Source of the DNA: Caballeronia sp. Lep1P3
GTDB lineage: Bacteria; Pseudomonadota; Gammaproteobacteria; Burkholderiales; Burkholderiaceae
Assembly (NCBI RefSeq): GCF_022879595.1
Contig: NZ_CP084268.1
Coordinates: 186,001 to 250,000 of the forward strand
Direction: 5' to 3'
Length of the DNA stretch: 64,000 bases
Under the pieces are notes generated by a model. The model was not told the origin of the DNA. It did not search any database and saw only the letters and a list, made by a program, of their open reading frames with translations. Shown here one piece after another: positions 1 to 64,000 of the stretch (positions are counted from its first letter, which is position 1; each line of letters begins with the position of its first letter). Both the position numbers and the translations under genes were made by a program.

Positions 1-774
1 GCCGTATCGCACGTACTGGATGAACTTGCCGCTGCGCTCGAGCAGTTCCAGCACCGGCAGCAGTTCGGCCATGAGCCGGCGTCCTTTGGCGAAGTCGCCT
101 TTGGCGCACGTTTCCAGAAGCTCGACGTGCGACTCGGGGATGAAGTTGGCCGCCGCGCCCACCCAGCTCTTCGCGCCCCACGCGAAGAACTCGAGCGCCT
201 GATCATCCATGCCGCAACTGAGCACGAGCCGGTCCGGGAAGTGCGTCGCCAGATGATGCAAGTGACCGATGTCGCCCGTGCTCTCCTTCATCGCCCTGAA
301 ATTAGGCCGTTCGAGCAGCTTTTCGAGCACGGCATCGCTGATTTCGGTGCCCGTGCGCGCCGGAAAGTTATAGAGCATGACCGGCAGATCGACGGCGTCA
401 TCGACCTTGAGGAAGTGCGCGAGCAGTTCATCCTGCGTGGGCTGCGCGTAGTACGGCGTCGCTAACAGCAGGGCCGACATACCCGCCTGCTTGGCGGCAA
501 GGCCGAGGTGAATCACGTCCTTCGTCGTCGTCGCGTTGATGCCTGCGGTGAGCACCGTCTTGCCGCCGACCGCATCCGTGACCGTATCAAACGTGCGGAT
601 GCGCTCGTCGAGCGTCAGCGCGTAATACTCGCCCGTGGTACCACCCACACCCAGTCCCGTCAGACGGCCGACGAGACCCTTCGCGTGTTTCGCGAGCAGC
701 GCGTGATCGATCTCGCCGTCACCGTTGAAAGGCGTAACCAGCGGTGCATGTACTCCTTCGAAGCTGACCATCAT
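1..774 (-). CDS. DapA-family (dihydrodipicolinate synthase-like) lyase, C-terminus cut by window edge
   Basis: The 258 visible codons encode a class I Schiff-base TIM-barrel lyase or dehydratase. The N-terminus has the family opening (VHAPLVTPF, then GLGVGGTTGEYYAL). The Schiff-base lysine is probably the K of MKESTGD. Two ATG codons are in tandem at 774 and 771; GAGG lies 4 nt before the first and 7 nt before the second, so either can start. The gene lies 53 bp downstream of glyA on the same strand and probably ends the betaine-import operon. The real substrate cannot be read from this fragment: the family includes dihydrodipicolinate synthase, N-acetylneuraminate lyase, keto-deoxy sugar acid enzymes and hydroxyproline-pathway deaminases. 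Only the C-terminus, beyond position 1, is missing. Confidence 0.85.
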   Translation of the reverse strand, partial: MMVSFEGVHAPLVTPFNGDGEIDHALLAKHAKGLVGRLTGLGVGGTTGEYYALTLDERIRTFDTVTDAVGGKTVLTAGINATTTKDVIHLGLAAKQAGMSALLLATPYYAQPTQDELLAHFLKVDDAVDLPVMLYNFPARTGTEISDAVLEKLLERPNFRAMKESTGDIGHLHHLATHFPDRLVLSCGMDDQALEFFAWGAKSWVGAAANFIPESHVELLETCAKGDFAKGRRLMAELLPVLELLERSGKFIQYVRYG

Positions 775-827
775 TTTTCCTCGACGTCGGTTTGTTTAGG
801 ATGCCGTTGTATCTTGCGGATAGCGAT

Positions 828-2123
828 TCAAACGAGCGCGTCCGCGGGCGAATAGATCGGAAACTGGCTGCACAGGTCGCGCACGCGGCTGCGCACGGCG
901 CGCTCGACGTCCGCATCGCCCTGCGAATTGCGCTGCAGCGCGCCCAGTACTTCGAGAATCATCTCGCCGATCAGACGGAACTCCTTCTCGCCGAAACCGC
1001 GCGACGTGCCCGCTGGCGTGCCGAGCCGGATGCCGGACGTGACAGTCGGGTTTTCCGTGTCGAACGGAATGCCGTTCTTGTTGCACGTAATGCCCGCGCG
1101 CTCCAGCGCCTTTTCCGCCTGCGTACCCGTGAGGCCCTTCGGTCGAAGATCGAGCAGAAGCAGATGATTATCGGTGCCGCCCGTGACGAGCCGCACGCCG
1201 CCTGCACTCAGCACGTCGCCGAGCGCGACCGCGTTCTTCAGCACCTGATCGATATACGTTTCGAATTCCGGCCGCAGCGCTTCGCCAAAGGCCACCGCCT
1301 TGCCCGCGATGACGTGCATCAACGGACCGCCCTGAAGGCCCGGAAACACCGCTGAATTGATTTTCTTCGCGATGTCGCCGTTATTCGTCAGAATGAAGCC
1401 GCCGCGCGGACCTCTTAGCGTCTTGTGCGTCGTGGAAGTGACGACGTCCGCAAAGCGCATCGGATTCTCGTGATGGCCTGCCGCGACGATGCCCGCGATA
1501 TGCGCCATATCCACCATCAGAAGCGCGCCCACGCTATCGGCGATCTCACGGAATGCCGCGAAATCCAGTGCGCGCGGATATGCAGAGTAGCCCGCGATGA
1601 TGAGTTTCGGGCGATGCTCCTCGGCGATGCGCCGCACATCGTCGTAATCGATGCGATACGTCTCACGACCGACGCCGTACTGCACTGCGTTGAACCACTT
1701 GCCCGACAGCGCGGGACGTGCGCCGTGCGTGAGATGACCGCCTGCGTCGAGGGCCATGCCCATGACCGTGTCGCCCGGCTTGAGCAGTGCGAGCATGACT
1801 GCGCCGTTCGCCTGTGCGCCCGAATGCGGCTGCACGTTGGCGAAGTCGGCGTCGAAGAGCGCCTTCACGCGATCGATGGCGAGCGCTTCGATGCGGTCCA
1901 CATGATCGCAGCCGCCGTAGTACCGCTTGGACGGATAGCCTTCCGCGTACTTGTTGGTGAGAACGGTGCCCTGCGCCTGCATGACGGCCGCGGATACGAT
2001 GTTCTCCGAGGCGATGAGCTCGATCTGCGTCTGCTGGCGACGCAATTCCAGCGTGATTTCCGATGCGATCACCGGATCGCGGTCCTGCAGCGTCTCGGCA
2101 AAGAAGCGTGCTGTGTGATTCAT
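828..2123 (-). CDS. glyA: Serine hydroxymethyltransferase
   Basis: 431 aa, the usual length. It interconverts glycine and serine using PLP and tetrahydrofolate. The family signature is clear: IELIASEN near residue 35, [17 protein letters not shown] near 55-71, [10 protein letters not shown] near 98, and the PLP lysine K234 in [12 protein letters not shown]. The start MNHTARFF is chosen because the frame upstream of 2123 runs into the next gene and has no SHMT sequence. It lies 65 bp after a betaine-type binding-protein gene. This suggests a specialised copy that turns glycine plus methylene-THF, both products of betaine demethylation, into serine. That role is inferred; housekeeping one-carbon metabolism is also possible. 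Confidence 0.95.
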
Positions 2124-2188
2124 ATGTGCAACTCCAACGACTTTCGAATGAACACGGTTGAATGAGCGACCGGCAATGCCTGCTGCGC

Positions 2189-3073
2189 TTACTGTTCGAG
2201 CCAGGCCTTCACCTTGTCGGGGTGGGCATCGACGAACTTCTTCGCGGCGCTCGGCCAGTCGTTCGTCGAGTTGCCATCGAACTCGACGGACTCGACATCG
2301 GCGAGCGTCATCTTGAAGTGATGAAAGAAGACATCGGCGCGCGGGAATTTCGACGCGAACTGCTTGGACGCGAAGCCATGCACTTGCTCTTCGCCGCCTA
2401 ACGCGCCCTTCGGGTCCTTCAGATAGCGCATCTTCCATTTCTGCCAGAGCCAATGCGGGCTCCATACGGTGACGACGACCCAGTTCTTCGATTGATACGC
2501 CCGCGTGATCGACGCGAGCATGCCCGCCTCGCTCGACGATTGCAGGTTATAGCCCGCGAGGTTGTATTCCTTGATGGCCTTCTCGGACGCCTGCATGAGA
2601 CCGCCGCCCGGCTCGATGCCCTGAATCGTGCCGTTGAGCTTGCTCTTCACGTCGGGCTTCGCGAGATCCGGAATGGAAGACAGTTCGCTTTCGGGAATGT
2701 AGTCCGGCACGGCCCATCCGTTCTTGCCGCCCGTATAGATGATCCCGGTGTCTTCCATGTCGTTCTTGTAGCGCGCGTAATACGTCCCGTGCGTGACCGG
2801 AAGCCATCCGCCGACCATGATGTCCAGATCGCCGCGCGCGACGCCCTGATACTGGATGCCGATGTCGGCCTGAACGAACTTCACCGGCTGTTGCAGCTTG
2901 GTTTCGAGCACGTACTTCGCGACGTTCGCCACCGCGAGCACATCGGCCCAGTTCGTCACCGCGATCTTGATGGGCTCAGCCGCACGCGCCGATACCGCCG
3001 TGAGCGCCATCGCGCCGAGCGTTACTGTCATCGCGGTCCTGGTCAGCCAGCGCTTCATCACATCACCCGTCAT
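2189..3073 (-). CDS. Glycine betaine/proline-type ABC transporter substrate-binding protein (OpuAC/ProX fold)
   Basis: 294 aa periplasmic protein. The N-terminus is a Sec signal peptide (basic MKRWLTRT, hydrophobic core, cleavage after VSARA near residue 32). The mature part begins [25 protein letters not shown] and has aromatic-rich stretches ([27 protein letters not shown]) typical of binding proteins that cage a quaternary ammonium head group. The start at 3073 is supported by AAGGAG six bases upstream; the inner Met at 3058 is less likely. It follows the permease gene by 108 bp and precedes glyA. The ligand is probably glycine betaine, choline or proline betaine; the sequence alone does not decide. 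Confidence 0.9.
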
Positions 3074-3182
3074 TTTGTACTCCTTGTTAGTTCGATCGTT
3101 CGTTGGATTTCCGACCGGCGACTTAATCGAGTCAGCGGACGCGCTTGCAGTTCGTTACTGCGGGATTTGCGGCACTTCTCTC

Positions 3183-4070
3183 TCAGGTTCGGGCCGCGCC
3201 GACCGCGCCTGCCTTCGAAGCCTTTGCCGTCTTGCGCGGCTTCTTCGACTTGACGCCGAAGCTCTCGGTCAACCGATCTAGCACGATGGCGAGCAGCACC
3301 ACGCCCAGACCGCCTTCGAAGCCGATACCGATGTCGAGCCGCTGGATGCCGCTCAGCACGTACTCGCCAAGACCGCCGGCACCGATCATCGAGGCGACGA
3401 CGACCATCGACAACGCCATCATGATCGTCTGATTCACGCCTGCCATGATGGATGGCAGTGCGTTCGGAAGCTGGATCTTCCAGAGCAATTGCGCATCGGT
3501 GCTGCCGAACGCGCGCCCGGCTTCCAGCAATTCCTCACGCACCTGGCTGATGCCGAGCGTCGTCAAACGCACGACAGGCGGCATGGCGAACACGATCGTT
3601 GCGATCACTGCGGGAACGCGCCCCAGCCCGAACAGGATCACCGCAGGAATGAGGTACACGAAGGCCGGCATCGTCTGCATGAAGTCCAGCACCGAACGCA
3701 GCACGACTTCGACGCGCTTGTTGCGCGCGCCCCAGATGCCGAGCGGCACGCCGATCAGAAGACTGAAGAACGTGGCGGCAATGACGAGCGCAAGCGTCGA
3801 TACGGTCTGCGCCCACAAGCCCATGTAGTGAATGACGTAGAGCGCGACGCCGACGAATGCGGAGAAGAGAACACCGCGTCGCCACAGTGCGAGCGCCATC
3901 AGCAATACCAGCATGGCGATGAAAGGGATGGCGCCTAGTCCGTCTTCGAGCAGCTTCACGCACGCGCCCAGCACGGAAGAAAACGCGTCGAAGCCGCCGC
4001 GAAAGTGCTGAAACAGGAAGTTGACGAGGTCTTCCGCGAATTTTCCAAAGATCGATGATGACGAGTTCAT
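3183..4070 (-). CDS. Quaternary-amine ABC transporter permease (ProW/OpuAB type)
   Basis: 295 aa inner-membrane protein with about six hydrophobic segments (for example IPFIAMLVLLMALALW and VYLIPAVILFGLGRVPAVIATIVFAMP). The EAA-type cytoplasmic loop is present as EAGRAFGSTDAQLLWKIQLPNALPSIMAGVNQ. The start MNSSSSIFG at 4070 is preferred: it has GGAGAGC just upstream and overlaps the stop of the ATPase gene as ATGA, indicating translational coupling. An earlier Met at 4112 would lie wholly inside the ATPase gene. The hydrophilic C-tail (KSKKPRKTAKASKAG) is lysine-rich. It forms the membrane channel with the ATPase at 4067-5335 and the binding protein at 2189-3073. Confidence 0.92.
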   Translation of the reverse strand: MNSSSSIFGKFAEDLVNFLFQHFRGGFDAFSSVLGACVKLLEDGLGAIPFIAMLVLLMALALWRRGVLFSAFVGVALYVIHYMGLWAQTVSTLALVIAATFFSLLIGVPLGIWGARNKRVEVVLRSVLDFMQTMPAFVYLIPAVILFGLGRVPAVIATIVFAMPPVVRLTTLGISQVREELLEAGRAFGSTDAQLLWKIQLPNALPSIMAGVNQTIMMALSMVVVASMIGAGGLGEYVLSGIQRLDIGIGFEGGLGVVLLAIVLDRLTESFGVKSKKPRKTAKASKAGAVGAART

Positions 4071-5335
4071 GCTGCTCTCCGCTCCAACACTTGCTTGAGG
4101 ATGGTCCGGCACGAAACGATGCCCGCGAACTTGCCGTCGCCGTCGACGACCGGAACGTCGTATTCGCGGCCGAGCGCGACAGAGGCCAGTTCGTGCAGAT
4201 CGGCTTCCGAGGGGACGGCGTGCAGGTCCGGATGCAACGCGTCGCGCACGGTGCGATTGCCGGCCTTGTGCAGACGTTCGAGCGTCACGCAGCCGATGAA
4301 TCGTCCGCGTTCATCGCAGACGTAGGCGCAGTCGAGATTCGAATCGATCATCTCCGAGAGATAGCGCTCGGCAGACGTGCCCACGTCGCATGAAATCACG
4401 CCCTTGTTGGGCTTTTCCAGCAGGCTGGAAGCAGTCAGAAAGCGCGAGACGTCCACGTTGCGGAAGAAGTCGCGCACGTAGTCATCGGCGGGCGTCTGGA
4501 TGAGGTCAGCCGGTGTGCCTACCTGAATCAGGCGGCCGTCTTTCATGATGCCGATGCGCCCGCCGATCTTGATGGCTTCTTCGATATCGTGCGAGATGAA
4601 GACGATCGTGCGCTGCTCTTCCTTCTGCAAGCGCAGCAACTCGTTCTGCATTTCGAAGCGGATCAGCGGATCGAGCGCGGAGAACGCCTCGTCCATCAAA
4701 AGCAGCGCGGGGTTGACCGCAAGCGCGCGCGCAAGACCGACGCGCTGCTGCATGCCGCCCGACAGCTCGCTCGGCAAGAGCTTTTCGTACGAGCCGAGAC
4801 CGACGCGCGTGAGGGCCGCGCGCGCGGTCTCGTAACGGTCGAACTTCTTTTGTCCCGAGACTTCTAGACCGTAAGCGATGTTGTCGATAACGGTTCTATT
4901 AGGCAGCAATGCGAACGATTGAAAGACCATCGCCATCTTCTTGCGTCGGACTTCGCGAAGCTCGACGGTGGACATCGGCGCGATGTCGCGGCCTTCCAGG
5001 ATAACGTTGCCAGACGTGGGTTCGATGAGCCGGTTGAGCAGACGCACGAGCGTCGACTTTCCGGAGCCCGATAGTCCCATGATGACGAAGATCTCGCCGG
5101 CCTGAACGCTCAGGCTCACATCGTCGACGGCAACCATGTTGCCTGTGGCTTCGAATATCTCGCTGCGGCCACGGCCTTGCTTCATCATCTCGAGGGCACG
5201 TTCGGGCTTCGGCCCGAAAATCTTCGAGAGGTTTTTCACCTGCAGAATTTCTGCGCCTGCGGCGGCGGCGTTCGTGTATGGAGGTACACGCACCTGTGCC
5301 GGGTTCTCGGGCGCAAGAGTCAAGTTGGGCGTCAT
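4067..5335 (-). CDS. Quaternary-amine ABC transporter ATP-binding protein with C-terminal CBS pair (ProV/OpuAA type)
   Basis: 422 aa. The ProV-type N-terminus (KIFGPKPERALEMMKQGRGRSEI) precedes the ATPase core: Walker A GLSGSGKST at 87-95, a Q-loop in MVFQSFALLP, the signature LSGGMQQRVGLARAL, Walker B LLLMDEAFSALDP and the switch His in FISHD. After about residue 290 a tandem CBS region follows; in relatives this senses ionic strength or osmolarity. First gene of the minus-strand operon ATPase, permease, binding protein, glyA, dapA-like. Upstream lies a 618-bp gene-free region with a dyad at 5454-5474. Start MTPNLTLAPENP is the first Met in frame. Confidence 0.93.
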   Translation of the reverse strand: MTPNLTLAPENPAQVRVPPYTNAAAAGAEILQVKNLSKIFGPKPERALEMMKQGRGRSEIFEATGNMVAVDDVSLSVQAGEIFVIMGLSGSGKSTLVRLLNRLIEPTSGNVILEGRDIAPMSTVELREVRRKKMAMVFQSFALLPNRTVIDNIAYGLEVSGQKKFDRYETARAALTRVGLGSYEKLLPSELSGGMQQRVGLARALAVNPALLLMDEAFSALDPLIRFEMQNELLRLQKEEQRTIVFISHDIEEAIKIGGRIGIMKDGRLIQVGTPADLIQTPADDYVRDFFRNVDVSRFLTASSLLEKPNKGVISCDVGTSAERYLSEMIDSNLDCAYVCDERGRFIGCVTLERLHKAGNRTVRDALHPDLHAVPSEADLHELASVALGREYDVPVVDGDGKFAGIVSCRTILKQVLERRAA

Positions 5336-5953
5336 CTGTCGTTCCGACTGATATTCAAGGGATCGGGCAGCACACTGTCCGGTTCATCCGGCTTCGTGCG
5401 CCGTCACTGAGCGGCGTTTGCGCACACGAATCGCGCGGAGCGCTAATCGCTGAGAATCAAACGCCGCTTGATTCACCAGTGCTTGTCATCGGTTCATTCA
5501 TGCACGGGTCCAAGCGTATCAATTCAAATCGCGAACTCCCCCAACATTTCCTAGGCCATAAGCCCTACTTCTGGTAATGGTCGTTTGCGGGGCGTGGGCC
5601 GTGTCGCGTGCACTAAATGCGGTCTATGCGGCGGGGAGCCTTTAGCTGCGGGCGTTTGTGTGCTGCGGGTCGGGTTTGACGCGGTGCTTCGCCGAGGCGA
5701 GCGATGACGGTCGCCTCAGGGAATGTCCTAGATAGGGTTTGACAGGAGGAAGGAGACTGCAATTGAGGCGTGACTCCGGTGTTGGTCCGGAGCACAGTTG
5801 GGCTGGAGCCTAAGAACTGCTGACTTGCTTGATGCGCCCGCAAACTGGCCCGGTGTGCGAGCCGTCGAGCTCAGCGACCGGGCGTCGGCGCAAAGTTGCG
5901 CAACTATGCTGGAAGAGGGAAGGCGAGACAACAACACCCCTCCCATCCCACCC
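5336..5953. other. Gene-free interval upstream of the betaine-type operon
   Basis: 618 bp with no open frame that resembles a protein family. The part next to 5335 must hold the promoter of the minus-strand transporter operon. It contains a 10-bp inverted repeat, GCGGCGTTTG at 5411-5420 with CAAACGCCGC at 5458-5467, and a tighter dyad at 5454-5474. Around 5580-5900 the DNA is G-rich on the plus strand with short inverted pieces such as GCCCGGT at 5848 and ACCGGGC at 5877. I see no RNA gene there. A dispersed intergenic repeat is possible but cannot be tested from one window. Confidence 0.6.
5454..5474. promoter_or_regulatory. Inverted repeat GAATCAA-N7-TTGATTC, possible operator
   Basis: A perfect 7-bp inverted repeat with 7-nt spacing lies about 120 bp upstream of the transporter ATPase start. 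It interlocks with a second, wider inverted repeat (5411-5420 with 5458-5467). Size and symmetry fit a dimeric regulator site. No regulator gene lies beside it, so the assignment is tentative. Confidence 0.35.
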
Positions 5954-6913
5954 TCACCCCTGCAACGCCTCCCACATCTCCCTATCCCGCTCGGCCGTCC
6001 AAATACGCGGATGCCTGATACCGCTCGCTTCGTCATACGCGCGCGAGACATCGAACGGAAGGCAATGCTCGTAGATAAACACCTGAGCGAACTTCGGGTC
6101 CATCGCCTTGCGCGTATGAGCCATCGCGCCTTTCAGGTCAAGCTTGTCGGCCACCGCCTCGCGGCCTGCCTGAAGGAGCGTCGTCACGAAATCCTTCGTA
6201 TAGTCGAGGCCTTTGCCGACTTCGGCCGGCGAGAGCAGCGCGGGCCCGCGGCCGGGGACGAGCTTCTCGGGATTCAGCGCGCGCAGCGCTTCGAGCGTCG
6301 CGGGCCATTCTTCGAGTTGCGCATCGCCGCAATAGCACGCCGCGTCGTACTCGACGAGATCGCCCGAAAAGAGCACCTTCTGCGACGGCAGCCAGACGAC
6401 CGTATCGCCTTTCGTATGCCCCGCGCCGAGATGGGCGATCCTGACTTCGAGCTTGCCGAGCCACAGCGTGATTTCCTTCTCGAAGACGAGCGTCGGCCAC
6501 GTGAGACCCGGCACCGTTTCCACGCCCGCGAAGAGGCGCGGAAAGCGCTCGATCTCCGACTTCATGTCCTGCTCGCCGCGCTCGACGATCATTTCATACG
6601 TGCCACGGCTCGCGATGATCTGCTGCGCGCCCTCCTCGAAATACGCCGACGCGCCGAGCACGCGCACCGCGTGATAGTGCGAAAGGACCACATACTTGAT
6701 GGGCTTATCGGTAACGCTGCGGATCTTCCCAATGAGATCCTGCGCCATCGCGGGCGTCGCGGTCGTATCGACGATCAGCACGCCGTCGTCGCCGATGACC
6801 ACGCCCGAGTTCGGATCGCCTTCGGCCGTGTACGCCCATGCGTTCTCCGAAAGCTGCGTGAAGGTGACGTTCTTCTGCTCCAGATCGGCCTGTGATGCGA
6901 AGGCTTTTGCCAT
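5954..6913 (-). CDS. MBL-fold metallo-hydrolase with degenerate metal motif
   Basis: 319 aa. The beta-lactamase fold is shown by NSGVVIGDDGVLIVDTTAT, the H79-Y-H81 motif, HLGAGHTKGDTVVWLP and LFSGDLVEYDAACY. The usual HxHxDH reads H79-Y-H81-A-V83-R84, so the Asp and third His that bind the second metal are replaced. This suggests a one-metal or altered site. The start MAKAF at 6913 is chosen because GGAGA lies five bases upstream; METD at 6925 has no ribosome site. It is divergent from two IclR genes and shares an operator-like dyad with the FAD hydroxylase at 8951-10645, so it may hydrolyse a ring-cleavage or lactone intermediate of that pathway. Substrate unknown. Confidence 0.88.
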   Translation of the reverse strand: MAKAFASQADLEQKNVTFTQLSENAWAYTAEGDPNSGVVIGDDGVLIVDTTATPAMAQDLIGKIRSVTDKPIKYVVLSHYHAVRVLGASAYFEEGAQQIIASRGTYEMIVERGEQDMKSEIERFPRLFAGVETVPGLTWPTLVFEKEITLWLGKLEVRIAHLGAGHTKGDTVVWLPSQKVLFSGDLVEYDAACYCGDAQLEEWPATLEALRALNPEKLVPGRGPALLSPAEVGKGLDYTKDFVTTLLQAGREAVADKLDLKGAMAHTRKAMDPKFAQVFIYEHCLPFDVSRAYDEASGIRHPRIWTAERDREMWEALQG

Positions 6914-6974
6914 GTCTGTCTCCATTGGATGCGCGGCGAATAGCCCATGGTCGCGTCGGGCATTTTGTTTGTCA

Positions 6975-6994
6975 ATGGCAAACGGGCTTGCTAT
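6975..6994. promoter_or_regulatory. Operator-like dyad ATGGCAA-N6-TTGCTAT (site 1)
   Basis: A 20-bp dyad with 7-bp arms (one mismatch) and a 6-nt spacer lies 62 bp upstream of the MBL-hydrolase start and 92 bp upstream of the first IclR start. The same design recurs at 10676-10695 before the FAD hydroxylase, and both are followed by TAG(T/A)TGAA(C/T)TA-like sequence. Length and symmetry suit an IclR-family site, and two IclR genes are adjacent. Binding is inferred. Confidence 0.6.
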
Positions 6995-7085
6995 AGTTGA
7001 ACTACGGGAAAACCCCCGTCGTGGTCTTTCAATAGCGGATGCGCTAGCATCGGACGCCCGAATCGCGCGCGAGGAGCGACTGCAC

Positions 7086-7895
7086 TTGAACGACGTCACA
7101 GACAAACCGCAACGAGGCATCCAGAGCGTCGAAGTCGCCGGCCGCCTTCTGGAAGCGCTCGCGCTGCGTCGCGCGCCGGTCGGATTGAGCGAACTCGCGA
7201 GCGCCTCGGCGTTGTCCACTGCGCAGGCGCACACGTATCTCGTCAGCTTGACGAAGCTCGGCCTCGTCAAGCGCGATGCCCTGACTGGATATTACGAGCC
7301 GGGGCCGCTCTCGCTGCGTCTGGGTCTGATGTTCGTCGAAGAGCAGCCCGCGTATCGCCTGGCGGCTGCGCAGGCCGCACAGCTTGCGCAACGCATCGGT
7401 CATAGCGTGGCCGTGTGCGTCGCGGGGGCGCAAGGGCCGATGATCGTGCGCTACGAACGCGGCGCCCATCCGCTGCATGTGAATCTCCACATCGGCACGG
7501 TGATGTCGCTGCAAGGCACGTCCACAGGGCGCGTGTTCAGCGCGTTTCTGGATGCGTCGCAACTCGCCGCAATGATGCAGAGCCAGGGCATCGAACGGCC
7601 GCGCGTCGGCATCGACGATACAGCCTCGCCCGACGATGCACACTGGCACGCGAGCCTCGACGACACGCGCCGGCGCCGCATGGCGCGCAGCGTCGATATA
7701 CCGAGTCCCGGCATCAGCAGCATGAGCACGCCCGTGCTCGACGCGAGCGGCCGCTTGCAACTCGCGCTGACGGTCATCGGACCATCGGGCGCGATGGACG
7801 TGACCTGGCAGGGCGGCATCGCGCGCGAGCTTCGCGACGCCGCGCGATGCATCACCGAAGCGCTGAACCAACCGCAATCGATTCATGGCAACTGA
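7086..7895 (+). CDS. IclR-family transcriptional regulator (first of a pair), probable TTG start
   Basis: 269 aa from the TTG at 7086, which has GAGGAG at 7071-7076 nine bases upstream. An ATG at 6976 is in frame, but it lies inside the operator dyad and would add residues absent from the family. The N-terminal winged helix-turn-helix is GIQSVEVAGRLLEALALRRAPVGLSELASASALSTAQAHTYLVSLTKLGLV. The C-terminal effector domain contains RYERGAHPLHVNLHIGTVMSLQGTSTGRVFSAF and SISTPV-like sequence (SPGISSMSTPVLD). It is divergent from the MBL hydrolase and overlaps the second IclR gene by 11 bp, so the two are co-translated. It probably controls both operons carrying the shared dyad. Confidence 0.88.
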   Translation: MNDVTDKPQRGIQSVEVAGRLLEALALRRAPVGLSELASASALSTAQAHTYLVSLTKLGLVKRDALTGYYEPGPLSLRLGLMFVEEQPAYRLAAAQAAQLAQRIGHSVAVCVAGAQGPMIVRYERGAHPLHVNLHIGTVMSLQGTSTGRVFSAFLDASQLAAMMQSQGIERPRVGIDDTASPDDAHWHASLDDTRRRRMARSVDIPSPGISSMSTPVLDASGRLQLALTVIGPSGAMDVTWQGGIARELRDAARCITEALNQPQSIHGN

Positions 7896-8718
7896 CTTCG
7901 CGAACCTTCCGCACGACGCGAGCGCGTCCGAAACCAAAGCGCAGCGCGGAATCAGCGCGCTCGACAGCACGGGCGACTTGCTGAAGGCGCTCGCCGCAGC
8001 GGGTCACGCGATGAACCTGCGCGACCTTGCGGCCGCCGCCGGCATGCCGCCCGCGAAGGCGTTCCCTCACCTCGTCAGCCTGCAAAAGATCGGGCTGCTG
8101 TCTCGGGGCGACGACGGCTGTTTCGCCGCCGGTCCGCTCGGCTTCGAACTCGGGCTTGTCGCGCTGCAACGGCTTTCGCCCACACGCGATGCCGAACCGG
8201 AAATCGTCTCGCTCGCCGCGACGACGCAACTGAGCGTCGCCGCCGCCACGCTCGGCCCGCTCGGACCGACCGTCATCCGTCTCGAAGAATCGTCGCGGCC
8301 TCAGCACATCAGCCTGCGCGTCGGCACGGTGATGTCGCTCGTCAACACGGCGATCGGGCGCGTATTCGCCGCGCATGTGCCGGAGGACGCGCTCGCCGGA
8401 TGGCTTGCGCAGGAACCCATCCGGCTCGCCGGCGCGCAAGCGAAGCCGTCGATTTCGCGCGCGTATCGGGAACGTCTCGCGCGCATTCGCGAGACCGGCA
8501 TCGACGATGCATTCGACGCGCCGGTGCCCGGCATCGGCACGTTCGCGGCGCCGGTCTTCGATCACACGGACAGCATCCGGCTGGTGATCGCGGTGATCGG
8601 GCCTTCGCGCAGCATCGAGCGCAACGTCGATGGCCCAGCCGCGCGCGCGCTCCTCGCGGCGACGCGGCGGCTCTCGTGGCGTTTCGGTTCGCTGCGCGAT
8701 GCATCGCCCGATTCGTGA
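7885..8718 (+). CDS. IclR-family transcriptional regulator (second of a pair)
   Basis: 277 aa, a paralogue of its upstream neighbour. The helix-turn-helix (GISALDSTGDLLKALAAAGHAMNLRDLAAAAGMPPAKAFPHLVSLQKIGLL) and effector domain (RLEESSRPQHISLRVGTVMSLVNTAIGRVFAAH, PVPGIGTFAAPVFD) align along the whole length with the first copy. Its ATG lies inside the end of the first gene (11-bp overlap). Sequence similarity is moderate, so the duplication is not recent. The pair could form heterodimers or bind different effectors. It runs convergent to the DUF2783 gene, 13 bp away. Confidence 0.9.
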   Translation: MATDFANLPHDASASETKAQRGISALDSTGDLLKALAAAGHAMNLRDLAAAAGMPPAKAFPHLVSLQKIGLLSRGDDGCFAAGPLGFELGLVALQRLSPTRDAEPEIVSLAATTQLSVAAATLGPLGPTVIRLEESSRPQHISLRVGTVMSLVNTAIGRVFAAHVPEDALAGWLAQEPIRLAGAQAKPSISRAYRERLARIRETGIDDAFDAPVPGIGTFAAPVFDHTDSIRLVIAVIGPSRSIERNVDGPAARALLAATRRLSWRFGSLRDASPDS

Positions 8719-8731
8719 AGCGCCAAGCGGC

Positions 8732-8944
8732 TCACGCGTTCGCCGCGCCCGTCGACCCTGAGCGCGCGATAGCAAAGGCTTGCGCGAGCACGTCCGTATC
8801 GCCGATGTGGTTCGCGAGCAGCAGCACGAGCTTTGCGTTGAGCATGTGACTGTCGGCATCGGCCAGGCCTTCGTGCGTGGCGATGAGACGCTCGTAGAAC
8901 GCATCCATGTCCGCGATGTTCGGTTCGAGATTCAGGTGGCTCAT
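8732..8944 (-). CDS. DUF2783 small protein
   Basis: 70 aa, acidic N-terminal half, no signal or membrane segment. The sequence LNLEPNIADMDAFYERLIATHEGL followed by LNAKLVLLLANHIGDTDVLAQAF fits the DUF2783 family, which I know as a short companion of FAD-dependent aromatic hydroxylases. Its start is 6 bp after the hydroxylase stop, so the two are one transcript. Function is unknown; a partner or chaperone role for the monooxygenase is plausible but only inferred from the pairing. Confidence 0.75.
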   Translation of the reverse strand: MSHLNLEPNIADMDAFYERLIATHEGLADADSHMLNAKLVLLLANHIGDTDVLAQAFAIARSGSTGAANA

Positions 8945-8950
8945 GGCCGT

Positions 8951-10645
8951 TCATCCATTGAGAGCGACGTTGCAGGTCGCGCGATCCACCGCCGCGCGAA
9001 TGCCCGCGATATCGAGTGCGCGCCAGCGTGCGCATACGTGCTGATCGGGGCGCAGAAGATAGAACGTGCCGGGGCGCGCATCGAAACGCGAGGCCACGAT
9101 GCCCTCGCTGTCTTCCGCCATCTGCACGTCTTCCATCGCGCCCGTTTTCATGCCGCGCGGCGCGACGATCAGCGCCCGCACGCGCACCGGCAAACGCGCG
9201 AGCGTCAACAACCGTTGCGCCGTCTCGCCGATGTCCTCATCCGCGCCGCAGAAGTAGATGCCGGTGAACGCCCCGCCCGATGTCAGATTGAGCAGCCATG
9301 CATGCATGCCATCGACCGCGACCGGCGCGTCGGTGCAGACGGCACCGGGCACCATCGCGCAGGAGAAGGCGTCGGCGGGATCGTCGGGCGTGTTGAGCGG
9401 CGAGTCCGATAACACCGCGGGCACCGACAGCCGCCCGCTATTGACGATGCGCCGCGCGAACGCGCAGTCCTTCGCGAGCCGGAGCGCCGCGTCGCGGAAA
9501 AGCCTCGACACCGCGCTCTTCGGCGTGATGAAGTCCGTTGCGCGCGTCGAGTTGAGGATGTTCTCGTCGGCGGCACGTTCGCGCTCGGACGCGTAGGTAT
9601 CGAGCAACGCAGGCGGCGCATCGCCGTTCACGACGAGCCGCAGCTTCCAGGCGAGGTTATCCGCATCCTGCACGCCGCTGTTCGCGCCGCGCGCCCCGAA
9701 CGGCGACACGCCATGCGCGCAATCGCCCGCGAATAGCACGCGGCCATGCCGGAACGCGTCCATGCGCAGACACGAAAACGTATAGACGCTCACCCATTCC
9801 AGATCGAATTCGACGCTCTCGCCAAGCAGCGCTTTCACGCGTGGAATCACGCGCTCGGGCGCTCTCTCCGCGACGGGGTCGGCGTCCCAGCCGAGCTGGA
9901 AGTCGATGCGCCACACGTTGTCCGGCTGCCGATGCAATAGCACCGACTGATTGCGGTGGAACGGCGGATCGAACCAGAACCAGCGCTCGGTCGGAAACGA
10001 CGCCTTCATTCTCACATCGGCGATGAGGAAACGATCCTTGAAGGTCCGGCCCCGGCTGTCGAGTCCCAGCGTGCCGCGCACGGCGCTGCGCGCGCCATCG
10101 GCGGCGACGACGTATCGGGCGCAGAGCGAATAGGCGCCGTCCGGCGTCCCGATCTGCAACTCGACGTGACTCTCATGCTGCGTCAAGCCGACGACCGTGC
10201 TTTTCCAGCGCATCTGGAGGTTGTCGAGTTGCATCGCGCGATCGGCGAGAAAGCCTTCGACGTAATACTGCTGGAGATTGATGAACGCGGGCCGCGCGTG
10301 GCCGGCTTCCGGCAGCAGGTTGAACGTGTAGATGAGTTCGTCCTGAAGAAAGACCTTGCCGACGTTCCAGCTCACGCCCTTTTGCGCCATGCGCTCGCCG
10401 CAGCCGAGACGATTGAAGATTTCGAGCGTGCGCTTGGCGAAGCAAATGGCGCGCGAGCCGGTCGCGAGCGTGTCGTCATTATCGACGAGAACCACTTTCA
10501 CGCCCTGTTGCGCAAGGTCGATCGCCGCCGACAAGCCGACCGGCCCGGCGCCCACGACGACGACCGGATGAACCGCGTCTGTCGGCGCGTCATGCTCGGC
10601 GGCTCGAACATAGTCGAACCGCAGCGTTCGGTAGTCCGTCTCCAT
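8951..10645 (-). CDS. FAD-dependent aromatic-ring hydroxylase (3-(3-hydroxyphenyl)propionate hydroxylase/PheA-TfdB type)
   Basis: 564 aa flavoprotein monooxygenase. The dinucleotide-binding motif GAGPVG is at residues 32-37 and the second FAD signature GRVLFAGDCAHGVSPFGARGANSG is at about 301-323, with the GD pair at 307-308. The C-terminal thioredoxin-like extension of this subfamily is present (about residues 400-564). Such enzymes hydroxylate phenolic rings with NAD(P)H and oxygen. No meta- or ortho-cleavage dioxygenase lies nearby, so the product must be handled elsewhere or by the MBL hydrolase. A palindromic site begins 31 bp upstream of the start. Substrate not assigned. Confidence 0.88.
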   Translation of the reverse strand: METDYRTLRFDYVRAAEHDAPTDAVHPVVVVGAGPVGLSAAIDLAQQGVKVVLVDNDDTLATGSRAICFAKRTLEIFNRLGCGERMAQKGVSWNVGKVFLQDELIYTFNLLPEAGHARPAFINLQQYYVEGFLADRAMQLDNLQMRWKSTVVGLTQHESHVELQIGTPDGAYSLCARYVVAADGARSAVRGTLGLDSRGRTFKDRFLIADVRMKASFPTERWFWFDPPFHRNQSVLLHRQPDNVWRIDFQLGWDADPVAERAPERVIPRVKALLGESVEFDLEWVSVYTFSCLRMDAFRHGRVLFAGDCAHGVSPFGARGANSGVQDADNLAWKLRLVVNGDAPPALLDTYASERERAADENILNSTRATDFITPKSAVSRLFRDAALRLAKDCAFARRIVNSGRLSVPAVLSDSPLNTPDDPADAFSCAMVPGAVCTDAPVAVDGMHAWLLNLTSGGAFTGIYFCGADEDIGETAQRLLTLARLPVRVRALIVAPRGMKTGAMEDVQMAEDSEGIVASRFDARPGTFYLLRPDQHVCARWRALDIAGIRAAVDRATCNVALNG

Positions 10646-10994
10646 GCCGCGTCTCCTGACCGCTTCTATTTACGCATAGCAAGTTCCCTTGCTATAGATG
10701 AATTAGACCGATTCTATGGAACGAATGCACATTAGTTCGGATGGCTAATCAACCGCGCAAGAACCACAAGCCGCATTCAATAACCAGCCTTACAAGCCCG
10801 CCATGCCGTCACGTTTCCGCCATAAAACTGAAAACCAAAGTAAGGCAAATCGATGAATCCCTTCCCCGTTTTGCCACATGCCGATGATTCAATGCCGGTG
10901 CTTCAAGTGTCCTGCACATCCATCCACAACACTCTGGCCACTGCGCACGTCGACTTCCTGAGCGCTAAACCCGCCAATCTGGAGCCCCCAGACA
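10646..10994. other. Divergent promoter region between FAD hydroxylase and phosphoesterase
   Basis: 349 bp without a supported gene. It holds the 20-bp dyad at 10676-10695 next to the hydroxylase start. The rest, 10700-10994, is lower in GC than the flanking genes and should carry the phosphoesterase promoter. A GGAG at 10981-10984 is the likely ribosome site of that gene. No other feature seen. Confidence 0.6.
10676..10695. promoter_or_regulatory. Operator-like dyad ATAGCAA-N6-TTGCTAT (site 2)
   Basis: Perfect palindrome ATAGCAAG-TTCC-CTTGCTAT, 31 bp upstream of the FAD hydroxylase start. It has the same arms and the same 6-nt spacing between GCAA and TTGC as the dyad at 6975-6994. The closeness to the start suggests repression or activation of the hydroxylase/DUF2783 transcript by one of the adjacent IclR proteins. 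Confidence 0.65.
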
Positions 10995-12824
10995 ATGAAG
11001 TACAAAACGATCCTACCCACCGCGATAGCCGTGGGGGCGCTGTTGACCATCGCCGCGTGCGGCAGCGACCACGACAACCCGACGTCTTCAAGCACGCCGT
11101 CCGTCTCCGCGCAAGACGCGCTGCAAACCGCAACGCCGATCAAGCATCTCGTCGTGATCTTCGGTGAGAACGTCTCGTTCGATCACTACTTCGCGACCTA
11201 TCCGAACGCGAAGAACGTTTCGGGCGAACCGGCCTTCACGCCCGCATCCGGCACGCAAACCGACATCGCGACGCTCGCTGCCGCTGGTCTCAACGGCGCC
11301 GCGAACCCGAACGCGCAGGCCACGTCGCCGAACATCGTCGCGGCGAGCGTCAACGGCCAGGCAACCACGCCGCCGGCGCTCGGCGGCGCGCTCACGACGA
11401 CCACGGCGCAACCGTTCCGCCTCGACCGTTCGCAGGCGAACACGAAGAGCCAGAACCACAGCTACGCGCCGGAACAGCTCGCCGACGACAACCTCAAAAT
11501 GGACGCGTTCCCGCTCTTCACGTCGGCAAGCTCGATCGTCGCGGGAAGCACGGGCCAGTTCGGATCGTCGGCGCAAGTGCTCGGCTACTTCGACGGCAAT
11601 ACCGTGACCGCGTACTGGAACCTCGCGCAGAACTTCTCGATGAGCGACAACGCGTGGACCGACACCTTCGGTCCGTCGACGCCGGGCGCCATCGAAGTGA
11701 TCTCGGGACAGAACCAGGGCGTCACCATGACGCCGAACCCGAAGAACGCAGCGGTGACGACGAGCAGCAACGCGATCCCCGACGGACAGGGCGGCTTCTC
11801 GATGATCGGCGACCTCGACCCGACCACCGACGTCTGCACCGCCGCCGCGCAGACCGCCACGTCGGGTCCGACGGGGATGATGAACGGCAAGAACATCGGC
11901 GACTTGCTGAACGCGTCGAACATCACGTGGGGCGGCTTCATGGGCGGCTTCAATCTGCAGACCGTCAACGCAAACGGCACGACCGGCTGCGCGCGATCGA
12001 CGTGGTCGGATGTGCTCGGCAGCGCGCCGACCGACTACGTGCAGCATCACGCATGGTTCCAGTATTACGCGTCGACGGCCAACCCGACGCACCAGCGCCC
12101 GACATCGGTCGCGACCATCGGCTATACGGAATCCGCGCTCGACAGCACCGCCACGCCGGTTCATCACCAATACGATGTGGACGACTTCTTCGCGGCTGTG
12201 AAGGCGGGCAACTATCCGTCGGTGAGCTTCCTGAAGGCGCCCGCAGTCGGCGACGGTCATCCGGGCAACTCGGACCCGCTCGACGAACAGGCGTTCGTCG
12301 TGAAGGTCACGAACTTCCTGCAGCAGCAGCCTGACTGGAAGAACACGCTCGTCGTGATTGCCTACGATGATTCGGACGGCTGGTACGACCACGTCGCGCC
12401 GACCATCAAGAACTCGTCGTTCGATACGACGCTGCTGACGAAGGTCGGCAACGCGACGTTCACGGGCGCGGACCAGTTGTCCGGTCCCGGCCAGTGCACG
12501 GCCTCGGGCGCGACGCAGCCGGTCGGCATCAACGGCGGCGCGGTCAACGGCCGCTGCGGTCCGGGCACGCGCACGCCGTTCATCGTGGTATCGCCGTGGG
12601 CCAAGACGAACTTCGTGGATCACACGCAGATCACGCAGGCGTCGGTGGTGAAGTTCATCGAGGACAACTGGCTCGGCGGCAAGCGTCTCGGCGGCGGTTC
12701 GTTCGACGCATCGGCGGGCGACATCCGCAGCATGCTGAACCTGGCCGGCACGGGCGCCACGCCCACCGTGTTCCTCGATCCGAACCTCGGCACGAAGCTC
12801 GCTGCCGCGCCGGCCGCGGACTGA
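10995..12824 (+). CDS. Lipoprotein acid phosphatase/phospholipase C-type phosphoesterase (AcpA family)
   Basis: 609 aa. The signal peptide ends in a lipobox (IAAC, Cys22), so it is predicted to be a lipoprotein. The phosphoesterase family core is shown by HLVVIFGENVSFDHYFATYP near residue 60 and YDDSDGWYDHVAP in the second half, which contribute the catalytic and metal-binding residues. The C-terminal part contains TPFIVVSPWAKTNFVDHTQITQASVVKFIEDNW, typical of AcpA-like acid phosphatases and bacterial phospholipases C. It probably releases phosphate from extracellular esters. A strong hairpin terminator follows the stop. The exact substrate (phospholipid or phosphomonoester) is not decided. 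Confidence 0.88.
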   Translation: MKYKTILPTAIAVGALLTIAACGSDHDNPTSSSTPSVSAQDALQTATPIKHLVVIFGENVSFDHYFATYPNAKNVSGEPAFTPASGTQTDIATLAAAGLNGAANPNAQATSPNIVAASVNGQATTPPALGGALTTTTAQPFRLDRSQANTKSQNHSYAPEQLADDNLKMDAFPLFTSASSIVAGSTGQFGSSAQVLGYFDGNTVTAYWNLAQNFSMSDNAWTDTFGPSTPGAIEVISGQNQGVTMTPNPKNAAVTTSSNAIPDGQGGFSMIGDLDPTTDVCTAAAQTATSGPTGMMNGKNIGDLLNASNITWGGFMGGFNLQTVNANGTTGCARSTWSDVLGSAPTDYVQHHAWFQYYASTANPTHQRPTSVATIGYTESALDSTATPVHHQYDVDDFFAAVKAGNYPSVSFLKAPAVGDGHPGNSDPLDEQAFVVKVTNFLQQQPDWKNTLVVIAYDDSDGWYDHVAPTIKNSSFDTTLLTKVGNATFTGADQLSGPGQCTASGATQPVGINGGAVNGRCGPGTRTPFIVVSPWAKTNFVDHTQITQASVVKFIEDNWLGGKRLGGGSFDASAGDIRSMLNLAGTGATPTVFLDPNLGTKLAAAPAAD

Positions 12825-12847
12825 TCGCCGGGTTGAGCCGCAAAAAG

Positions 12848-12879
12848 GCCGCGCCAGCGCTGCAACAGGCTGGCGCGGC
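12848..12879 (+). terminator. Intrinsic terminator after the phosphoesterase gene
   Basis: Perfect 11-bp stem GCCGCGCCAGC (12848-12858) with GCTGGCGCGGC (12869-12879), 10-nt loop, preceded by AAAAAG and followed by TTCGTTT. It begins 24 bp past the stop and ends before the peroxidase start at 12914. Confidence 0.8.
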
Positions 12880-12913
12880 TTCGTTTCACTTCATCTGGGC
12901 TGCCACCGTCGTC

Positions 12914-14335
12914 ATGAGTTCGACTCACTCCGTATTGCCCCCGACGCTTCCCTCGACGCGCAAGCGTCCGCTCGCACATACGATCGTCTGGGCGATGACC
13001 GTCGCCGCCGCGGGCTGCGCGGCCTTCGTCGCTTACGCGGCCATCCATCCCGAGCAAGTGCCGCTTGCAGTCGGCGAGATCGTCGAAGCGCTCACCGGCG
13101 CGAATCCGCAACCGGTCGCGCTGCATGTCCCGCCGAGCCAGCCGTTGAGCGCCGTCGCGCTTCTCGGCAAGCAGATATTCAATGACCGGTCGCTGTCGGC
13201 GTCCGGCAAGCAGTCGTGTGCCTCGTGTCATAGCCCCGAGCACGCGTATGGGCCGCCCAACGATCTATCGGTGCAACTCGGCGGCCCGCATCTGACGGAC
13301 GTGGGCTACCGGCCACCGCCGTCGCTCGCTTACTTATATCGGCAGGCGCCGTTTTCCATCGGTCCCGATCAGAACGACATGGACGCCGCACCCGTCACGC
13401 TCGATCAACTCGCGACGGCCGCGAGCGGCACGCAGCGCGCGGTGAAGACAGCGGGCGCCGCGCCCGCGGCCCCGGCGCTCGTTCCGCAAGGCGGGCTCTT
13501 CTGGGATGGCCGCGCGAGCACGCTTCAGGATCAGGCCATCGTTCCGATGTTGAACCCGGTTGAAATGGCGAATGCGAATACCGGCGAAGTCGTGCAGAAG
13601 CTCCTGAACGCGACGTACCTCGACCAGTTCAAGCAGCTTTTCGGCGACAGGATCGTGAGCCAGCCCGACCTTCTCGTCGATGAAGCGATGTTCGCGGTCG
13701 GACGTTATCAATTCGAAGACCCATCGTTTCATCGCTTCACGAGCAAATACGATTACTGGCTGCAAGGCAAGGCGCGTCTCACGCAGGCCGAGTTGCACGG
13801 CCTGCGCCTCTTCAACGATCCCGACAAGGCGAACTGCGCAGGTTGTCATTTGAGCAAGCCGAGCGCCGACCGTCTGCCGCCGCTTTTCACGGACACGCAA
13901 TACGAAGCGCTGGGCGTGCCGCGCAATCGCAATCTTCCGATCAACAGGAATCCCAACTTTTATGACATGGGCGTATGCGGTCCCTTCCGCACCGATGCGG
14001 CCACACTGACGCAATACTGCGGCATGTTCCTTACGCCGACGCTGCGCAACGTCGCGACGCGCCACACGTTCTTTCATAACGGCGTATATCGCGACCTGAA
14101 GCAGGTAATAGACTTCTATAACCTGCGCGGCACGAATCCGGAGAAGATTTATCCGCACGATGCATCGGGCAAGCCGATGCAATACGACGATCTGCCGGCG
14201 AAGTATCACGCGAACATCGATGTCGCCGACGCGCCGCTCAATCGCAAGCCGGGCGACACGCCCGCCATGACCGACGACGAAATCAAGGACATCATCGCGT
14301 TCCTGAACACGCTGACGGACGGATACAAGCCCTGA
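12914..14335 (+). CDS. Di-haem cytochrome c peroxidase/MauG family protein
   Basis: 473 aa. Two c-type haem sites are visible: CASCH at 102-106 and CAGCH at 308-312. The N-terminus (RKRPLAHTIVWAMTVAAAGCAAFVAYAA) is a signal anchor or uncleaved signal, so the enzyme acts in the periplasm. The motif FLTPTLRNVATRHTFFHNG near 405 is family-typical. It reduces hydrogen peroxide with electrons from small cytochromes, or acts as a MauG-like modifying enzyme. The start is set at 12914, after the terminator; an open frame continues upstream but overlaps the phosphoesterase gene. It converges on the deacylase gene with only 6 bp between stops. Confidence 0.92.
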   Translation: MSSTHSVLPPTLPSTRKRPLAHTIVWAMTVAAAGCAAFVAYAAIHPEQVPLAVGEIVEALTGANPQPVALHVPPSQPLSAVALLGKQIFNDRSLSASGKQSCASCHSPEHAYGPPNDLSVQLGGPHLTDVGYRPPPSLAYLYRQAPFSIGPDQNDMDAAPVTLDQLATAASGTQRAVKTAGAAPAAPALVPQGGLFWDGRASTLQDQAIVPMLNPVEMANANTGEVVQKLLNATYLDQFKQLFGDRIVSQPDLLVDEAMFAVGRYQFEDPSFHRFTSKYDYWLQGKARLTQAELHGLRLFNDPDKANCAGCHLSKPSADRLPPLFTDTQYEALGVPRNRNLPINRNPNFYDMGVCGPFRTDAATLTQYCGMFLTPTLRNVATRHTFFHNGVYRDLKQVIDFYNLRGTNPEKIYPHDASGKPMQYDDLPAKYHANIDVADAPLNRKPGDTPAMTDDEIKDIIAFLNTLTDGYKP

Positions 14336-14341
14336 CGCGCG

Positions 14342-15505
14342 CTATTGAAACAGGCCGGCCGTCGCGAGATGGCCGGCAAGCCGCGCGAGCATCGCATCGC
14401 ACGCATGGAGTTGTTCGACGCTCACGAACTCATCGGGCTTGTGTCCCTGATCCATGCTTCCCGGACCGCACACAACGGCGGGAATGCCCGCCTGATCAAA
14501 CAGGCCGCCTTCGCTGCCAAAGGCGACCGTGCCGAAGTCGCTCGAGCCGCAAAGCCCTGCAAGAAGCCGCGCCGCTTCGCTTTCCGGCGGCGTGACGAGG
14601 CCCGGATACGCAGAGAGCGCTTGCAGGCGGATATCGGTCTCGCGCTGCACCGCGCGCATCTTCGGCAGCAGTTCCGCTTCGGCGTAAGTCCGCAGAGCGT
14701 CGGCGACGGTGTGCGCGTCGAAGCCCGGCAGCGCGCGCACTTCGAAGTCGAACTCACATTGCTCCGGCACGATGTTGAGCGCGCGGCCGCCTTTTATCAT
14801 GCCTGTCTGCACCGTCGAATAAGGCGGATCGAAGCGCGCGTCGTGATGCTGCGGCTGCGCGAGCTGCTCGCCGATCGTCTCGAGCCGCGTGACGAGACGC
14901 GCCGCGTATTGAATGGCGTTCACGCCATACGGTGCATAAGCGGAATGGCAAGGCGCGCCCTTCACGTGACAACGCATCGCGAGCTTGCCCTTGTGACCCA
15001 GCACGGGCTTGAGTTCCGTCGGCTCCCCGATGATGCAGAGCACCGGCTTATGCGGGCGCTTTTCGAGTTCGGCGAGCATCGGACGAACGCCGAGACAGCC
15101 GACTTCCTCGTCATAAGAAAACGCAAGATGCACCGGCAGCTTCAACTCGCGCGCGACGAACTGCGGCACCGCCGCGAGCACCGACGCGATAAAGCCCTTC
15201 ATATCGGCCGTGCCGCGCCCGTAGAGGCGGCCTTCGCGTTCGGAGAGGCGAAACGGTTCGACCGTCCACGCCTGCCCGTCCACCGGCACGACATCCGTAT
15301 GACCGGAAAGCACGATACCGCCGCGATCGCGCGGACCGATGGTCGCGAAGAGATTGGCCTTGGTGCGCTCGTCGTTGTAGAAGAGTTCGCTTTCTACGCC
15401 GTATTGCGCGAGGTAATCGCGAATGAACGCGATCATGTCGAGATTCGAGTCGCGGCTGACAGTCGCGAAACGGATCAGCGCTTCGAGCAACGCACGGCTC
15501 GACAT
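14342..15505 (-). CDS. ArgE/DapE-family M20 deacylase (acetylornithine deacetylase-like)
   Basis: 387 aa zinc hydrolase. The metal-binding motifs are SGHTDVVPVD, YGRGTADMKG and YDEEVGCLG, followed by the lid domain and a late H (MDQGHKPDEF). It is close to ArgE in length and sequence style and cleaves N-acyl amino acids. The start at 15505 (MSSRALL) has GGAG nine bases upstream; Mets at 15514 and 15529 overlap the upstream gene. It is last in the minus-strand cluster flavin monooxygenase, RidA-like, DUF1028, deacylase, so a catabolic role on an N-acylated or amide intermediate is more likely than arginine synthesis. That role is inferred. Confidence 0.87.
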   Translation of the reverse strand: MSSRALLEALIRFATVSRDSNLDMIAFIRDYLAQYGVESELFYNDERTKANLFATIGPRDRGGIVLSGHTDVVPVDGQAWTVEPFRLSEREGRLYGRGTADMKGFIASVLAAVPQFVARELKLPVHLAFSYDEEVGCLGVRPMLAELEKRPHKPVLCIIGEPTELKPVLGHKGKLAMRCHVKGAPCHSAYAPYGVNAIQYAARLVTRLETIGEQLAQPQHHDARFDPPYSTVQTGMIKGGRALNIVPEQCEFDFEVRALPGFDAHTVADALRTYAEAELLPKMRAVQRETDIRLQALSAYPGLVTPPESEAARLLAGLCGSSDFGTVAFGSEGGLFDQAGIPAVVCGPGSMDQGHKPDEFVSVEQLHACDAMLARLAGHLATAGLFQ

Positions 15506-15506
15506 G

Positions 15507-16184
15507 TCACTCATCTCCCGGCACGCCATAGCTCGGCGCGGCGGTCGGATTCAGCGCGCGCGTCACATAGTCCTGCATCTGCGGCCGATACGCATGCCAC
15601 AGTTCTTCGAGCTTGCCGACAGGATCGTCATCGGCCCAGTCGACGCGCAGATCGACGATGGGCCAGACTAAGTCGCTCACGATCCTGAGCGCCGCCGAAT
15701 GCACCGGCCCCGCTTCGCCGCCCTTCGCCATTGCAGCGCGCATGGCCGCAAGCAGGCGATCGGCAAGCGCGCCCGATGTCTCTTCGAACGCACGCGGCAT
15801 GGCTTCGATCACCTCGATGCTCGTCAGCATGTTGCCCGCCGCCACGCATTGAACGCCCGCTGTTGCATGATGCGTTCCGAGCGCCTCGTTGCCTGTGAAG
15901 AACGCAGTGCGCCCTTGCGCATCGATCACCGTGACTTGCCGATACGCGTTCCATTCGTCGGTGCGAAGCGCGTGATCGAGCGCGGTCGATGCATCGCTTC
16001 GTTCGTTCTCCATATGGTCCAGAATACGCGGTCCGAGCGCGGGCAGCGTGACGTTTTGCGTCGCGACGGCGCCGACGCCCGCGCGCAGCCACGGACACCG
16101 CGCGCCCACCGCGATGCTCGACGAACTAATGGCGATGCCGAGTTGCCCGGTCTTCTCGCAACGTCCGACGATTGAAAAGGTCAT
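15507..16184 (-). CDS. DUF1028 protein (Ntn-hydrolase-like)
   Basis: 225 aa, full length for DUF1028. The N-terminus TFSIVGRCEKTGQLGIAISSSSIAVGARCPW and the stretch GVGAVATQNVTLPALGPRILD are characteristic. The family belongs to the N-terminal-nucleophile hydrolase superfamily; Thr2, exposed after Met removal, would be the nucleophile. Biochemistry is poorly known; genome neighbours in many bacteria are RidA, peptidases and amino-acid transporters. Its stop falls within the ribosome-site region of the deacylase (15505), so the pair is coupled. Probably an amidase acting on a small nitrogen compound. Confidence 0.85.
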   Translation of the reverse strand: MTFSIVGRCEKTGQLGIAISSSSIAVGARCPWLRAGVGAVATQNVTLPALGPRILDHMENERSDASTALDHALRTDEWNAYRQVTVIDAQGRTAFFTGNEALGTHHATAGVQCVAAGNMLTSIEVIEAMPRAFEETSGALADRLLAAMRAAMAKGGEAGPVHSAALRIVSDLVWPIVDLRVDWADDDPVGKLEELWHAYRPQMQDYVTRALNPTAAPSYGVPGDE

Positions 16185-16221
16185 GCGTCCTCCGTGAGCG
16201 TTCGAAGTTGAAGGATCAGGA

Positions 16222-16653
16222 TCAAGGCGCGGTCCAGCCCTCGGGAATCACCGCGATGACATCGATTTCCATCAGCCATTCCGGTTGACCGAGGGCGACC
16301 ACGGTCAGTCCCGTCGAGATGGGATAGACGCCCTTGAGCCATTTGCCGACTTCACGATACACCGGCTCGCGAAAGCGCACGTCCGTCAGATACGTCGTCG
16401 TCTTCACGATATGCGAGAGATCGCTGCCCGCTTCATCGAGCAACTGCTTGACGTTTTTCATCGCCTGCTCCGCCTGCGCGCGCGGATCGCCGAGTCCGAT
16501 TAAATTGCCCTCGAAGTCAGTACCGATCTGACCGCGCACATAGACCGTGTTGCCGGCGCGCACGGCTTGGCAGAGATCGTTGTCGAGCGTCTGGTTCGGG
16601 TACGTATCCTTCGTATTGAACATGCGGATGCGGGTGTGCGTAGGTTCGCTCAT
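16222..16653 (-). CDS. RidA/YjgF-family protein lacking the canonical active-site Arg
   Basis: 143 aa, full length. The family pattern is present: VRAGNTVYVRGQIGTD, GDPRAQAEQAMKNVKQLLDEAGSDLSHIVKTTTYLTD and the C-terminal MEIDVIAVIPEG. Canonical RidA imine deaminases have Arg in the segment matching YPISTGLTVVAL; here Ser113 is at that place. This puts it in an Arg-less Rid subgroup, whose chemistry is mostly unknown. It sits between the DUF1028 gene (37 bp after its stop) and the flavin monooxygenase, so it probably handles an intermediate of that pathway rather than 2-aminoacrylate. Confidence 0.85.
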   Translation of the reverse strand: MSEPTHTRIRMFNTKDTYPNQTLDNDLCQAVRAGNTVYVRGQIGTDFEGNLIGLGDPRAQAEQAMKNVKQLLDEAGSDLSHIVKTTTYLTDVRFREPVYREVGKWLKGVYPISTGLTVVALGQPEWLMEIDVIAVIPEGWTAP

Positions 16654-16709
16654 TTAACGCCTCGATGCCTGAATGTATGAATGACTTCTTTAGCCGATGC
16701 CTTATTAAC

Positions 16710-18056
16710 TCACGCCCATTTCGCTTGCCTTGTGCACGCGCGATTGGCCTTGAGCGCCTTGCACGCTCTCTGTGCGATGACCTTTTCGGCATCGCGCCGC
16801 GGCGTGTCGTAGTAAGCAAGATACTTGCGCTGCGTGACGATGTGATCGGCAATGTGCTTGGCGTCGTGCCACACGCCCCAGATGAACGCGGAGCCACGGC
16901 GCGAGAGCCACGGCAAGCCGAGAAAATAAACGCCCGGTTCCTTCGATACACCTCGCTGATGCTTCGGCTTGCCCGTCTCGTCGAACGCGTCCACTTGAAG
17001 CCAGCGGAAGTCCACTGCGTATCCCGTCGCCCAGATGATCGACGTCACGTTCGCGCTTGCGAGATTCAGTTCGAGAATCGGATGTGTCATGCAATCCGGA
17101 TCGGGCGGAATGATGCGCGCCTCCGGTTCGTCCGGAAGCACGAGGCCATTGCGTGCCGCATACGCGTCGGCGGCATCGAGCAGCGACAAGTAGTTTTCGT
17201 CACCGCGCGCGATGTTTTCCGCCAGATCGGGTTGGAACGTGGCCACGCCATCGTCGAACGATTTCGTCAGCCCAACGAGCGTCACGCCCTGATGCGCAAG
17301 ACGCCTGAAGTCCACGGTATGCCCGCCTCGCGCGCCGCTCACGGCAATCGTGACGTGCTCTTTGCCGGGCCGCATGACTTCCGCATCCCACTCGCCGAGC
17401 ACGCCGAGCCACCAGCAGAAATCGCGTCCGCGATACGCGCGCGGCGGACGGTCATGCGGCCCGACTGACAAATACACTTGCCGCCCCGCGCGCTGCAATT
17501 CATCGGCTATCTGCACACCCGACGAGCCCGCGCCCACCACCAAAACGGCGCCCTCGGGCAATTGCTGCGGATTGCGATAGTCGGCGGAATGAATTTGCGT
17601 AAGCCGCGCATCGTCTGGCGCGATGCGTGGAATGAGCGGACGCTGGAACGGTCCCGTTGCAACGACGACGCGATTCGCCTCGATCACGCCCTCCGATGTC
17701 TCGACCGTGAATCCGGGGCGGCCCACGTTGCGCGCGACCTTCGTGACTTCCACGCCCGTGCGAATGGGCGCATCGAATTTACTCGCATAAGCGACGAAAT
17801 AATCCGCGACCTGCTCCTTGCCGGCAAACGCATTCGGGTCGATATCCGCGAACTCCTGATTCGGAAATCGATCATGCCAGGCTGGACCGTTGGCGACGAG
17901 TGAATCCCACCGCCCTGTGCGCCAGCGTTCCGCGATACGCGCACGCTCCAGCACGAGATGCGGCACGCCCGCGCGGGTGAGGTGTTCGCTCATGGCGACA
18001 CCGGCCTGTCCCGCACCGACCACGAGGGTATCGATTGACGTCGTTTCCACTGTCAT
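16710..18056 (-). CDS. NAD(P)/FAD-dependent flavin monooxygenase (class B type)
   Basis: 448 aa. It has an FAD Rossmann motif GAGQAG near residues 14-19 and a second motif GAGSSG for NADPH near the middle (VLVVGAGSSGVQIADEL). The family features WATGYAVDFRWL and GVYFLGLPWLSRRGSAFIWGV are in the C-terminal third. Such enzymes oxygenate N or S atoms or do Baeyer-Villiger chemistry. The start MTVETTS at 18056 has AAGGA seven bases upstream; the open frame extends 69 bp further without homology. It is the first gene of the minus-strand set and diverges from a LysR gene, which may control it. Confidence 0.88.
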   Translation of the reverse strand: MTVETTSIDTLVVGAGQAGVAMSEHLTRAGVPHLVLERARIAERWRTGRWDSLVANGPAWHDRFPNQEFADIDPNAFAGKEQVADYFVAYASKFDAPIRTGVEVTKVARNVGRPGFTVETSEGVIEANRVVVATGPFQRPLIPRIAPDDARLTQIHSADYRNPQQLPEGAVLVVGAGSSGVQIADELQRAGRQVYLSVGPHDRPPRAYRGRDFCWWLGVLGEWDAEVMRPGKEHVTIAVSGARGGHTVDFRRLAHQGVTLVGLTKSFDDGVATFQPDLAENIARGDENYLSLLDAADAYAARNGLVLPDEPEARIIPPDPDCMTHPILELNLASANVTSIIWATGYAVDFRWLQVDAFDETGKPKHQRGVSKEPGVYFLGLPWLSRRGSAFIWGVWHDAKHIADHIVTQRKYLAYYDTPRRDAEKVIAQRACKALKANRACTRQAKWA

Positions 18057-18254
18057 GACTGTGTCCTTCGGGAAAGCGGATGAATGCGATGCCTTTGAGC
18101 CTTCGCATCTTCGTATCCGTCGCAATCTACGCGCCGACGTCGAATCCGAAAAATATATTTAAAAAATGACTAGCATCGGATTTGGCTATGCAGCGTTTTT
18201 TGATCGCCGCACAATGCACGAAATGAGGGAGAAGAAAAAGCCGGAGTCATGTCG

Positions 18255-19181
18255 ATGGAAAGCCATCCTTTGCGCTATTCGCTGCGTCAGTTGCGCTACT
18301 TCGTCGTCACTGCCGAAGCCTTGTCCTTCACGGCGGCGGCCAAGCGTCTGCATATATCGCAGCCGTCCATTTCCACCGCGCTTGCGGAGCTCGAAGTGTC
18401 GTTCGGCGTGCAGCTTTTCATACGTCATCACGCAAGCGGGCTGTCCCTGACGCAAGCGGGACGCGACCTTCTTGGCCAGGCGCGCAATCTGCTGAAGATT
18501 GCAGAAGAATTGCAGATGGCCGCCAAGGAAATGGATGGCGGCATGACGGGCAGCATCGCGCTCGGCTGTCTGGTTTCGCTTGCGCCGCCGCTCATGCCGG
18601 GCCTCATCAGCCGTTTCACGGACGAGCACGCAGGCATCTCCTTTCGCACGGTGGAGGCGCATCAAGATGCGCTCCTGAGAGGCTTGCACGACGGCTCGCT
18701 CGATATCGCGCTCACATATAGCCTGGACCTTAGCGAAGACATTGCCTTCACGCCGCTGCTTTCCTTGCCGCCCTATGCGATCTTGCCAAGGACGCATCGC
18801 CTTGCCCGCGCACGCAAGGTCTCGCTCGCCGATCTCTTGCCCGAGCCTTATGTGATGCTCGACTTGCCGCATAGCCGCGAGTATTTCGCTGCTCTCTTCG
18901 ACGCTGTCGGCAGCCGCCCGGTGCCCGCGTTTCGGTCCTCGCAGCCCGAAGTCGTGCGCGGCATGGTGGCCAACGGTCTCGGCTACAGCCTGCTCAATTT
19001 CCCGCTCAAATCGAATCGCACCGTGGACGGCGAAGAGTTCGTGATTAAACGTTTCAAGGACAACGTCAACGCGACGATGCTCGGCATCGCGCAATCGCGG
19101 ACCATGAAGCCGCGTCAGGTCGTCCATCGTTTCGCGTCGTTCTGCGAGAACTATATCCGGCGCCTGCACTTGCAGTCATGA
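18255..19181 (+). CDS. LysR-family transcriptional regulator
   Basis: 308 aa. The N-terminal helix-turn-helix reads SLRQLRYFVVTAEALSFTAAAKRLHISQPSISTALAELE, followed by the linker helix and a periplasmic-binding-like effector domain. Start MESH at 18255 is preferred because GGAG lies eight bases upstream; the Met at 18249 is only two bases from it. It is divergent from the flavin monooxygenase and 175 bp upstream of the Rieske gene, so it can control both arms. It is clearly paralogous to the LysR at 24913-25818: both share SRxYFxxLF and SxxLVRGMVxxGxGYS-type sequence in the effector domain. Confidence 0.92.
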   Translation: MESHPLRYSLRQLRYFVVTAEALSFTAAAKRLHISQPSISTALAELEVSFGVQLFIRHHASGLSLTQAGRDLLGQARNLLKIAEELQMAAKEMDGGMTGSIALGCLVSLAPPLMPGLISRFTDEHAGISFRTVEAHQDALLRGLHDGSLDIALTYSLDLSEDIAFTPLLSLPPYAILPRTHRLARARKVSLADLLPEPYVMLDLPHSREYFAALFDAVGSRPVPAFRSSQPEVVRGMVANGLGYSLLNFPLKSNRTVDGEEFVIKRFKDNVNATMLGIAQSRTMKPRQVVHRFASFCENYIRRLHLQS

Positions 19182-19356
19182 GTCGCGCATGCAACGCGCG
19201 CTGCATAGTCAAAACCTTTGCGCTGTATCCGAAAACAATATTTTGGCTGGCAATTTGGCTTGATAGATTGATGTCCATGCTCCAGCGGGCCGCTCGCGAG
19301 AGAGATGAAAGCCTTGTGCGGCGCGCTCATCGAAGAAATCGAGGCAGGAGGACTTC

Positions 19357-20505
19357 ATGGATAACCCGGTGACGAAAACGCGCGTACAGGCGCTCGTCGA
19401 CGAACTGCGGACCGGTTGCGAACGGTCATTCAGCGAAGCGCGCGCCATGCCGCCGGGTGTCTATACGTCGCCTGAATTTCTGGCGCTCGAAGAGCGCGAC
19501 ATCTTTGCGCGCGAATGGCAATGCGTGGGCCGCGCAAGCGCGCTTAAGGCGCCGGGCGATTATCTGACCGCCCGCATAGGCGATCAGCCGATCGTCGTGT
19601 TGCGCGACGAAGCAATGCAGATCAAGGCGATGTCCAACGTGTGCCTGCATCGCATGTCGGTGCTGCTGGAAGGACGCGGTAACGTGCGGCGCATCGTGTG
19701 TCCGTATCACGCATGGAATTATTCACTCGATGGCGCGCTAAAGGGCGCGCCTTTAATGGACCGGCAAGAAGGCTTCTGCAAGGAGAGCTATCGGCTGCCC
19801 GCGATCCGCTGCGAACAATGGCAAGGCTGGATCTATGTGACGCTCGATGAAAACGCGGCGCCTGTCGCGACGAAGCTCGCGGAATTGAGCGAACTCATCG
19901 GCGCATACGGCATGGCGGACTACATCGAAACTTTCTATGAAGAGCATGTGTGGGACACCAACTGGAAGATCCTCGCCGAAAACTTCATGGAGAGCTATCA
20001 CCTGCCGATGCTTCATCGCGCGACTGTCGGCCCGCATTCGAAGCTGGAGGACATGGAATGCCCGCCGGGTCGCGCGGCGTTCAACTATCACTGGATCACC
20101 AAGGAAGCGAGCCTGCCCATCGGCAACGCGCATCCCGACAACACGCGCCTCTCTGGACACTGGCGCAAGACCACGGCCTTGCTCGCGATCTATCCGACGC
20201 ATCTCGTCACGCTCACGCCGGGTTATTTCTGGTATCTGGTGCTGCAGCCGCAAGGCGTGGGACAAGTGCATATTGGTTTCGGCGGCGGACTTGCGCCGGA
20301 ATTCGTCGCGGACCCGCAAGCAAACGCGCATATGGCGACGCTCAAGAAGTTGCTCGACGAAGTAAATGCGGAAGACCGGCGCGGCGTGCAGGCGGTCTTT
20401 CGCGGTGTGCATGCGCCGCTTGCGAAGCCGGGCCATCTGAGTCATCTCGAACGGCCGAATTACGACTTCGCGCGCTATATCGCGTCAAGGCTCGCGCAGC
20501 ACTGA
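19357..20505 (+). CDS. Rieske-type ring-hydroxylating/demethylating oxygenase alpha subunit
   Basis: 382 aa. The Rieske centre is C96-L-H98 with C115-P-Y-H118, 16 residues apart. The mononuclear iron site is in LAENFMESYHLPMLHR, with H215 and H220. AGGAGGA five bases before the ATG is the strongest ribosome site in the region. The length and the sequence around the iron site resemble the GbcA/choline-carnitine monooxygenase branch, which attacks quaternary amines, more than large aromatic dioxygenases; this is judged by eye. No ferredoxin reductase gene is nearby, so reductase must come from elsewhere. It heads the transcript that continues into the ABC importer 14 bp later. Confidence 0.9.
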   Translation: MDNPVTKTRVQALVDELRTGCERSFSEARAMPPGVYTSPEFLALEERDIFAREWQCVGRASALKAPGDYLTARIGDQPIVVLRDEAMQIKAMSNVCLHRMSVLLEGRGNVRRIVCPYHAWNYSLDGALKGAPLMDRQEGFCKESYRLPAIRCEQWQGWIYVTLDENAAPVATKLAELSELIGAYGMADYIETFYEEHVWDTNWKILAENFMESYHLPMLHRATVGPHSKLEDMECPPGRAAFNYHWITKEASLPIGNAHPDNTRLSGHWRKTTALLAIYPTHLVTLTPGYFWYLVLQPQGVGQVHIGFGGGLAPEFVADPQANAHMATLKKLLDEVNAEDRRGVQAVFRGVHAPLAKPGHLSHLERPNYDFARYIASRLAQH

Positions 20506-20519
20506 ACAGACAGGACTCA

Positions 20520-21707
20520 ATGACGATGTCGACCCCTTCCTTCATTTCGTTCTCGGGCGTGAGCAAATCGTATGACGGCGCGCACTATGTCGTCGACGAT
20601 CTGAACCTCGACGTGCGCAAGGGAGAATTCCTGTCGCTGCTCGGGCCATCGGGATCGGGCAAGACGACGACGCTCATGATGCTCGCGGGTTTCGAGTCGC
20701 CCACGCATGGCGAGATTCGACTCGACGGCAAACGGCTCGACGACAAGCCGCCGCATCAGCGCGACATCGGAATGGTGTTCCAGAACTACGCGCTGTTCCC
20801 GCATCTGACGATTGCCGAGAACGTCGCCTTTCCGCTTTCGGTGCGGCGTGTGAGCCGCGCGGAGCAAAAGACGCGCGTGAAGCGCGCGCTCGAGATGATC
20901 GAGTTGCCGCATCTCGGGAACCGCCGTCCGGCGCAATTGTCCGGCGGACAGCAGCAGCGCGTGGCGCTCGCGCGCGCGCTCGTATTCGAGCCGAGCGTCG
21001 TGTTGATGGACGAACCGCTCGGCGCGCTCGACAAGCGGCTGCGCGAAACGATGCAATACGAAATCATGCGGCTGCATCGCGAGTTGTCGCTGACGATCGT
21101 TTATGTCACGCACGATCAGGCCGAAGCGCTCACGATGTCCGATCGCGTCGCCGTGTTTTCCGATGGCCGCATTCAGCAGGCCGCGACGCCCACCGAGTTG
21201 TATGAGAACGCGCACAACGCATTCGTCGCGAACTTCGTCGGCGAGAACAACGGTCTGATGGGGCGCGTCGTCAACGTGGATCAACGGTGGGCAACGCTCG
21301 CGTTATCGGACGGCAACATGATTCGCGGACGCTGCGAAAGCGGCCTTCTTCCCGGCGACGAAGCCATGCTCGCGCTGCGTCCCGAACGCGCGCATATCCC
21401 GGGCGCCGAAAGCGCGCGCGCGGACGGGCACAGCAACGTGGTGCGCGCGCGCGTCGAGGAACTGGTGTATTGCGGCGACCATCATCGCGTGCATCTGACG
21501 CTCGGCTCCCGCGATTCGATGGTCGTGAAAGTGCCCAACACGCAGCGTCATGCACTGCCGCGTGCGGGCGATCACATCGAAGTGGCATGGCGTCACGACG
21601 ACTGCAAGATTCTCGCGGCAGCCGCGCCACGCAGCGCGCCCGCCATTCAATCCCCCACCGCGCCTTCACCATCCATCATCAAGACCGCACCCGCAGGAGC
21701 CAACTGA
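20520..21707 (+). CDS. Polyamine/opine-type ABC transporter ATP-binding protein (PotA-like)
   Basis: 395 aa. Walker A GPSGSGKTT is at residues 42-50; also present are the Q-loop VFQNYALFPHLT, signature LSGGQQQRVALARAL, Walker B VVLMDEPLGALD and switch H in VTHDQAEAL. After about residue 240 comes a TOBE-type regulatory domain (ALRPERAHIP, VEELVYCGDHHRVHL). The tail is Ala/Pro-rich. The start codon is the ATG at 20520; a second in-frame ATG is at 20526. It energises the importer formed with the genes at 21709-24904. Confidence 0.92.
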   Translation: MTMSTPSFISFSGVSKSYDGAHYVVDDLNLDVRKGEFLSLLGPSGSGKTTTLMMLAGFESPTHGEIRLDGKRLDDKPPHQRDIGMVFQNYALFPHLTIAENVAFPLSVRRVSRAEQKTRVKRALEMIELPHLGNRRPAQLSGGQQQRVALARALVFEPSVVLMDEPLGALDKRLRETMQYEIMRLHRELSLTIVYVTHDQAEALTMSDRVAVFSDGRIQQAATPTELYENAHNAFVANFVGENNGLMGRVVNVDQRWATLALSDGNMIRGRCESGLLPGDEAMLALRPERAHIPGAESARADGHSNVVRARVEELVYCGDHHRVHLTLGSRDSMVVKVPNTQRHALPRAGDHIEVAWRHDDCKILAAAAPRSAPAIQSPTAPSPSIIKTAPAGAN

Positions 21708-21708
21708 C

Positions 21709-22773
21709 ATGCGCAATCAACTCAAAGCACAATGCGCCGCACTCGCCGCAGTCGCCGTAGTCGCCGCTTCCACTTTCGGCGCGGCGACTGCTCACGCAGC
21801 GGAAACGCTCAACGTCGTGACATTCGGCGGCGCGTTCGAAGCCGCTGCGAAGAAGGCCTGGTTCGATCCCTTCACGCAGGCAACGGGCGTGACGTTCTCG
21901 ACCGAATCGTATGACGGCGGCCTGGCTAAGCTCTCCGCGATGGAGCAGGCGAAGAACACCACATGGGACCTGATCGACCTCGAAAGCAACGATGCAATCA
22001 CAGGCTGCGACGAAGGCCTACTCAAGAAGTTCGACAAGGCTTCGCTCGGCAAGACGAGCGACTTCATTCCCGGTTCGATCAGCGATTGCGCGGTCGCGAG
22101 CATGGTGTGGTCCACCGTCTATGCATATGACACGAGCAAGCTCAAGACCGCGCCCACGACCGTCAACGACTTCTTCGACTTGCAGAAATTCCCCGGCAAG
22201 CGCGGCCTGCGCAAGTCGCCCAAGGTGGCGATGGAGTGGGCGCTGATTGCGGACGGCGTCGATCCGAAGGACGTGTACAAGGTGCTCGGCACGCCGGCCG
22301 GCGTAGACCGCGCATTCAAGAAGCTCGACACGATCAAGAAGAACATCGTGTGGTGGGAGTCCGGCGCACAGGCGCCGCAACTTCTCGCGGATGGCGCCGT
22401 GGTCATGGTGCAGGCCTATAACGGCCGCATCGACGACGCGGTCAAGCGCGACCACAAGCCCTTCAAGGCAGTGTGGGACGGCCAGCTCTACGACTTCGAA
22501 TGGTGGGGCATTCCGACCGGCGCGAAGCACGCGGATACGGCTGCGAAGTTCATCGTCGCTTCGTCGCAGCCGAAGGCGTCGGCTGACTTGTCGAAGTACA
22601 TCGCGTATGCGCCGCCGCGCAAGGATGCGATCCCGCTCGTCGACAAACAGCGTCTCGCCGATCTGCCGACCGCACCGGACAACTTCAAGCGCGCGCTGCA
22701 AGTCAATGCAACGTTCTGGGCCGACAATGCGGACGCCATCAACAAGCGCTTCCAGGTCTGGCTCACGCAATAA
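21709..22773 (+). CDS. Polyamine/opine-type ABC transporter substrate-binding protein
   Basis: 354 aa periplasmic protein. A Sec signal peptide is cleaved near residue 30 (ATAHA/AETLNVVTFGG). The mature start is typical of the PotD/PotF-like group. Ligand-contacting aromatics are likely in WDLIDLES and IVWWESGAQAPQLLADG. GGAG lies nine bases before the ATG, which is one base after the ATPase stop codon. Two Cys residues (C in ITGCDEG and SDCAV) could form a disulfide. Ligand unknown; the neighbouring oxygenases suggest a nitrogen-containing compound. Confidence 0.9.
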   Translation: MRNQLKAQCAALAAVAVVAASTFGAATAHAAETLNVVTFGGAFEAAAKKAWFDPFTQATGVTFSTESYDGGLAKLSAMEQAKNTTWDLIDLESNDAITGCDEGLLKKFDKASLGKTSDFIPGSISDCAVASMVWSTVYAYDTSKLKTAPTTVNDFFDLQKFPGKRGLRKSPKVAMEWALIADGVDPKDVYKVLGTPAGVDRAFKKLDTIKKNIVWWESGAQAPQLLADGAVVMVQAYNGRIDDAVKRDHKPFKAVWDGQLYDFEWWGIPTGAKHADTAAKFIVASSQPKASADLSKYIAYAPPRKDAIPLVDKQRLADLPTAPDNFKRALQVNATFWADNADAINKRFQVWLTQ

Positions 22774-22797
22774 GCCAGCGCGCGACGAGAGTTCGAC

Positions 22798-24051
22798 ATG
22801 ACCGTATCGGCCCACGCTGCAGCCGCCGGCTCTCCGACGAGAGCCGAAGGCCGCGAAAGCTACCGCAAGGCACAGCATCGCGCGGCGCTTCGCGCGCTCT
22901 TGCTCGCGCTGCCGTTGCTCGTGTTTCTGTTGTCCACGTTCATCGCACCGATCGCGTTGCTACTCGCACGCAGCGTGCAGAACCACGAAGTGCCGGACAG
23001 CATGCCCGCCCTCTCGCGCGCGCTCGATGCATGGGACGGCGAAGGCTTGCCGAACGAGCATACGTTCGCGCTGCTTGCGTCGGGACTTGCGCAAGCGCGC
23101 GACAGCGGGCAACTCGGCAACGTGGCGCGACGTCTGAACTTCGCGCAGCCCGAGTTCCGCAGTCTTCTGATGAAGACCGCGCGCAGCGTTCGCGATGAAA
23201 AGCCGCCCGCATGGAAGCCAGCGCTCATCGAGATCGACGAGCGCTGGCGCTCGCCGGAAATATGGCGCCTTTTGAAGCGCGCGGCGCAATCGCCGACGCC
23301 TGACTATTTGCTCGCCGCCGTCGATGCGCAAGTCACGCCGCAAGGCTCGATCGCTTCGGTGCCATCTAACGCGGCCGTTTATCGCGAGGCGTTCGCGCGC
23401 ACCATTTCGATCAGCGCGACGGTCACGCTCCTGTGTCTCGTGCTGGGCTATCCGGTAGCGTGGCTGCTGGCGAACTTGCCCGCGAAAAGCAGCAACCGCC
23501 TGATGCTCTTTGTGATCGTGCCGTTCTGGACTTCATTGCTCGTTCGCACGACCGCGTGGTATGTGCTGTTGCAGCCGGGCGGCGTCATCAACAGTCTCAT
23601 GATGGGGCTCGGCCTCGCGACGCATCCGTTGCCGCTCATCTTCAATCGAACCGGCGTGTTGATCGGCATGACGCATGTGCTTCTGCCGTACATGATCCTC
23701 GCCATCTATTCGGTGATGAAGAGCGTACCGCCCGTCTATGTGCGCGCCGCGAAGTCGCTCGGGGCGCATCCGTTCATCGCGTTCGTGCGCGTGTACATGC
23801 CGCAGACGCTGCCCGGCGTCGGCGCGGGCTGCTTTCTCGTCTTCGTGCTCGCGCTCGGCTACTACATCACGCCGGCGCTGCTCGGCGGCGCGGGCGACGA
23901 GATGATCAGCCAGCTCATCGCCATTCAAACGAACGCGCAGCTCAACTGGGGACTCGCGGGCGCGCTTTCCGCGTATCTCGTGATCTTCACTGCCGTGTTC
24001 TATTTCCTGTTCAACCGCATCGTCGGCATCGACCGGTTACGCTTCGGTTGA
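22798..24051 (+). CDS. ABC transporter permease with large periplasmic insertion (PotB-like)
   Basis: 417 aa, about 110-130 residues longer than usual PotB permeases. The first membrane helix (about 33-58) is followed by a hydrophilic, helix-prone domain (about 60-195, rich in Arg, Glu and Ala) before five further helices. The EAA loop is VRAAKSLGAHPFIAFVRVYMPQTLPGVGAG. The insert would face the periplasm and could contact the binding protein. It sits 24 bp after the binding-protein gene and pairs with the permease at 24077. Confidence 0.9.
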   Translation: MTVSAHAAAAGSPTRAEGRESYRKAQHRAALRALLLALPLLVFLLSTFIAPIALLLARSVQNHEVPDSMPALSRALDAWDGEGLPNEHTFALLASGLAQARDSGQLGNVARRLNFAQPEFRSLLMKTARSVRDEKPPAWKPALIEIDERWRSPEIWRLLKRAAQSPTPDYLLAAVDAQVTPQGSIASVPSNAAVYREAFARTISISATVTLLCLVLGYPVAWLLANLPAKSSNRLMLFVIVPFWTSLLVRTTAWYVLLQPGGVINSLMMGLGLATHPLPLIFNRTGVLIGMTHVLLPYMILAIYSVMKSVPPVYVRAAKSLGAHPFIAFVRVYMPQTLPGVGAGCFLVFVLALGYYITPALLGGAGDEMISQLIAIQTNAQLNWGLAGALSAYLVIFTAVFYFLFNRIVGIDRLRFG

Positions 24052-24076
24052 TGCAGCGCGCATCGAGGAAACGTTC

Positions 24077-24904
24077 ATGCAAGACAAACGCAACACGGTG
24101 CTTACGGAACGCGTCGCCGCGCGCTGGGTGCGCCTGCATTCCGCGCTCGTGCTGCTGTTCCTGATCGCGCCTATTCTTGCGATCATCCCGCTTTCGTTTA
24201 ATTCGGGTTCCTACTTTTCGTATCCCATGCAAGGCTTCTCGATGCGCTGGTATCAACAGGCCTTGACGAGCCCCGACTGGCAGCGTGCACTCGTGAACAG
24301 CCTCGGCATCGGCGCGGCGTCCACGATCATCGCAACGTGTCTCGGCACGCTCGCCGCGCTCGGGCTCTCGCGTGCGCAGTTTCCGCTGCGCTCGGTCATC
24401 ATGCCGATCATCATTTCACCGATGATCGTACCTATCGTCGTGGTCGCGGCGGGCTTCTATCTGATCTTCGCGCCGCTCGGCCTCGTCAATTCGTATCCGG
24501 GCGTGGTCCTCGCGCATGCGGCGCTCGGCACGCCGTTCGTCGTCATCACCGTGACGGCTTCGCTGCTCTCGTTCGATCAAAGCCTGCTGCGTGCGGCGTC
24601 CGGTCTCGGTGCATCGCCGTGGACCGGGTTCAGGCGCGTGACCTTGCCGCTCATCACGCCGGCGGTTGCAACCGGAAGCGTGTTCGCATTCGCAACCTCG
24701 TTCGACGAAGTGATCGTCATTCTGTTCATCGGCGGGCCGGAACAGAAGACCGTGCCGCGGCAGATGTGGAGCGGAATACGCGATTCCATCGATCCATCGA
24801 TTCTCGCCGTCGCGACGATGCTGATCGTGTTCGCCGTGCTGCTCTTCGCGAGCATCAACTGGCTGCGGGCGCGCGCAGCCGCGGCGAGTCAGGCGCTCGT
24901 CTAG
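24077..24904 (+). CDS. ABC transporter permease (PotC-like)
   Basis: 275 aa inner-membrane protein with about six helices. The EAA loop is RAASGLGASPWTGFRRVTLPLITPAVATG, followed by FAFATSFDEVIVILFIGGPEQKTVPRQMWSG, which is typical of the PotC group. Second permease of the importer. It ends the plus-strand transcript Rieske, ATPase, binding protein, permease, permease, and converges with the LysR gene, only 8 bp between stops. Confidence 0.92.
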   Translation: MQDKRNTVLTERVAARWVRLHSALVLLFLIAPILAIIPLSFNSGSYFSYPMQGFSMRWYQQALTSPDWQRALVNSLGIGAASTIIATCLGTLAALGLSRAQFPLRSVIMPIIISPMIVPIVVVAAGFYLIFAPLGLVNSYPGVVLAHAALGTPFVVITVTASLLSFDQSLLRAASGLGASPWTGFRRVTLPLITPAVATGSVFAFATSFDEVIVILFIGGPEQKTVPRQMWSGIRDSIDPSILAVATMLIVFAVLLFASINWLRARAAAASQALV

Positions 24905-24912
24905 GCGTTGTT

Positions 24913-25818
24913 CTACGCGCGGAACGCTTCTTCCGCATAGTCGACGAAGCGTCGCGCGGGCGTCGTCAACGGGTTGCGCCTGAGCCACGCCGCTACGAGG
25001 CTCGAACGCGCGACGTCCTCCGCGATTTCCACCGACACCACTTCGTTGCCGTCATACGTGAGCGACGAAGGCGGCCGCGTGACGAGAATCGAGTAGCCGA
25101 AGCCTTGCCCTACCATGCCACGCACGAGTTCGAGCGATGGCGAACTGAAAGTCACGCGCGGCGTCAGCCCGAATGGTTTGAATAGATCGACGAAGTAGTC
25201 ACGGCTCGGCGCAACGTCGAGCAGGATGAGCGGTTCCTGATACACGTCGAAGAGACTGATTCTGGCTTGACCCGCCAATCGATGCGATGCCGGCAACAGC
25301 ACATAAGGGCTTTGCGGGCGCGTGAGAACGTGCGTTTCGACGCTCGCATCGAGGCCCAGCGGATAGACCATCACGAGATCGAAACGGCCTGCGAAAAGGC
25401 CTTGCAGCAGCTCGTCCTGATCGCCGTCGCGCACGCGTATCTCGATGCCCGGGTACACCGCGTTGAACCCGCGAATCAGCGCGGGAAGAAAGAGCGGCGC
25501 AAACGTCTCGAAGCAGCCTATGTCCACGCGTCCGGCCGATACATCCGCTTCGGCCAGCGTTTCCTGCTCGAATGCGCGGGCATTGCGCAACAACGCTTGA
25601 GCGCGTTCATAAAAGCGCGTGCCGGCAGGCGTAAGCGATATGCCTTGCGCGTGGCCTCTGATGAACAACTGCACGCCGAAGCTCTCTTCGAGCGCCTTGA
25701 TCGCGGCAGAAATCGACGGCTGCGCAATGAAGAGCCTGCGCGACGCTTCGGCGACGCTTCCGTGATCGACAGTCGCCACGAAATAACGGAGCTGTCGCAG
25801 CGTGAACGGTGCCGGCAT
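24913..25818 (-). CDS. LysR-family transcriptional regulator, paralogue of 18255-19181
   Basis: 301 aa. Helix-turn-helix TLRQLRYFVATVDHGSVAEASRRLFIAQPSISAAIKALE; effector domain with LLDVAPSRDYFVDLF and LELVRGMVGQGFGYSIL, which mirrors the upstream LysR. AGGGAG lies seven bases before the ATG. It lies downstream of the PhyH dioxygenase on the same strand (71 bp) and converges with the ABC permease. It may sense the same compound as its paralogue or a downstream metabolite. Confidence 0.92.
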   Translation of the reverse strand: MPAPFTLRQLRYFVATVDHGSVAEASRRLFIAQPSISAAIKALEESFGVQLFIRGHAQGISLTPAGTRFYERAQALLRNARAFEQETLAEADVSAGRVDIGCFETFAPLFLPALIRGFNAVYPGIEIRVRDGDQDELLQGLFAGRFDLVMVYPLGLDASVETHVLTRPQSPYVLLPASHRLAGQARISLFDVYQEPLILLDVAPSRDYFVDLFKPFGLTPRVTFSSPSLELVRGMVGQGFGYSILVTRPPSSLTYDGNEVVSVEIAEDVARSSLVAAWLRRNPLTTPARRFVDYAEEAFRA

Positions 25819-25889
25819 GCCCGCGCTCCCTGGAAAAGACGTGAACCGATGGTATCAGGCCGATTTTCCACGGGCGTCGGCAACGACAT

Positions 25890-26681
25890 TCATCCGACAA
25901 AAGGGAACTCGTCTTCGGGCAAGGGATCGCCCGCTGATAGCCGTTGCGCGAGATGCCGATAAGGCGGCGACGTCTCGCCTCCGCGATCGACGTACACGGC
26001 ATCGTCGCCGAGCCATCTGAACGACACGACGCGGCGCGAATTCGAAGCCTGCCTGTTTCCAGGTGCGCCATGCACCGTATGAAAGTTGAACGCAATGGCA
26101 TCGCCGGGCATGAGGTCCCAGCCGAGAATGCGATATTCGTCGCGATTCGCCTCGATATCGGGCATTTCTTCCAGCCCGTTGGTCGCGCGGTCATATGCGA
26201 CGCCAGTGAACTTGCGCGGCGTGAAGAGCTTGCCCCATCGATGCGATCCGGCGACGAACTCCACGCATGTATCGCGCGGCACCGGATCGAGCGGCACCCA
26301 CATGCTGACGCTTTGCCGCGCGCTCACACAGTAATAGGGTTCATCGTGATGCCACGGTGTCGCCTTGTCCGCGCCCGGCTCCTTCACGAGCACATGTTCA
26401 TGGAAGATGCGTGCGCGCTCCGACTGCATCAGTTCGCGTGCGATGCGGGCCGCCGGACTTTCCTCGACGAAGCGTCGAAACGGTTCGATGCGTTGCCAGT
26501 TGCAATAGTCGCCGAAGAAGCGCCCCGTCGTCTTTCCGGCGGTGTAGTCGCGAAAGTCCGGCCCCGGCTGAGTGACGTTCATCTCCACGCCCGAGCGCAA
26601 TGCCGCAATCCAGTCCGTGAATACACCGCGCAATACAGCGGCGCCATCCCGCGCAAACGCTTCCTTCTCTTCTTCCAGCAT
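25890..26681 (-). CDS. Phytanoyl-CoA dioxygenase (PhyH) family Fe(II)/2-oxoglutarate oxygenase
   Basis: 263 aa. The iron triad is H111-x-D113 in WHHDEPYY and H204 in FHTVHGAPGN; an Arg in SNSRRVVSFR probably binds 2-oxoglutarate. The stretch MWVPLDPVPRDTCVEFVAGSH is typical of PhyH proteins. GGAGG lies six bases before the ATG. Such enzymes hydroxylate or demethylate small molecules, including ectoine and halogenated or N-methyl compounds. Placed at the edge of the Rieske/importer block and codirectional with a LysR gene, it may add a further oxidation step. Substrate unknown. Confidence 0.88.
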   Translation of the reverse strand: MLEEEKEAFARDGAAVLRGVFTDWIAALRSGVEMNVTQPGPDFRDYTAGKTTGRFFGDYCNWQRIEPFRRFVEESPAARIARELMQSERARIFHEHVLVKEPGADKATPWHHDEPYYCVSARQSVSMWVPLDPVPRDTCVEFVAGSHRWGKLFTPRKFTGVAYDRATNGLEEMPDIEANRDEYRILGWDLMPGDAIAFNFHTVHGAPGNRQASNSRRVVSFRWLGDDAVYVDRGGETSPPYRHLAQRLSAGDPLPEDEFPFVG

Positions 26682-26926
26682 GACACGCCTCCCTTGTCGA
26701 CATGGCTAACGTCGCTCAAGAGTCGCACGACATAGGGCTGTGGCAAAGGATGAAAAACCTATAGGCGATAAAGGAAAATGCTTTCCGTAAATCAAGCGGA
26801 ATTGCGCTGACAGGAAAACAAGCAGGACAATCCGTCTGCGGAAAGACCATTTCACGCCAAAAGAAAGCACTTAGTCGCCACCGCGCCCATCCTTAAGGCA
26901 TTCGTCAGCAATCGTCGGTACGCTCG

Positions 26927-28066
26927 ATGCTTACCAAGACAAGAAAAACGGATGCCTGGACAATGTCAGCAGTCTACGTCGAGAGCCTGGTCAAGAGCTC
27001 CTGGAAGAATCTCACCGCCCACAGATTTCACCGCAAGCACGCAATCGAGGCGCGCAAGATTTTGCGCACCATCGAGAACAAGCACGGCAAGACGGATGCC
27101 GCGCAACTGAGACTGGCGGACGCCTACGCGCGCGACGTTCTCGGCGACTTGTGCTATGCGCCCTGGCTGCATGTCTACACGGCGGTCAACGGTGCGTTCA
27201 AGGAGGGCTGGATTCCGGACAACTACTATGGGTGGATCGTCGTCCCCAAGATGAAGGGGCTATACGGTCAGATGTCGCATCTCAAGCCGGTTTCGCGACT
27301 CATCTTCAATGACGATGCGTTCCCCGATCTCGGCTATTACGTCAACGGTCTTTTCTTTACGGCAGATCACGCCGCCATTCCCGATTCGCAGGTCGAAAGC
27401 ATGCTGTTCAGCGACACGGACAGAGTCGCGTTCAAGCTCGATCACTCGTCGCAGGGCAAAGGCGTGTTCCTGATGGACCGCAAAGAGTTCTGCGTCAAGC
27501 GCATAAGGGAACTTGGCAACGGCGTCGTGCAGCGCTTCATCGTGCAGCATGAGTCGTTCGACCGGTTCGCATCGAAGGCCGTCGCGACTGTGCGCTTCAC
27601 CACGGTCGTCGACGACGCGGGCCGCATTTCATTGCGCGCCTGCTTCCTGCGGCTCGGACGCGCCGCGGACACGTACATCCGTCCCGATAGCGAAGTCTGC
27701 GTGCCCGTCGATCTCCATAGTGGGCGGCTTTATCGGAAGGGCTATCTGAGCGACTGGACCGATACCGAAGCGCATCCGGATTCCAAGGTCCGCTTCGAAG
27801 GCGTCGCGCTTCCCGCATTCGATCGATGCGCGCAGAAGGTGCTCGAGCTTCACGCGAAGGTGCCGTTCGCGCGCTGCGTGGGCTGGGATGTCACCGTCGA
27901 TACGAACGAGAACGTGCTTGTGATGGAGTGGAACGCCGAACATAACGACGTCAAGTTCAGCGAAGCCACACAAGGTCCATGCTTCTCGGACCTGCAATGG
28001 GAAAGACTCAATCCTTTCGTACAACACGGCTCGAGAGCGTTGGCGTTGCAACGCGGGGCGCTGTAA
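26927..28066 (+). CDS. Sugar-transfer-associated ATP-grasp protein
   Basis: 379 aa cytoplasmic protein. ATP-grasp features include FKLDHSSQGKGVFLMDRKEF (nucleotide-binding lysines), VQRFIVQHESFDRF, VATVRFTTVVDDAGRISLRACFLRLGR and the late metal-binding GWDVTVDTNENVLVMEWNAEHN. This resembles the ATP-grasp group found near polysaccharide and sugar-transfer genes. Here it stands alone, with no glycosyltransferase beside it. The start could also be the Met at 26963 (MSAVYVESL); neither has a strong ribosome site. The upstream 245 bp has no gene. It may ligate an amino acid or amine to a sugar or peptide; not known. Confidence 0.78.
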   Translation: MLTKTRKTDAWTMSAVYVESLVKSSWKNLTAHRFHRKHAIEARKILRTIENKHGKTDAAQLRLADAYARDVLGDLCYAPWLHVYTAVNGAFKEGWIPDNYYGWIVVPKMKGLYGQMSHLKPVSRLIFNDDAFPDLGYYVNGLFFTADHAAIPDSQVESMLFSDTDRVAFKLDHSSQGKGVFLMDRKEFCVKRIRELGNGVVQRFIVQHESFDRFASKAVATVRFTTVVDDAGRISLRACFLRLGRAADTYIRPDSEVCVPVDLHSGRLYRKGYLSDWTDTEAHPDSKVRFEGVALPAFDRCAQKVLELHAKVPFARCVGWDVTVDTNENVLVMEWNAEHNDVKFSEATQGPCFSDLQWERLNPFVQHGSRALALQRGAL

Positions 28067-28089
28067 CGCGCGTCACGCGCCCCGTTGCA
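28047..28089. terminator. Inverted repeat at convergent gene ends
   Basis: GGGGCGC at 28055-28061 pairs with GCGCCCC at 28077-28083, extended by TGCAACG on the left and CGTTGCA on the right with a 2-nt bulge. It overlaps the last codons of the ATP-grasp gene and lies before the convergent SDR stop. It could end transcription from both sides. No T-run. Confidence 0.45.
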
Positions 28090-28112
28090 TTACGCTCGAT
28101 ACCGCTCGCGAA

Positions 28113-28859
28113 TCAGCGCAGACCGCCGCTCGCGACAATGCTTTCGCCGGTCAGCCAGCGCGCATCGTCGGACGCGAGAAACACCGCAACCGATGCGATA
28201 TCGTCCGGTTGACCGAGGCGGCCGAGCGGCGTCTGCGCGAGCACGCCCGCTTCCATATCCGAGCCGATGATGCCCGAGCTTTGCGTGCCTTCGGTCACGA
28301 CCATGCCGGGGTTGATCGAATTCACGCGAATCTTTTTCGCGCCGAGCTCGCGTGCAAGCACGCCCGTGATGGCATCCACCGCGCCTTTCGTTCCGCTATA
28401 GACCGCGCTTCCCGGCGGCGTGATGCGGCTCACGACCGAACTCACGTTGATGATGCTCGCGCCTTCGCCGAGATGCTTCGCGGCCGCCTGCGTGACGAGC
28501 AGAACGCCCAGCACGTTCACGTTGAACTGCTTGTGGAAGTGCTCTTCGGTGATCTCTTCGATCGGCGCGAACTCGTAGACGCCCGAGTTGTTCACGACGA
28601 TATCGAGCCGGCCATACGTTTCCACCGCCGCATTCACGATGCCTTTCGCATCCGCCGCGCTCGATACATCGCCCGCGACCGCGATGGCCTTGCCATTCGC
28701 CGCGGTGATGTCGGCGACGACCGCATCGGCGCCCGCCCTGCTGCTTGCATAGTTGACGACCACTGAAGCGCCTTCTGCGGCGAGCGCCTTGGCGATGGCC
28801 GCGCCGATACCCTTCGATGCACCGGTGACGAGGGCCACCTTGCCTGCGAGCTTGCTCAT
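28113..28859 (-). CDS. SDR-family oxidoreductase (3-oxoacyl-ACP reductase-like)
   Basis: 248 aa classical short-chain dehydrogenase. TGASKGIG near residues 12-19 binds NAD(P); NNSG near 87; catalytic Ser in INVSSVVS, Tyr and Lys in YSGTKGA (YxxxK). Start at MSKLAGK (28859) because AAGGA is seven bases upstream. It is 189 bp downstream of the 3-hydroxyisobutyrate dehydrogenase-family gene and may have its own promoter. Substrate cannot be set. Confidence 0.9.
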   Translation of the reverse strand: MSKLAGKVALVTGASKGIGAAIAKALAAEGASVVVNYASSRAGADAVVADITAANGKAIAVAGDVSSAADAKGIVNAAVETYGRLDIVVNNSGVYEFAPIEEITEEHFHKQFNVNVLGVLLVTQAAAKHLGEGASIINVSSVVSRITPPGSAVYSGTKGAVDAITGVLARELGAKKIRVNSINPGMVVTEGTQSSGIIGSDMEAGVLAQTPLGRLGQPDDIASVAVFLASDDARWLTGESIVASGGLR

Positions 28860-29048
28860 GATCATTTCCTTGAAAGAGAGTCTCAATTCGAACGATGCGA
28901 ACGATGCGACAGGCGGCTGATCGATACGACCGAACCGCCATGTCCGCAATGTAGACGCGTCATCGTGACCGATAAAGCGGCTGCTAATGAATTGACTGAC
29001 TGGAAATGACGAACAATGCGGCGTCAGGAAAGCGCGGGGCGTTTCGCG

Positions 29049-29999
29049 TTATGCGCTTTTCTCCGCAGAAGCGAGGCCATTGAGTTGCGCGAGCACGTCG
29101 AACATATGCGGCACGTAGGCGTCGCCGTGCCCGAGGTTTGTCGCGATTACATACATCTGACGAACGGCTTCGGCGATCAAAGCCGTCGAGGAATAGGAAG
29201 AAGCAAGCTGACTGTACGAACGCATGTCCTTCGCGGCGTTGCGGATGGCGAATTGCTGGCCGCTGTCGTCGCCTTCGAGCAGATACGGAATGATGCGATC
29301 GAACGTCTTGCTATGCGCGCCGCTCAAGCGGCAGACCGCCGCGAATTCATGCAGGTCGAGCTTCGCTTTGGCAGCCGTGCCGAACGCTTCGGCGAGGATC
29401 GCGCCGTTCGCCTGCGCGATGAAGTTGTGGATCAGCTTCGCGCGATAACCGGCGCCATGACCGCCGAGATGATGAATCGTCTCCGCATACGCCTGCATGA
29501 CCGGGCGCACGCGATCGAGCACCGCGGCATCGCCACCGGCGAGGACGTTGAGCCGTCCTTCGCGCGCTTCTTTCGGCGTGCGGTTCACGGGGGCATCGAG
29601 AAACGCGGCGCCCTTCTTTGCGAACGCGCTGGCCGCTTCGTCCGCGAAGTCCGCGTCGGCAGTCGTACTGTCGACCACGATCAATCCCTCGCGAGCGCCC
29701 GCAAGCAGCCCGTTCTCGCGGAACACCGCGTCACGCACTTGCGCCGTGCCTGTCACGCAGATCAGCACCATATCGACCGAGCGCGCGAGTTCATCTGCAT
29801 AGCTAACTTCTTTCGCTCCCTGCGCGACGAGCGCTTCGAGCGCCTGTCGGCTTCTGTGTCCCACGACCGAGAGTTCGAAGCCCTTGCTCAACACTTGCGC
29901 GGCGATAGCGCTGCCCATCAGTCCCAGCCCGATCATGCCGACGCGCTCGATGCGCCTGGAAGATGCCGTTTCCTTGCTGAGTGTGTCGTTCATGGTCAT
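29049..29999 (-). CDS. 3-hydroxyisobutyrate dehydrogenase-family reductase (tartronate-semialdehyde reductase/GarR-like)
   Basis: 316 aa beta-hydroxyacid dehydrogenase. Rossmann motif GMIGLGLMGSAIA near residues 21-33, substrate-binding FLDAPVNRTPKEAREGRL, and the catalytic Lys in YRAKLIHNFIAQANG. The start ATG overlaps the stop of the FMN oxidase gene by one base (TAATG), so the two are coupled. In an aldarate operon this family commonly reduces tartronate semialdehyde to glycerate, but DAPV replaces the more common DAPVSGG, which hints at another substrate. Confidence 0.87.
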   Translation of the reverse strand: MTMNDTLSKETASSRRIERVGMIGLGLMGSAIAAQVLSKGFELSVVGHRSRQALEALVAQGAKEVSYADELARSVDMVLICVTGTAQVRDAVFRENGLLAGAREGLIVVDSTTADADFADEAASAFAKKGAAFLDAPVNRTPKEAREGRLNVLAGGDAAVLDRVRPVMQAYAETIHHLGGHGAGYRAKLIHNFIAQANGAILAEAFGTAAKAKLDLHEFAAVCRLSGAHSKTFDRIIPYLLEGDDSGQQFAIRNAAKDMRSYSQLASSYSSTALIAEAVRQMYVIATNLGHGDAYVPHMFDVLAQLNGLASAEKSA

Positions 30000-31234
30000 T
30001 AATCTTGAAGTTCAGGAACGCGCGCTTCATGCGCGGTGCGCGCCTGCAGTTGGCTTGCGCGCGGCGTCCATTGAAGATAGCGCGTATCGAGTTCCGCGAC
30101 ACGCTTGCAGCCGAGCAGACCGATGACTCGGTCCACTTCGGTCTTGAGAATCTCGATTGCGCGATCCACGCCCGCGCGACCGCCCGCCGCCAGTCCCCAC
30201 GACGTCGCGCGGCCCAGCAGCACCGCGTCAGCGCCCAGCGCCATTGCCTTGACGATATCGGAGCCGCGCCGGAAACCGCCATCGAGCATCACGGCGAGGC
30301 GCCCGTTCACTTCGCGCACGACGTCGGGAAGCACTTCCATCGCGGAGATCGAGCCGTCGAGTTGACGGCCGCCGTGGTTCGACAGCACGATGCCGTCCGC
30401 GCCCACGGACACGGCGCGCACCGCGTCTTCCGGATGAATGAGGCCCTTGACGATGAGACGCCCCGGCCACAGGTCGCGCAGCCAACGGATGTCGTCCCAC
30501 GAGAGCGACGGATCGAGTTCCTTCGCAAGCGCCGATGCCGCGCCGCGCACGCTGTCCTGTCCGGGCGGGAGAAGATCGCCCAGGTTCGCGAACTTCGGCA
30601 TGCCGCCCGGCCACAGCACATCCATCATCCAGCGGGGATGCGCGATCACGTCGAGCGTATTGCGCAGATCGAGCTTGAGCGGCCGTGCGTAGTTGCGCAG
30701 GTCCCATTCGCGCTTGCCATAGATCGCGCTGTCAGTCGTCACGACGAGCGCTTCGACTTGCGCGTGCTTCGCACGCTCAGCCAGTTTCGCGACGAAATCG
30801 CGCGTGCGGTACATGTAGACCTGCATCCACACGCGGCCGCCCGCGCTTTGAACCACACGCTCGAGCGCAACAGTCGATGCATTGCTGAGGATGTACGGAA
30901 TGCCCGCTGCCGCAGCCGCACTCGCGAGCGCGATGTCGCCCTCCCGCGAGAGCAGGCCGCTAAAGCCGGTCGGTCCGATCATGAAGGGCGCCGCGCTCTT
31001 GCGCCCGAAGAGGTCGATGCCGATGTCGCGCTTCGATACATCGACGAGCGAACGCGGCCTGAACGCGATATCGGCGAAGACATCGCGATTGCGGTGCAGC
31101 GTGCTTTCTTCTTCCGCACCCCCCTCGACGTATTCGAAACAGAAGTTCGGTATGCGCCGCCGCGCCATCGCCCGAAGCTCCTCGATGCTATGCGCGCGGC
31201 GCGGATCGTTACCCGTATAAAGACGACGTTGCAC
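29999..31234 (-). CDS. FMN-dependent alpha-hydroxy-acid dehydrogenase/oxidase
   Basis: 411 aa TIM barrel. The active-site segment SNHGGRQLDGSISAMEVLPDV holds the catalytic His and Arg; GPTGFSGLLSREGDIALASAAAAAGIPYILSNAST and DGGFRRGSDIVKAMALGADAVLLGR bind FMN. Close in form to mandelate and L-lactate dehydrogenases. It would oxidise a 2-hydroxy acid to a 2-keto acid. Part of the minus-strand sugar-acid operon; glycolate, lactate or an aldonate-derived hydroxy acid are the obvious candidates. Confidence 0.9.
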   Translation of the reverse strand: MQRRLYTGNDPRRAHSIEELRAMARRRIPNFCFEYVEGGAEEESTLHRNRDVFADIAFRPRSLVDVSKRDIGIDLFGRKSAAPFMIGPTGFSGLLSREGDIALASAAAAAGIPYILSNASTVALERVVQSAGGRVWMQVYMYRTRDFVAKLAERAKHAQVEALVVTTDSAIYGKREWDLRNYARPLKLDLRNTLDVIAHPRWMMDVLWPGGMPKFANLGDLLPPGQDSVRGAASALAKELDPSLSWDDIRWLRDLWPGRLIVKGLIHPEDAVRAVSVGADGIVLSNHGGRQLDGSISAMEVLPDVVREVNGRLAVMLDGGFRRGSDIVKAMALGADAVLLGRATSWGLAAGGRAGVDRAIEILKTEVDRVIGLLGCKRVAELDTRYLQWTPRASQLQARTAHEARVPELQD

Positions 31235-31279
31235 TTCACTTCTCCAGCTGTTGTTCCTTGCGGGCGTGCGCTCGCGCCG

Positions 31280-32575
31280 TCATACCGGCAGCTTCTTCTG
31301 ATAGTTGATGGCGAGGACCGACAGCACCTGGAAAGCCGCGACGCCGACGAAGAACATCAACGCGAGGAAATACGAACCCGTCGTCTGCACGATATAGCCG
31401 ATGAAGATCGGCACGAAGATGCCCGCGATATTGCCGACGAAGTTCATGATGCCGTTGAGCGTGCCGGTGCGTGCGCGCGTCGCGAGCATGGCAGGCGTCG
31501 CCCAGTTGCAGCCGCCGTTCCAGCGCAGGAAGAACAATGCGACGCACAGGAGCGCGACGACCATGATCGGCGCCTTGGCGAATGCGACGCCGAACATCGC
31601 GAGCGCCACGGCCACGGCGCCGATGATCATCATCGTGCGATACACGACGTTCGCGCCCGTGCCCTTCGCCTTCCACTTGTCGGCCAGTTGACCGCCCAGC
31701 ACTTCGCCCACGAATCCGAAGAAGAAGATGATGAACGTTGCACCGCCGAGCGACTTGAGATCGAAGCCGTGGACCTTGTAGAGGTACGTCGGCAGCCACG
31801 TCATCAGGCCGAAGAAAATCAGGTTCGTGCAGGTATGACTAAGACACATACCCCACACCGAACGATACGTGAAGAAGCGCAACAGCGAACCGCCCGCTGC
31901 GACCTTCGGCTCGTTCGCGTCTTCTTCCGCATGCGCGCGCTCGATGTAAGCGATCTCTTCCTCGTTGATCGACGGATGTTCGCGCGGCGTATTGCGGATA
32001 TACCACCACGCCCAGATGCCGCAGAGAATCGTACCGACGCCCGCAACGACGAACGCCGCGCGCCACGATCCGAGCACTGCCATCAACGTGGCGACGACGA
32101 CCGCGCCGACGCCCGATCCGAGCGCACAGCCGCCATCGAGGAGCGCTGCTCCGCGCGTCTTTTCGTTCTGCGTGAGCCACAGTGCATTGAGCTTGCCGCC
32201 GCCCGGATAGATCGGCGCTTCCGTCACACCGAGACCGAGGCGCGTCAGCAGAAGCAGCATCCAGCCGCTGCTCAACGCGCCGAGCGCCTGGAAGAAGCCC
32301 CAGCCGACCGTTGCAATGGCGATCAGCGCACGCGGCTTGAGCCGGTCGGCGAGCATGCCCGAAGGCACCTGCATGAACAGATAGGTCCAGAAAAACGAGC
32401 TCAGAATGAGGCCCTGACGCTCGGGCGTGAGACTGAATTCCTGCGAGATCGCCGGCATTGCGACGGACAACGCGGCACGGTCGATATAGTTGATGGATAC
32501 GAGCGTCAGCAGCAGAAGGAATATCTTCCACCGGACGTTGGTCATTCGCATTGTCTGCACACTGGACACATTCAT
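31280..32575 (-). CDS. MFS transporter, anion:cation symporter (sugar acid) type
   Basis: 431 aa with about 12 membrane helices. The family-typical motif NYIDRAALSVAMPAISQEF is near residues 29-47, then SGMLADRLKPRALI. Relatives carry glucarate, galactarate, galactonate or hexuronates. AGGAG lies nine bases before the ATG. It sits between the keto-deoxy-acid dehydratase and FMN oxidase genes, consistent with uptake of the acid degraded by this operon. Confidence 0.9.
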   Translation of the reverse strand: MNVSSVQTMRMTNVRWKIFLLLLTLVSINYIDRAALSVAMPAISQEFSLTPERQGLILSSFFWTYLFMQVPSGMLADRLKPRALIAIATVGWGFFQALGALSSGWMLLLLTRLGLGVTEAPIYPGGGKLNALWLTQNEKTRGAALLDGGCALGSGVGAVVVATLMAVLGSWRAAFVVAGVGTILCGIWAWWYIRNTPREHPSINEEEIAYIERAHAEEDANEPKVAAGGSLLRFFTYRSVWGMCLSHTCTNLIFFGLMTWLPTYLYKVHGFDLKSLGGATFIIFFFGFVGEVLGGQLADKWKAKGTGANVVYRTMMIIGAVAVALAMFGVAFAKAPIMVVALLCVALFFLRWNGGCNWATPAMLATRARTGTLNGIMNFVGNIAGIFVPIFIGYIVQTTGSYFLALMFFVGVAAFQVLSVLAINYQKKLPV

Positions 32576-32618
32576 TGTCCGGGTCTCCTGTAAAGTCTTT
32601 TATTAAATCGGGCGGGGC

Positions 32619-33542
32619 TTAGCGGCCCCAGCGCAATACGAGCGGATCGAGCCTGCGCGCGACTTCGAGCAAACCTTCGCGCGTCTTCGGATGCACCGGC
32701 GCGAACGGATGACGCACCGCGTCGGAGCGAATCACGCCGCCTTCCTTCATCAGGATCTTGCAAGCAGCGAGTCCGCACTGGCGGTTTTCGTAATTGATGA
32801 GCGGAAGCCACTGCTGATACATGAGCGCAGCCTGTTCCTTGTCGCCGCTCATGTAGGCATCGACGATCTTGCGGATGCCGTCGGGATAACCGCCGCCCGT
32901 CATCGAGCCGGTCGCGCCTGCTTCGAGGTCCGGCATCAGCGTGATCGCTTCTTCGCCATCCCACGGACCGACGACGCTATCGCCACCGAGTTCGATCAGT
33001 TCGCGCAGCTTCGATGCCGCTTGCGCCGTCTCGATCTTGAAGTACGCGACGTTCTCGATCTCGCGCGCCATGCGTGCGAGGAACGGCGCGGACAGCGACG
33101 TGCCGGCGACAGGCGCGTCCTGAATCATGATCGGAATGCCGATCGCATCCGACACCTTGCCGTAGAATTCGTGAATGCCCTTCTCCGTCACGCGGATGGT
33201 CGCGCCGTGATACGGCGGCATGATCATCACCATCGCGGCGCCCGCGTCCTGCGCGGCGCGGCTGCGGCGCGCGCAGACGTCGGAGCTGAAGTGCGTCGTC
33301 GTCACGATGACGGGCACGCGTCCCGCCACATGATCGAGCGCCACGCGCATCACGCTGTCGCGCTCTTCGTCGGAAAGTGCGAACTGCTCGGAGAAATTCG
33401 CGAGAATGCAAAGGCCGTTCGAGCCTGCATCGATCATGAAGTCGATGCAGCGCTTCTGGCCTTCGAGGTCGAGCTGCCCGCTCTCGTCGAAGATGGTCGG
33501 GACGACAGGGAATACGCCGCGATAACGTTGAGTATTCGACAT
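32619..33542 (-). CDS. DapA-family 2-keto-3-deoxy sugar acid dehydratase (L-KDA/KDG dehydratase-like)
   Basis: 307 aa class I TIM-barrel. It opens GVFPVVPTIFDESGQLDLEGQKRCIDFMIDAG and has GLCILANFSEQFALSDEERD. The Schiff-base Lys is in VAYFKIETAQAA. These segments match my memory of L-2-keto-3-deoxyarabonate dehydratase from the non-phosphorylative arabinose pathway, which yields alpha-ketoglutarate semialdehyde; 5-keto-4-deoxyglucarate dehydratase is the close alternative. It sits just downstream of a UxaA/GarD-type dehydratase, which would supply the keto-deoxy acid. Confidence 0.88.
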   Translation of the reverse strand: MSNTQRYRGVFPVVPTIFDESGQLDLEGQKRCIDFMIDAGSNGLCILANFSEQFALSDEERDSVMRVALDHVAGRVPVIVTTTHFSSDVCARRSRAAQDAGAAMVMIMPPYHGATIRVTEKGIHEFYGKVSDAIGIPIMIQDAPVAGTSLSAPFLARMAREIENVAYFKIETAQAASKLRELIELGGDSVVGPWDGEEAITLMPDLEAGATGSMTGGGYPDGIRKIVDAYMSGDKEQAALMYQQWLPLINYENRQCGLAACKILMKEGGVIRSDAVRHPFAPVHPKTREGLLEVARRLDPLVLRWGR

Positions 33543-33599
33543 AGTTAGTACTACCAGATGTGTGAGTTGATGATGCGTCGGCGACGACGCTCGCAGTGC

Positions 33600-35174
33600 T
33601 CAGGTGATCGCGCCGATCTGCCAGGGCACGAATTCGTTCTGACCGTATCCGTGAATTTCGCTGCGCGTGCGCTTGCCGGATGCCGCATCGAGCATGAGCT
33701 GAAAGAGTTCGGCGCCCATCTGCTCGATGCTGCGATGGCCGCTCAGGATCGGGCCGCAGTTGAGATCCATGTCTTCCTGCTGGCGGTTCCAGAGCGCATC
33801 GTTGGTTGCGATCTTGAGCGACGGCGACGGCGCGCAGCCGTATGCGGATCCGCGTCCGGTCGTGAAGCAGATGAGATTGGCGCCGCCGGCCACTTGTCCG
33901 GTCGCGGAGATCGGGTCGTAGCCGGGCGTATCCATGAAGACGAGACCCTTCGCATCGACACGCTGCGCGTATTCGTACACTTCGACGAGATTCGTATTGC
34001 CCGCTTTCGCGATGCCGCCAAGCGATTTTTCGAGAACCGTCGTCAAGCCGCCAGCCTTGTTTCCCGCAGAGGGATTGTTGTTCATCGCCGCGCGGCTGCG
34101 GGCGCAATAGTCTTCCCACCAGTGAATGCGCGCGACGAGTTTCTCGCCCACTTCGCGGCTGACCGCGCGACGCGTCAGCAGATGTTCCGCACCGTAAATC
34201 TCGGGTGTTTCGGAAAGAATTGCTGTGCCGCCATTCGCGACGAGCAGATCGACGGCCGCGCCAAGCGCCGGATTCGCCGAGATGCCGGAATAGCCATCGG
34301 AGCCGCCGCATTGCAGTCCGACGATCAGATGCGAGGCCGGCACGGGTTGGCGCTCCACTCGATTCGCGGCGGCCAGCATGCCCTTCAAGACTTCGATGCC
34401 ATGCGCGACCGTCTTCGCGGTGCCGCCCGTTTCCTGAATGCTGAACGTCTGCAGGAACGGCGCTTCGGTGAGGCCCTGCGTCTCCATGATGCGGCTGATC
34501 TGATTCGTCTCGCAGCCGAGGCCGATCACGAGCACGCCTGCGAAGTTCGCATGCGCCGCATAGCCGCCGAGCGTTCGTTGCAGCAGCGCGAGACCTTCGC
34601 CTTCGGGATCGACCGCGCAGCCTGCGCCGTGCGTCAGTGCAACGACGCCGTCGACGTTCGGATAGGGCGCGAGGCTCGCCGGATTGGTATCGCGGCGAAA
34701 GTGGTCCGCAATCGCGCGGGCCACCGTCGCCGAGCAGTTCACCGAGGTCAGAATGCCGATGTAATTGCGCGTCGCGACGCGGCCATCGGCACGCACGATG
34801 CCGTCGAACGTGGCGGCTGTCTTCGCGTATTCGGTTGCGCGTGAGCCCGCGCAATAAGCGTAATCGCGGTCGAACTCGCCCATCGCGATGTTATGCGTAT
34901 GAACATGTTCTCCAGCGGCGATCGCGCGGCTCGCAAAGCCGATGATCTGTCCATAGCGCCTGACCGCTTCGCCCTCTGCAATTGCGCGCGTCGCGATCTT
35001 GTGACCCGGCGGAATGAGTCCCGAAACGGTGATGCCTTCGTCGCGCAGCAATGCGCCGCCTACGAGCTGTTCTCGCGCGATGACGACATCGTCGTCGCGA
35101 TGAAGGCGAATAACGGGGGAACGTGAACCGCCTTCTTCGAGGCGGCCATCGATATGCTGGCTTGCGTTCTGCAT
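33600..35174 (-). CDS. UxaA/GarD-family sugar acid dehydratase (altronate/galactarate type)
   Basis: 524 aa, same length class as GarD and UxaA. The N-terminal SAF domain (about residues 20-100, with GEHVHTHNIAMGEF) is followed by the catalytic UxaA_C-type region: GYVRADGRVATRNYI-like sequence, VNCSATVARAI, LGCETNQIS, LQCGGSDGYSGISANPALG and GRGSAYGCAPSPSLKIATN. The Cys residues suit an iron cofactor. Family members dehydrate altronate, galactarate, D-arabinonate or L-fuconate. First gene of the operon, divergent from the LysR at 35301. Which acid is used is open. Confidence 0.9.
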   Translation of the reverse strand: MQNASQHIDGRLEEGGSRSPVIRLHRDDDVVIAREQLVGGALLRDEGITVSGLIPPGHKIATRAIAEGEAVRRYGQIIGFASRAIAAGEHVHTHNIAMGEFDRDYAYCAGSRATEYAKTAATFDGIVRADGRVATRNYIGILTSVNCSATVARAIADHFRRDTNPASLAPYPNVDGVVALTHGAGCAVDPEGEGLALLQRTLGGYAAHANFAGVLVIGLGCETNQISRIMETQGLTEAPFLQTFSIQETGGTAKTVAHGIEVLKGMLAAANRVERQPVPASHLIVGLQCGGSDGYSGISANPALGAAVDLLVANGGTAILSETPEIYGAEHLLTRRAVSREVGEKLVARIHWWEDYCARSRAAMNNNPSAGNKAGGLTTVLEKSLGGIAKAGNTNLVEVYEYAQRVDAKGLVFMDTPGYDPISATGQVAGGANLICFTTGRGSAYGCAPSPSLKIATNDALWNRQQEDMDLNCGPILSGHRSIEQMGAELFQLMLDAASGKRTRSEIHGYGQNEFVPWQIGAIT

Positions 35175-35220
35175 GTTGTGAACCCGGAACCGGGTCTCTG
35201 ATGTTGTCTCCGATGCCGAC

Positions 35221-35248
35221 TATACGGTTGCCGCATACGGCATGTATA
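35221..35248. promoter_or_regulatory. Dyad in the LysR/sugar-acid operon divergent promoter
   Basis: TGCCG-CATA-CGGCA at 35229-35242 is a perfect inverted repeat, flanked by TATAC (35221) and GTATA (35244). It lies midway between the UxaA/GarD start at 35174 and the LysR start at 35301. Position and symmetry suit a LysR binding site. Confidence 0.45.
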
Positions 35249-35300
35249 TTGAAATGTTTCCATCCCCCGATCACTTTTCCTACTTGCTCACCACGCACCG

Positions 35301-36230
35301 ATGAACACGGTCCAGATGCTGTTGTCGAGACTTAGAATGAAGCAGCTGCAATTGCTGATCGCACTCGACGAACACAAGTCGCTGCACAAGGCGGCCGCCG
35401 TGCTGGCCATCACGCAATCCGCTGCGAGCAAGGCGCTGCACGAACTGGAGACGATGTTCGACACCGCGCTCTTCGAACGCGCGCCAAGCGGGATGATCCC
35501 GAATCAGTATGGACATCGCGTGATTCAATACGCGCGTCTTCTCACGACCGATCTCACGCTGCTCTGTCAGGACATTTCGGAAATACAGTCGGGGCGCGGC
35601 GGTCGTCTCGCCATCGGCGCGATCATGGGCGCGATACCCGCGGTCGTAGTGCCCGCGCTCGAAGCGCTGCATGCGGATCAACCGCACGTGTCCGTCGAAA
35701 TTGTCGAGGACACGAGCGCGCGCATGCTGCTGCAACTCGACGAAGGCAATCTGGATCTCGTCATCGGCCGGTCGGCGGTGAGCGCGCAACCTTCGAAGTA
35801 TCGATACTGGAAGCTCGCGGACGAACCGCTGTCGGTGGTCGTCGGGTGCCGGCATTCGACGAAATCGCGCGGCCACATGGAGATGCGCGATCTTGCGCAT
35901 TGCCGCTGGGTCACGTACCCGAGCCAGATGCCGCTGCGCGAGCTGCTGGAGCGTGAGATGGACCTTGCCGGCCTCGACATGCCCGCCAATACCATTTCGA
36001 CCGCATCGACGTTCGTCACCGTCGCGCTGCTCAATCAGAGCAAGGACCTCGTTTCGGTGCTGCCCACCGATATCGCCGAACTGTTCGCGCAGCACAAGAT
36101 GCTGCGCATTTTGCCGGTCAGCCTGCGCTCGCCGTCGCAGACATACGGCATCGTGACGCGCAAGACCGGCGTGCTCTCGCCGATGGCCGAGCGCTTCATC
36201 GCGTTGCTCACGAAGCGAACGCGCGTGTGA
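35301..36230 (+). CDS. LysR-family regulator (GbpR-like)
   Basis: 309 aa. Helix-turn-helix RLRMKQLQLLIALDEHKSLHKAAAVLAITQSAASKALHELE; effector domain with GRGGRLAIGAIMGAIPAVVVPALEAL. The opening LSRLRMKQLQLL is typical of LysR regulators of sugar and sugar-acid operons in Burkholderiaceae. Divergent from the dehydratase gene by 126 bp, so it very likely controls that operon with the sugar acid or a keto-deoxy intermediate as effector. Confidence 0.92.
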   Translation: MNTVQMLLSRLRMKQLQLLIALDEHKSLHKAAAVLAITQSAASKALHELETMFDTALFERAPSGMIPNQYGHRVIQYARLLTTDLTLLCQDISEIQSGRGGRLAIGAIMGAIPAVVVPALEALHADQPHVSVEIVEDTSARMLLQLDEGNLDLVIGRSAVSAQPSKYRYWKLADEPLSVVVGCRHSTKSRGHMEMRDLAHCRWVTYPSQMPLRELLEREMDLAGLDMPANTISTASTFVTVALLNQSKDLVSVLPTDIAELFAQHKMLRILPVSLRSPSQTYGIVTRKTGVLSPMAERFIALLTKRTRV

Positions 36231-36309
36231 AACGCGGCTTGCGGCTTCGCCCTGGTCTGCGGTTTGCTCGGTTGACCTCCGAAGCAACCGCAGATAAGGA
36301 GCCATCGCC

Positions 36310-36792
36310 GTGACGCCTTCCGAAACCGCCATACTCGTCCGACGCGAAGACCCCTGGTCACTGGACGCGCGAGCGCTTCTCGACGAACTCAGCGCCATGC
36401 TGGCCATATTCTCGGGCGATGGCGGGCAGTCCCGCTTCTGCCTGGAAGACGTCTGTTCCGCGCGAGGCGGGTTCCTCGTCGCGCGCACGGCACAGGGATT
36501 CGCGCTCGGATGTGGTGCATTCAGGCGCTTCGATTACGGCGTGGCGGAAATCAAGCGCCTCTATAGCCGACCCGACACATGTGGCGTCGGCAAGGCCATT
36601 CTCACGCAACTGGAAGCCGACGCCGCCGCGGTCGGCTATCACACGCTGCTTCTCGAAACGCGCGTCTTCAATCGCCGGGCCATTGCGTTCTATCAGCGCA
36701 ACGGCTTCAGGCCGACCGGACGATACGGCATCTACGCGAATCAGCCGGATGCGAGCTGCTTTGCAAAGACCATCGCCGTGAGAACGGAATAG
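36310..36792 (+). CDS. GNAT-family N-acetyltransferase
   Basis: 160 aa. The acetyl-CoA site is present as IKRLYSRPDTCGVGKAILTQLEADAAAVGYHTLLLETRVFNRRAIAFYQRNGF; the usual RGxG is reduced to TCGVG. Start is GTG at 36310 with AAGGAG eight bases upstream. Target unknown. It follows the LysR gene by 79 bp and ends at a strong bidirectional hairpin. Confidence 0.88.
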   Translation: MTPSETAILVRREDPWSLDARALLDELSAMLAIFSGDGGQSRFCLEDVCSARGGFLVARTAQGFALGCGAFRRFDYGVAEIKRLYSRPDTCGVGKAILTQLEADAAAVGYHTLLLETRVFNRRAIAFYQRNGFRPTGRYGIYANQPDASCFAKTIAVRTE

Positions 36793-36830
36793 CGCGGTTC
36801 GCCCGCGAGCGTTCGCGGGTGAACCGCGCT
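36791..36830. terminator. Bidirectional terminator between GNAT and ohr
   Basis: AGCGCGGTTC (36791-36800) pairs perfectly with GAACCGCGCT (36821-36830); inside it CCCGCGA pairs with TCGCGGG around a short loop. The hairpin serves both convergent genes: GNAT ends at 36792 and ohr at 36845. Confidence 0.75.
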
Positions 36831-36844
36831 TGGCGCAAGTCACA

Positions 36845-37261
36845 TCAGACGAGATTCAACGTCACGTCGATGTTCCCGCGCGTGGCCTTCGAATACGGAC
36901 ACGTTTGATGCGCGCTCTCGACGATCGAGCGCGCGACATCCTTGTCCACGCCAGGCAAGCTCACGTTCAGACGCGCGGCAAGCAGATACGCATCGCCGTT
37001 CATGCCGAGGTCCACTTCCGCGTCCACGGCGACGTCGGGCGGCAAGCTCACCTTCAGCTTGCGCGCGGCCAGTCCCATTGCACCGATGAAACACGCCGAC
37101 CATCCGGCAGCGAACAGTTGTTCCGGATTGGTGCCCTTCCCCGCGCTGCCGGGCGACGAGAGCTGGATGTCGAGGCGGCCATCCGAACTTTGCGCGGCGC
37201 CGTCGCGCCCGCCGGAGGTATGGGTCTTCGCGGTGTAGAGCACTTTATCGATGGTGGACAT
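36845..37261 (-). CDS. ohr: Organic hydroperoxide resistance protein
   Basis: 138 aa OsmC/Ohr peroxidase that reduces organic hydroperoxides. Catalytic cysteines are C57 (WSACFIGAM) and C121 (TCPYSKAT); the conserved Arg is R19 in GGRDG. Length and motifs are exact for Ohr. AGGAG lies just before the ATG. It is downstream of ohrR on the same strand, with palindromic sites in the 160-bp gap between them. Confidence 0.96.
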   Translation of the reverse strand: MSTIDKVLYTAKTHTSGGRDGAAQSSDGRLDIQLSSPGSAGKGTNPEQLFAAGWSACFIGAMGLAARKLKVSLPPDVAVDAEVDLGMNGDAYLLAARLNVSLPGVDKDVARSIVESAHQTCPYSKATRGNIDVTLNLV

Positions 37262-37297
37262 GATGAAGCTCCTTTGGAAATGAAGGGCCGACTATTC

Positions 37298-37311
37298 CAT
37301 CGCATGCGATG
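37298..37311. promoter_or_regulatory. Putative OhrR operator at ohr (CATCGCATGCGATG)
   Basis: A perfect 14-bp palindrome 37 bp upstream of the ohr start. Its core ATCGCATGCGAT is repeated at 37370-37381 and, with one base-pair change, at 37920-37931 before ohrR. Binding is inferred from position and repetition. Confidence 0.65.
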
Positions 37312-37353
37312 TAGTCGGATGCGAGCATAGTGCATCTGTCTTTCCGCATTGTC

Positions 37354-37381
37354 AATCGCTTTCGATTAAATCGCATGCGAT
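37354..37381. promoter_or_regulatory. Second operator cluster upstream of ohr
   Basis: AATCG-CTTT-CGATT (37354-37367) is followed directly by the palindrome ATCGCATGCGAT (37370-37381), about 109 bp upstream of ohr and just past the ohrR stop. It could be a second OhrR site giving cooperative repression. Confidence 0.5.
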
Positions 37382-37420
37382 CTATTTATGCGGATGCAGT
37401 CGCATCCGCGCGTCGCGGCA

Positions 37421-37879
37421 TCATGCCGCTTCTTCGACGGACCGGATGAGGTTGTCGCGCAGCACCGCAATCGCCTTCTTCACTTTCGCGAACTCCGCCG
37501 GCTTCAGCCCGGTTTTCGCGACGAGGTCCATTTTGCAGCCCTTTTCACGCACCCGACGGCCTTCCCTGGTCAGGCTCACTCGCACTTGCCGCTCGTCGGC
37601 GGGATCGCGCTGCCGTTGCACATAGCCCATGCCTTCGAGTTTCTTGAGAATGGGCGTGAGCGTGTTCGATTCGAGGAAAAGCTTCTCGCCGAGACTGCCG
37701 ACGGTCTGATCGTCTTCCTCCCATAACGCGATGATGGTGATGTACTGCGTGTACGTCAGCCCGAGTTCTTCGAGAATGGGCTTGTAAGCCTTGCCGAAGG
37801 CGAGATTCGCGGAATACACCGCGAAACAGAGAAAGTCCGACAACAACGGTGCGGACGGTAACGGTTCAGCCGATTTCAT
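37421..37879 (-). CDS. ohrR: MarR-family organic hydroperoxide sensor
   Basis: 152 aa. The redox cysteine C18 sits in SDFLCFAVYSANLAF, as in OhrR. The winged helix (TVGSLGEKLFLESNTLTPILKKLEGMGYVQRQRDPADERQVRVSLT) is typical. Oxidation of the Cys by organic peroxides would release DNA and induce ohr. A palindrome like those at ohr lies 41 bp upstream of its start, so autoregulation is likely. Confidence 0.94.
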   Translation of the reverse strand: MKSAEPLPSAPLLSDFLCFAVYSANLAFGKAYKPILEELGLTYTQYITIIALWEEDDQTVGSLGEKLFLESNTLTPILKKLEGMGYVQRQRDPADERQVRVSLTREGRRVREKGCKMDLVAKTGLKPAEFAKVKKAIAVLRDNLIRSVEEAA

Positions 37880-37919
37880 ATGTGTTCTCCAGCACAGCCC
37901 TTCGATTCACGCATTATAG

Positions 37920-37931
37920 ATCGCGCGCGAT
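37920..37931. promoter_or_regulatory. Putative OhrR operator at ohrR (ATCGCGCGCGAT)
   Basis: Perfect 12-bp palindrome 41 bp upstream of the ohrR start. It differs from the ohr sites only in the central bases. Confidence 0.6.
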
Positions 37932-38057
37932 GAAATCGTTTGCGCTCGACGCAGCGTCAATTCCTAGCGTCAATTCCCTTAGAAAAGCCCGGTATTTATT
38001 CATCGGCGTGAGCTTCCGTGATACCGTACGCGGGCTTTTCTCTAACGGGAAAAGCGC

Positions 38058-38218
38058 GTTCTCGGGGCGGGGTGCGATTCCCCACCGGCGGTAATCGTTC
38101 GCTGAAGCGGACGTAGCCCGCGAGCGCTCGTGCCACGCTCTTCGCAAGAGTGCGCGGCCGAGGTCAGCAGACCCGGTTGGATTCCGGGGCCGACGGTATA
38201 GTCCGGATGAAAGAGAAC
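38058..38218 (+). promoter_or_regulatory. FMN riboswitch (RFN element)
   Basis: Closing stem P1 is GTTCTC (38058-38063) with GAGAAC (38213-38218). Conserved aptamer blocks follow in order: GGGGTGCGATTCCCCACCGGCGGTAA, AGCCCGCGAGCGC, GGTCAGCAGACCCGGT, GATTCCGGGGCCGACGGT and ATAGTCCGGATGAAAGAGAAC. This is the textbook RFN pattern. It lies 91 bp upstream of a lumazine synthase gene and is followed at once by a terminator hairpin, so FMN would stop transcription of that gene. Confidence 0.96.
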
Positions 38219-38219
38219 A

Positions 38220-38275
38220 GGACGGCCACGCGCCGCGCGCCCGCTTTTGCCGTGCGCGAAGGCGCGTGGCCGTCC
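38220..38275 (+). terminator. Terminator of the FMN riboswitch expression platform
   Basis: A perfect 15-bp stem, GGACGGCCACGCGCC (38220-38234) with GGCGCGTGGCCGTCC (38261-38275), starts two bases after the aptamer and precedes the gene start by 33 bp. The T-run is weak (TTCGCCCTGTTC). The 26-nt loop could hold antiterminator pairing. Confidence 0.8.
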
Positions 38276-38308
38276 TTCGCCCTGTTCACACAAAACAGGC
38301 TGAAGTCC

Positions 38309-38809
38309 ATGAACTCATCTAATCGCATCGAATCACAAGCGGTCTGCGCGGCAAGCTCGCATCGTCCTCGCATTGCGTTCGTCCAGGCTTGCTGGCATCG
38401 CGATATCGTCGACCAGTGCAAGACGTCGTTCCTCGAAGCCATCGGGCCATACGGCTACACGCGCGACGATATCGATCTCTTCGAAGTCGCCGGCGCATTC
38501 GAAATCCCGCTGCATGCCAAGCGCCTTGCGCAAAGCGGGCGTTACGCGGGCATCGTCGCGGCGGGGCTGGTCGTCGATGGCGGCATCTATCGGCACGAGT
38601 TCGTCGCGCAGGCGGTCATCAACGGGCTGATGCAAGTGCAGCTCGAAACGGGCACGCCGATCTTCTCAGCCGTGCTGACGCCGCATCATTTCCATCATGG
38701 CGAAGAGCACGTCGGCTTCTTCCGCGAGCATTTCCTCGTCAAGGGCAAGGAAGCCGCGCATGCGTGCGCGGACACCATCGGCAAGCTGAGCGCATTGCCG
38801 GTTGTATAA
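38309..38809 (+). CDS. ribH: 6,7-dimethyl-8-ribityllumazine synthase, type II (RibH2-like)
   Basis: 166 aa. It joins the 4-carbon phosphate and pyrimidine precursors of riboflavin. The family pattern RIAFVQACWHRDIVDQCKTSF, AGAFEIPLHAKRLAQSGRYAGIVAAGLVVDGGIYRHEFVAQAVINGLMQVQLETG and SAVLTPHHFHHGEEHVGFF matches the RibH2 branch of Brucella and rhizobia rather than the usual housekeeping form. Start at 38309 fits that length. It stands alone without other rib genes and is controlled by the FMN riboswitch just upstream. Confidence 0.93.
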   Translation: MNSSNRIESQAVCAASSHRPRIAFVQACWHRDIVDQCKTSFLEAIGPYGYTRDDIDLFEVAGAFEIPLHAKRLAQSGRYAGIVAAGLVVDGGIYRHEFVAQAVINGLMQVQLETGTPIFSAVLTPHHFHHGEEHVGFFREHFLVKGKEAAHACADTIGKLSALPVV

Positions 38810-38822
38810 GCGGTGCGGCAAA

Positions 38823-38845
38823 GTCACGGGCCGCAAGCCCGTGAC
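38823..38845. terminator. Hairpin between convergent ribH and SDR genes
   Basis: Perfect 9-bp stem GTCACGGGC (38823-38831) with GCCCGTGAC (38837-38845), 5-nt loop CGCAA. It lies 13 bp past the ribH stop and 13 bp before the SDR stop, so it may end both transcripts. Confidence 0.65.
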
Positions 38846-38858
38846 CGCCGCTCACGGC

Positions 38859-39653
38859 TCATGACATGAACATGCCGCCGTCGACGTTGACCGTCTGGCC
38901 GGTAATGTAAGCGGCATCGTCGGAAGCGAGGAACGTGACGAGTCCCGCGACATCGCCGCCATTGCCCGCGCGCTTCATCGGAATGTTGGCGACCCATTCG
39001 GCCATTAGTTCGCCGGGCTTGTAGTCGCCGAGCAGCTTGCCCCACGCCTCGTCGTTATACGACCACATATCCGTCGTGATGATGCCGGGACAAAACGCAT
39101 TGACGGTGATGCCCGTCGGCGCCAGCTCTTTCGCAAGACTCTGCGTGATGCCGAGCACGCCGAACTTGCTCGCTGCATAGTGCGGCGTATAGACGAAGCC
39201 CTGACGCGCCTGACCCGATGCCGTATTGATGAGCCTGCCGCTCTTGCCCGCGCGCAGCATGCGCGTGGCCGCTTCCTGACAGCACAGGAACACGCCTTTC
39301 GTGTTCACGGCCATCACCTTGTCCCATTCGCTTTCCGTGAGTTCCGGCAGCTTCGCAATGGTGATGACGCCCGCGTTCTGCACCGAGACATCCACTTCGC
39401 CGAGCTTGGCCGCCACTTCGTCATAGAGCGCAACGACCTGGCGCTTGTCGGTCACGTCCATCTCGACAGAGAGCGCATCGAAGCCCGCATCGCGCAACTT
39501 CGCGGCTGCATCGTGGACGCTCTTTTCGTTCGCCGTGACGCAGACCTTCGCGCCCTCTTGCGCGAACCGTTCCGCTACGGCGAGTCCGATACCGCGACTG
39601 CCGCCCGTCACGACGACGACCTTGTTCTCGAACCGCTTTGCTTCGTAAGCCAC
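38859..39653 (-). CDS. SDR-family polyol/sugar dehydrogenase
   Basis: 264 aa classical SDR. TGGSRGIG near residues 16-23; NAG near 93-95; catalytic Ser in NTASGQA, Tyr and Lys in YAASKFG. Last in the minus-strand sugar operon. Start is GTG at 39653 with GGAG eight bases upstream. Relatives oxidise sorbitol, galactitol or similar polyols to ketoses. With the FGGY kinase just upstream, it probably makes the ketose that is then phosphorylated. Confidence 0.9.
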   Translation of the reverse strand: MAYEAKRFENKVVVVTGGSRGIGLAVAERFAQEGAKVCVTANEKSVHDAAAKLRDAGFDALSVEMDVTDKRQVVALYDEVAAKLGEVDVSVQNAGVITIAKLPELTESEWDKVMAVNTKGVFLCCQEAATRMLRAGKSGRLINTASGQARQGFVYTPHYAASKFGVLGITQSLAKELAPTGITVNAFCPGIITTDMWSYNDEAWGKLLGDYKPGELMAEWVANIPMKRAGNGGDVAGLVTFLASDDAAYITGQTVNVDGGMFMS

Positions 39654-39680
39654 GTTGCCTTCTCCCTTGCATCGAAAGTT

Positions 39681-41150
39681 TCAGAGACGCTCGATCCAGC
39701 GCAGCCATTGCGCATGGTTGGCCGCGGCCGCTTCGACGCCGCTACCCGGCTCGACGCGCCGCGCGATGACGCGCTTGGCGTGATACGCATCGAGCGATGC
39801 GATGAGTCCCGCCTTGTACGCGGCGAGCGCCGCCGCGCCCGATGCCGAGATCTCGCTCAACGCGAGCGTGCTCACTGGGCGATCGAGCGTATCGGACAGA
39901 TATTGCAGAAGAAACGGACGCTGCACGAGACCGCCGTCGAGATACAGTTCGCGCAGCCGCACGCCGGCCGCCTGTTCCATGACGGTGATGACGTCCTTGA
40001 TCTGATAGACGATGGATTCATACGCCGCGCGCGCGACATGCTGCCAGGACTTCGAGAAGTCAAGCCCGACGATCTGCGCGCCGCCCGGATACTTCCAGTG
40101 CGGACAGCCGATGCCCGAGAACGCGGGAATCAGAAACACGCCGCCGTTGTCGTAGTCGACGAATGCCTGCTCCGCTTGCGCGAAGTCGTCGAAAAGGCGC
40201 AGCTTGTCCTTGAGAAACGCGGGCGTCGATCCCGCGCTGATGACGATGCCTTCCAGCGCATAGTCGACGCGTTCGTCGGTAGCGAAGCACAGCGTCGAGA
40301 CGAGACCGTGCGCCGGCTCCTGCGCGCTCGCGCCGACGTTCATCATGATGGACGATCCCGTGCCCATCGTCGCCTTGGCCACGCCCGGTTGCAGGCATCC
40401 TTCGCCGACGGCGGCCGCGTGCGAGTCGCCGATCATCGAGAGTATCGGAATCGCGCGGTCGAGCAGGCCGTCGAAGTCGGTTGTGCCGAAGTCGGATGCG
40501 GACGGCATCGGCTCAGGCAATCGCAGCCCTTGCAAGCCGAACGTCTCGATCAACTCGCGATCCCATTGAAGCGCCGCGAGATTGAAGAGCATCGTGCGCG
40601 ATGCGTTGGTGTAATCGGTTCGATACGCCGCGCCCTTCGTGAGCCGATAAAGCAGCCAGCTATCCACCGTGCCGAAATAGGCATCGCCTGCCGCGATGGC
40701 CGCGCGCGCGCGCTCGTCGTTCTCGTTGAGCCAGACGAGCTTCGTGCCGGAGAAGTACGGGTCGATCAAAAGCCCCGTTCTCTCTGCGATGACAGGCGCG
40801 AGACCATCGGCCTTGAATCGCTCGCAGATGCCGAGCGAGCGCTGACACTGCCACGAAACAGCAGGCACGACAGGCTCGCCTTGCGCATTCCACACGACGA
40901 CCGTTTCGCGTTGATTGGAAATGCCCACGCCCGCGATGCCGCTGCGATCGCCCTGAAATTGATCGAGGCACGCGCGGACCGCGTGCAACACCGAGTCATA
41001 AAGCGCGTTCGCATCCTGCTCGACAAAACCGCTACGCGGATGCGTGCATGCCACCGCCGCGAAGCCACGCGCATGCACGTGCCCTTCGCTATCGAAGAGC
41101 AATGCCTTCGTTCCGCTCGTACCCTGATCGATCGCCAGAATGGTGTTCAT
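39681..41150 (-). CDS. FGGY-family carbohydrate kinase (glycerol kinase-like)
   Basis: 489 aa. N-terminal ATPase fold ILAIDQGTSGTKALLFD; FGGY signatures around GISNQRETVVVWN and LYLDGGLVQRPFLLQYLSDTLDRPV. Close to GlpK in length and start, but the neighbours are a sugar importer, SDRs and a transketolase, with no glpD or glpF. It more likely phosphorylates a ketose or polyol. It lies 23 bp after the permease gene. Substrate open; short-chain or branched ketoses are candidates. Confidence 0.9.
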   Translation of the reverse strand: MNTILAIDQGTSGTKALLFDSEGHVHARGFAAVACTHPRSGFVEQDANALYDSVLHAVRACLDQFQGDRSGIAGVGISNQRETVVVWNAQGEPVVPAVSWQCQRSLGICERFKADGLAPVIAERTGLLIDPYFSGTKLVWLNENDERARAAIAAGDAYFGTVDSWLLYRLTKGAAYRTDYTNASRTMLFNLAALQWDRELIETFGLQGLRLPEPMPSASDFGTTDFDGLLDRAIPILSMIGDSHAAAVGEGCLQPGVAKATMGTGSSIMMNVGASAQEPAHGLVSTLCFATDERVDYALEGIVISAGSTPAFLKDKLRLFDDFAQAEQAFVDYDNGGVFLIPAFSGIGCPHWKYPGGAQIVGLDFSKSWQHVARAAYESIVYQIKDVITVMEQAAGVRLRELYLDGGLVQRPFLLQYLSDTLDRPVSTLALSEISASGAAALAAYKAGLIASLDAYHAKRVIARRVEPGSGVEAAAANHAQWLRWIERL

Positions 41151-41172
41151 ATGTAAACCCTTGTTCTGCGCA

Positions 41173-42255
41173 TCAGGCGGTGAGGGAAACCATGCGCGAT
41201 TGCAGACGCTGCTGCAACTGATCGATCACCACGGCAAAGATGATGACGAGTCCCTTGATGACCATCTGCCAGAAGTCGCTGATGCCGCACATCACCATGC
41301 CATCGCCGAGAATGCTGATGACGCATGCGCCCACGACCGAGCCGAACACGGTGCCGCGCCCGCCCATCAGCGCGGTGCCGCCGAGCACCACTGCCGCGAT
41401 TGCGTTGAGTTCGTAGGTCTGTCCCGTCAACGGATGCGCCGTCTGCAATTGCGCGGTGATGACGAGACCGACGATCGCCGCGCAGAAGCCCGAGAACATA
41501 TAGACGAAGAGCTTCACGCGATTCGTGCGAATGCCCGAGAAGCGCGCGGCCTGTTCGTTGCCGCCGATCGCATAGATGCGTCGTCCGAGCGGCGTCTTGC
41601 GCGCGATGAAGATGGTGATGACGGCGAGCACGAGCATGATCCAGACGGGCATGGAAAGCCCGAGTATCGTGCCGTTGCCGATGAATTCGAAGCCTGTATT
41701 GCCGAGCGCCGGATTGCCTTCGAGGTCCGCGAACGTGCTGCCGTTGTTGACCAGCAGCGCCGCGCCGCGCACCACGTACAGCATGCCGAGCGTCGCGATG
41801 AAAGGCGCGACGTTGAGCATCGTGATGAGATAGCCGTTCACCGCGCCGATCAGCGCGCCCAGCAAACACGCGATGATCGTCACGCCGAGCGGATTGAAGA
41901 ACACGATGTGATGACCGATCTTCACGCCTTCGAGCAGCAGATAACCCGCCGCCATGCCGCTGATGCCGACAATGGACCCGACCGACAAGTCGATCCCGCC
42001 CGTCAGTATCACGAGCGTCATGCCGATGGAAAGAATCGCGACCACGGTCACATGCTTGGCCATGATGAGCATGTTGCTCGTCGAAAGAAAGTTCTCTGTC
42101 GCAAGCGAAAAGACGATGATGATCGCAAAGAGCGCGATGAAAATCCGCAGCTTGAGCAGGTTCACCGCGACGCGCGAAGCGACATAGGCGCTGTGCCGGT
42201 TGTGTTTCGCATGCACCGGATGCACCGGCGGATTGCTGCTGTTGGGCGTGTTCAT
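41173..42255 (-). CDS. Ribose-type sugar ABC transporter permease (RbsC family)
   Basis: 360 aa with about ten hydrophobic segments. The family motif AILSIGMTLVILTGGIDLSVGSIVGISGM is near residues 73-101 and ELNAIAAVVLGGTALMGGRGTVFGSVVGA lies in the second half. An N-terminal hydrophilic tail (first 30 residues, Pro/His-rich) precedes the first helix. It follows the ATPase gene by 22 bp. Confidence 0.93.
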   Translation of the reverse strand: MNTPNSSNPPVHPVHAKHNRHSAYVASRVAVNLLKLRIFIALFAIIIVFSLATENFLSTSNMLIMAKHVTVVAILSIGMTLVILTGGIDLSVGSIVGISGMAAGYLLLEGVKIGHHIVFFNPLGVTIIACLLGALIGAVNGYLITMLNVAPFIATLGMLYVVRGAALLVNNGSTFADLEGNPALGNTGFEFIGNGTILGLSMPVWIMLVLAVITIFIARKTPLGRRIYAIGGNEQAARFSGIRTNRVKLFVYMFSGFCAAIVGLVITAQLQTAHPLTGQTYELNAIAAVVLGGTALMGGRGTVFGSVVGACVISILGDGMVMCGISDFWQMVIKGLVIIFAVVIDQLQQRLQSRMVSLTA

Positions 42256-42277
42256 GGTTTCGATCTCGGTTTCTCTT

Positions 42278-43825
42278 TCAGACCACGGCGGTCGCGGGCG
42301 TCGAGGCGCGCACGATGCGTTCGCTGTCGAATTCGTTGCGGTCGATCATGGCGGTGAGCTTGCCGCTCGCCATCACGAAGACGCGGTTGGAGACGGCCAT
42401 TGCCTCGTCGAGTTCGGACGTCGCATAGATGACCGCGATGCCCGATTGTGCGAGCAGGCTGATCGTCTTGTAGACGTCTTCCTTCGCGCCCACGTCGATG
42501 CCGCGCGTCGGCTCGTCCATCAGCAACACTTTGGGCTTCGTGAGCAGCGCCTTGCCGATGACCACTTTCTGCATGTTGCCGCCCGAGAGCGACGTGATGG
42601 GCGCATCGACAGACGACGCCTTGATCGCGAGGCGCTTGACGATATCGCTCGCGGCATCGACCTGTTTGTCGCGCGCAAGCGAGCCTGAGAAGCGGCGCGT
42701 GAACTTGCCGAGGCTCGACAAGGTCATGTTTTCCAGAATGGACATGAGTTGCACCATGCCCTGTTTCTGCCGGTCTTCCGGCACGAGCGCGATGCCCGCT
42801 TCGATGCGCTTCGGTATCGGCATGTCTTCGATGGCCTTGCCCGCAAGCTCGATCTCGCCGAGCGCGAGCGGCTGCGCCCCGAGCAGCGATTCGAGCAGTT
42901 CCGTGCGGCCCGCGCCCATCAATCCATAGATGCCGACGACTTCGCCCGCGCGCACGGAGAACGACACATGATCCACCGCATAGATGCCGTTCGAGCGCTT
43001 GAGCGCGAGGTCTTTCACCTTCAGCACTTCATTGCCGATCGCGTGTTGCTCGAACGCAAAGCGCTTTTTGGATGAGCCGACCATCGCTTCGATGATCCAC
43101 GGGATGTCGATGTTCGCGATGTCGTCTTCCGCCACGAGACGGCCATTGCGCAAGACCGTGATGCAGTCGCCGATCGCCATGATCTCTTCGAGACGATGCG
43201 AGATGTAGATCACGGTCACGCCTTCTTCCTTCAGCTGGCCGATGATTTTGAAGAGAATCTCCACTTCCGTTTTCGAAAGCGCGGACGTCGGCTCGTCCAT
43301 GATAAGCACCTTGATGTGCTTGGACAGCGCCTTCGCGATTTCGACGAGCTGTTGCTGCCCGACGTACAGATCGCCGAGGCGCGTGCGCGGATCGATTGGG
43401 ATGCGCAGGCGGTCGAGCAGCACCTTCGCCTGATGATTCTCCATCTTCGAGCGAATCACGCCGGAACTCGTGAGTTCGTTGCCGGCGAAGATGTTCTCCG
43501 CCACCGTCATGTCTGGAAAGAGATTCAATTCCTGAAAGATGATGCCGATGCCGTGATGCTCCGCGCTGCGCACATCGGTGATATGCGCGAGCCGATCGTC
43601 GATCCATATCTCGCCGGATGTCGCGGTTTCCGCGCCCGCGAGCAGCTTCATCAACGTGGACTTGCCCGCGCCGTTCTCGCCGATGAGCACGTTCACCTTG
43701 CCGCGACGCACCTTGTAATTGACATCGACGAGCGCGGCCGTGCCGGGATACTGCTTGCTGAGCGCGCGCGTCTCGATCACGTTCACCGGATTCTGCGTGC
43801 GCGCTTCTCTCGGAGATTCGTTCAT
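42278..43825 (-). CDS. Ribose-type sugar ABC transporter ATPase (RbsA family, two domains)
   Basis: 515 aa with two fused nucleotide-binding domains. The first has a full Walker A (GENGAGKST) and the signature LYVGQQQLVEIAKAL with MDEPTSAL; the second is degenerate at Walker A (GLMGAGRTE) but keeps LSGGNMQKVVIGKAL and LLMDEPTRGIDVGAK, as usual in this family. The start MNESPREA at 43825 overlaps the DUF2291 stop as ATGA. Confidence 0.94.
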   Translation of the reverse strand: MNESPREARTQNPVNVIETRALSKQYPGTAALVDVNYKVRRGKVNVLIGENGAGKSTLMKLLAGAETATSGEIWIDDRLAHITDVRSAEHHGIGIIFQELNLFPDMTVAENIFAGNELTSSGVIRSKMENHQAKVLLDRLRIPIDPRTRLGDLYVGQQQLVEIAKALSKHIKVLIMDEPTSALSKTEVEILFKIIGQLKEEGVTVIYISHRLEEIMAIGDCITVLRNGRLVAEDDIANIDIPWIIEAMVGSSKKRFAFEQHAIGNEVLKVKDLALKRSNGIYAVDHVSFSVRAGEVVGIYGLMGAGRTELLESLLGAQPLALGEIELAGKAIEDMPIPKRIEAGIALVPEDRQKQGMVQLMSILENMTLSSLGKFTRRFSGSLARDKQVDAASDIVKRLAIKASSVDAPITSLSGGNMQKVVIGKALLTKPKVLLMDEPTRGIDVGAKEDVYKTISLLAQSGIAVIYATSELDEAMAVSNRVFVMASGKLTAMIDRNEFDSERIVRASTPATAVV

Positions 43826-44466
43826 TTCCAGGCCACCGGTATCGCGCGAATCTCGCCTGTCGGCTCGCTCCAACTGCTGTAGACGGCGGCCACGTCCACG
43901 CTCTCGCCGACCTTGAGCTCGAGCGACTGCTGCACGCGGTTCACAACGAGCTTGTTCAATTCCTGGCCGAACGCGGCGAAGCGTGTCTGGTCGTCAAAAT
44001 CACTGTACTTGACGCCGGGAAAGCCGTCGCGCACGCCCGTTCCGATCACGACAGGCCCCGTTTCGAGCACCACGTGCACGGGTTCGCCGCCTGAGGACGG
44101 CGCGACATCCACATACGCCTTGCCGACGCGCGATGTCGTGTCCACGCGCGTCACCTTGCCCTGCACGCGCAGCCAGAAGTTGCACGGAAACGCGGTGCTC
44201 TGACGAAAGCCGTATTGCTTGCATGCGGTGTCGAAGTTCGCGTTGAGCGCGTCGATGACCTGCGCCGCGGGCTTCGCGTTCTTGTCGGCATACGGAATGA
44301 GCTGATCGCTCAGCATCTTCGCAGCGTCCGGGCCTTTATGCTGGCCCTGGCTGCGTATCGCGGCGAGTTCGGTGTCGCTGACGACATGACACGCGGCGAG
44401 ACTGCCGATACCGGCGATGCCGAGCGCAACGAGCGCGCAGCGGGCGGCGTTCTTTGGATGAACCAT
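43822..44466 (-). CDS. DUF2291 periplasmic lipoprotein, sugar-importer accessory
   Basis: 214 aa. The signal peptide ends in a lipobox (SLAAC, Cys near residue 26), so it is predicted to be a lipoprotein. The rest, including DAAKMLSDQLIPYADKNAKPA, FPCNFWLRVQGKVTRVDTTSRVGKAYVDV and VVIGTGVRDGFPGVKYSDF, fits DUF2291, a family I know mainly beside ribose-type ABC importers. GAGG lies five bases before the ATG. It lies between the binding-protein and ATPase genes and is translationally coupled to the latter. Function unknown. Confidence 0.82.
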   Translation of the reverse strand: MVHPKNAARCALVALGIAGIGSLAACHVVSDTELAAIRSQGQHKGPDAAKMLSDQLIPYADKNAKPAAQVIDALNANFDTACKQYGFRQSTAFPCNFWLRVQGKVTRVDTTSRVGKAYVDVAPSSGGEPVHVVLETGPVVIGTGVRDGFPGVKYSDFDDQTRFAAFGQELNKLVVNRVQQSLELKVGESVDVAAVYSSWSEPTGEIRAIPVAWK

Positions 44467-44540
44467 GACGACCTCACATGACAAGCCATGCGGACGCGGC
44501 GTCGACAGTGCGCGCCGCGTCCGCCGAACTTCGATACGCG

Positions 44541-45485
44541 TTACTTGCTGTAGTAGAAGTCCTTGACCTTGGACGCATTGTCCTTCGTGATCAGAATGCC
44601 GCGGAAAAGCTGCCGTTCCTGCTCGCCGGTCTTGCCGGTGTTGATGTACTTGTCGAGCAGATCGACGCCGTGAATCGCGATGCCCTGCGCCTGCAGCATC
44701 ACCGTCGCCTTCAGCTTGCCCGCGAGAATCGAGTCGCGCTCGTCGTTGCTGCCGTCGATGCCCATCACGACGACATCCTTGCGTCCCGCCGATTCCAGCG
44801 ATGCGATCGCGCCGAGCGCAACCGGGCCATTGCCGCAGATGACGCCCTTGATCTTCGAATGCTCCTGCAGGATCGAGTCCATCGCCTGCTTGCCGGGCAG
44901 CAGCGCGCCCTTCGCATCCTGACGCGCGACCATCTTGAGATCCGGATACTGATCCAGCACCTGATGGAACGCCTGCGAGCGCGTCACGCAGTTCTTGTCC
45001 GCGAGATTGCACGTCAGCTCGACGTATTCGCCTTTCTCGCCGATGGCCTCGACGAAGCGTTGCGCGACTTCCGTACCCGCTTGCAGATTGTTGTGGCTCA
45101 ACTGCGCAATCGCGATGCCGTCCTTCGGAATCTCGCGGTTGATGAGCACGACAGGCACTTTCTTGTCCGCCGCCGTGCGCACGGTCGCGACGCTCGCGTT
45201 GGAATCCGCGTTATCCAGAATGATGCCCTTCACGCCCTTGCCGATGACGAGGTTGACGAGTTCGTTCTGCTTGTTCACGTCCTCGCCATGCGAGAGGACG
45301 ATCGTGTCGTAGCCGAGCTTCTTCGCTTCGCTCTCGGCGCCCTTCGCTTCGGCTGCGTAATACGGGTTGTCGAGCGCGTTCACGAGAATCGCGATGGTGC
45401 CCTTGCCCGCGGCATTGGCGCTTGCCGGCACGCCGGCGGCGAACGAAACGGCGACCGCTGCCGCGACTGCAATCTTCTTCCACAT
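44541..45485 (-). CDS. Ribose-type sugar ABC transporter substrate-binding protein
   Basis: 314 aa periplasmic protein. Signal peptide MWKKIAVAAAVAVSFAAGVPASANA. The mature part, GTIAILVNALDNPYYAAEAKGAESEAKKLGYD and VVMGIDGSNDERDSILAGKLKATVMLQ, is typical of the RbsB group. GGAG is eight bases before the ATG. The ligand is unknown; the operon points to a polyol or short or branched sugar. Confidence 0.93.
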   Translation of the reverse strand: MWKKIAVAAAVAVSFAAGVPASANAAGKGTIAILVNALDNPYYAAEAKGAESEAKKLGYDTIVLSHGEDVNKQNELVNLVIGKGVKGIILDNADSNASVATVRTAADKKVPVVLINREIPKDGIAIAQLSHNNLQAGTEVAQRFVEAIGEKGEYVELTCNLADKNCVTRSQAFHQVLDQYPDLKMVARQDAKGALLPGKQAMDSILQEHSKIKGVICGNGPVALGAIASLESAGRKDVVVMGIDGSNDERDSILAGKLKATVMLQAQGIAIHGVDLLDKYINTGKTGEQERQLFRGILITKDNASKVKDFYYSK

Positions 45486-45528
45486 GATGTTGTCTCCGGT
45501 TGATTTGTCTTCTTCGGGCGATGCAAGC

Positions 45529-46326
45529 TCAGGCAATCGTGTAACCGCCGTCGATCATGATGTCGGCGCCGGTGATCATGTCCGCGCCGTTCGACAGCAG
45601 GAACAGGATCGCGGCGGCGATTTCATCGGTATAGGCGAAGCGTCCCACGGGAATCAGCTTCTTCATGTTCTCGCCCTTCTCGCCTTCCCACGCGGCCGCG
45701 CCCATCGGCGTCAGCACGACGGTCGGCGATACCGTGTTCACCGTGATGCCGCGCGGCGCCCATTCCTTCGCGAGCACTTTGGTCATGCCGATGAGACCCG
45801 CCTTGGCCGATGTATAGGCGCAATGCTGGTCGATCGCGACGGTCGCCGCCTGCGACGCGATGTTCACGATCTTGCCGCCATGCCCGCTCGCCAGCACGAT
45901 GCGCGCGAAGTGCTTCGAGCACAGGAACGGCCCTGTGAGATTGACGCCGATCTGCCGCTGCCATTCGTCATAGCCGATGTTTTCGGCGGGCGTGAGCGTG
46001 ATGCAGCCCGCGGCATTCACCAATAAATTCAGGTCGCCGAAATAGGTGTGCGCGGCTCTGATTGCGCGCTCGACATCGTCTTCGTTCGCGACATCGCAGG
46101 CAAAGGCCTTTGCGTTGTCCGCGCCGAGCTCGTCGATGGCCGCCTGCACGCGCGGCTCCTCGAAACTCGGATACAGAATCGCGACGCGCGCGCCCTTCGC
46201 GATCAGCGCGGCGTTCGTCGCCATCGCGATGCCGCCGAGACCGCCCGTCACGACCGCGACCTTGCCGTCGAGACGAAAGTCGAAGTCGACGCCGTGGCGC
46301 AGCGACATGTCGTACTGAGTGCCCAT
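45529..46326 (-). CDS. SDR-family sugar/polyol dehydrogenase
   Basis: 265 aa classical SDR. TGGLGGIAMATN replaces the usual TGxxxGIG at the NAD site near residues 27-38; NAAG near 102; catalytic Ser in NIASQAA, Tyr and Lys in YTSAKAG. Second SDR of the operon, between transketolase and the binding-protein gene. Start MGTQYDM at 46326; the open frame continues upstream without homology. It may act on the same polyol as 38859-39653 at another carbon. Confidence 0.9.
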   Translation of the reverse strand: MGTQYDMSLRHGVDFDFRLDGKVAVVTGGLGGIAMATNAALIAKGARVAILYPSFEEPRVQAAIDELGADNAKAFACDVANEDDVERAIRAAHTYFGDLNLLVNAAGCITLTPAENIGYDEWQRQIGVNLTGPFLCSKHFARIVLASGHGGKIVNIASQAATVAIDQHCAYTSAKAGLIGMTKVLAKEWAPRGITVNTVSPTVVLTPMGAAAWEGEKGENMKKLIPVGRFAYTDEIAAAILFLLSNGADMITGADIMIDGGYTIA

Positions 46327-46363
46327 CTGTGTCTCCGTTATCTCGTAGTCGTCGGCGCGCGTT

Positions 46364-47308
46364 TCAGTTCGCGCACTGCGCGCGGATCGCATCGGCGATA
46401 CCGGCTGCATCGATGCCGTAATGGCGGCGAATGCCCTTGCGCGTGCCGTACTTCGCGAACTCGCCCTCGGTGATGCCGAGCATCTTCAGCGGCCGCGCGA
46501 TCTGGCGGCGCGCCATCAGCACGGCGAGCGTCGCGCCGATGCCGCCGTGCAGCGAATGCTCTTCCACGGTGACGACCGCATCGTGCCGTTCGACGATCGC
46601 GGCAAGCGCGTCCTGATCGAGAGGTCTGAGCGACGACAGGTTTACGAGCGTCGGTGCAATGCCGCTTTCCTTCTGCACGGTCTCGCAGGCATCGAGCGCC
46701 TCGCCGACAACGGACCCGAGCGCGATCACCGCCACGCGCGAGCCGTCGATCAGCACGTCCGGGCGGCCCGGCGCGAAGCGGTACGACGCGTCATGCACGA
46801 CAGGGAACTTCGCGTTGTCGAGGCGGATATACACGGGACCGTCGAACGACGCGGCATAGTCGATCATCTGCGCGGTTTCGATCTCGTCGCACGGTGCGAA
46901 AATCTGCACGTTGCCGAAGCCGCTCATGATCGAGATGTCGTCGATGGCATGATGCGTCGAGGCAAGCGGGCCATACGCGACGCCCGCATTCAGGCCGAGC
47001 ATCTTCACGTTGGTCGCGCTGTAGCAGACGTCGTTTTTGACCTGCTCGTTCGCGCGCCCGACCAGAAACGGCGCGGCGTTCGCCGTGAAGACGATATGGC
47101 CGCCGAGCGCGAGGCCCGCCGCCATGCCGACCATGTTCTGTTCCGCGATGCCGACGTTGATGACGCGCTCGGGATAGTCCTTCATGAACGGGCCAATCTT
47201 CGAGGTCGATGTGGAATCGGCCACCATCACGATGATGTCCTGCCCCGCCGCCGTCAGCCGGCCAATTGCGCTCACCGCGCCGTCCCGCAAGTCAGCGTAG
47301 TCACGCAT
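46364..47308 (-). CDS. Split transketolase, C-terminal (pyrimidine/C) subunit
   Basis: 314 aa. It carries the transketolase pyrimidine domain, with the catalytic Glu in RVINVGIAEQNMVGMAAGLALGG, followed by the C-terminal domain (PTLVNLSSLRPLDQDALAAIVERHDAVVTVEEH). It overlaps the N-subunit gene by 8 bp, so the two make one heteromeric enzyme. Split transketolases serve specialised pathways, including apulose-4-phosphate cleavage, rather than the pentose phosphate cycle. Confidence 0.9.
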   Translation of the reverse strand: MRDYADLRDGAVSAIGRLTAAGQDIIVMVADSTSTSKIGPFMKDYPERVINVGIAEQNMVGMAAGLALGGHIVFTANAAPFLVGRANEQVKNDVCYSATNVKMLGLNAGVAYGPLASTHHAIDDISIMSGFGNVQIFAPCDEIETAQMIDYAASFDGPVYIRLDNAKFPVVHDASYRFAPGRPDVLIDGSRVAVIALGSVVGEALDACETVQKESGIAPTLVNLSSLRPLDQDALAAIVERHDAVVTVEEHSLHGGIGATLAVLMARRQIARPLKMLGITEGEFAKYGTRKGIRRHYGIDAAGIADAIRAQCAN

Positions 47309-48155
47309 GGTCCAGCTCCTTGAGCGCCTGCTCGAGTTGATCTTCGTCGGGGAATTTGTGGTGCCAGGCCGGGACGTTCTCCATGAACGACACGCCGCGT
47401 CCCTTGATGGTGTGCGCGATCACGACCTTGGGCTTTCTGTTGTCGTAGTCGAGACTTTCCAATAGTTTCCAAACGGAGTCGGCCTGGTTTCCGTTCACGT
47501 CGTGAACTTCGAAACCGAAAGCGCGGAACTTTTCGTCGAGCGGATCGAGATCCATGATGTTGTGCGTGAAGTCCGCGAGCTGGAGGCGATTGCGGTCCAC
47601 GATCACGACGAGATTCGACAACTCGAAGTGCGCCGCGGCCATCGCCGCTTCCCAGTTGGAACCTTCTTCGAGTTCGCCGTCGCCGGTCAGCACGAACACG
47701 CGCCCGGTCCGGCCTTCGTGCTGCGCGGCGTGGCGCTGCTTCGCCATCGCGAGGCCCGCGGCGATGGGCAGGCCGTGACCGAGTCCGCCCGTATTCACCG
47801 CGACCCACGTCGGCAGCTTCTGGCGCACCGGATGCCCCGGCAGACGCGAATCGTCCTTCAGATACGTCAGCAGTTCCTCGTCTTGCAGCCAGCCGAGTTC
47901 CGCGAAGCAGGCGTAGAGACCGCCGACGCCATGCCCCTTGCTCAGGATGAATTCGTCATGCCAGCGCACGCTGCGGTCCGCGTCGATGTCATAACGCAGC
48001 ACATGAAAATACAGCGCCGCGAGGATGTCCGCCTCCGACATGTCGCCGCCCGTATGCCCGCTTTTGGCCGTGGCGTTCATCACGCAGATCTTCTTGCGAA
48101 TCTCTTGCGCCCGGCGGTGAAGCGCGTCGCCGGACTGCTTGAAGGGGTTTTCCAT
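47301..48155 (-). CDS. Split transketolase, N-terminal (thiamine-PP) subunit
   Basis: 284 aa. The thiamine diphosphate motif is GDGELEEGSNWEAAMAAAHFELSNLVVIVDRN (GDG to N); also SGHTGGDMSEADILAALYFHVLRYD and LSKGHGVGGLYACFAELG. Start MENPFKQ at 48155 follows a purine-rich GGGAGCAGGA. First gene of the minus-strand sugar operon, divergent from the DeoR regulator. It transfers two-carbon units together with the subunit at 46364-47308. Confidence 0.92.
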   Translation of the reverse strand: MENPFKQSGDALHRRAQEIRKKICVMNATAKSGHTGGDMSEADILAALYFHVLRYDIDADRSVRWHDEFILSKGHGVGGLYACFAELGWLQDEELLTYLKDDSRLPGHPVRQKLPTWVAVNTGGLGHGLPIAAGLAMAKQRHAAQHEGRTGRVFVLTGDGELEEGSNWEAAMAAAHFELSNLVVIVDRNRLQLADFTHNIMDLDPLDEKFRAFGFEVHDVNGNQADSVWKLLESLDYDNRKPKVVIAHTIKGRGVSFMENVPAWHHKFPDEDQLEQALKELDHA

Positions 48156-48190
48156 TCCTGCTCCCAGACTTCCCGTTTGCGTTGAAGCAA

Positions 48191-48221
48191 GTTTCTTTTG
48201 ATTTCTTTCGAAAGTCAAAAG
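48191..48221. promoter_or_regulatory. TTTC-repeat/dyad, probable DeoR-family operator
   Basis: Within the 176-bp divergent region, three TTTC repeats (48192-48208) run into the palindrome CTTTCGAAAG (48205-48214), with CTTTTGA (48195) and TCAAAAG (48215) flanking. Tandem TTTC-type repeats are known in DeoR-family sites. It is 36-66 bp upstream of the transketolase start. Confidence 0.55.
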
Positions 48222-48331
48222 GAAATAAACGGAAAGAGGGAAAACCCCTAAAAGGAACGCCGATGGGTTTCGAATGAGGCAAAATACGGCCTCGGGGCGG
48301 CGCGGGCCAGCGCATGCGCAGGATGGGCGGA

Positions 48332-49099
48332 ATGGATCAACGAACCAGAACAGAGAAAATCTTCGAACGCGTGCGCGTCGCGAAGCTCGTCAAGCTCTCG
48401 GAGTTGTCGAGCGAATTCGGCGTTTCCATGCCGACGATTCGCAAGGACATCGACGAATTGCAGCGTCTCGGGCGCGTGGAGCGCGTGCACGGCAACGTGC
48501 GCCTGAGGGCCGAGCGGCCCGAGCCCGCGCGCCGCGCCTATGAAACGCCCGCGTTGCCGACGAGCGAGGAGAAGGCGCTGATCGGCGCGAAGGCGGCGAG
48601 CCTCATCGAAAACGGGGATTCGGTGATTCTGGATTGCGGCGCGACCGCTACGGAACTCGCGAAGAACCTGCTGGACCGCCAGAATCTGCGCATCGTGACC
48701 AACGCGCTGAATATCGCGATATTGCTCGGCGCGGAGCCGACGAACCGCGTGATGCTCACCGGCGGCATTTTCAAGCCGGAGACGATCGCGGTGTCGGGCG
48801 AGAAAGCATCGACGTTTTTCGAGGGCATGTTCGTCGACAAGCTCTTTCTCGCGGCGGGCGGCGTGTCGATGGAATCGGGCATCTCGTACCCGGACTTCAT
48901 CGACCTGCATGTAAAGCGCGCGATGATCGACGCCGCCAAAACGGTCTATCTGCTTGCGGACTCCAAGAAGTTCGGCAAGCGCGAGTTCGCGGCGTTCGGC
49001 GCGATGGACCGCATCGACTATCTCGTCACCGATCACGGCCTCGGCGACGCGTTCGTCCGCTGGCTCGACGGCAACGGCACGAACATCATCTACGCGTGA
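48332..49099 (+). CDS. DeoR-family transcriptional regulator
   Basis: 255 aa. The N-terminal helix-turn-helix is KLVKLSELSSEFGVSMPTIRKDIDELQRLGRVERVHGNVRL; the C-terminal sugar-phosphate-binding domain holds VILDCGATATELAKNL, VMLTGGIF and LADSKKFGKREFAAFG. Start at 48332 has AGGA eight bases upstream; Mets at 48314 and 48323 also exist. Divergent from the sugar operon, so it probably represses it until a phosphorylated sugar accumulates. Its 3-prime end overlaps bcsR on the other strand by 10 bp. Confidence 0.92.
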   Translation: MDQRTRTEKIFERVRVAKLVKLSELSSEFGVSMPTIRKDIDELQRLGRVERVHGNVRLRAERPEPARRAYETPALPTSEEKALIGAKAASLIENGDSVILDCGATATELAKNLLDRQNLRIVTNALNIAILLGAEPTNRVMLTGGIFKPETIAVSGEKASTFFEGMFVDKLFLAAGGVSMESGISYPDFIDLHVKRAMIDAAKTVYLLADSKKFGKREFAAFGAMDRIDYLVTDHGLGDAFVRWLDGNGTNIIYA

Positions 49100-49311
49100 T
49101 CGCGGCGTTGAGCGGATGCGCGCTCGTTCGCCGCATCCGACGGCGGCGCGAGTTCCATCAGCCGCGCGAGCACCGGCCAGCGCTCGACCGCCACGCGATA
49201 CTCGCTCTGCTCCTGTCCGTCGAAATAACGCGCGGCGTCGAGGCCGTCCACTTTCTGCGCGAGCGCGGCCACGTCGTTCGCGGCGCGCGCTTCTTTCTGT
49301 CGATTCGGCAT
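49090..49311 (-). CDS. bcsR: BcsR-like small cellulose synthesis protein
   Basis: 73 aa. The segment ALAQKVDGLDAARYFDGQEQSEYRVAVERWPVLARLMEL resembles BcsR of E. coli (ALKQAFSLPDIDYADISQREQ, then AALKRWPLLAEF). GGAGGAG lies eight bases before the ATG, an unusually strong ribosome site. Last gene of the operon, 41 bp after bcsG. BcsR with BcsQ aids assembly of the cellulose secretion complex. The match is to a short motif, so the name is tentative. Overlaps the deoR end on the opposite strand. Confidence 0.7.
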   Translation of the reverse strand: MPNRQKEARAANDVAALAQKVDGLDAARYFDGQEQSEYRVAVERWPVLARLMELAPPSDAANERASAQRRDHA

Positions 49312-49352
49312 CGCGGTCACTCCTCCTGTTCGCCGTATTTCTTTCATTTCTC

Positions 49353-50909
49353 TCATTTCTCTTCCACCCAGACGCCGTCGGGCGTCTTCACGACATAGCC
49401 CGCCGCCGTCTTCATCGTGACGGTGCCCTCGTTTTCGCCGACCATCGGCGTCTGCGGCAGATTGGCCGCGTATTGCGAGAGCGTCACGCCCGGCTTGAAC
49501 GGACTGTTCGACACCAGATTCGATAGCAATTGCGCGACCGCGAGAAAACTCGTCGGCTGATCGACGACCGTCGTCGGACCATGATTGCCCGTGAATCCGA
49601 CGAGCCGCACGCCGACCGGACCGTGCACGATGCTCGGCGTCGGAATCTCGCGCAACCCGGCGACCTGGTTCGCATCGCCGCGCAGCGCCGCGCCGTGCTC
49701 AGGCACGAACACGATGACCGCGCGCCGCCCCGACTGCTGCACGAGATCCGCGAAGCGGTCGAAGTCGCTCATCAGCTTGTTGACGCGCAGCGGGTACGAC
49801 TCGAGGCTCGTCATCTTGTTGTTCGGCAGGCGGTTGCCGTCGTGCAGGCTGATCGTGTTGTAGTACAGCGCGACCGGCCCCGGCACTTGCGCGCGCTGCG
49901 TGTACCAGTTCGCGAGCGTCGCGTAGTCGTCCATGATCGGCGAGCCGTCGAACGCGTGCATCGCGACCGGCGCGGCGGTATTCGGAATGATCGGCACGTT
50001 CGGCACGCCCACGTTGTCCTTCACCACTTGCGTGAAGTTGTCGAAGTGGCCGTCGTGGTTCAACGTGACTTGCGGCGTGTAGCCCGCCTGCGCGAGATCG
50101 GCCATCAGATGGCACTGCGCGGGCGCGTCCTTGTACAGATCGGCATGCGCTTCCTGTCCGCAGGATGCGCGCAGCACGCGAATCGCCGCCGGGCCGCTAT
50201 AGCTCGCCGCCGTGCTGAAGTTCGTGAACAGATAGTCGAAGTGCGAGAGCATCGGATGATTGCGCGCCTTCGCGACATCGAGGTCATCCCACGACAGCGA
50301 GCAGATGTGCAACACGATCACGTCGAACTGGGATGCCTGGTCCGCCGGCAGATGCCCGAAGCTCACCTGACGCTGCGACTCCGCCGCCCGGAATGCCGAT
50401 AGCGTCGCGTTGTAATCCTGAGGCCCGGCGGATCGACCGTTAGTTGCGGCGACGACAGTACTCTGCGGCGCCGCGTGCATGTGCGCGAGCACCGCGTTCG
50501 CGCCTTGCCAGAGCGGCAGCGCGACGAGCGCGATCATCACGAAGGTCGCGACGCGCAGCCACCGATTCACGACGAGATACGCGACGAGCCCGCCGAGCGC
50601 GAGCGCGATCAGCATCGGCGGAAGAAAGCGCGGCAGCAGTTCGAGCCAGTAACCGAAGCTGAACGTGCGCAGATTGGCGAATTCCTCGACGATGCGCGCG
50701 AACGGCGGCACGTTCGCCTCGCGATACATGAGCGGCAAGCCGATGCCCAGTCCCGCGACGAACCGGACCGCGCGCCACACGCGCGAGCGCAACGGCGAAC
50801 TCACCGCGAGCGCCGCCGCGAAGCCCAAGTTCGCGAGCCACAGCGGTTTCAAATGGCCGGTCGAGAACAGCGCGAGCTTGATGATGAAATACAGGTTCCA
50901 GAACGTCAT
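49353..50909 (-). CDS. bcsG: Cellulose phosphoethanolamine transferase
   Basis: 518 aa. Four or five N-terminal membrane helices (residues 1-140), then a periplasmic alkaline-phosphatase-like domain. C203 in HICSLSW and nucleophile S238 in SYSGPAAIRVLRASCGQ are 35 residues apart, as are C243 and S278 of E. coli BcsG. VFVPEHGAALRGD holds further metal ligands. It adds phosphoethanolamine to cellulose. It lies 18 bp after bcsA; the product here is therefore predicted to be modified cellulose. Confidence 0.93.
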   Translation of the reverse strand: MTFWNLYFIIKLALFSTGHLKPLWLANLGFAAALAVSSPLRSRVWRAVRFVAGLGIGLPLMYREANVPPFARIVEEFANLRTFSFGYWLELLPRFLPPMLIALALGGLVAYLVVNRWLRVATFVMIALVALPLWQGANAVLAHMHAAPQSTVVAATNGRSAGPQDYNATLSAFRAAESQRQVSFGHLPADQASQFDVIVLHICSLSWDDLDVAKARNHPMLSHFDYLFTNFSTAASYSGPAAIRVLRASCGQEAHADLYKDAPAQCHLMADLAQAGYTPQVTLNHDGHFDNFTQVVKDNVGVPNVPIIPNTAAPVAMHAFDGSPIMDDYATLANWYTQRAQVPGPVALYYNTISLHDGNRLPNNKMTSLESYPLRVNKLMSDFDRFADLVQQSGRRAVIVFVPEHGAALRGDANQVAGLREIPTPSIVHGPVGVRLVGFTGNHGPTTVVDQPTSFLAVAQLLSNLVSNSPFKPGVTLSQYAANLPQTPMVGENEGTVTMKTAAGYVVKTPDGVWVEEK

Positions 50910-50927
50910 CGCTAATCGTGTCTTTGG

Positions 50928-53477
50928 TTAATATCGGCTGCGGTCGAGCGCGAGCTTGGCGACGAGCGAGCGCCGCGCGCCGTCGAAAAGCCGCGCGTAG
51001 CCTTCGACGCCCATCAGCAGCACTTCCTTCACGCCCTTCATCGGCGAATCGGCTTCTGTGGGTTCGTCCCAGCCGAGCCACGCGTCCGCGCGGCCGAACG
51101 CGCACTGCACGAGACGCCGCTCGTCTTCGAGCGTGAGCGCATCGAAACGCACGCCGAGATGCGCGCCGGCGAGCCGCGTCACGCGCACCGGGAAATGAAA
51201 CTGCCGCTCGCCACGGCTCACCACGACGCCGAGCGCGTCGCCGGTCCGCAGCGCGAGCGTGTCCGCTTCCACGATGAGCCCGAGGCCGCCCGTCGAATAG
51301 TCGCTCGTGCTGCACGCGATCGTGCCGCCGTCGTTGAGCACGAGCGTCGCGGGCATCTGCATCGCGATGCGGTGCGTCGCGCGCACCTGTTTCGCCTCGC
51401 GCGCGACGCTCACCGCCGCGCCGAGCATCACGAGGTTGTAGAGCGTCCAGAACACGTTCATGAGGATGGTCGGCGCTTCGTCGCCCGCACCGAAGAGGAG
51501 GCGGAACACGCCGACCGACATCGCGACCGCGTTCAGTCCGAGCAGCACGAGATAGGGCTTGGTCATCGCCCAGTCGATATAGCTTTCGTCGATGCGCCCG
51601 CCCTTGTCCGTCACGTTGAACTTGCCGTGCTTCGGGCTGAAGAACGCGATGGTCGTCGGCAGCGCGATATACCACGCGAGCACGGATTCATAGACTTCGG
51701 CCCAGAACGAATGCCGGAACTTGCCCTGCATGCGCGAATTCGCGATGTTCGCGATCACGATGTACGGCAGCACGAAACTCGCGATGGTCGTCGCCGCCGC
51801 GTTGATGAAGTACATCTGGAAGAAGAGGTACCACATCGGCATGGTGAGAAAGACGAGACGCGGCACGCCGTAGAAGAAGTGCATCATCGCGTTGCCGTAG
51901 CATAGGCGCTGAAAGAAGCTCAGGCCGCGCCCGAGAAACGGATTGTCTATGCGGAAAATCTGCGCCATGCCGCGCGCCCAGCGCGTGCGCTGCTTGATAT
52001 GGCTCGCGAGGCTTTCGGTGGCGAGACCCGCGGCCTGCACCGTCGGCAGATACGCCGTCGTATAGCCGCGCCGGTGCAGCTTGAGCGCGGTGTGCGCGTC
52101 CTCGGTCACGGTCTCCACCGCGATGCCGCCCACTTCCTCGAGCGGCGCGCGCTTGATGACGGCGCACGAGCCGCAGAAGAACGTCGCGTTCCAGAGATCG
52201 TTGCCCGCCTGCACGAGTCCGTAGAACAGATTGCCCTCGTTCGGCACGCGGCGGAACGTGCCTAGATTGCGCTCGAACGGATCGGGCGAGAAAAAGTGAT
52301 GCGGCGTCTGCACCATCGCGCATTTCGGATCGGCGAAGAAGGTGCCCATCGTCGCTTGCAGGAACGAGCGCGTCGGGACGTGATCGCAGTCGAATATGGC
52401 GATGTACTCGCCCGTCGTTTTCGTGAGCGCGCGGTTGATATTGCCGGCCTTCGCGTGCCGGTTGTCGTCGCGCGTGATGTAGCCGATGCCCGCCTCGCGC
52501 GCGAGCGCCTCGAATTCCGGGCGATGGCCGTCGTCGAGCAGATAGACGTTGAGCTTGCCCTCCGGCCAGTCGATGCCCTGCGCCGCGAAGAGCGTCGGCT
52601 TCACGACGGCGAGCGGCTCGTTATAGGTCGGAATATAGATGTCGACGCTCGGCCAGCCGGCCGGATCGCCCGGCATCGTCGATACCGCGCGGTCGAGCGG
52701 CCACGCGGTCTGCACGAAGCCGAAGAGCAGAACCAGCCACGTGTACGCCTCGGCACCGTAGAGCGCGAAGCCGACGATCGCCTCGCCCGGCGTGCGGAAG
52801 TCGAGCGTCTGCGTGGTGCGCCACCAGACATAGCGCGCAGTGACGAGAAGCGCGAGCAGCGCGAGAATCAGCACCGGCATGCGCCCCGGCATGCGGCGCA
52901 CGATGAGCGCGACCGCCATCAGCACGCCGAAGAAGAGAAACTGGCCGCCGGCGGTGAGCGGCGAGCTGCCGACCACCGCCCACAGCAGCACGCCCGCGAC
53001 GGCGAACGCCGGCAGCGCCCAGCGCACGCGGCCCACGGTGCCCGCGCTGCCTTCGAGACGCGCGCCCCAGCGGTCCCACGGCAGGCGATCCACGATTGCA
53101 TCGATGCGCCGCTTCGCGAAGCCGGCCGCGCGCACGATGGGCGTGAGCGCGCGCTCGATCCAGTCGAACGCGGTGCGAACGCGCGCGAGAAGCGGCTTGG
53201 CGTCGGCGCGCGGCGCGCGCACGAATGCGCGCAGCAGCCACGCCGACGGGCTGCGCACGTCGAGCACGCCCCATTGCGAAGCCCACGCGAGCACGAACGC
53301 GCGCAGCATCTCGCGCGGGTGATCGCGCCGGCCCGCGCGCGGCGGCTTGAAAAAGACGCGCACGCACCAGTCGAAGAACGAGCGCGCATCCGCCGATGCG
53401 GGAAGGCCCAGGCCGCGCGCGATCCATTCGACTGCGCGGTTGGGCGTCTTGCGGGCGTGCCGGTCGCGGCGCGTCAT
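50928..53477 (-). CDS. bcsA: Cellulose synthase catalytic subunit
   Basis: 849 aa, close to the E. coli-type length. A 150-residue cytosolic N-terminus precedes the membrane helices. GT2 motifs: DDG at 315-317, DCD at 363-365, TED at 458-460 and QRTRW at 496-500. The C-terminal PilZ domain binds c-di-GMP: RATHR at 699-703 and DYSTGG at 726-731. The ATG overlaps the bcsQ stop as ATGA. It polymerises UDP-glucose and exports the glucan. Unusually, bcsB is separated from it by five genes. Confidence 0.97.
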   Translation of the reverse strand: MTRRDRHARKTPNRAVEWIARGLGLPASADARSFFDWCVRVFFKPPRAGRRDHPREMLRAFVLAWASQWGVLDVRSPSAWLLRAFVRAPRADAKPLLARVRTAFDWIERALTPIVRAAGFAKRRIDAIVDRLPWDRWGARLEGSAGTVGRVRWALPAFAVAGVLLWAVVGSSPLTAGGQFLFFGVLMAVALIVRRMPGRMPVLILALLALLVTARYVWWRTTQTLDFRTPGEAIVGFALYGAEAYTWLVLLFGFVQTAWPLDRAVSTMPGDPAGWPSVDIYIPTYNEPLAVVKPTLFAAQGIDWPEGKLNVYLLDDGHRPEFEALAREAGIGYITRDDNRHAKAGNINRALTKTTGEYIAIFDCDHVPTRSFLQATMGTFFADPKCAMVQTPHHFFSPDPFERNLGTFRRVPNEGNLFYGLVQAGNDLWNATFFCGSCAVIKRAPLEEVGGIAVETVTEDAHTALKLHRRGYTTAYLPTVQAAGLATESLASHIKQRTRWARGMAQIFRIDNPFLGRGLSFFQRLCYGNAMMHFFYGVPRLVFLTMPMWYLFFQMYFINAAATTIASFVLPYIVIANIANSRMQGKFRHSFWAEVYESVLAWYIALPTTIAFFSPKHGKFNVTDKGGRIDESYIDWAMTKPYLVLLGLNAVAMSVGVFRLLFGAGDEAPTILMNVFWTLYNLVMLGAAVSVAREAKQVRATHRIAMQMPATLVLNDGGTIACSTSDYSTGGLGLIVEADTLALRTGDALGVVVSRGERQFHFPVRVTRLAGAHLGVRFDALTLEDERRLVQCAFGRADAWLGWDEPTEADSPMKGVKEVLLMGVEGYARLFDGARRSLVAKLALDRSRY

Positions 53478-54241
53478 GTGCGTTCTCCCGAAGCCTGCGC
53501 GGGCAGCCACGCATCGACGAATTGCGCGAGTCCGTGAAGATCGTGCGATGCCTGCGACTGCGGCGCCGCATCGACGATCCACACGCCGCGCGCGAACGCC
53601 TCGCCCATCGCCGCTTCGACGTGAATGCGATGCGCGAGCGCCCCGCCGCCCGCCGCGTGCCGCAACATCGCGAGGAGATCGCGCTGCATCTCGCGCGCGG
53701 GATTGAGCCGGTTCACGACGATGCGCACGTCCGCGCACGCCTCCCGCAACGCGGGCAAATGGGCGACGAGCGTCGCGCACGCGGCGGGCTCGGGCGGGCA
53801 CACGCACAGCACGAGGTCCGCGCTTCTCGCCGCCTGATCCGCGTGTTGCGACGGATAGCGCGGCGTATCGACGAGCACGACGCCGTTCTCGCCGAGGCCG
53901 ATTTCGCCGATCGCGCGCGCGAGCCAGCGCGGATTCGCCGCGAGCCGCGCGTTGCAGGCGGCGGCTTGCGCGAGCGTCAGCTTGCCGTGCGGCACGAAGA
54001 GCACGCCTTCGTCGTTGCGCCACGTGTGGTCGTGCCACGCGCCGGCCTGCCCCGCGAGCGCGGCTCCGATGCCGTTGGGCGCGAGCGTGTCGAGGCCGAG
54101 ATAGGCGCCGAGCATGTTCTCCGGATCGAAGTCGAGCGCGACGACCGCGCGTGCGCGCCGCGCGAGCAGCGTCGCGAGCATCGCGGCGAGCGTGGTGCGG
54201 CCCGCGCCGCCGACCGTCGAGATCAGCGCAATGGTTTTCAT
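53474..54241 (-). CDS. bcsQ: BcsQ, MinD/ParA-like cellulose synthesis protein with altered Walker A
   Basis: 255 aa. ParA fold: ALISTVGGAGRTTLAAMLA (residues 5-23), VVALDFDPENMLGAYLG, VVLVDTPRYPS. The deviant Walker A KGGxGKT is VGGAGRT here, with both lysines missing; E. coli BcsQ also lacks the usual lysines. It localises or assembles the secretion complex at the membrane. ATGA overlaps join it to bcsF upstream and bcsA downstream. Confidence 0.92.
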   Translation of the reverse strand: MKTIALISTVGGAGRTTLAAMLATLLARRARAVVALDFDPENMLGAYLGLDTLAPNGIGAALAGQAGAWHDHTWRNDEGVLFVPHGKLTLAQAAACNARLAANPRWLARAIGEIGLGENGVVLVDTPRYPSQHADQAARSADLVLCVCPPEPAACATLVAHLPALREACADVRIVVNRLNPAREMQRDLLAMLRHAAGGGALAHRIHVEAAMGEAFARGVWIVDAAPQSQASHDLHGLAQFVDAWLPAQASGERT

Positions 54242-54462
54242 GCGTCCGCCTCCCGCGTGGACGTTTGCGCGGGCGCGGCGTCCACGTTCGGCAGGAGCCG
54301 CGCATTGAGCGCGACCGGCTCGATGCGGCACGGCGTCGCGTCGCGCGGATCGAAGCGGCGCGCAGCCGGAAGACCGCCGCGCGCGCTCCCGCGCTGCCAC
54401 ACGATCCACACCGGCACGCCGGCGAACGCGCCGATCAGCACGCAAATCAACAAGGCGTCCAT
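54238..54462 (-). CDS. bcsF: BcsF-like small membrane protein
   Basis: 74 aa with one N-terminal membrane helix (MDALLICVLIGAFAGVPVWIVW), then a polar Arg/Pro/Ala-rich tail. Position after bcsE and before bcsQ, helix-first layout and size fit BcsF, which recruits BcsE to the membrane. It starts 4 bp after the bcsE stop and overlaps bcsQ as ATGA. Confidence 0.8.
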   Translation of the reverse strand: MDALLICVLIGAFAGVPVWIVWQRGSARGGLPAARRFDPRDATPCRIEPVALNARLLPNVDAAPAQTSTREADA

Positions 54463-54466
54463 AGTG

Positions 54467-56386
54467 TCAGTTCCCCGGTTTGGCGAGCGGCATGCGCGCG
54501 GGCACGGCGCGGCGCGTGCTCGGCTGCTCCGTGCGGATCGCCGCGTCGCGGCGCGCTTCGCGTTCGAGCGCGGCATCGAGCGCGTCGAGTTCGGCGCGTG
54601 CGCGGCGCGTGGATTCGGCGCGGTCCGGCTTGAGCACCGGCGCCGTCGATGGCCGCGCTTCTTCGCGCGCAGTGAAGAGATCGGTGTAATCCGCCGCCGG
54701 CGCGCGCCGGTTCGATGCCTCCAGCACGCGCAGTTCGGCCGCGATGTCGTCGTTCGACAGATACACGACGTCCTTCGCGATGTTGTCGACCGGCACGGCG
54801 AAGATGCGCGCGAGCGCGGCGTCGGCATCGGCGAGACGGCAGGCGAAGAGAAACACGAAGAGATGCGCGGCATCGGCGGTGAAGACATCGCCCGCGCGAC
54901 GGGGCCGGCACTGGCCGAGCGCATCGACGTGCGCGAGCGTCGGCGGCAGCGTCATCCTGACGAGGACGTGCGGCAGGCGCAGCACCGCGCCGCGTGCGAG
55001 CGCGGTCTGTGTATGCGCGCAGAACGTGGCGACGTTCAGATAGCCGAGCGCGGCATCCGCGAGCGATGCGGCGAGCGCCGCGCGATAGTCCGGCATCAGC
55101 GGGCGCGTATAAAGCTGGCCCTGCAGCGACTGCAACAGCGATTCCAGCCGCGAAAACGGCACGTCGCGCCCGACGACGAGATTCGCGCCGAGGCTCAGCA
55201 TCAGCAGTTCGTATTGATGACGCAGCACCTCGCCGCGCTCGACCACCGCGATCTTGAGCGCGCGCCCGCAGCGGCGCCTGAGCGTGTGCACGGCGGCGCA
55301 CAGCGCCTCCAGTTCCGCGCCGCCGCGATGCGCGAGCACGACGGTCGCGCCGCGCGCGTTCTCGCATGCGGCGACCGCCGCCTCGCGGTTCTCGACGATT
55401 TCCCACTCGCGCGGCACCCACGCTTCGTCGCCGACGACGGCCCGGCTCACGACGACGCGCGTCTCGTCGCGCGCAAGCCGCCTTCCGTGCGCCTCGTGCG
55501 CCTCGTGCGCCTCTCCCGCCGGCGCGACGGCTTCGGCTGGCGCGACGCTCAGGCGGCCATCGTCGGTAAAGCGCAGCGCGTGGCGGTCGCCGGTGATGAG
55601 CGCGTTGCCCGCGCGCCAGAAGTCCACATGCCAGAGCAGTTCGCCGTGCGAGCGGCGCACGCGCGCGACGCCCGCGCAAAGGCCGTTCAGTTCGGCGAAG
55701 CGGCTCGCGCCTTCTTCGGGGCCTTCGTCGTCGAGGTCGACGTCCACGTCAGGGTCTGCGAAGCGGTTGGCGCTCGCGTCGGCGGGGCCGAGCAGCAGGA
55801 TCATCGTGATGCCGCGCGTCTCGCACCAGCTCGACAGCACGCGCCCTTCGCTCGCGAGCGCGGCCGCATCGCCCGATGTGAACCAGCGCTGCGCGCCTTC
55901 CACGATATAAAGCGCATCCGGGCGAAACCGATAGCGCCTGAGCGCGCGCAACCCGCCGAAAAGACGCGCGAGCGCGAGCGGCGGCTGCCCGTCGTCGGCG
56001 GGCGCTTCGTCGGGCATCGCGAGGACGTTCAACCGGCGCGGCCAGCCATGCGCCGCCGTGCCAGAGAAGCCGAGTTCGCGCAGGCGCGCGGCAGCGGCGG
56101 CGCGCTCGCGGGCGAGCACCACCGTGACGTCGCGCGTATCCGCGGCGCGCGCGGTCGCCCAGATGAGGGCATCGCATTCCGGCGAGCGCGGCGCGACGTG
56201 CACCGCGTACAGGCCGCCGGGCTTGAGCGTGGCGAGATCGTCGGGCAGCGCATCGACGGCCAGGCGGTTGTGCGCCGGCTCGCGGCCCGCGATGCGCGCC
56301 CGCACGAATCGCGCGAGCGCGGCAAGGACGCCGGGCGCGCGCGGCGGTGAAGTGTCGTTCTCGGTCACGTTGGTTATCCGGTTCAT
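54467..56386 (-). CDS. bcsE: BcsE, c-di-GMP-binding cellulose synthesis regulator
   Basis: 639 aa cytosolic protein. The GGDEF I-site-like RxGD motif is R497-A-G-D500 in CRPRRAGDVFTADAAHLFVFLFACR, the c-di-GMP site of the GIL domain. The first half is an Arg/Ala-rich Rossmann-like region; an AHEAHEAH run lies near residue 295. The last 80 residues are charged and helix-prone. It starts 12 bp after bcsC. With BcsF and BcsQ it boosts cellulose output. Confidence 0.9.
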   Translation of the reverse strand: MNRITNVTENDTSPPRAPGVLAALARFVRARIAGREPAHNRLAVDALPDDLATLKPGGLYAVHVAPRSPECDALIWATARAADTRDVTVVLARERAAAAARLRELGFSGTAAHGWPRRLNVLAMPDEAPADDGQPPLALARLFGGLRALRRYRFRPDALYIVEGAQRWFTSGDAAALASEGRVLSSWCETRGITMILLLGPADASANRFADPDVDVDLDDEGPEEGASRFAELNGLCAGVARVRRSHGELLWHVDFWRAGNALITGDRHALRFTDDGRLSVAPAEAVAPAGEAHEAHEAHGRRLARDETRVVVSRAVVGDEAWVPREWEIVENREAAVAACENARGATVVLAHRGGAELEALCAAVHTLRRRCGRALKIAVVERGEVLRHQYELLMLSLGANLVVGRDVPFSRLESLLQSLQGQLYTRPLMPDYRAALAASLADAALGYLNVATFCAHTQTALARGAVLRLPHVLVRMTLPPTLAHVDALGQCRPRRAGDVFTADAAHLFVFLFACRLADADAALARIFAVPVDNIAKDVVYLSNDDIAAELRVLEASNRRAPAADYTDLFTAREEARPSTAPVLKPDRAESTRRARAELDALDAALEREARRDAAIRTEQPSTRRAVPARMPLAKPGN

Positions 56387-56398
56387 GTCGCGCCGTTC

Positions 56399-59300
56399 CT
56401 AGTAACTCGAATAGAGCCGCACCGGCGACGGACTCACGCGATAGTCGTCCTTGCGCGGCGAAAACGAGAAGCGCGCGTAGAGCATGCCGGAGCTTGGCGC
56501 GTAGTCGTGCGAATGGTCGATGTTGACCCGCGCCCCGACGACGAACTGCCGGTCCACCCGATACTCGACCGTCGCGCCGATGCCGTAGGAAAAGCTCACG
56601 CCATGCGTGGAACTTGCCAGAAAGACGTCGTTGCTCGCGTCGACAGGCCGCAGCCCCGTTCCCGACGGCAGACCGATCGGAAAGTACGGCGAGTTCTTCT
56701 CGTAGGAGCTCGAGACGCCGAGCGTCGCGGTGATGTCCCACAGAAAATCGTTGCGCCGGCCCATCCATTCGATCGGCACGCCGAGCGACAGATAGCGCTG
56801 CGGGCTGTAATAGCCGCCCTGCCCGAACGTGTAGTAGCGCAGGTTGTCCGTGTAATGCCACGCGTTCCCGACGAGGCCGGTCAGCACGCGCATCGTCCCG
56901 TGCTGGTAGACGGGAACGGTGAAGCCCGTGCGCAAGATGAATTCCTGATTGTTCGCGACGTTGCGCCCGGAAAGCTCGCCCGCGCCGATATCGGCGAACG
57001 TGCTGACCGGGCCGATGTCGACCGCAGCGTGGACATCCACGCCGTCGCGCCGCACGCCGCCCCAGACCGCGCCCGTCAGCGGATCGGTGAGGCCGGCGTA
57101 GGACAGCTCGCTGCTCGTGACCGGCCTGCGCGATCCGGATATCGAAAAGCTCGCCGGACCCGCGTCGAACCGGTAGCGCGCGCCGCCGACGAGGTAATGC
57201 ACCGGAAAGCCGATCGGCGTCGAGCCGAGATCGACGCGCCACGCATCGGAGAGATAGCCGACGCCGCCGCCGAGACCATTCGCGCGCTGATGCAGACCAC
57301 TGCGCGTCAGCAAGTCCCTCGTCCCGTTCGCAAAGCCTGCCGTCGTGCCGAATTCGGTGGCGACTTGCGTATCGGCCGGATCGAGCGTGCCCGCATCCAG
57401 ATGCACGGCGTCCGCATGCACGAAGAAGTGGCCGTCGTAGCGATACGGAATTTGCGCGTAGATCGGCACCTGCTGCGCGTGATATGCGGACACGCCGGCG
57501 TCGCCCGACTTGTACGCGGGAATCCACGCCGTCTCGATTTCGGGATCGCGGCGCTGGTTCAGATCGTCGAGCGCGTTCTGCGCGGGCGTGCCGCGATTCG
57601 GAGAGCCGGCCGGCACGCTGAAATTCGGCTCGACGCCCGATGCACGTTCCTGCGCGAGCGACAGCCGATACAGCGACGCGGCGTCCTCGTAATCGCCGAG
57701 ATTCTGCGCGACGCGCCCCGCCTGCACGGTGACGTCCGCGCGCTCCGAGTACGCGACGCGCAGCGCATCGGTCAGCTCGCGCGCATCCAGCGGACGGCGC
57801 AGCGCCGAGAAGCGCCGCGCGGCGGACAAGCGCGTGTCGATGTCGTCGGCGGGCGCGGCGTCCACGACGCGGCGCACGATGGCGAGCGCTTCACGGCGGC
57901 GGCCCGCGTCGCCGTCCACGCGGGCGAGCGCGAGTTGCGCCTCCGCATCGTCGGGCGTTTTGGCGAGAACGGGCGCGAGCGCGGCGCGCGCCGCGTCGTA
58001 ATGGCCTTGCGCGCGCGCCACGTCCGCCGCTTCGAGCGCGTAACGCTTGTCGCGGCGGCCCGCGTCGCTCACGGTTTGCAGCAGCGCTTCGGCGCGCGCG
58101 TAGTCGGCGGCTTCGAGCGCGTCGTCGGTTTGACGCAGCGTCATGCGCAGCGCCTGATCTTCGAGCCGCTCCGACTGGCGCGGCGTGAGCTTCGGATCGC
58201 GCCGCACATCCGCGAGCAGCGCCGCGAGTTCCGGCTCGCGCCGCGCGCTGCCGAGAAGATCGCCGTAACGCAGGCGCACGTCGGCGTCGGTCTGTGCGGG
58301 ATGCGCCGCCATCCAGTCGTGCAGCAGCGCGAGGCCGCGCGGCGCGTCGCCGTGATCGATATACAGCGCGCCGATGGACGCGAGCATGTCCGGATCGTCC
58401 GCCGCGAGCGGCTGTGCGCGGTCGAGCGCCTGTTGCGCGGCGGCGGCGTCGTTGCGGGCGTAGGCGGCGCGGGCATCGGCGAGGGCTTGCTGCGCGTCAA
58501 GATTGCGGGCGAGCGCGCGCATTGCGTCGGTGCGCTCGGCGTCGGGCACGCCGGCGAGCGCGGCCTGCGCGCCGGCGACATCGTCGATGGAATTGCGATA
58601 CAGCGCGCTCGCGTAGCGCATCTGCGCATTCGCGGCGCGGGCGAGACCGTCGTCCATCACGGTGCGGCCCAGTTGCGGCAAGCCGAGATTCTGATACAGA
58701 CGCGCGAGCGCGAAGCGCGTCCACGGCTGGTCCGGCTCGATGCGCAGCGACGCCTCGTACTTTTGCGCCGCCGGCCCGTTGAGGCCGCGCGCGGCGAGAC
58801 GTTCGGCATCGGCGGCGACGAGATCGGCGCGCATCGCGGCGAGGCTCTCGCGATCGTCGGCGGCGGTGAAGCGGCTTTGCAGCGCCGCGATCAACGGCTC
58901 GACTTGATCGGCGCGTCCGGTGTTTTCCAGCAGCGTGCGCGTGCTGCGCAGCGCCGAGAGGCTCGGCGCGCGGCCCGCGAGCTGCGCGCGCAGGATCGGC
59001 TCGGCGGCGCGAAAGTCGCCTTGGGCGAGCAGCGCATCGGCGAGCAGGAGTTCGGCGTCGGCGTCGTTCGGCTGGATCGCGAGCGCATCACGCGCGTAGC
59101 GTTCGGCCTCTTTCGGATGGCCGGCGCTCGCGGCGTCGCGGCCATGCGCGAGCGCGCCCCAGAACTGCGCGGTGCGCGCGAGGCCTTGCCACTTCGCGCG
59201 GTTGTCGGGCGCGAGCGCGGCGGCGCGTTCGAAAAGCGCGCGGGCTTCGTCGCGCTCACCTTCGCGCATGCGCAGGAGGCCCAAACCGCCGATGGCGTCC

Positions 59301-60787
59301 GCATCGTTCGAGCGCGCCGACGCCGCACGGGAAAGCAGCGGCGCGGCGGTCGCCAGATCGCCGCGCGAAAGCGCCGCGAGGCCGCGTTGCTGCGCAATGT
59401 AATCCGGATCGCGCGCGAGCTTGCGCGCAGCCTCGATGCGCGCGTCGATCTCGCTCTCGCGGCCCTTCAGTTCGGTGTCCTCGGGCGCGAGCGCGAGATA
59501 CGCGCGCAGCGCCGGCAGATACGCGGGGTCCGCGCCCGCCGATTGCAGCACGCGGCGCCACAGGTCGAGCGCGGCGGTGCGGTCGGTGTCGGTGCGCGTC
59601 GCGAGATTCCACGCGATGCGGTTCGCCTCGGGGCGCGTCGCGTCGGTCGCGTTGAGCAGGCGCGCGAGCGTGAGCGCGGCGTCGACATCGCCGGGATCGG
59701 CCGCGACACGTCGATGCAGCGCGTCGAGCGCTTCCTGGCGGCGCGCGGGCGTCGCCGCGACGATCTGGTAATACTCCGCGCCGAGCGCACCCGCTGGCGC
59801 GCCGTGCGGAAAGAGCGCGCTCACGCGGCGCGCGGCTTCCTCCGACTGGCCGCTGCGGGCGAGCAGCCGGATGGTCGCCATTTCCTGACGCCCGCTGACC
59901 GCGACGCGGTATTCGTCCTCGATCTGCCGCGTGAGCGTTGCGTCCGGCGCGCGCGCCTTCATTTGCGCGAGCGCGGCCTGCGCCTTCTGCGCCTGGCCGA
60001 GCCGCAACTGGATGCGCACGAGTTCGGCGTAGAGACGCGGATCGCCGGGCGCGATCAACAAAGCCTTGTCGATGGCCTGCAGCGCCAGATCGTCGCGATG
60101 CTTGTTCGCCCAGACGCGCGCGGTGTCGTAGAGACGCGCGGCCATCGCGGGCATCGGGGGCAAGGCTTGCGGCGCTGAGGTTTCTGGCGCCGATGCCTGC
60201 GGCGGCTGGGTGCGTGGGGAGGTGGTTCGGAGGGCGGCTGTGCGCGTTGCGGCGGGCGACGGCGCCGTTGCGGGCGTTGCTGCGCGCGTTGCACTGACTG
60301 AAGGCGGGGCTGCGGGGGTTGCTGCGAGCGAAGGCGTGGCTGCGGGCGTTGCCACGCGCCTCGCGCCGACCGGAGACGCGGCTGCGGGCGTCCCCACGAC
60401 CGTCGCGTCGACCGAAGACACGGCTGCGGACGGTGCCACGCGCGTCGCGTCGACGAAAGACATGGCTGCGTGCGTTGCCGCGGGTTTCACGCCATCCGAA
60501 GACACAGCTGCGGACGTTGCCACGCGCGTCGCGCCGACCGAAGGCGCGGCTGTGCGCGTTGCCACCGGTTTCGCACCGACCGAAGACACGGCTGCGGGCG
60601 TCGCTGCGACCGTCGCGCCAACCGAAGACACGCCTGCCGACGTCCCCACGACCGTCGCGCCAACCGAAGACGCGGCTACGGACGCAGCAGCGGCCGATAC
60701 CGCCCCCGCGTGCGCCGCGCACACGACGCCCGCCGCAGCGAGCGCCGCGTTCAGCGCATGCCTCCTCCACCAACGCGCCCGCATCAT
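56399..60787 (-). CDS. bcsC: BcsC, cellulose export outer-membrane channel with TPR domain
   Basis: 1462 aa, about 300 longer than E. coli BcsC. Signal peptide (residues 1-30), then a low-complexity linker (40-215) with 14-residue repeats, then many TPRs (about 215-1060; for example AERYARDALAIQPNDADAELLLADALL), then the outer-membrane barrel (about 1077-1462, beginning RRDPEIETAWIPAYKSGDAG). It passes the glucan through the periplasm and outer membrane. The ATG at 60787 overlaps the bcsZ stop; a second ATG follows directly. Confidence 0.96.
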   Translation of the reverse strand: MMRARWWRRHALNAALAAAGVVCAAHAGAVSAAAASVAASSVGATVVGTSAGVSSVGATVAATPAAVSSVGAKPVATRTAAPSVGATRVATSAAVSSDGVKPAATHAAMSFVDATRVAPSAAVSSVDATVVGTPAAASPVGARRVATPAATPSLAATPAAPPSVSATRAATPATAPSPAATRTAALRTTSPRTQPPQASAPETSAPQALPPMPAMAARLYDTARVWANKHRDDLALQAIDKALLIAPGDPRLYAELVRIQLRLGQAQKAQAALAQMKARAPDATLTRQIEDEYRVAVSGRQEMATIRLLARSGQSEEAARRVSALFPHGAPAGALGAEYYQIVAATPARRQEALDALHRRVAADPGDVDAALTLARLLNATDATRPEANRIAWNLATRTDTDRTAALDLWRRVLQSAGADPAYLPALRAYLALAPEDTELKGRESEIDARIEAARKLARDPDYIAQQRGLAALSRGDLATAAPLLSRAASARSNDADAIGGLGLLRMREGERDEARALFERAAALAPDNRAKWQGLARTAQFWGALAHGRDAASAGHPKEAERYARDALAIQPNDADAELLLADALLAQGDFRAAEPILRAQLAGRAPSLSALRSTRTLLENTGRADQVEPLIAALQSRFTAADDRESLAAMRADLVAADAERLAARGLNGPAAQKYEASLRIEPDQPWTRFALARLYQNLGLPQLGRTVMDDGLARAANAQMRYASALYRNSIDDVAGAQAALAGVPDAERTDAMRALARNLDAQQALADARAAYARNDAAAAQQALDRAQPLAADDPDMLASIGALYIDHGDAPRGLALLHDWMAAHPAQTDADVRLRYGDLLGSARREPELAALLADVRRDPKLTPRQSERLEDQALRMTLRQTDDALEAADYARAEALLQTVSDAGRRDKRYALEAADVARAQGHYDAARAALAPVLAKTPDDAEAQLALARVDGDAGRRREALAIVRRVVDAAPADDIDTRLSAARRFSALRRPLDARELTDALRVAYSERADVTVQAGRVAQNLGDYEDAASLYRLSLAQERASGVEPNFSVPAGSPNRGTPAQNALDDLNQRRDPEIETAWIPAYKSGDAGVSAYHAQQVPIYAQIPYRYDGHFFVHADAVHLDAGTLDPADTQVATEFGTTAGFANGTRDLLTRSGLHQRANGLGGGVGYLSDAWRVDLGSTPIGFPVHYLVGGARYRFDAGPASFSISGSRRPVTSSELSYAGLTDPLTGAVWGGVRRDGVDVHAAVDIGPVSTFADIGAGELSGRNVANNQEFILRTGFTVPVYQHGTMRVLTGLVGNAWHYTDNLRYYTFGQGGYYSPQRYLSLGVPIEWMGRRNDFLWDITATLGVSSSYEKNSPYFPIGLPSGTGLRPVDASNDVFLASSTHGVSFSYGIGATVEYRVDRQFVVGARVNIDHSHDYAPSSGMLYARFSFSPRKDDYRVSPSPVRLYSSY
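60230..60670. repeat. 42-bp in-frame tandem repeats in bcsC
   Basis: Eight consecutive 14-residue units of the type SSVGATVVGTSAGV / SSVGATVAATPAAV / SSVDATVVGTPAAA cover residues 40-151 (60335-60670); less regular units continue to about residue 186. On the plus strand each unit contains ACCGAAG-like DNA every 42 bp. The array lies between the signal peptide and the first TPR, so length changes would keep frame. Confidence 0.85.
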
Positions 60788-61962
60788 TTCCCGCGCCTGC
60801 AGTCGAGCGCGGCGGCTTGCAGCCTGCCGTCCGCCGCGAAACGATAGCGGCCTTCGCGCCAGCCGAGACCGAAGAGCGTGAGCACGCTCGTGTAGTAACC
60901 CGGCGAAGCAGCGTTCGTCGCGTTCGTGACTCGCGCGGCCTGCGCATCGGCGAGGGCGGTCTTGCCGAGCGCGTCGAGGATCGGCACGGCGGCGGCGGAA
61001 AAACCCGCGTTGCCGTCGTTCGGGCCGGGCTGACCGGTGCGCGCATCGACACGCTCGGGCGGCGCGCCATGCGCCTCGATATACGACGCGAACGGCGCGA
61101 AGCGATCGATGAGGCGCGCGCGGGCATCGTCGGCGGGGGCGAGCATGCCGGCCCACAGATAGACGCGGATCGCGTTGTACGCGCTTTCGGCGTGCGTCTC
61201 CTCGTCCGGGCCGAAACCGCGGTTCGCGCGATACATCGCCCAGTCCGGCGAGAAGCCGCGCGGCGCGGTCTCGATCAGCATGCGCGCGCTCGTCGCGGCC
61301 AGACGCGGCCAGCGCGTGTCGCCGGGCATCGCCGCGCCGATGCCGCGAATCACCTGAAGCGGCGCGTAGCTCGGATTGACGCGCCACGTATCGGCGGCGG
61401 GATGAAAGCCCGTCGGCCCCGGCAGAAGCGTGAGGCCGAGACCGGGTAGATTCGCCGTTTCGTGCTCCAGCACGAGCCGCGCGAGCGAGACGCCGCGCGC
61501 CGTGTAGCTGCGCTCGCCGAACGCGCGGCCCGCCTCGATGAGCGCGTAGGCGATCCACAGGTCGGCGTCGGACGCGGCGTTGGCATCGAGCACGCGGTAC
61601 TGGCCGGCGTCGTCGCGGCCCCAGAGCCACGCGGGCAAGTGCGCGCTCAGGTCGCCCTGCGCGAGATTGTTTTCCGTCCAGCGCAGGATCGTGTCGAAGG
61701 CCGCGCGATCATCGGCGACGAGCGCGAAAAATAGCGCATACGACTGCCCTTCCGAGACCGTGCGCGAATCGGCCGATCCGACGTCAATCACGCGGCCATC
61801 GTTCGATATGAAATCGCGTTTGAACGTTTGCCAGCGCGGCCACGCAGCGGCGCATGCGCGGCTTGCCTCGGCGGGCGCAGCGACGGCGGGGGCAACGACG
61901 ACGGCGAAGGCAGATGCGGCGAGCAAAAGCGCGCCGAGCGCGCGGCGAACGAGACGCTTCAT
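60784..61962 (-). CDS. bcsZ: BcsZ, GH8 endo-beta-1,4-glucanase with altered catalytic base
   Basis: 392 aa periplasmic protein; signal peptide cleaved after VVAPAVA near residue 28. The GH8 proton donor E71 sits in RTVSEGQSYALFF. The catalytic-base segment reads AYNAIRVYLWAGM, with Asn263 where E. coli BcsZ has Asp243 (SYDAIRVYMW). Other segments (LPAWLWG, ASDADLWIAYALIEAGR, APRGFSPDWAMY) are normal. It is 3 bp after bcsB and overlaps bcsC. In relatives it trims cellulose during export. Confidence 0.94.
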   Translation of the reverse strand: MKRLVRRALGALLLAASAFAVVVAPAVAAPAEASRACAAAWPRWQTFKRDFISNDGRVIDVGSADSRTVSEGQSYALFFALVADDRAAFDTILRWTENNLAQGDLSAHLPAWLWGRDDAGQYRVLDANAASDADLWIAYALIEAGRAFGERSYTARGVSLARLVLEHETANLPGLGLTLLPGPTGFHPAADTWRVNPSYAPLQVIRGIGAAMPGDTRWPRLAATSARMLIETAPRGFSPDWAMYRANRGFGPDEETHAESAYNAIRVYLWAGMLAPADDARARLIDRFAPFASYIEAHGAPPERVDARTGQPGPNDGNAGFSAAAVPILDALGKTALADAQAARVTNATNAASPGYYTSVLTLFGLGWREGRYRFAADGRLQAAALDCRRGK

Positions 61963-61965
61963 CGT

Positions 61966-64000
61966 TCAGACACCCCGGCGGCGCGCGGCCAGTTCCTGCA
62001 ACGCGGCGAAAGCGCCGATCGCGATCAGCAGCCCGGCGAGCGCGCCGAGCAGACCGAGCAGCACCGGATGCTCGACCGCACGGCTCCAGAGCTTCGCGTA
62101 CCACGGCACGTAGCCGACGAGATACGTGTCGCCCACGCGCATGCTCTCGACGCCGCCGCTGCGCACGAGCGACACGTCGCCCTGCACTTGCGACACGCGG
62201 TCCGAACGCTCCAGCACGTCGAGCAGGTCGGTCAGATGCCCATCGGCGGTCGCCGCGAGCGCGACGACGCTGCGCCCCTTCGTTCCGGGCGACTGGAAGC
62301 CCATCAGCGCGGCGAGCGGCCCGCTTTCATCGAGCGATGCGCCGCCGTGCGTCACGCGCTTGCCGTCGCGCCAGCGCTCGCCGACCGAAAACGCCGCGCG
62401 CGCGACGCCGTCTTTCGGCGATTGCGCGCCGTCGCCGGCAATCGACAGCGGCAGCACGCCGCGCCAGCGCGCGAACACCGGCGAGGACGGCGCGCCGCCG
62501 ATCACGAGCAGATCCTTCTGCGCGAGCTTCGGCACGTCGGCAGGCCGCGCGACGGTCGCGCGCAGGCTCGGAAAGCCGGTCCACTGGCCCATGTGCCCGA
62601 ACATCGTGAGCATGGCCTCGATTTCGTTGTCCGACGGATGCTCTGGGATCACGACGGCCGTCTGCGAAAGGTCGGCGTAGCGCGTGAACGGAAAGCCGCT
62701 ATTGGCGAAGTACGCGAGGTTCGGCAACTGCGCGTAGTGCACGAAGCCGGAAAAGTCGATGGTCGAATCCGGATCGACGGCGGCGCGCGCCGGATTGCTC
62801 GCGACGCCCGCGCACAGTCCCGCCTTCTGCGATTCGAGGTTGAAGCGCAACTGCAGCTGGTTCGAGCTGCCGACGCGGAACGCCGGAATGTCGAGCGCGT
62901 TCGACGCGCCGCTCGTCCCCGAGAGAATCGGCAACTGGAAGCGGCCCTGCGTGTCGTCGGTTTTGGCGGGCGGCAGGCGGAACGACTTCACGAGCTGGTC
63001 GTTGATGTCGATGGCGAGCGCCGAATTGTTCTGCACCGTCGGCGCGGTATAGCGGTATTTGAGGTTCAGCGGCACGCCCGCGCTGTTCCACGAGAAGAGA
63101 TCCGGCGGCACGCGCAGGTTCAGGCGGATCGGCTCCGGCGCGCCGCCCGCGACTTGCAGCTGCGAAGTCTGATCGACCAGTTCCTTGAACGCGACCGGGC
63201 GATCCGTCGGCATCCAGCGCGGGGCGTCGTAAGGCTCGCGCGGCTTGCCGATATCGATGTGCGCGACCTTCACGGCGCTGCCCGACATGGCCGCGCGGCC
63301 GAGGACGAGCGCGTAGGCGGCGTCGTCGAGTTCGGCGGCGGTGCGGCCCGTCACGACGAGCAGCTTGCGGTCCGTCGACGCGGGATTGTCGGTGACGAGG
63401 ATCGTCGGGCCGTCGATGGGCGGCAGTTTCAGTCCCGCCGGAAGCTGCGCGCTCGTCGCGACGACGACCGCGTGAACGTTTGCGGGAAAGCTGCTAGAAA
63501 CGGGAAAACGGGCGTAACGGTAATCCGCTAGCGCGCCGAACCACGAAGCGAGCACGCCGGCGCTCCTGAGCGTCGCGCTGTCCGCCGATGCGGGCAGCAC
63601 GAACGGCATCGTCAGGCGGCCCACGTCGCGGGCATCGAAAAACGGCGCGGGCAAGAGCGCGAGATCGTTCGGCAGCTTGATCGGCGCGGTGTCGAGCACG
63701 AATTCGCTCGTCGGGCTGATATCGGCCCAGAGCGCGGTGTTGGCCGGGTCTTCGCACTGCTCCACCGTGTAATGGCCGATGAAGCGCAGCCCGAAGTCGT
63801 TGTAATCGGTGAACAGACGCGGATCGAGCGGAATGTCCTGCGTGACGACGCTGCCTGCGTGTTCCTTGTCGAACGGCACGGTCGCGACGACTTCGTTGTT
63901 GATCGACAGCTTCACATGCGAGAGCGCGAAGACGAGCGCGGGCGAATACGTGTAGCGCAGACGTAGCCGCGCGCCGGTCACGACGCGGTCGAGCCGCACG
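61966..64000 (-). CDS. bcsB: BcsB, cellulose synthase periplasmic subunit, N-terminus cut by window edge
   Basis: About 678 codons are visible; E. coli BcsB has 779, so some 100 N-terminal residues lie beyond position 64000. The start TGARLRLRYTYSPALVFALSHVKLSINNEVV matches the first jelly-roll domain of BcsB. Alternating carbohydrate-binding and flavodoxin-like domains follow. The C-terminal membrane anchor is HPVLLGLLGALAGLLIAIGAFAALQELA. BcsB guides the chain across the periplasm with BcsA, which here lies 8.5 kb downstream. Confidence 0.93.
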   Translation of the reverse strand, partial: VRLDRVVTGARLRLRYTYSPALVFALSHVKLSINNEVVATVPFDKEHAGSVVTQDIPLDPRLFTDYNDFGLRFIGHYTVEQCEDPANTALWADISPTSEFVLDTAPIKLPNDLALLPAPFFDARDVGRLTMPFVLPASADSATLRSAGVLASWFGALADYRYARFPVSSSFPANVHAVVVATSAQLPAGLKLPPIDGPTILVTDNPASTDRKLLVVTGRTAAELDDAAYALVLGRAAMSGSAVKVAHIDIGKPREPYDAPRWMPTDRPVAFKELVDQTSQLQVAGGAPEPIRLNLRVPPDLFSWNSAGVPLNLKYRYTAPTVQNNSALAIDINDQLVKSFRLPPAKTDDTQGRFQLPILSGTSGASNALDIPAFRVGSSNQLQLRFNLESQKAGLCAGVASNPARAAVDPDSTIDFSGFVHYAQLPNLAYFANSGFPFTRYADLSQTAVVIPEHPSDNEIEAMLTMFGHMGQWTGFPSLRATVARPADVPKLAQKDLLVIGGAPSSPVFARWRGVLPLSIAGDGAQSPKDGVARAAFSVGERWRDGKRVTHGGASLDESGPLAALMGFQSPGTKGRSVVALAATADGHLTDLLDVLERSDRVSQVQGDVSLVRSGGVESMRVGDTYLVGYVPWYAKLWSRAVEHPVLLGLLGALAGLLIAIGAFAALQELAARRRGV

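Follow-up and report, generated by a model that had tools for sequence, protein, structure and literature searches.

A putative imidazole-4-acetate catabolic island with a linked Rieske oxygenase and importer arm in Caballeronia sp. Lep1P3

We propose that a 12-kb gene island of Caballeronia sp. Lep1P3 is a catabolic unit for imidazole-4-acetate (ImAA) with a front-end extension, in which a Rieske oxygenase would provide entry for an N-alkylated or otherwise cationic imidazole; we put the probability of this reading at about 0.62. The importer and the Rieske enzyme probably let this soil bacterium use an additional imidazole compound, and the hin pathway, the importer and the Rieske gene are apparently under one genetic switch. 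A preliminary description of this DNA had proposed import of a nitrogenous compound followed by oxidative attack, imine handling and deacylation, which is right in outline. What it had seen as an unknown pathway now becomes a named trunk, ImAA to aspartate, with the open question narrowed to one enzyme and one importer. New here are the Rieske and importer extension, with a motif common to the hin operon, and the replacement of HinF by an HpaB-type enzyme in some relatives; the word "Rieske" was not found in the open-licence papers that matched terms on imidazole-acetate and hinF.

The island lies in a 64-kb stretch of DNA, here called the window. All of its genes stand where they had first been placed, as judged from open frames and Pfam matches, with the permeases resting on open frames:

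14342..15529, minus strand: hinG-like, ArgE-type M20 deacylase, predicted N-formyl-aspartate deformylase (TIGR01892, NF005710; last in the hinFLHG-like order)
15507..16184, minus strand: hinH-like DUF1028 protein, predicted Ntn-hydrolase-type amidase (PF06267, 234 bits)
16222..16653, minus strand: hinL-like, enamine/imine deaminase of the RidA family lacking its canonical Arg (PF01042)
16710..18056, minus strand: hinF-like FAD monooxygenase, predicted imidazole-4-acetate monooxygenase (Pyr_redox_3/FMO-like matches)
18181..18192, minus strand: operator-like site TGCATAGNNNAA between hinF and LysR1
18249..19181, plus strand: LysR1, predicted regulator of both arms (221 bits to PDB 6m5f/3fzv)
19202..19213, plus strand: operator-like site TGCATAGNNNAA between LysR1 and the Rieske gene
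19357..20505, plus strand: Rieske oxygenase alpha subunit, group Va-like (Pfam Rieske and Ring_hydroxyl_A)
20520..21707, plus strand: ATPase of the ABC importer (two candidate starts, 20520 and 20526; TIGR01187)
21709..22773, plus strand: periplasmic binding protein, GABA/opine group (PDB matches)
22798..24051, plus strand: ABC permease 1 (open frame; L100, a syntenic record, has an annotated ABC transporter permease at this place)
24077..24904, plus strand: ABC permease 2 (open frame; same annotation in L100)
24913..25818, minus strand: LysR2, HinK-like regulator, accessory in the clade (433 bits to PDB 6m5f/3fzv)
25890..26681, minus strand: PhyH-family Fe/2-oxoglutarate dioxygenase, accessory (PF05721, 91 bits)

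Genes are closely spaced in both arms: the gaps of the minus arm measure -23 to 56 bp, and those of the plus arm, from the Rieske gene to the second permease, 1 to 25 bp.

The minus arm and the hinFLHG operon

The minus arm (14342-18056) agrees in enzyme classes and in order, F-L-H-G, with the published hinFLHG operon, and we have little doubt that it is such an operon. In published work on hin, ImAA is a histamine intermediate, sensed by HinK, and hinFLHG takes it to aspartate; HinF is an FAD-monooxygenase (EC 1.14.13.5), HinL an enamine deaminase, HinH an amidase, and HinG an amidase (EC 3.5.1.8). The statement that no described pathway has this gene set therefore fails for the minus arm. 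By analogy with these relatives, HinF would oxygenate ImAA to an imidazolone, HinH and HinL would between them carry out ring opening and loss of the imine nitrogen, and HinG would take formate off N-formyl-aspartate to give aspartate.

The hinG-like protein scores above the cut-offs of two family models (TIGR01892, 411.9 bits against 297.7; NF005710, 585 against 412). The DUF1028 protein was tentatively matched to HinH by gene order and enzyme class; its gene is the only DUF1028 match in the genome, and its relatives are annotated "uncharacterized Ntn-hydrolase superfamily protein." Literature searches with DUF1028 and COG3342 found no papers. DUF1028 proteins in such operons gain a likely role as HinH. 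The RidA-like protein is below the cut-off for canonical RidA (TIGR00004, 65.7 bits against 106) and, as first described, is Arg-less, with T at what we take to be the position of the catalytic Arg. A Nit1C cluster was considered and dropped, since the flavin monooxygenase falls under the cut-off of TIGR04046, the MSMEG_0569/Nit1C flavoprotein (375 bits against 498). No HinA, HinC, HinD, or HinI was recognised in the island (14.3-26.7 kb). In Pseudonocardia, an aspartate ammonia-lyase gene is found immediately 3′ of the same hin module.

Coupling of the two arms

LysR1 and LysR2 are indeed the two paralogues they had been taken for, with 41% identity, and the genome holds no third LysR of this kind at E <= 1e-40. 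The PDB entries that both match, LysR2 over 298 residues, are presumably HinK, the ImAA sensor. No PDB code was seen in passages of the HinK paper (PMC10912698). The operator-like motif occurs just twice in the window, once per divergent gap, and is absent from the PhyH and LysR2 promoters. Among relatives, an operator-like site is present in the hinF-LysR1 gap in 64 of 76 cases and in the LysR1-Rieske gap in 60 of 78. It seems very likely that both arms form one regulon; we imagine that LysR1 switches both via the common operator and that LysR2 may be a HinK-type ImAA sensor. LysR1 is present in 78 of 79 loci; LysR2 (7 of 79) and PhyH (19 of 79) are optional.

The arms do co-occur across relatives, a check that the preliminary description had itself proposed, and they have the operator-like motif in common. 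Our sample of relatives comprised 79 loci, 62 of them with a full-length Rieske gene. In all 62, HinL is found no more than 10.5 kb from the Rieske gene, and so is HinF or HpaB (no more than 4.6 kb in 61, L085 being the exception), an arrangement far from chance; by gene, hinL is present in 62, hinH in 61, hinG in 56, hinF in 53, and HpaB in 9. Each permease is found in 76 of the 79 loci. Paraburkholderia xenovorans LB400 (L022) is one of the carriers, and L069 is a Caballeronia locus of the HpaB type. Over all 79, an HpaB-type enzyme appears in 11 and never together with HinF, and we predict that it is a second, non-homologous imidazole-4-acetate monooxygenase. HutD is annotated next to HpaB in L103 only; a similar-looking gene in L155 had no NCBIfam hit.

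The association extends beyond these loci. In alphaproteobacterial plasmid records with Rieske proteins of 56-66% identity, all four hin genes lie within about 12 kb in 5 of 6. Among 397 other Pseudomonadota genomes, a HinH orthologue was found in 5 of the 6 carrying this Rieske (at least 54% identity) and in 34 overall (Fisher p 2e-5, with a HinH cut-off of E <= 1e-56 chosen after the table was seen); G392, with a Rieske at 54%, has no HinH and no HinF or HpaB orthologue at the cut-offs used.

The Rieske oxygenase, the importer, and PhyH

Group Va of the Rieske oxygenases, which act on quaternary amines, is defined by a bridging Glu (CntA E205) and an aromatic residue at CntA position 203. 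CntA is the best PDB match of the island protein, whose E212 and F210 align to these two positions, and F210-M211-E212 is invariant in 23 aligned rows. The earlier likening to quaternary-amine enzymes is thus backed at two diagnostic residues. Against the glycine betaine monooxygenase GbcA (NF058607), the protein scores 138 bits, below the curated cut-off of 670; its structure model was poor (pLDDT 38) and was left out of the analysis. The report of no reductase in the island was borne out: a search for GbcB-type reductases gave 16 matches in the genome, none in the window, and the two strongest adjoin other Rieske genes (at C2:40672 and C4:177191). An adjacent flavin/FeS reductase is our own criterion for group Va, modelled on CntB, and the island is without one. 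A single adhC query for formaldehyde dehydrogenase, expected with N-demethylation, found it among the 79 loci only at L085, and also at L111. A true hutH is followed, after about 20 bp, by a distant group-V-type Rieske gene (36%).

The label "polyamine-type importer" suits the ATPase, which passes the potA subfamily model (TIGR01187, 365.6 bits against 355.6, with the query from 20589). It is weak for the binding protein, which is far under the PotD equivalog cut-off (31.8 bits against 582) and scores 22.2 against 636 for PotF. The PDB matches of the binding protein, 8jv1 (SAR11 PotD with GABA), 6dgv, 6hly, and 4eq7, place it nearest to GABA/opine binders, at only about 25-36% identity. Because the structure model has a pLDDT of 58, fold matches were used mainly for entry titles. 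R240, the Arg of an NGR stretch, is invariant and the E264 position is acidic in 13 of 13 rows, as in the Pf622 sensor; presumably these positions hold the ligand ends in GABA/opine-type binders.

We imagine that the importer takes up a zwitterionic imidazole compound and that the Rieske enzyme, served by a reductase encoded elsewhere, would use oxidative N-dealkylation or C-N cleavage to turn this compound into ImAA or an immediate precursor. That the Rieske enzyme feeds the ImAA trunk is about an even bet, and N-dealkylation as its chemistry is a tentative suggestion. PhyH, where it occurs, may add a second oxygenase that acts on related substrates. Its nearest solved sequence is MysH, a mycosporine-modifying Fe/2OG dioxygenase (104 bits, E 9.5e-29). 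Mycosporine breakdown, raised by this match, was dropped when no further support was noticed.

A more specific proposal, which we hold to be unlikely in its full form, is that the Rieske arm gives N-methylated or quaternary imidazole-4-acetates a first dedicated entry into the ImAA pathway, with import by the GABA-type binder, demethylation by the group Va enzyme, and removal of a further alkyl by PhyH in some strains, HpaB/HpaC being a second, unrelated ImAA monooxygenase. ImAA mimics GABA, so a GABA-type binder would suit imidazole-acetates. Speculative substrates of this kind are tele-methylimidazoleacetate, which in mammals is a main end product of histamine, its pros isomer, or the 1,3-dimethylimidazolium betaine zooanemonin. 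If the Rieske enzyme does accept methylated imidazole-acetates, its gene would be a marker for bacterial removal of animal histamine waste products.

Other readings and known systems

The Rieske protein might instead be a parallel ring oxygenase that attacks a different imidazole acid, passing its product through HinL, HinH, and HinG and so standing in for HinF on another substrate. Several arrangements would also fit such a route: L152 has the Rieske gene first, where hinF would be expected, in an operon that contains RidA, DUF1028, and M20 genes of its own, and HinF is elsewhere, with another HinH roughly 12 kb away from HinF; L154 groups the Rieske gene with DUF1028 and M20 genes (HinH and HinG types) without RidA in 19.5 kb, again with HinF elsewhere; and L150 and L151 have just an M20 gene beside it. 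However, a substitute should be found without HinF more often than we see. HinF or HpaB is kept near the Rieske gene in every full-length locus, and an orthologue of one or the other is present in 6 of 7 genomes with the Rieske, which fits action with HinF better than its replacement; the group Va residues, too, suggest a cationic amine, not ring attack. We therefore regard ring oxygenation as unlikely. Homarine and trigonelline catabolism, our first candidate, was rejected: no such gene set was found in the titles and the opening parts of abstracts of the papers listed, and the other contexts of the module did not fit.

It is quite improbable, in our estimate, that the Rieske enzyme does the work of the HinC aminotransferase by oxidative deamination of histamine or N-methylhistamines at the side-chain carbon, with a general aldehyde dehydrogenase finishing ImAA. 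CntA does cleave a quaternary amine oxidatively, releasing trimethylamine from carnitine, and the island has no recognised HinC- or HinD-like gene; yet the annotations of four hin-linked records (L088, L089, L090, and L101) include no aldehyde dehydrogenase, and the nearest relatives of the binding protein are GABA/opine binders. In P. aeruginosa, the binding protein encoded next to the hin genes (PA0222) shows no binding of histamine. Less probable still is that the arms are separate pathways that merely adjoin, the minus arm for ImAA and the plus arm for an unrelated betaine or carnitine-like compound. A 44% Rieske relative does sit with choline/sarcosine genes (L092), and one at 58% has no hin gene in 29 kb (L091). 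The motif common to both divergent gaps argues against such a separation, as does co-occurrence in the genome sample and in distant clades with differing gene orders.

We return, then, to an ImAA unit with a Rieske-based entry. Its Rieske protein shares with group Va (CntA and the choline and benzalkonium monooxygenases) the bridging Glu and, two residues ahead of that Glu, an aromatic side chain. Alignment to CntA covers the Rieske domain and the beginning of the catalytic domain, up to residue 220; the remainder does not align, and unlike CntA the protein has no neighbouring reductase and an imidazole context. By its best solved relatives and a moderate-quality model, the binding protein is like the GABA/opine binders Atu4243, Pf622, AgtB, MotA, and SAR11 PotD of PotABCD-type importers. 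In contrast to MysH, no mycosporine genes were noticed in the annotated records, and two nearer relatives of the PhyH protein adjoin histidine-related genes. The Rut uracil pathway (RutA-B-C), with a flavin oxygenase, an amidohydrolase, and a RidA-type deaminase, works alike, but the set is non-homologous (RutC model, 32.7 bits against a cut-off of 169). The closest parallel is hinFLHG (hin2) of Pseudomonas putida U and P. aeruginosa PA5390-PA5393, which has the four enzyme classes of the minus arm, likewise ordered F-L-H-G, and, as the island probably does, a LysR regulator of the HinK kind nearby. Unlike hin2, the island lacks recognised HinA, HinC, and HinD genes, has two HinK-like LysR regulators and an optional PhyH, belongs to a family some of whose members have an HpaB-type enzyme where HinF would be, and couples its hin operon to a divergent LysR-Rieske-ABC arm.

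The minus arm and the hin trunk

Open frames and Pfam matches agree with the gene list of the preliminary description. The source genome is 6.18 Mb in six contigs, the window being positions 186001-250000 of contig C4. In the minus arm (14342-18056, minus strand), genes for a flavin monooxygenase, a RidA-like protein, a DUF1028 protein and an ArgE-like protein have the classes and order of hinFLHG. These genes have been shown to be required for conversion of imidazole-4-acetate (ImAA) to aspartate in Pseudomonas putida U and P. aeruginosa, with HinF an FAD-monooxygenase (EC 1.14.13.5), HinL an enamine deaminase, HinH an amidase, HinG an amidase of EC 3.5.1.8, and HinK a LysR regulator sensing ImAA (PMC6467879, PMC8231116). 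The identity of the minus arm as this trunk is well supported (probability about 0.9); by gene order and class, the DUF1028 protein is predicted to be HinH.

The ImAA-to-aspartate reading is backed independently by neighbors of the module elsewhere: an aspartate ammonia-lyase gene directly after it in Pseudonocardia, alcohol- and aldehyde-oxidizing enzymes with a cytosine-type permease in Acetobacter, and, in two Burkholderia records, a cytosine-type permease with a LysR protein 64 to 65% identical to LysR2 (24913-25818, minus strand). PDB entries 6m5f/3fzv, which we take to be HinK, match LysR2 at 433 bits and LysR1 (18249-19181, plus strand) at 221 bits.

A Klebsiella pneumoniae plasmid (L097) and a Pantoea record (L098) carry hinL-hinH-hinG, hinF and an ABC importer near genes for type II 3-dehydroquinase, glutathione S-transferase and hydroxypyruvate reductase. 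The DUF1028 protein is matched in 105 Klebsiella plasmid records, and on a Klebsiella plasmid an annotated alpha-hydroxy acid oxidase adjoins hinF.

Co-occurrence of the two arms

The plus arm (LysR1, Rieske gene at 19357-20505, ABC importer genes) belongs with the hin trunk. Scanning genome contigs gave 153 stretches with 144 Rieske relatives; the best 80 of the 144 define 79 loci, in which presence meant at least 40% identity (60% for LysR2) over half the length. The closest Rieske matches among these best 80 come from Paraburkholderia, Caballeronia, Burkholderia and Pandoraea. LysR1, the ATPase and the binding protein are each present in 78 of the 79 loci, each permease in 76, hinL in 75, hinH in 74, hinG in 66, hinF in 65, PhyH in 19, HpaB, a monooxygenase type replacing HinF, in 11, and LysR2 in 7. 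Of the loci, 62 span at least 20 kb; among these the counts are 62 for hinL, 61 for hinH, 56 for hinG, 53 for hinF and 9 for HpaB. All four steps are present in 56, and the distance from hin genes to the Rieske gene is at most 4.6 kb (up to 10.5 kb in L085).

Since these relatives are close kin, the search was widened. Six alphaproteobacterial plasmid records carry the Rieske gene at 56 to 66% identity; five (L088, L089, L090, L101 and L102) carry the complete hin set of four in a span of about 12 kb, ordered differently from the island, and the sixth (L091) has no hin gene in 29 kb. Among 398 evenly sampled Pseudomonadota genomes, 8 encode the Rieske protein at E <= 1e-60, seven of these with at least 54% identity, and 35 encode a HinH orthologue at E <= 1e-56, a cut chosen after the table was seen; the table counts 59 genomes at E <= 1e-20. 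With the source genome left out, HinH occurs in 5/6 genomes with a Rieske protein at 54% or more, versus 34/397 overall (Fisher p = 2e-5, for genomes that are not phylogenetically independent). In four of the five it is no farther than 5 kb from the Rieske gene, and in G091 it is on a separate contig. The co-occurrence of both arms, one of the two points on which the proposal of a single island hung, is upheld.

HinF and HpaB stand together in none of the 79 loci from the best 80 relatives, three truncated loci having neither. Of the 30 top HinH loci in the genome sample, 25 have HinF, 4 have HpaB or HpaC, and 1 has neither in 3.7 kb. At 227 bits, where the HpaB model has its cut-off at 480, the HpaB-like protein counts as a relative; its predicted role is that of a second monooxygenase for ImAA. 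In L153 (genome G277), HpaB, Rieske, HpaC, RidA and DUF1028 types are consecutive on one strand, with no M20 gene within 17.6 kb.

Phosphatase/phospholipase-like and cytochrome c peroxidase-like genes, named by reading their sequences, flank the island (10995-14335); this flank is retained in L072 only among the 79 loci from the best 80 relatives. Just past the island are three genes, likewise named:

28113-28949, SDR gene
29049-29999, 3-hydroxyisobutyrate-dehydrogenase-like gene
29999-31234, alpha-hydroxy acid oxidase gene

The window's oxidase has no match in those 79 loci. An FMN riboswitch (RF00050, 38054-38222, 105 bits) is the only Rfam match at gathering score in the window.

A motif common to two promoters

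Two gaps between island genes hold the same operator-like motif:

18192, minus strand, TGCATAGNNNAA in the hinF-LysR1 gap
19202, plus strand, TGCATAGNNNAA in the LysR1-Rieske gap

These are its only sites in the 64-kb window, where base frequencies predict 0.14 (0.0008 in the gaps); this rarity is no fair test, since the pattern was picked after the window was seen. Across 78 loci it recurs, within 30 bp, in 64/76 gaps between hinF or HpaC and LysR1 and in 60/78 LysR1-Rieske gaps, with 132 sites in all of their 1.55 Mb, counts to which shared ancestry contributes in part. The presence of TGCATAGNNNAA at two different promoters is a stronger argument than either. The first pattern, CGAAAA, 1 to 4 bases, then TATT, is confined in the window to the same two gaps and in relatives occupies fewer (29/65 and 38/78). 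Neither pattern was found in the LysR2 and PhyH promoters. We infer that LysR1 binds the TGCATAGNNNAA sites, and both arms very likely form one regulon.

Rieske enzyme, PhyH protein and importer

The suggested likeness of the Rieske protein to quaternary-amine enzymes is supported at two diagnostic residues. Among solved structures CntA is the closest, at E 4e-35 over residues 29-220 only. According to work on CntA, the defining features of group Va are an aromatic side chain at position 203 and a bridging Glu two positions on, at 205 (PMC7948474); the equivalent F210 and E212 do not vary across 23 aligned relatives spanning 36 to 100% identity. Because 6/7 genomes carrying the Rieske gene have a HinF or HpaB orthologue, the enzyme seems to act with HinF. 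Several loci agree less well with this: the hinF position in L152 is taken by the Rieske gene, and HinF is encoded elsewhere, some 12 kb away from a second HinH; L154 combines the Rieske gene with HinH and HinG types and no RidA in 19.5 kb; and in L150 and L151 the ArgE-like gene alone adjoins the Rieske gene. Two GbcB-like reductases, encoded beside other Rieske genes of the genome, could serve the island's enzyme. One Rieske relative, 36% identical, follows a true hutH at a spacing of about 20 bp, and two hutC genes are found within 14 kb.

Another, distinct Rieske oxygenase is encoded in L085 and, at 68 to 73% identity to that copy, in L041, L047, L052, L053, L054, L056 and L066; where PhyH is present, in five of these eight loci, the gene is placed between LysR2 and PhyH. 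Next to the importer, L110 encodes (10882-14250) one more Rieske-type protein together with a GbcB-like reductase (142 bits, under the cut-off of 500) and an unnamed protein, as does L011.

For the PhyH protein (25890-26681, minus strand), the nearest solved sequence is MysH. Among the 79 loci from the best 80 relatives, its gene comes straight after the second permease gene in 10 of the 11 with HpaB and accompanies LysR2 in 7 with hinF; the remaining two copies, in L010 and L011, are distant ones. PhyH belongs to a broad family (3441 proteins at E <= 0.001; 31/398 genomes at E <= 1e-55). In five stretches around four relatives, hut-type genes are nearby in G032 and a histidine-ammonia-lyase homologue lacking the ASG motif in G008; G016 and G328 show no hut or histidine-related context there. 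PhyH and HinH co-occur in 10/30 genomes of the sample (p = 5e-5), which large genome size alone could explain. In L197 (11161-12684), a histidine-ammonia-lyase homologue without the ASG (MIO) motif, possibly an ergothionase-like lyase, adjoins LysR and PhyH.

The importer had been called polyamine-type, a label we drop: PotD models fail by far on the binding protein (21709-22773), whose closest relatives of solved structure are binders of GABA, agropinic acid and mannopine-type opines. ImAA is a GABA mimic. P. aeruginosa PA0222, which adjoins hin genes, is reported to bind GABA at 0.29 uM and not histamine; ImAA was seemingly outside its ligand panel, as "imidazole" does not appear in the main text of that report (PMC6829864). 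The description of the island as uncharacterized falls for the minus arm, which has the hinFLHG classes and order. The island joins this known catabolic trunk to a new, putative front end.
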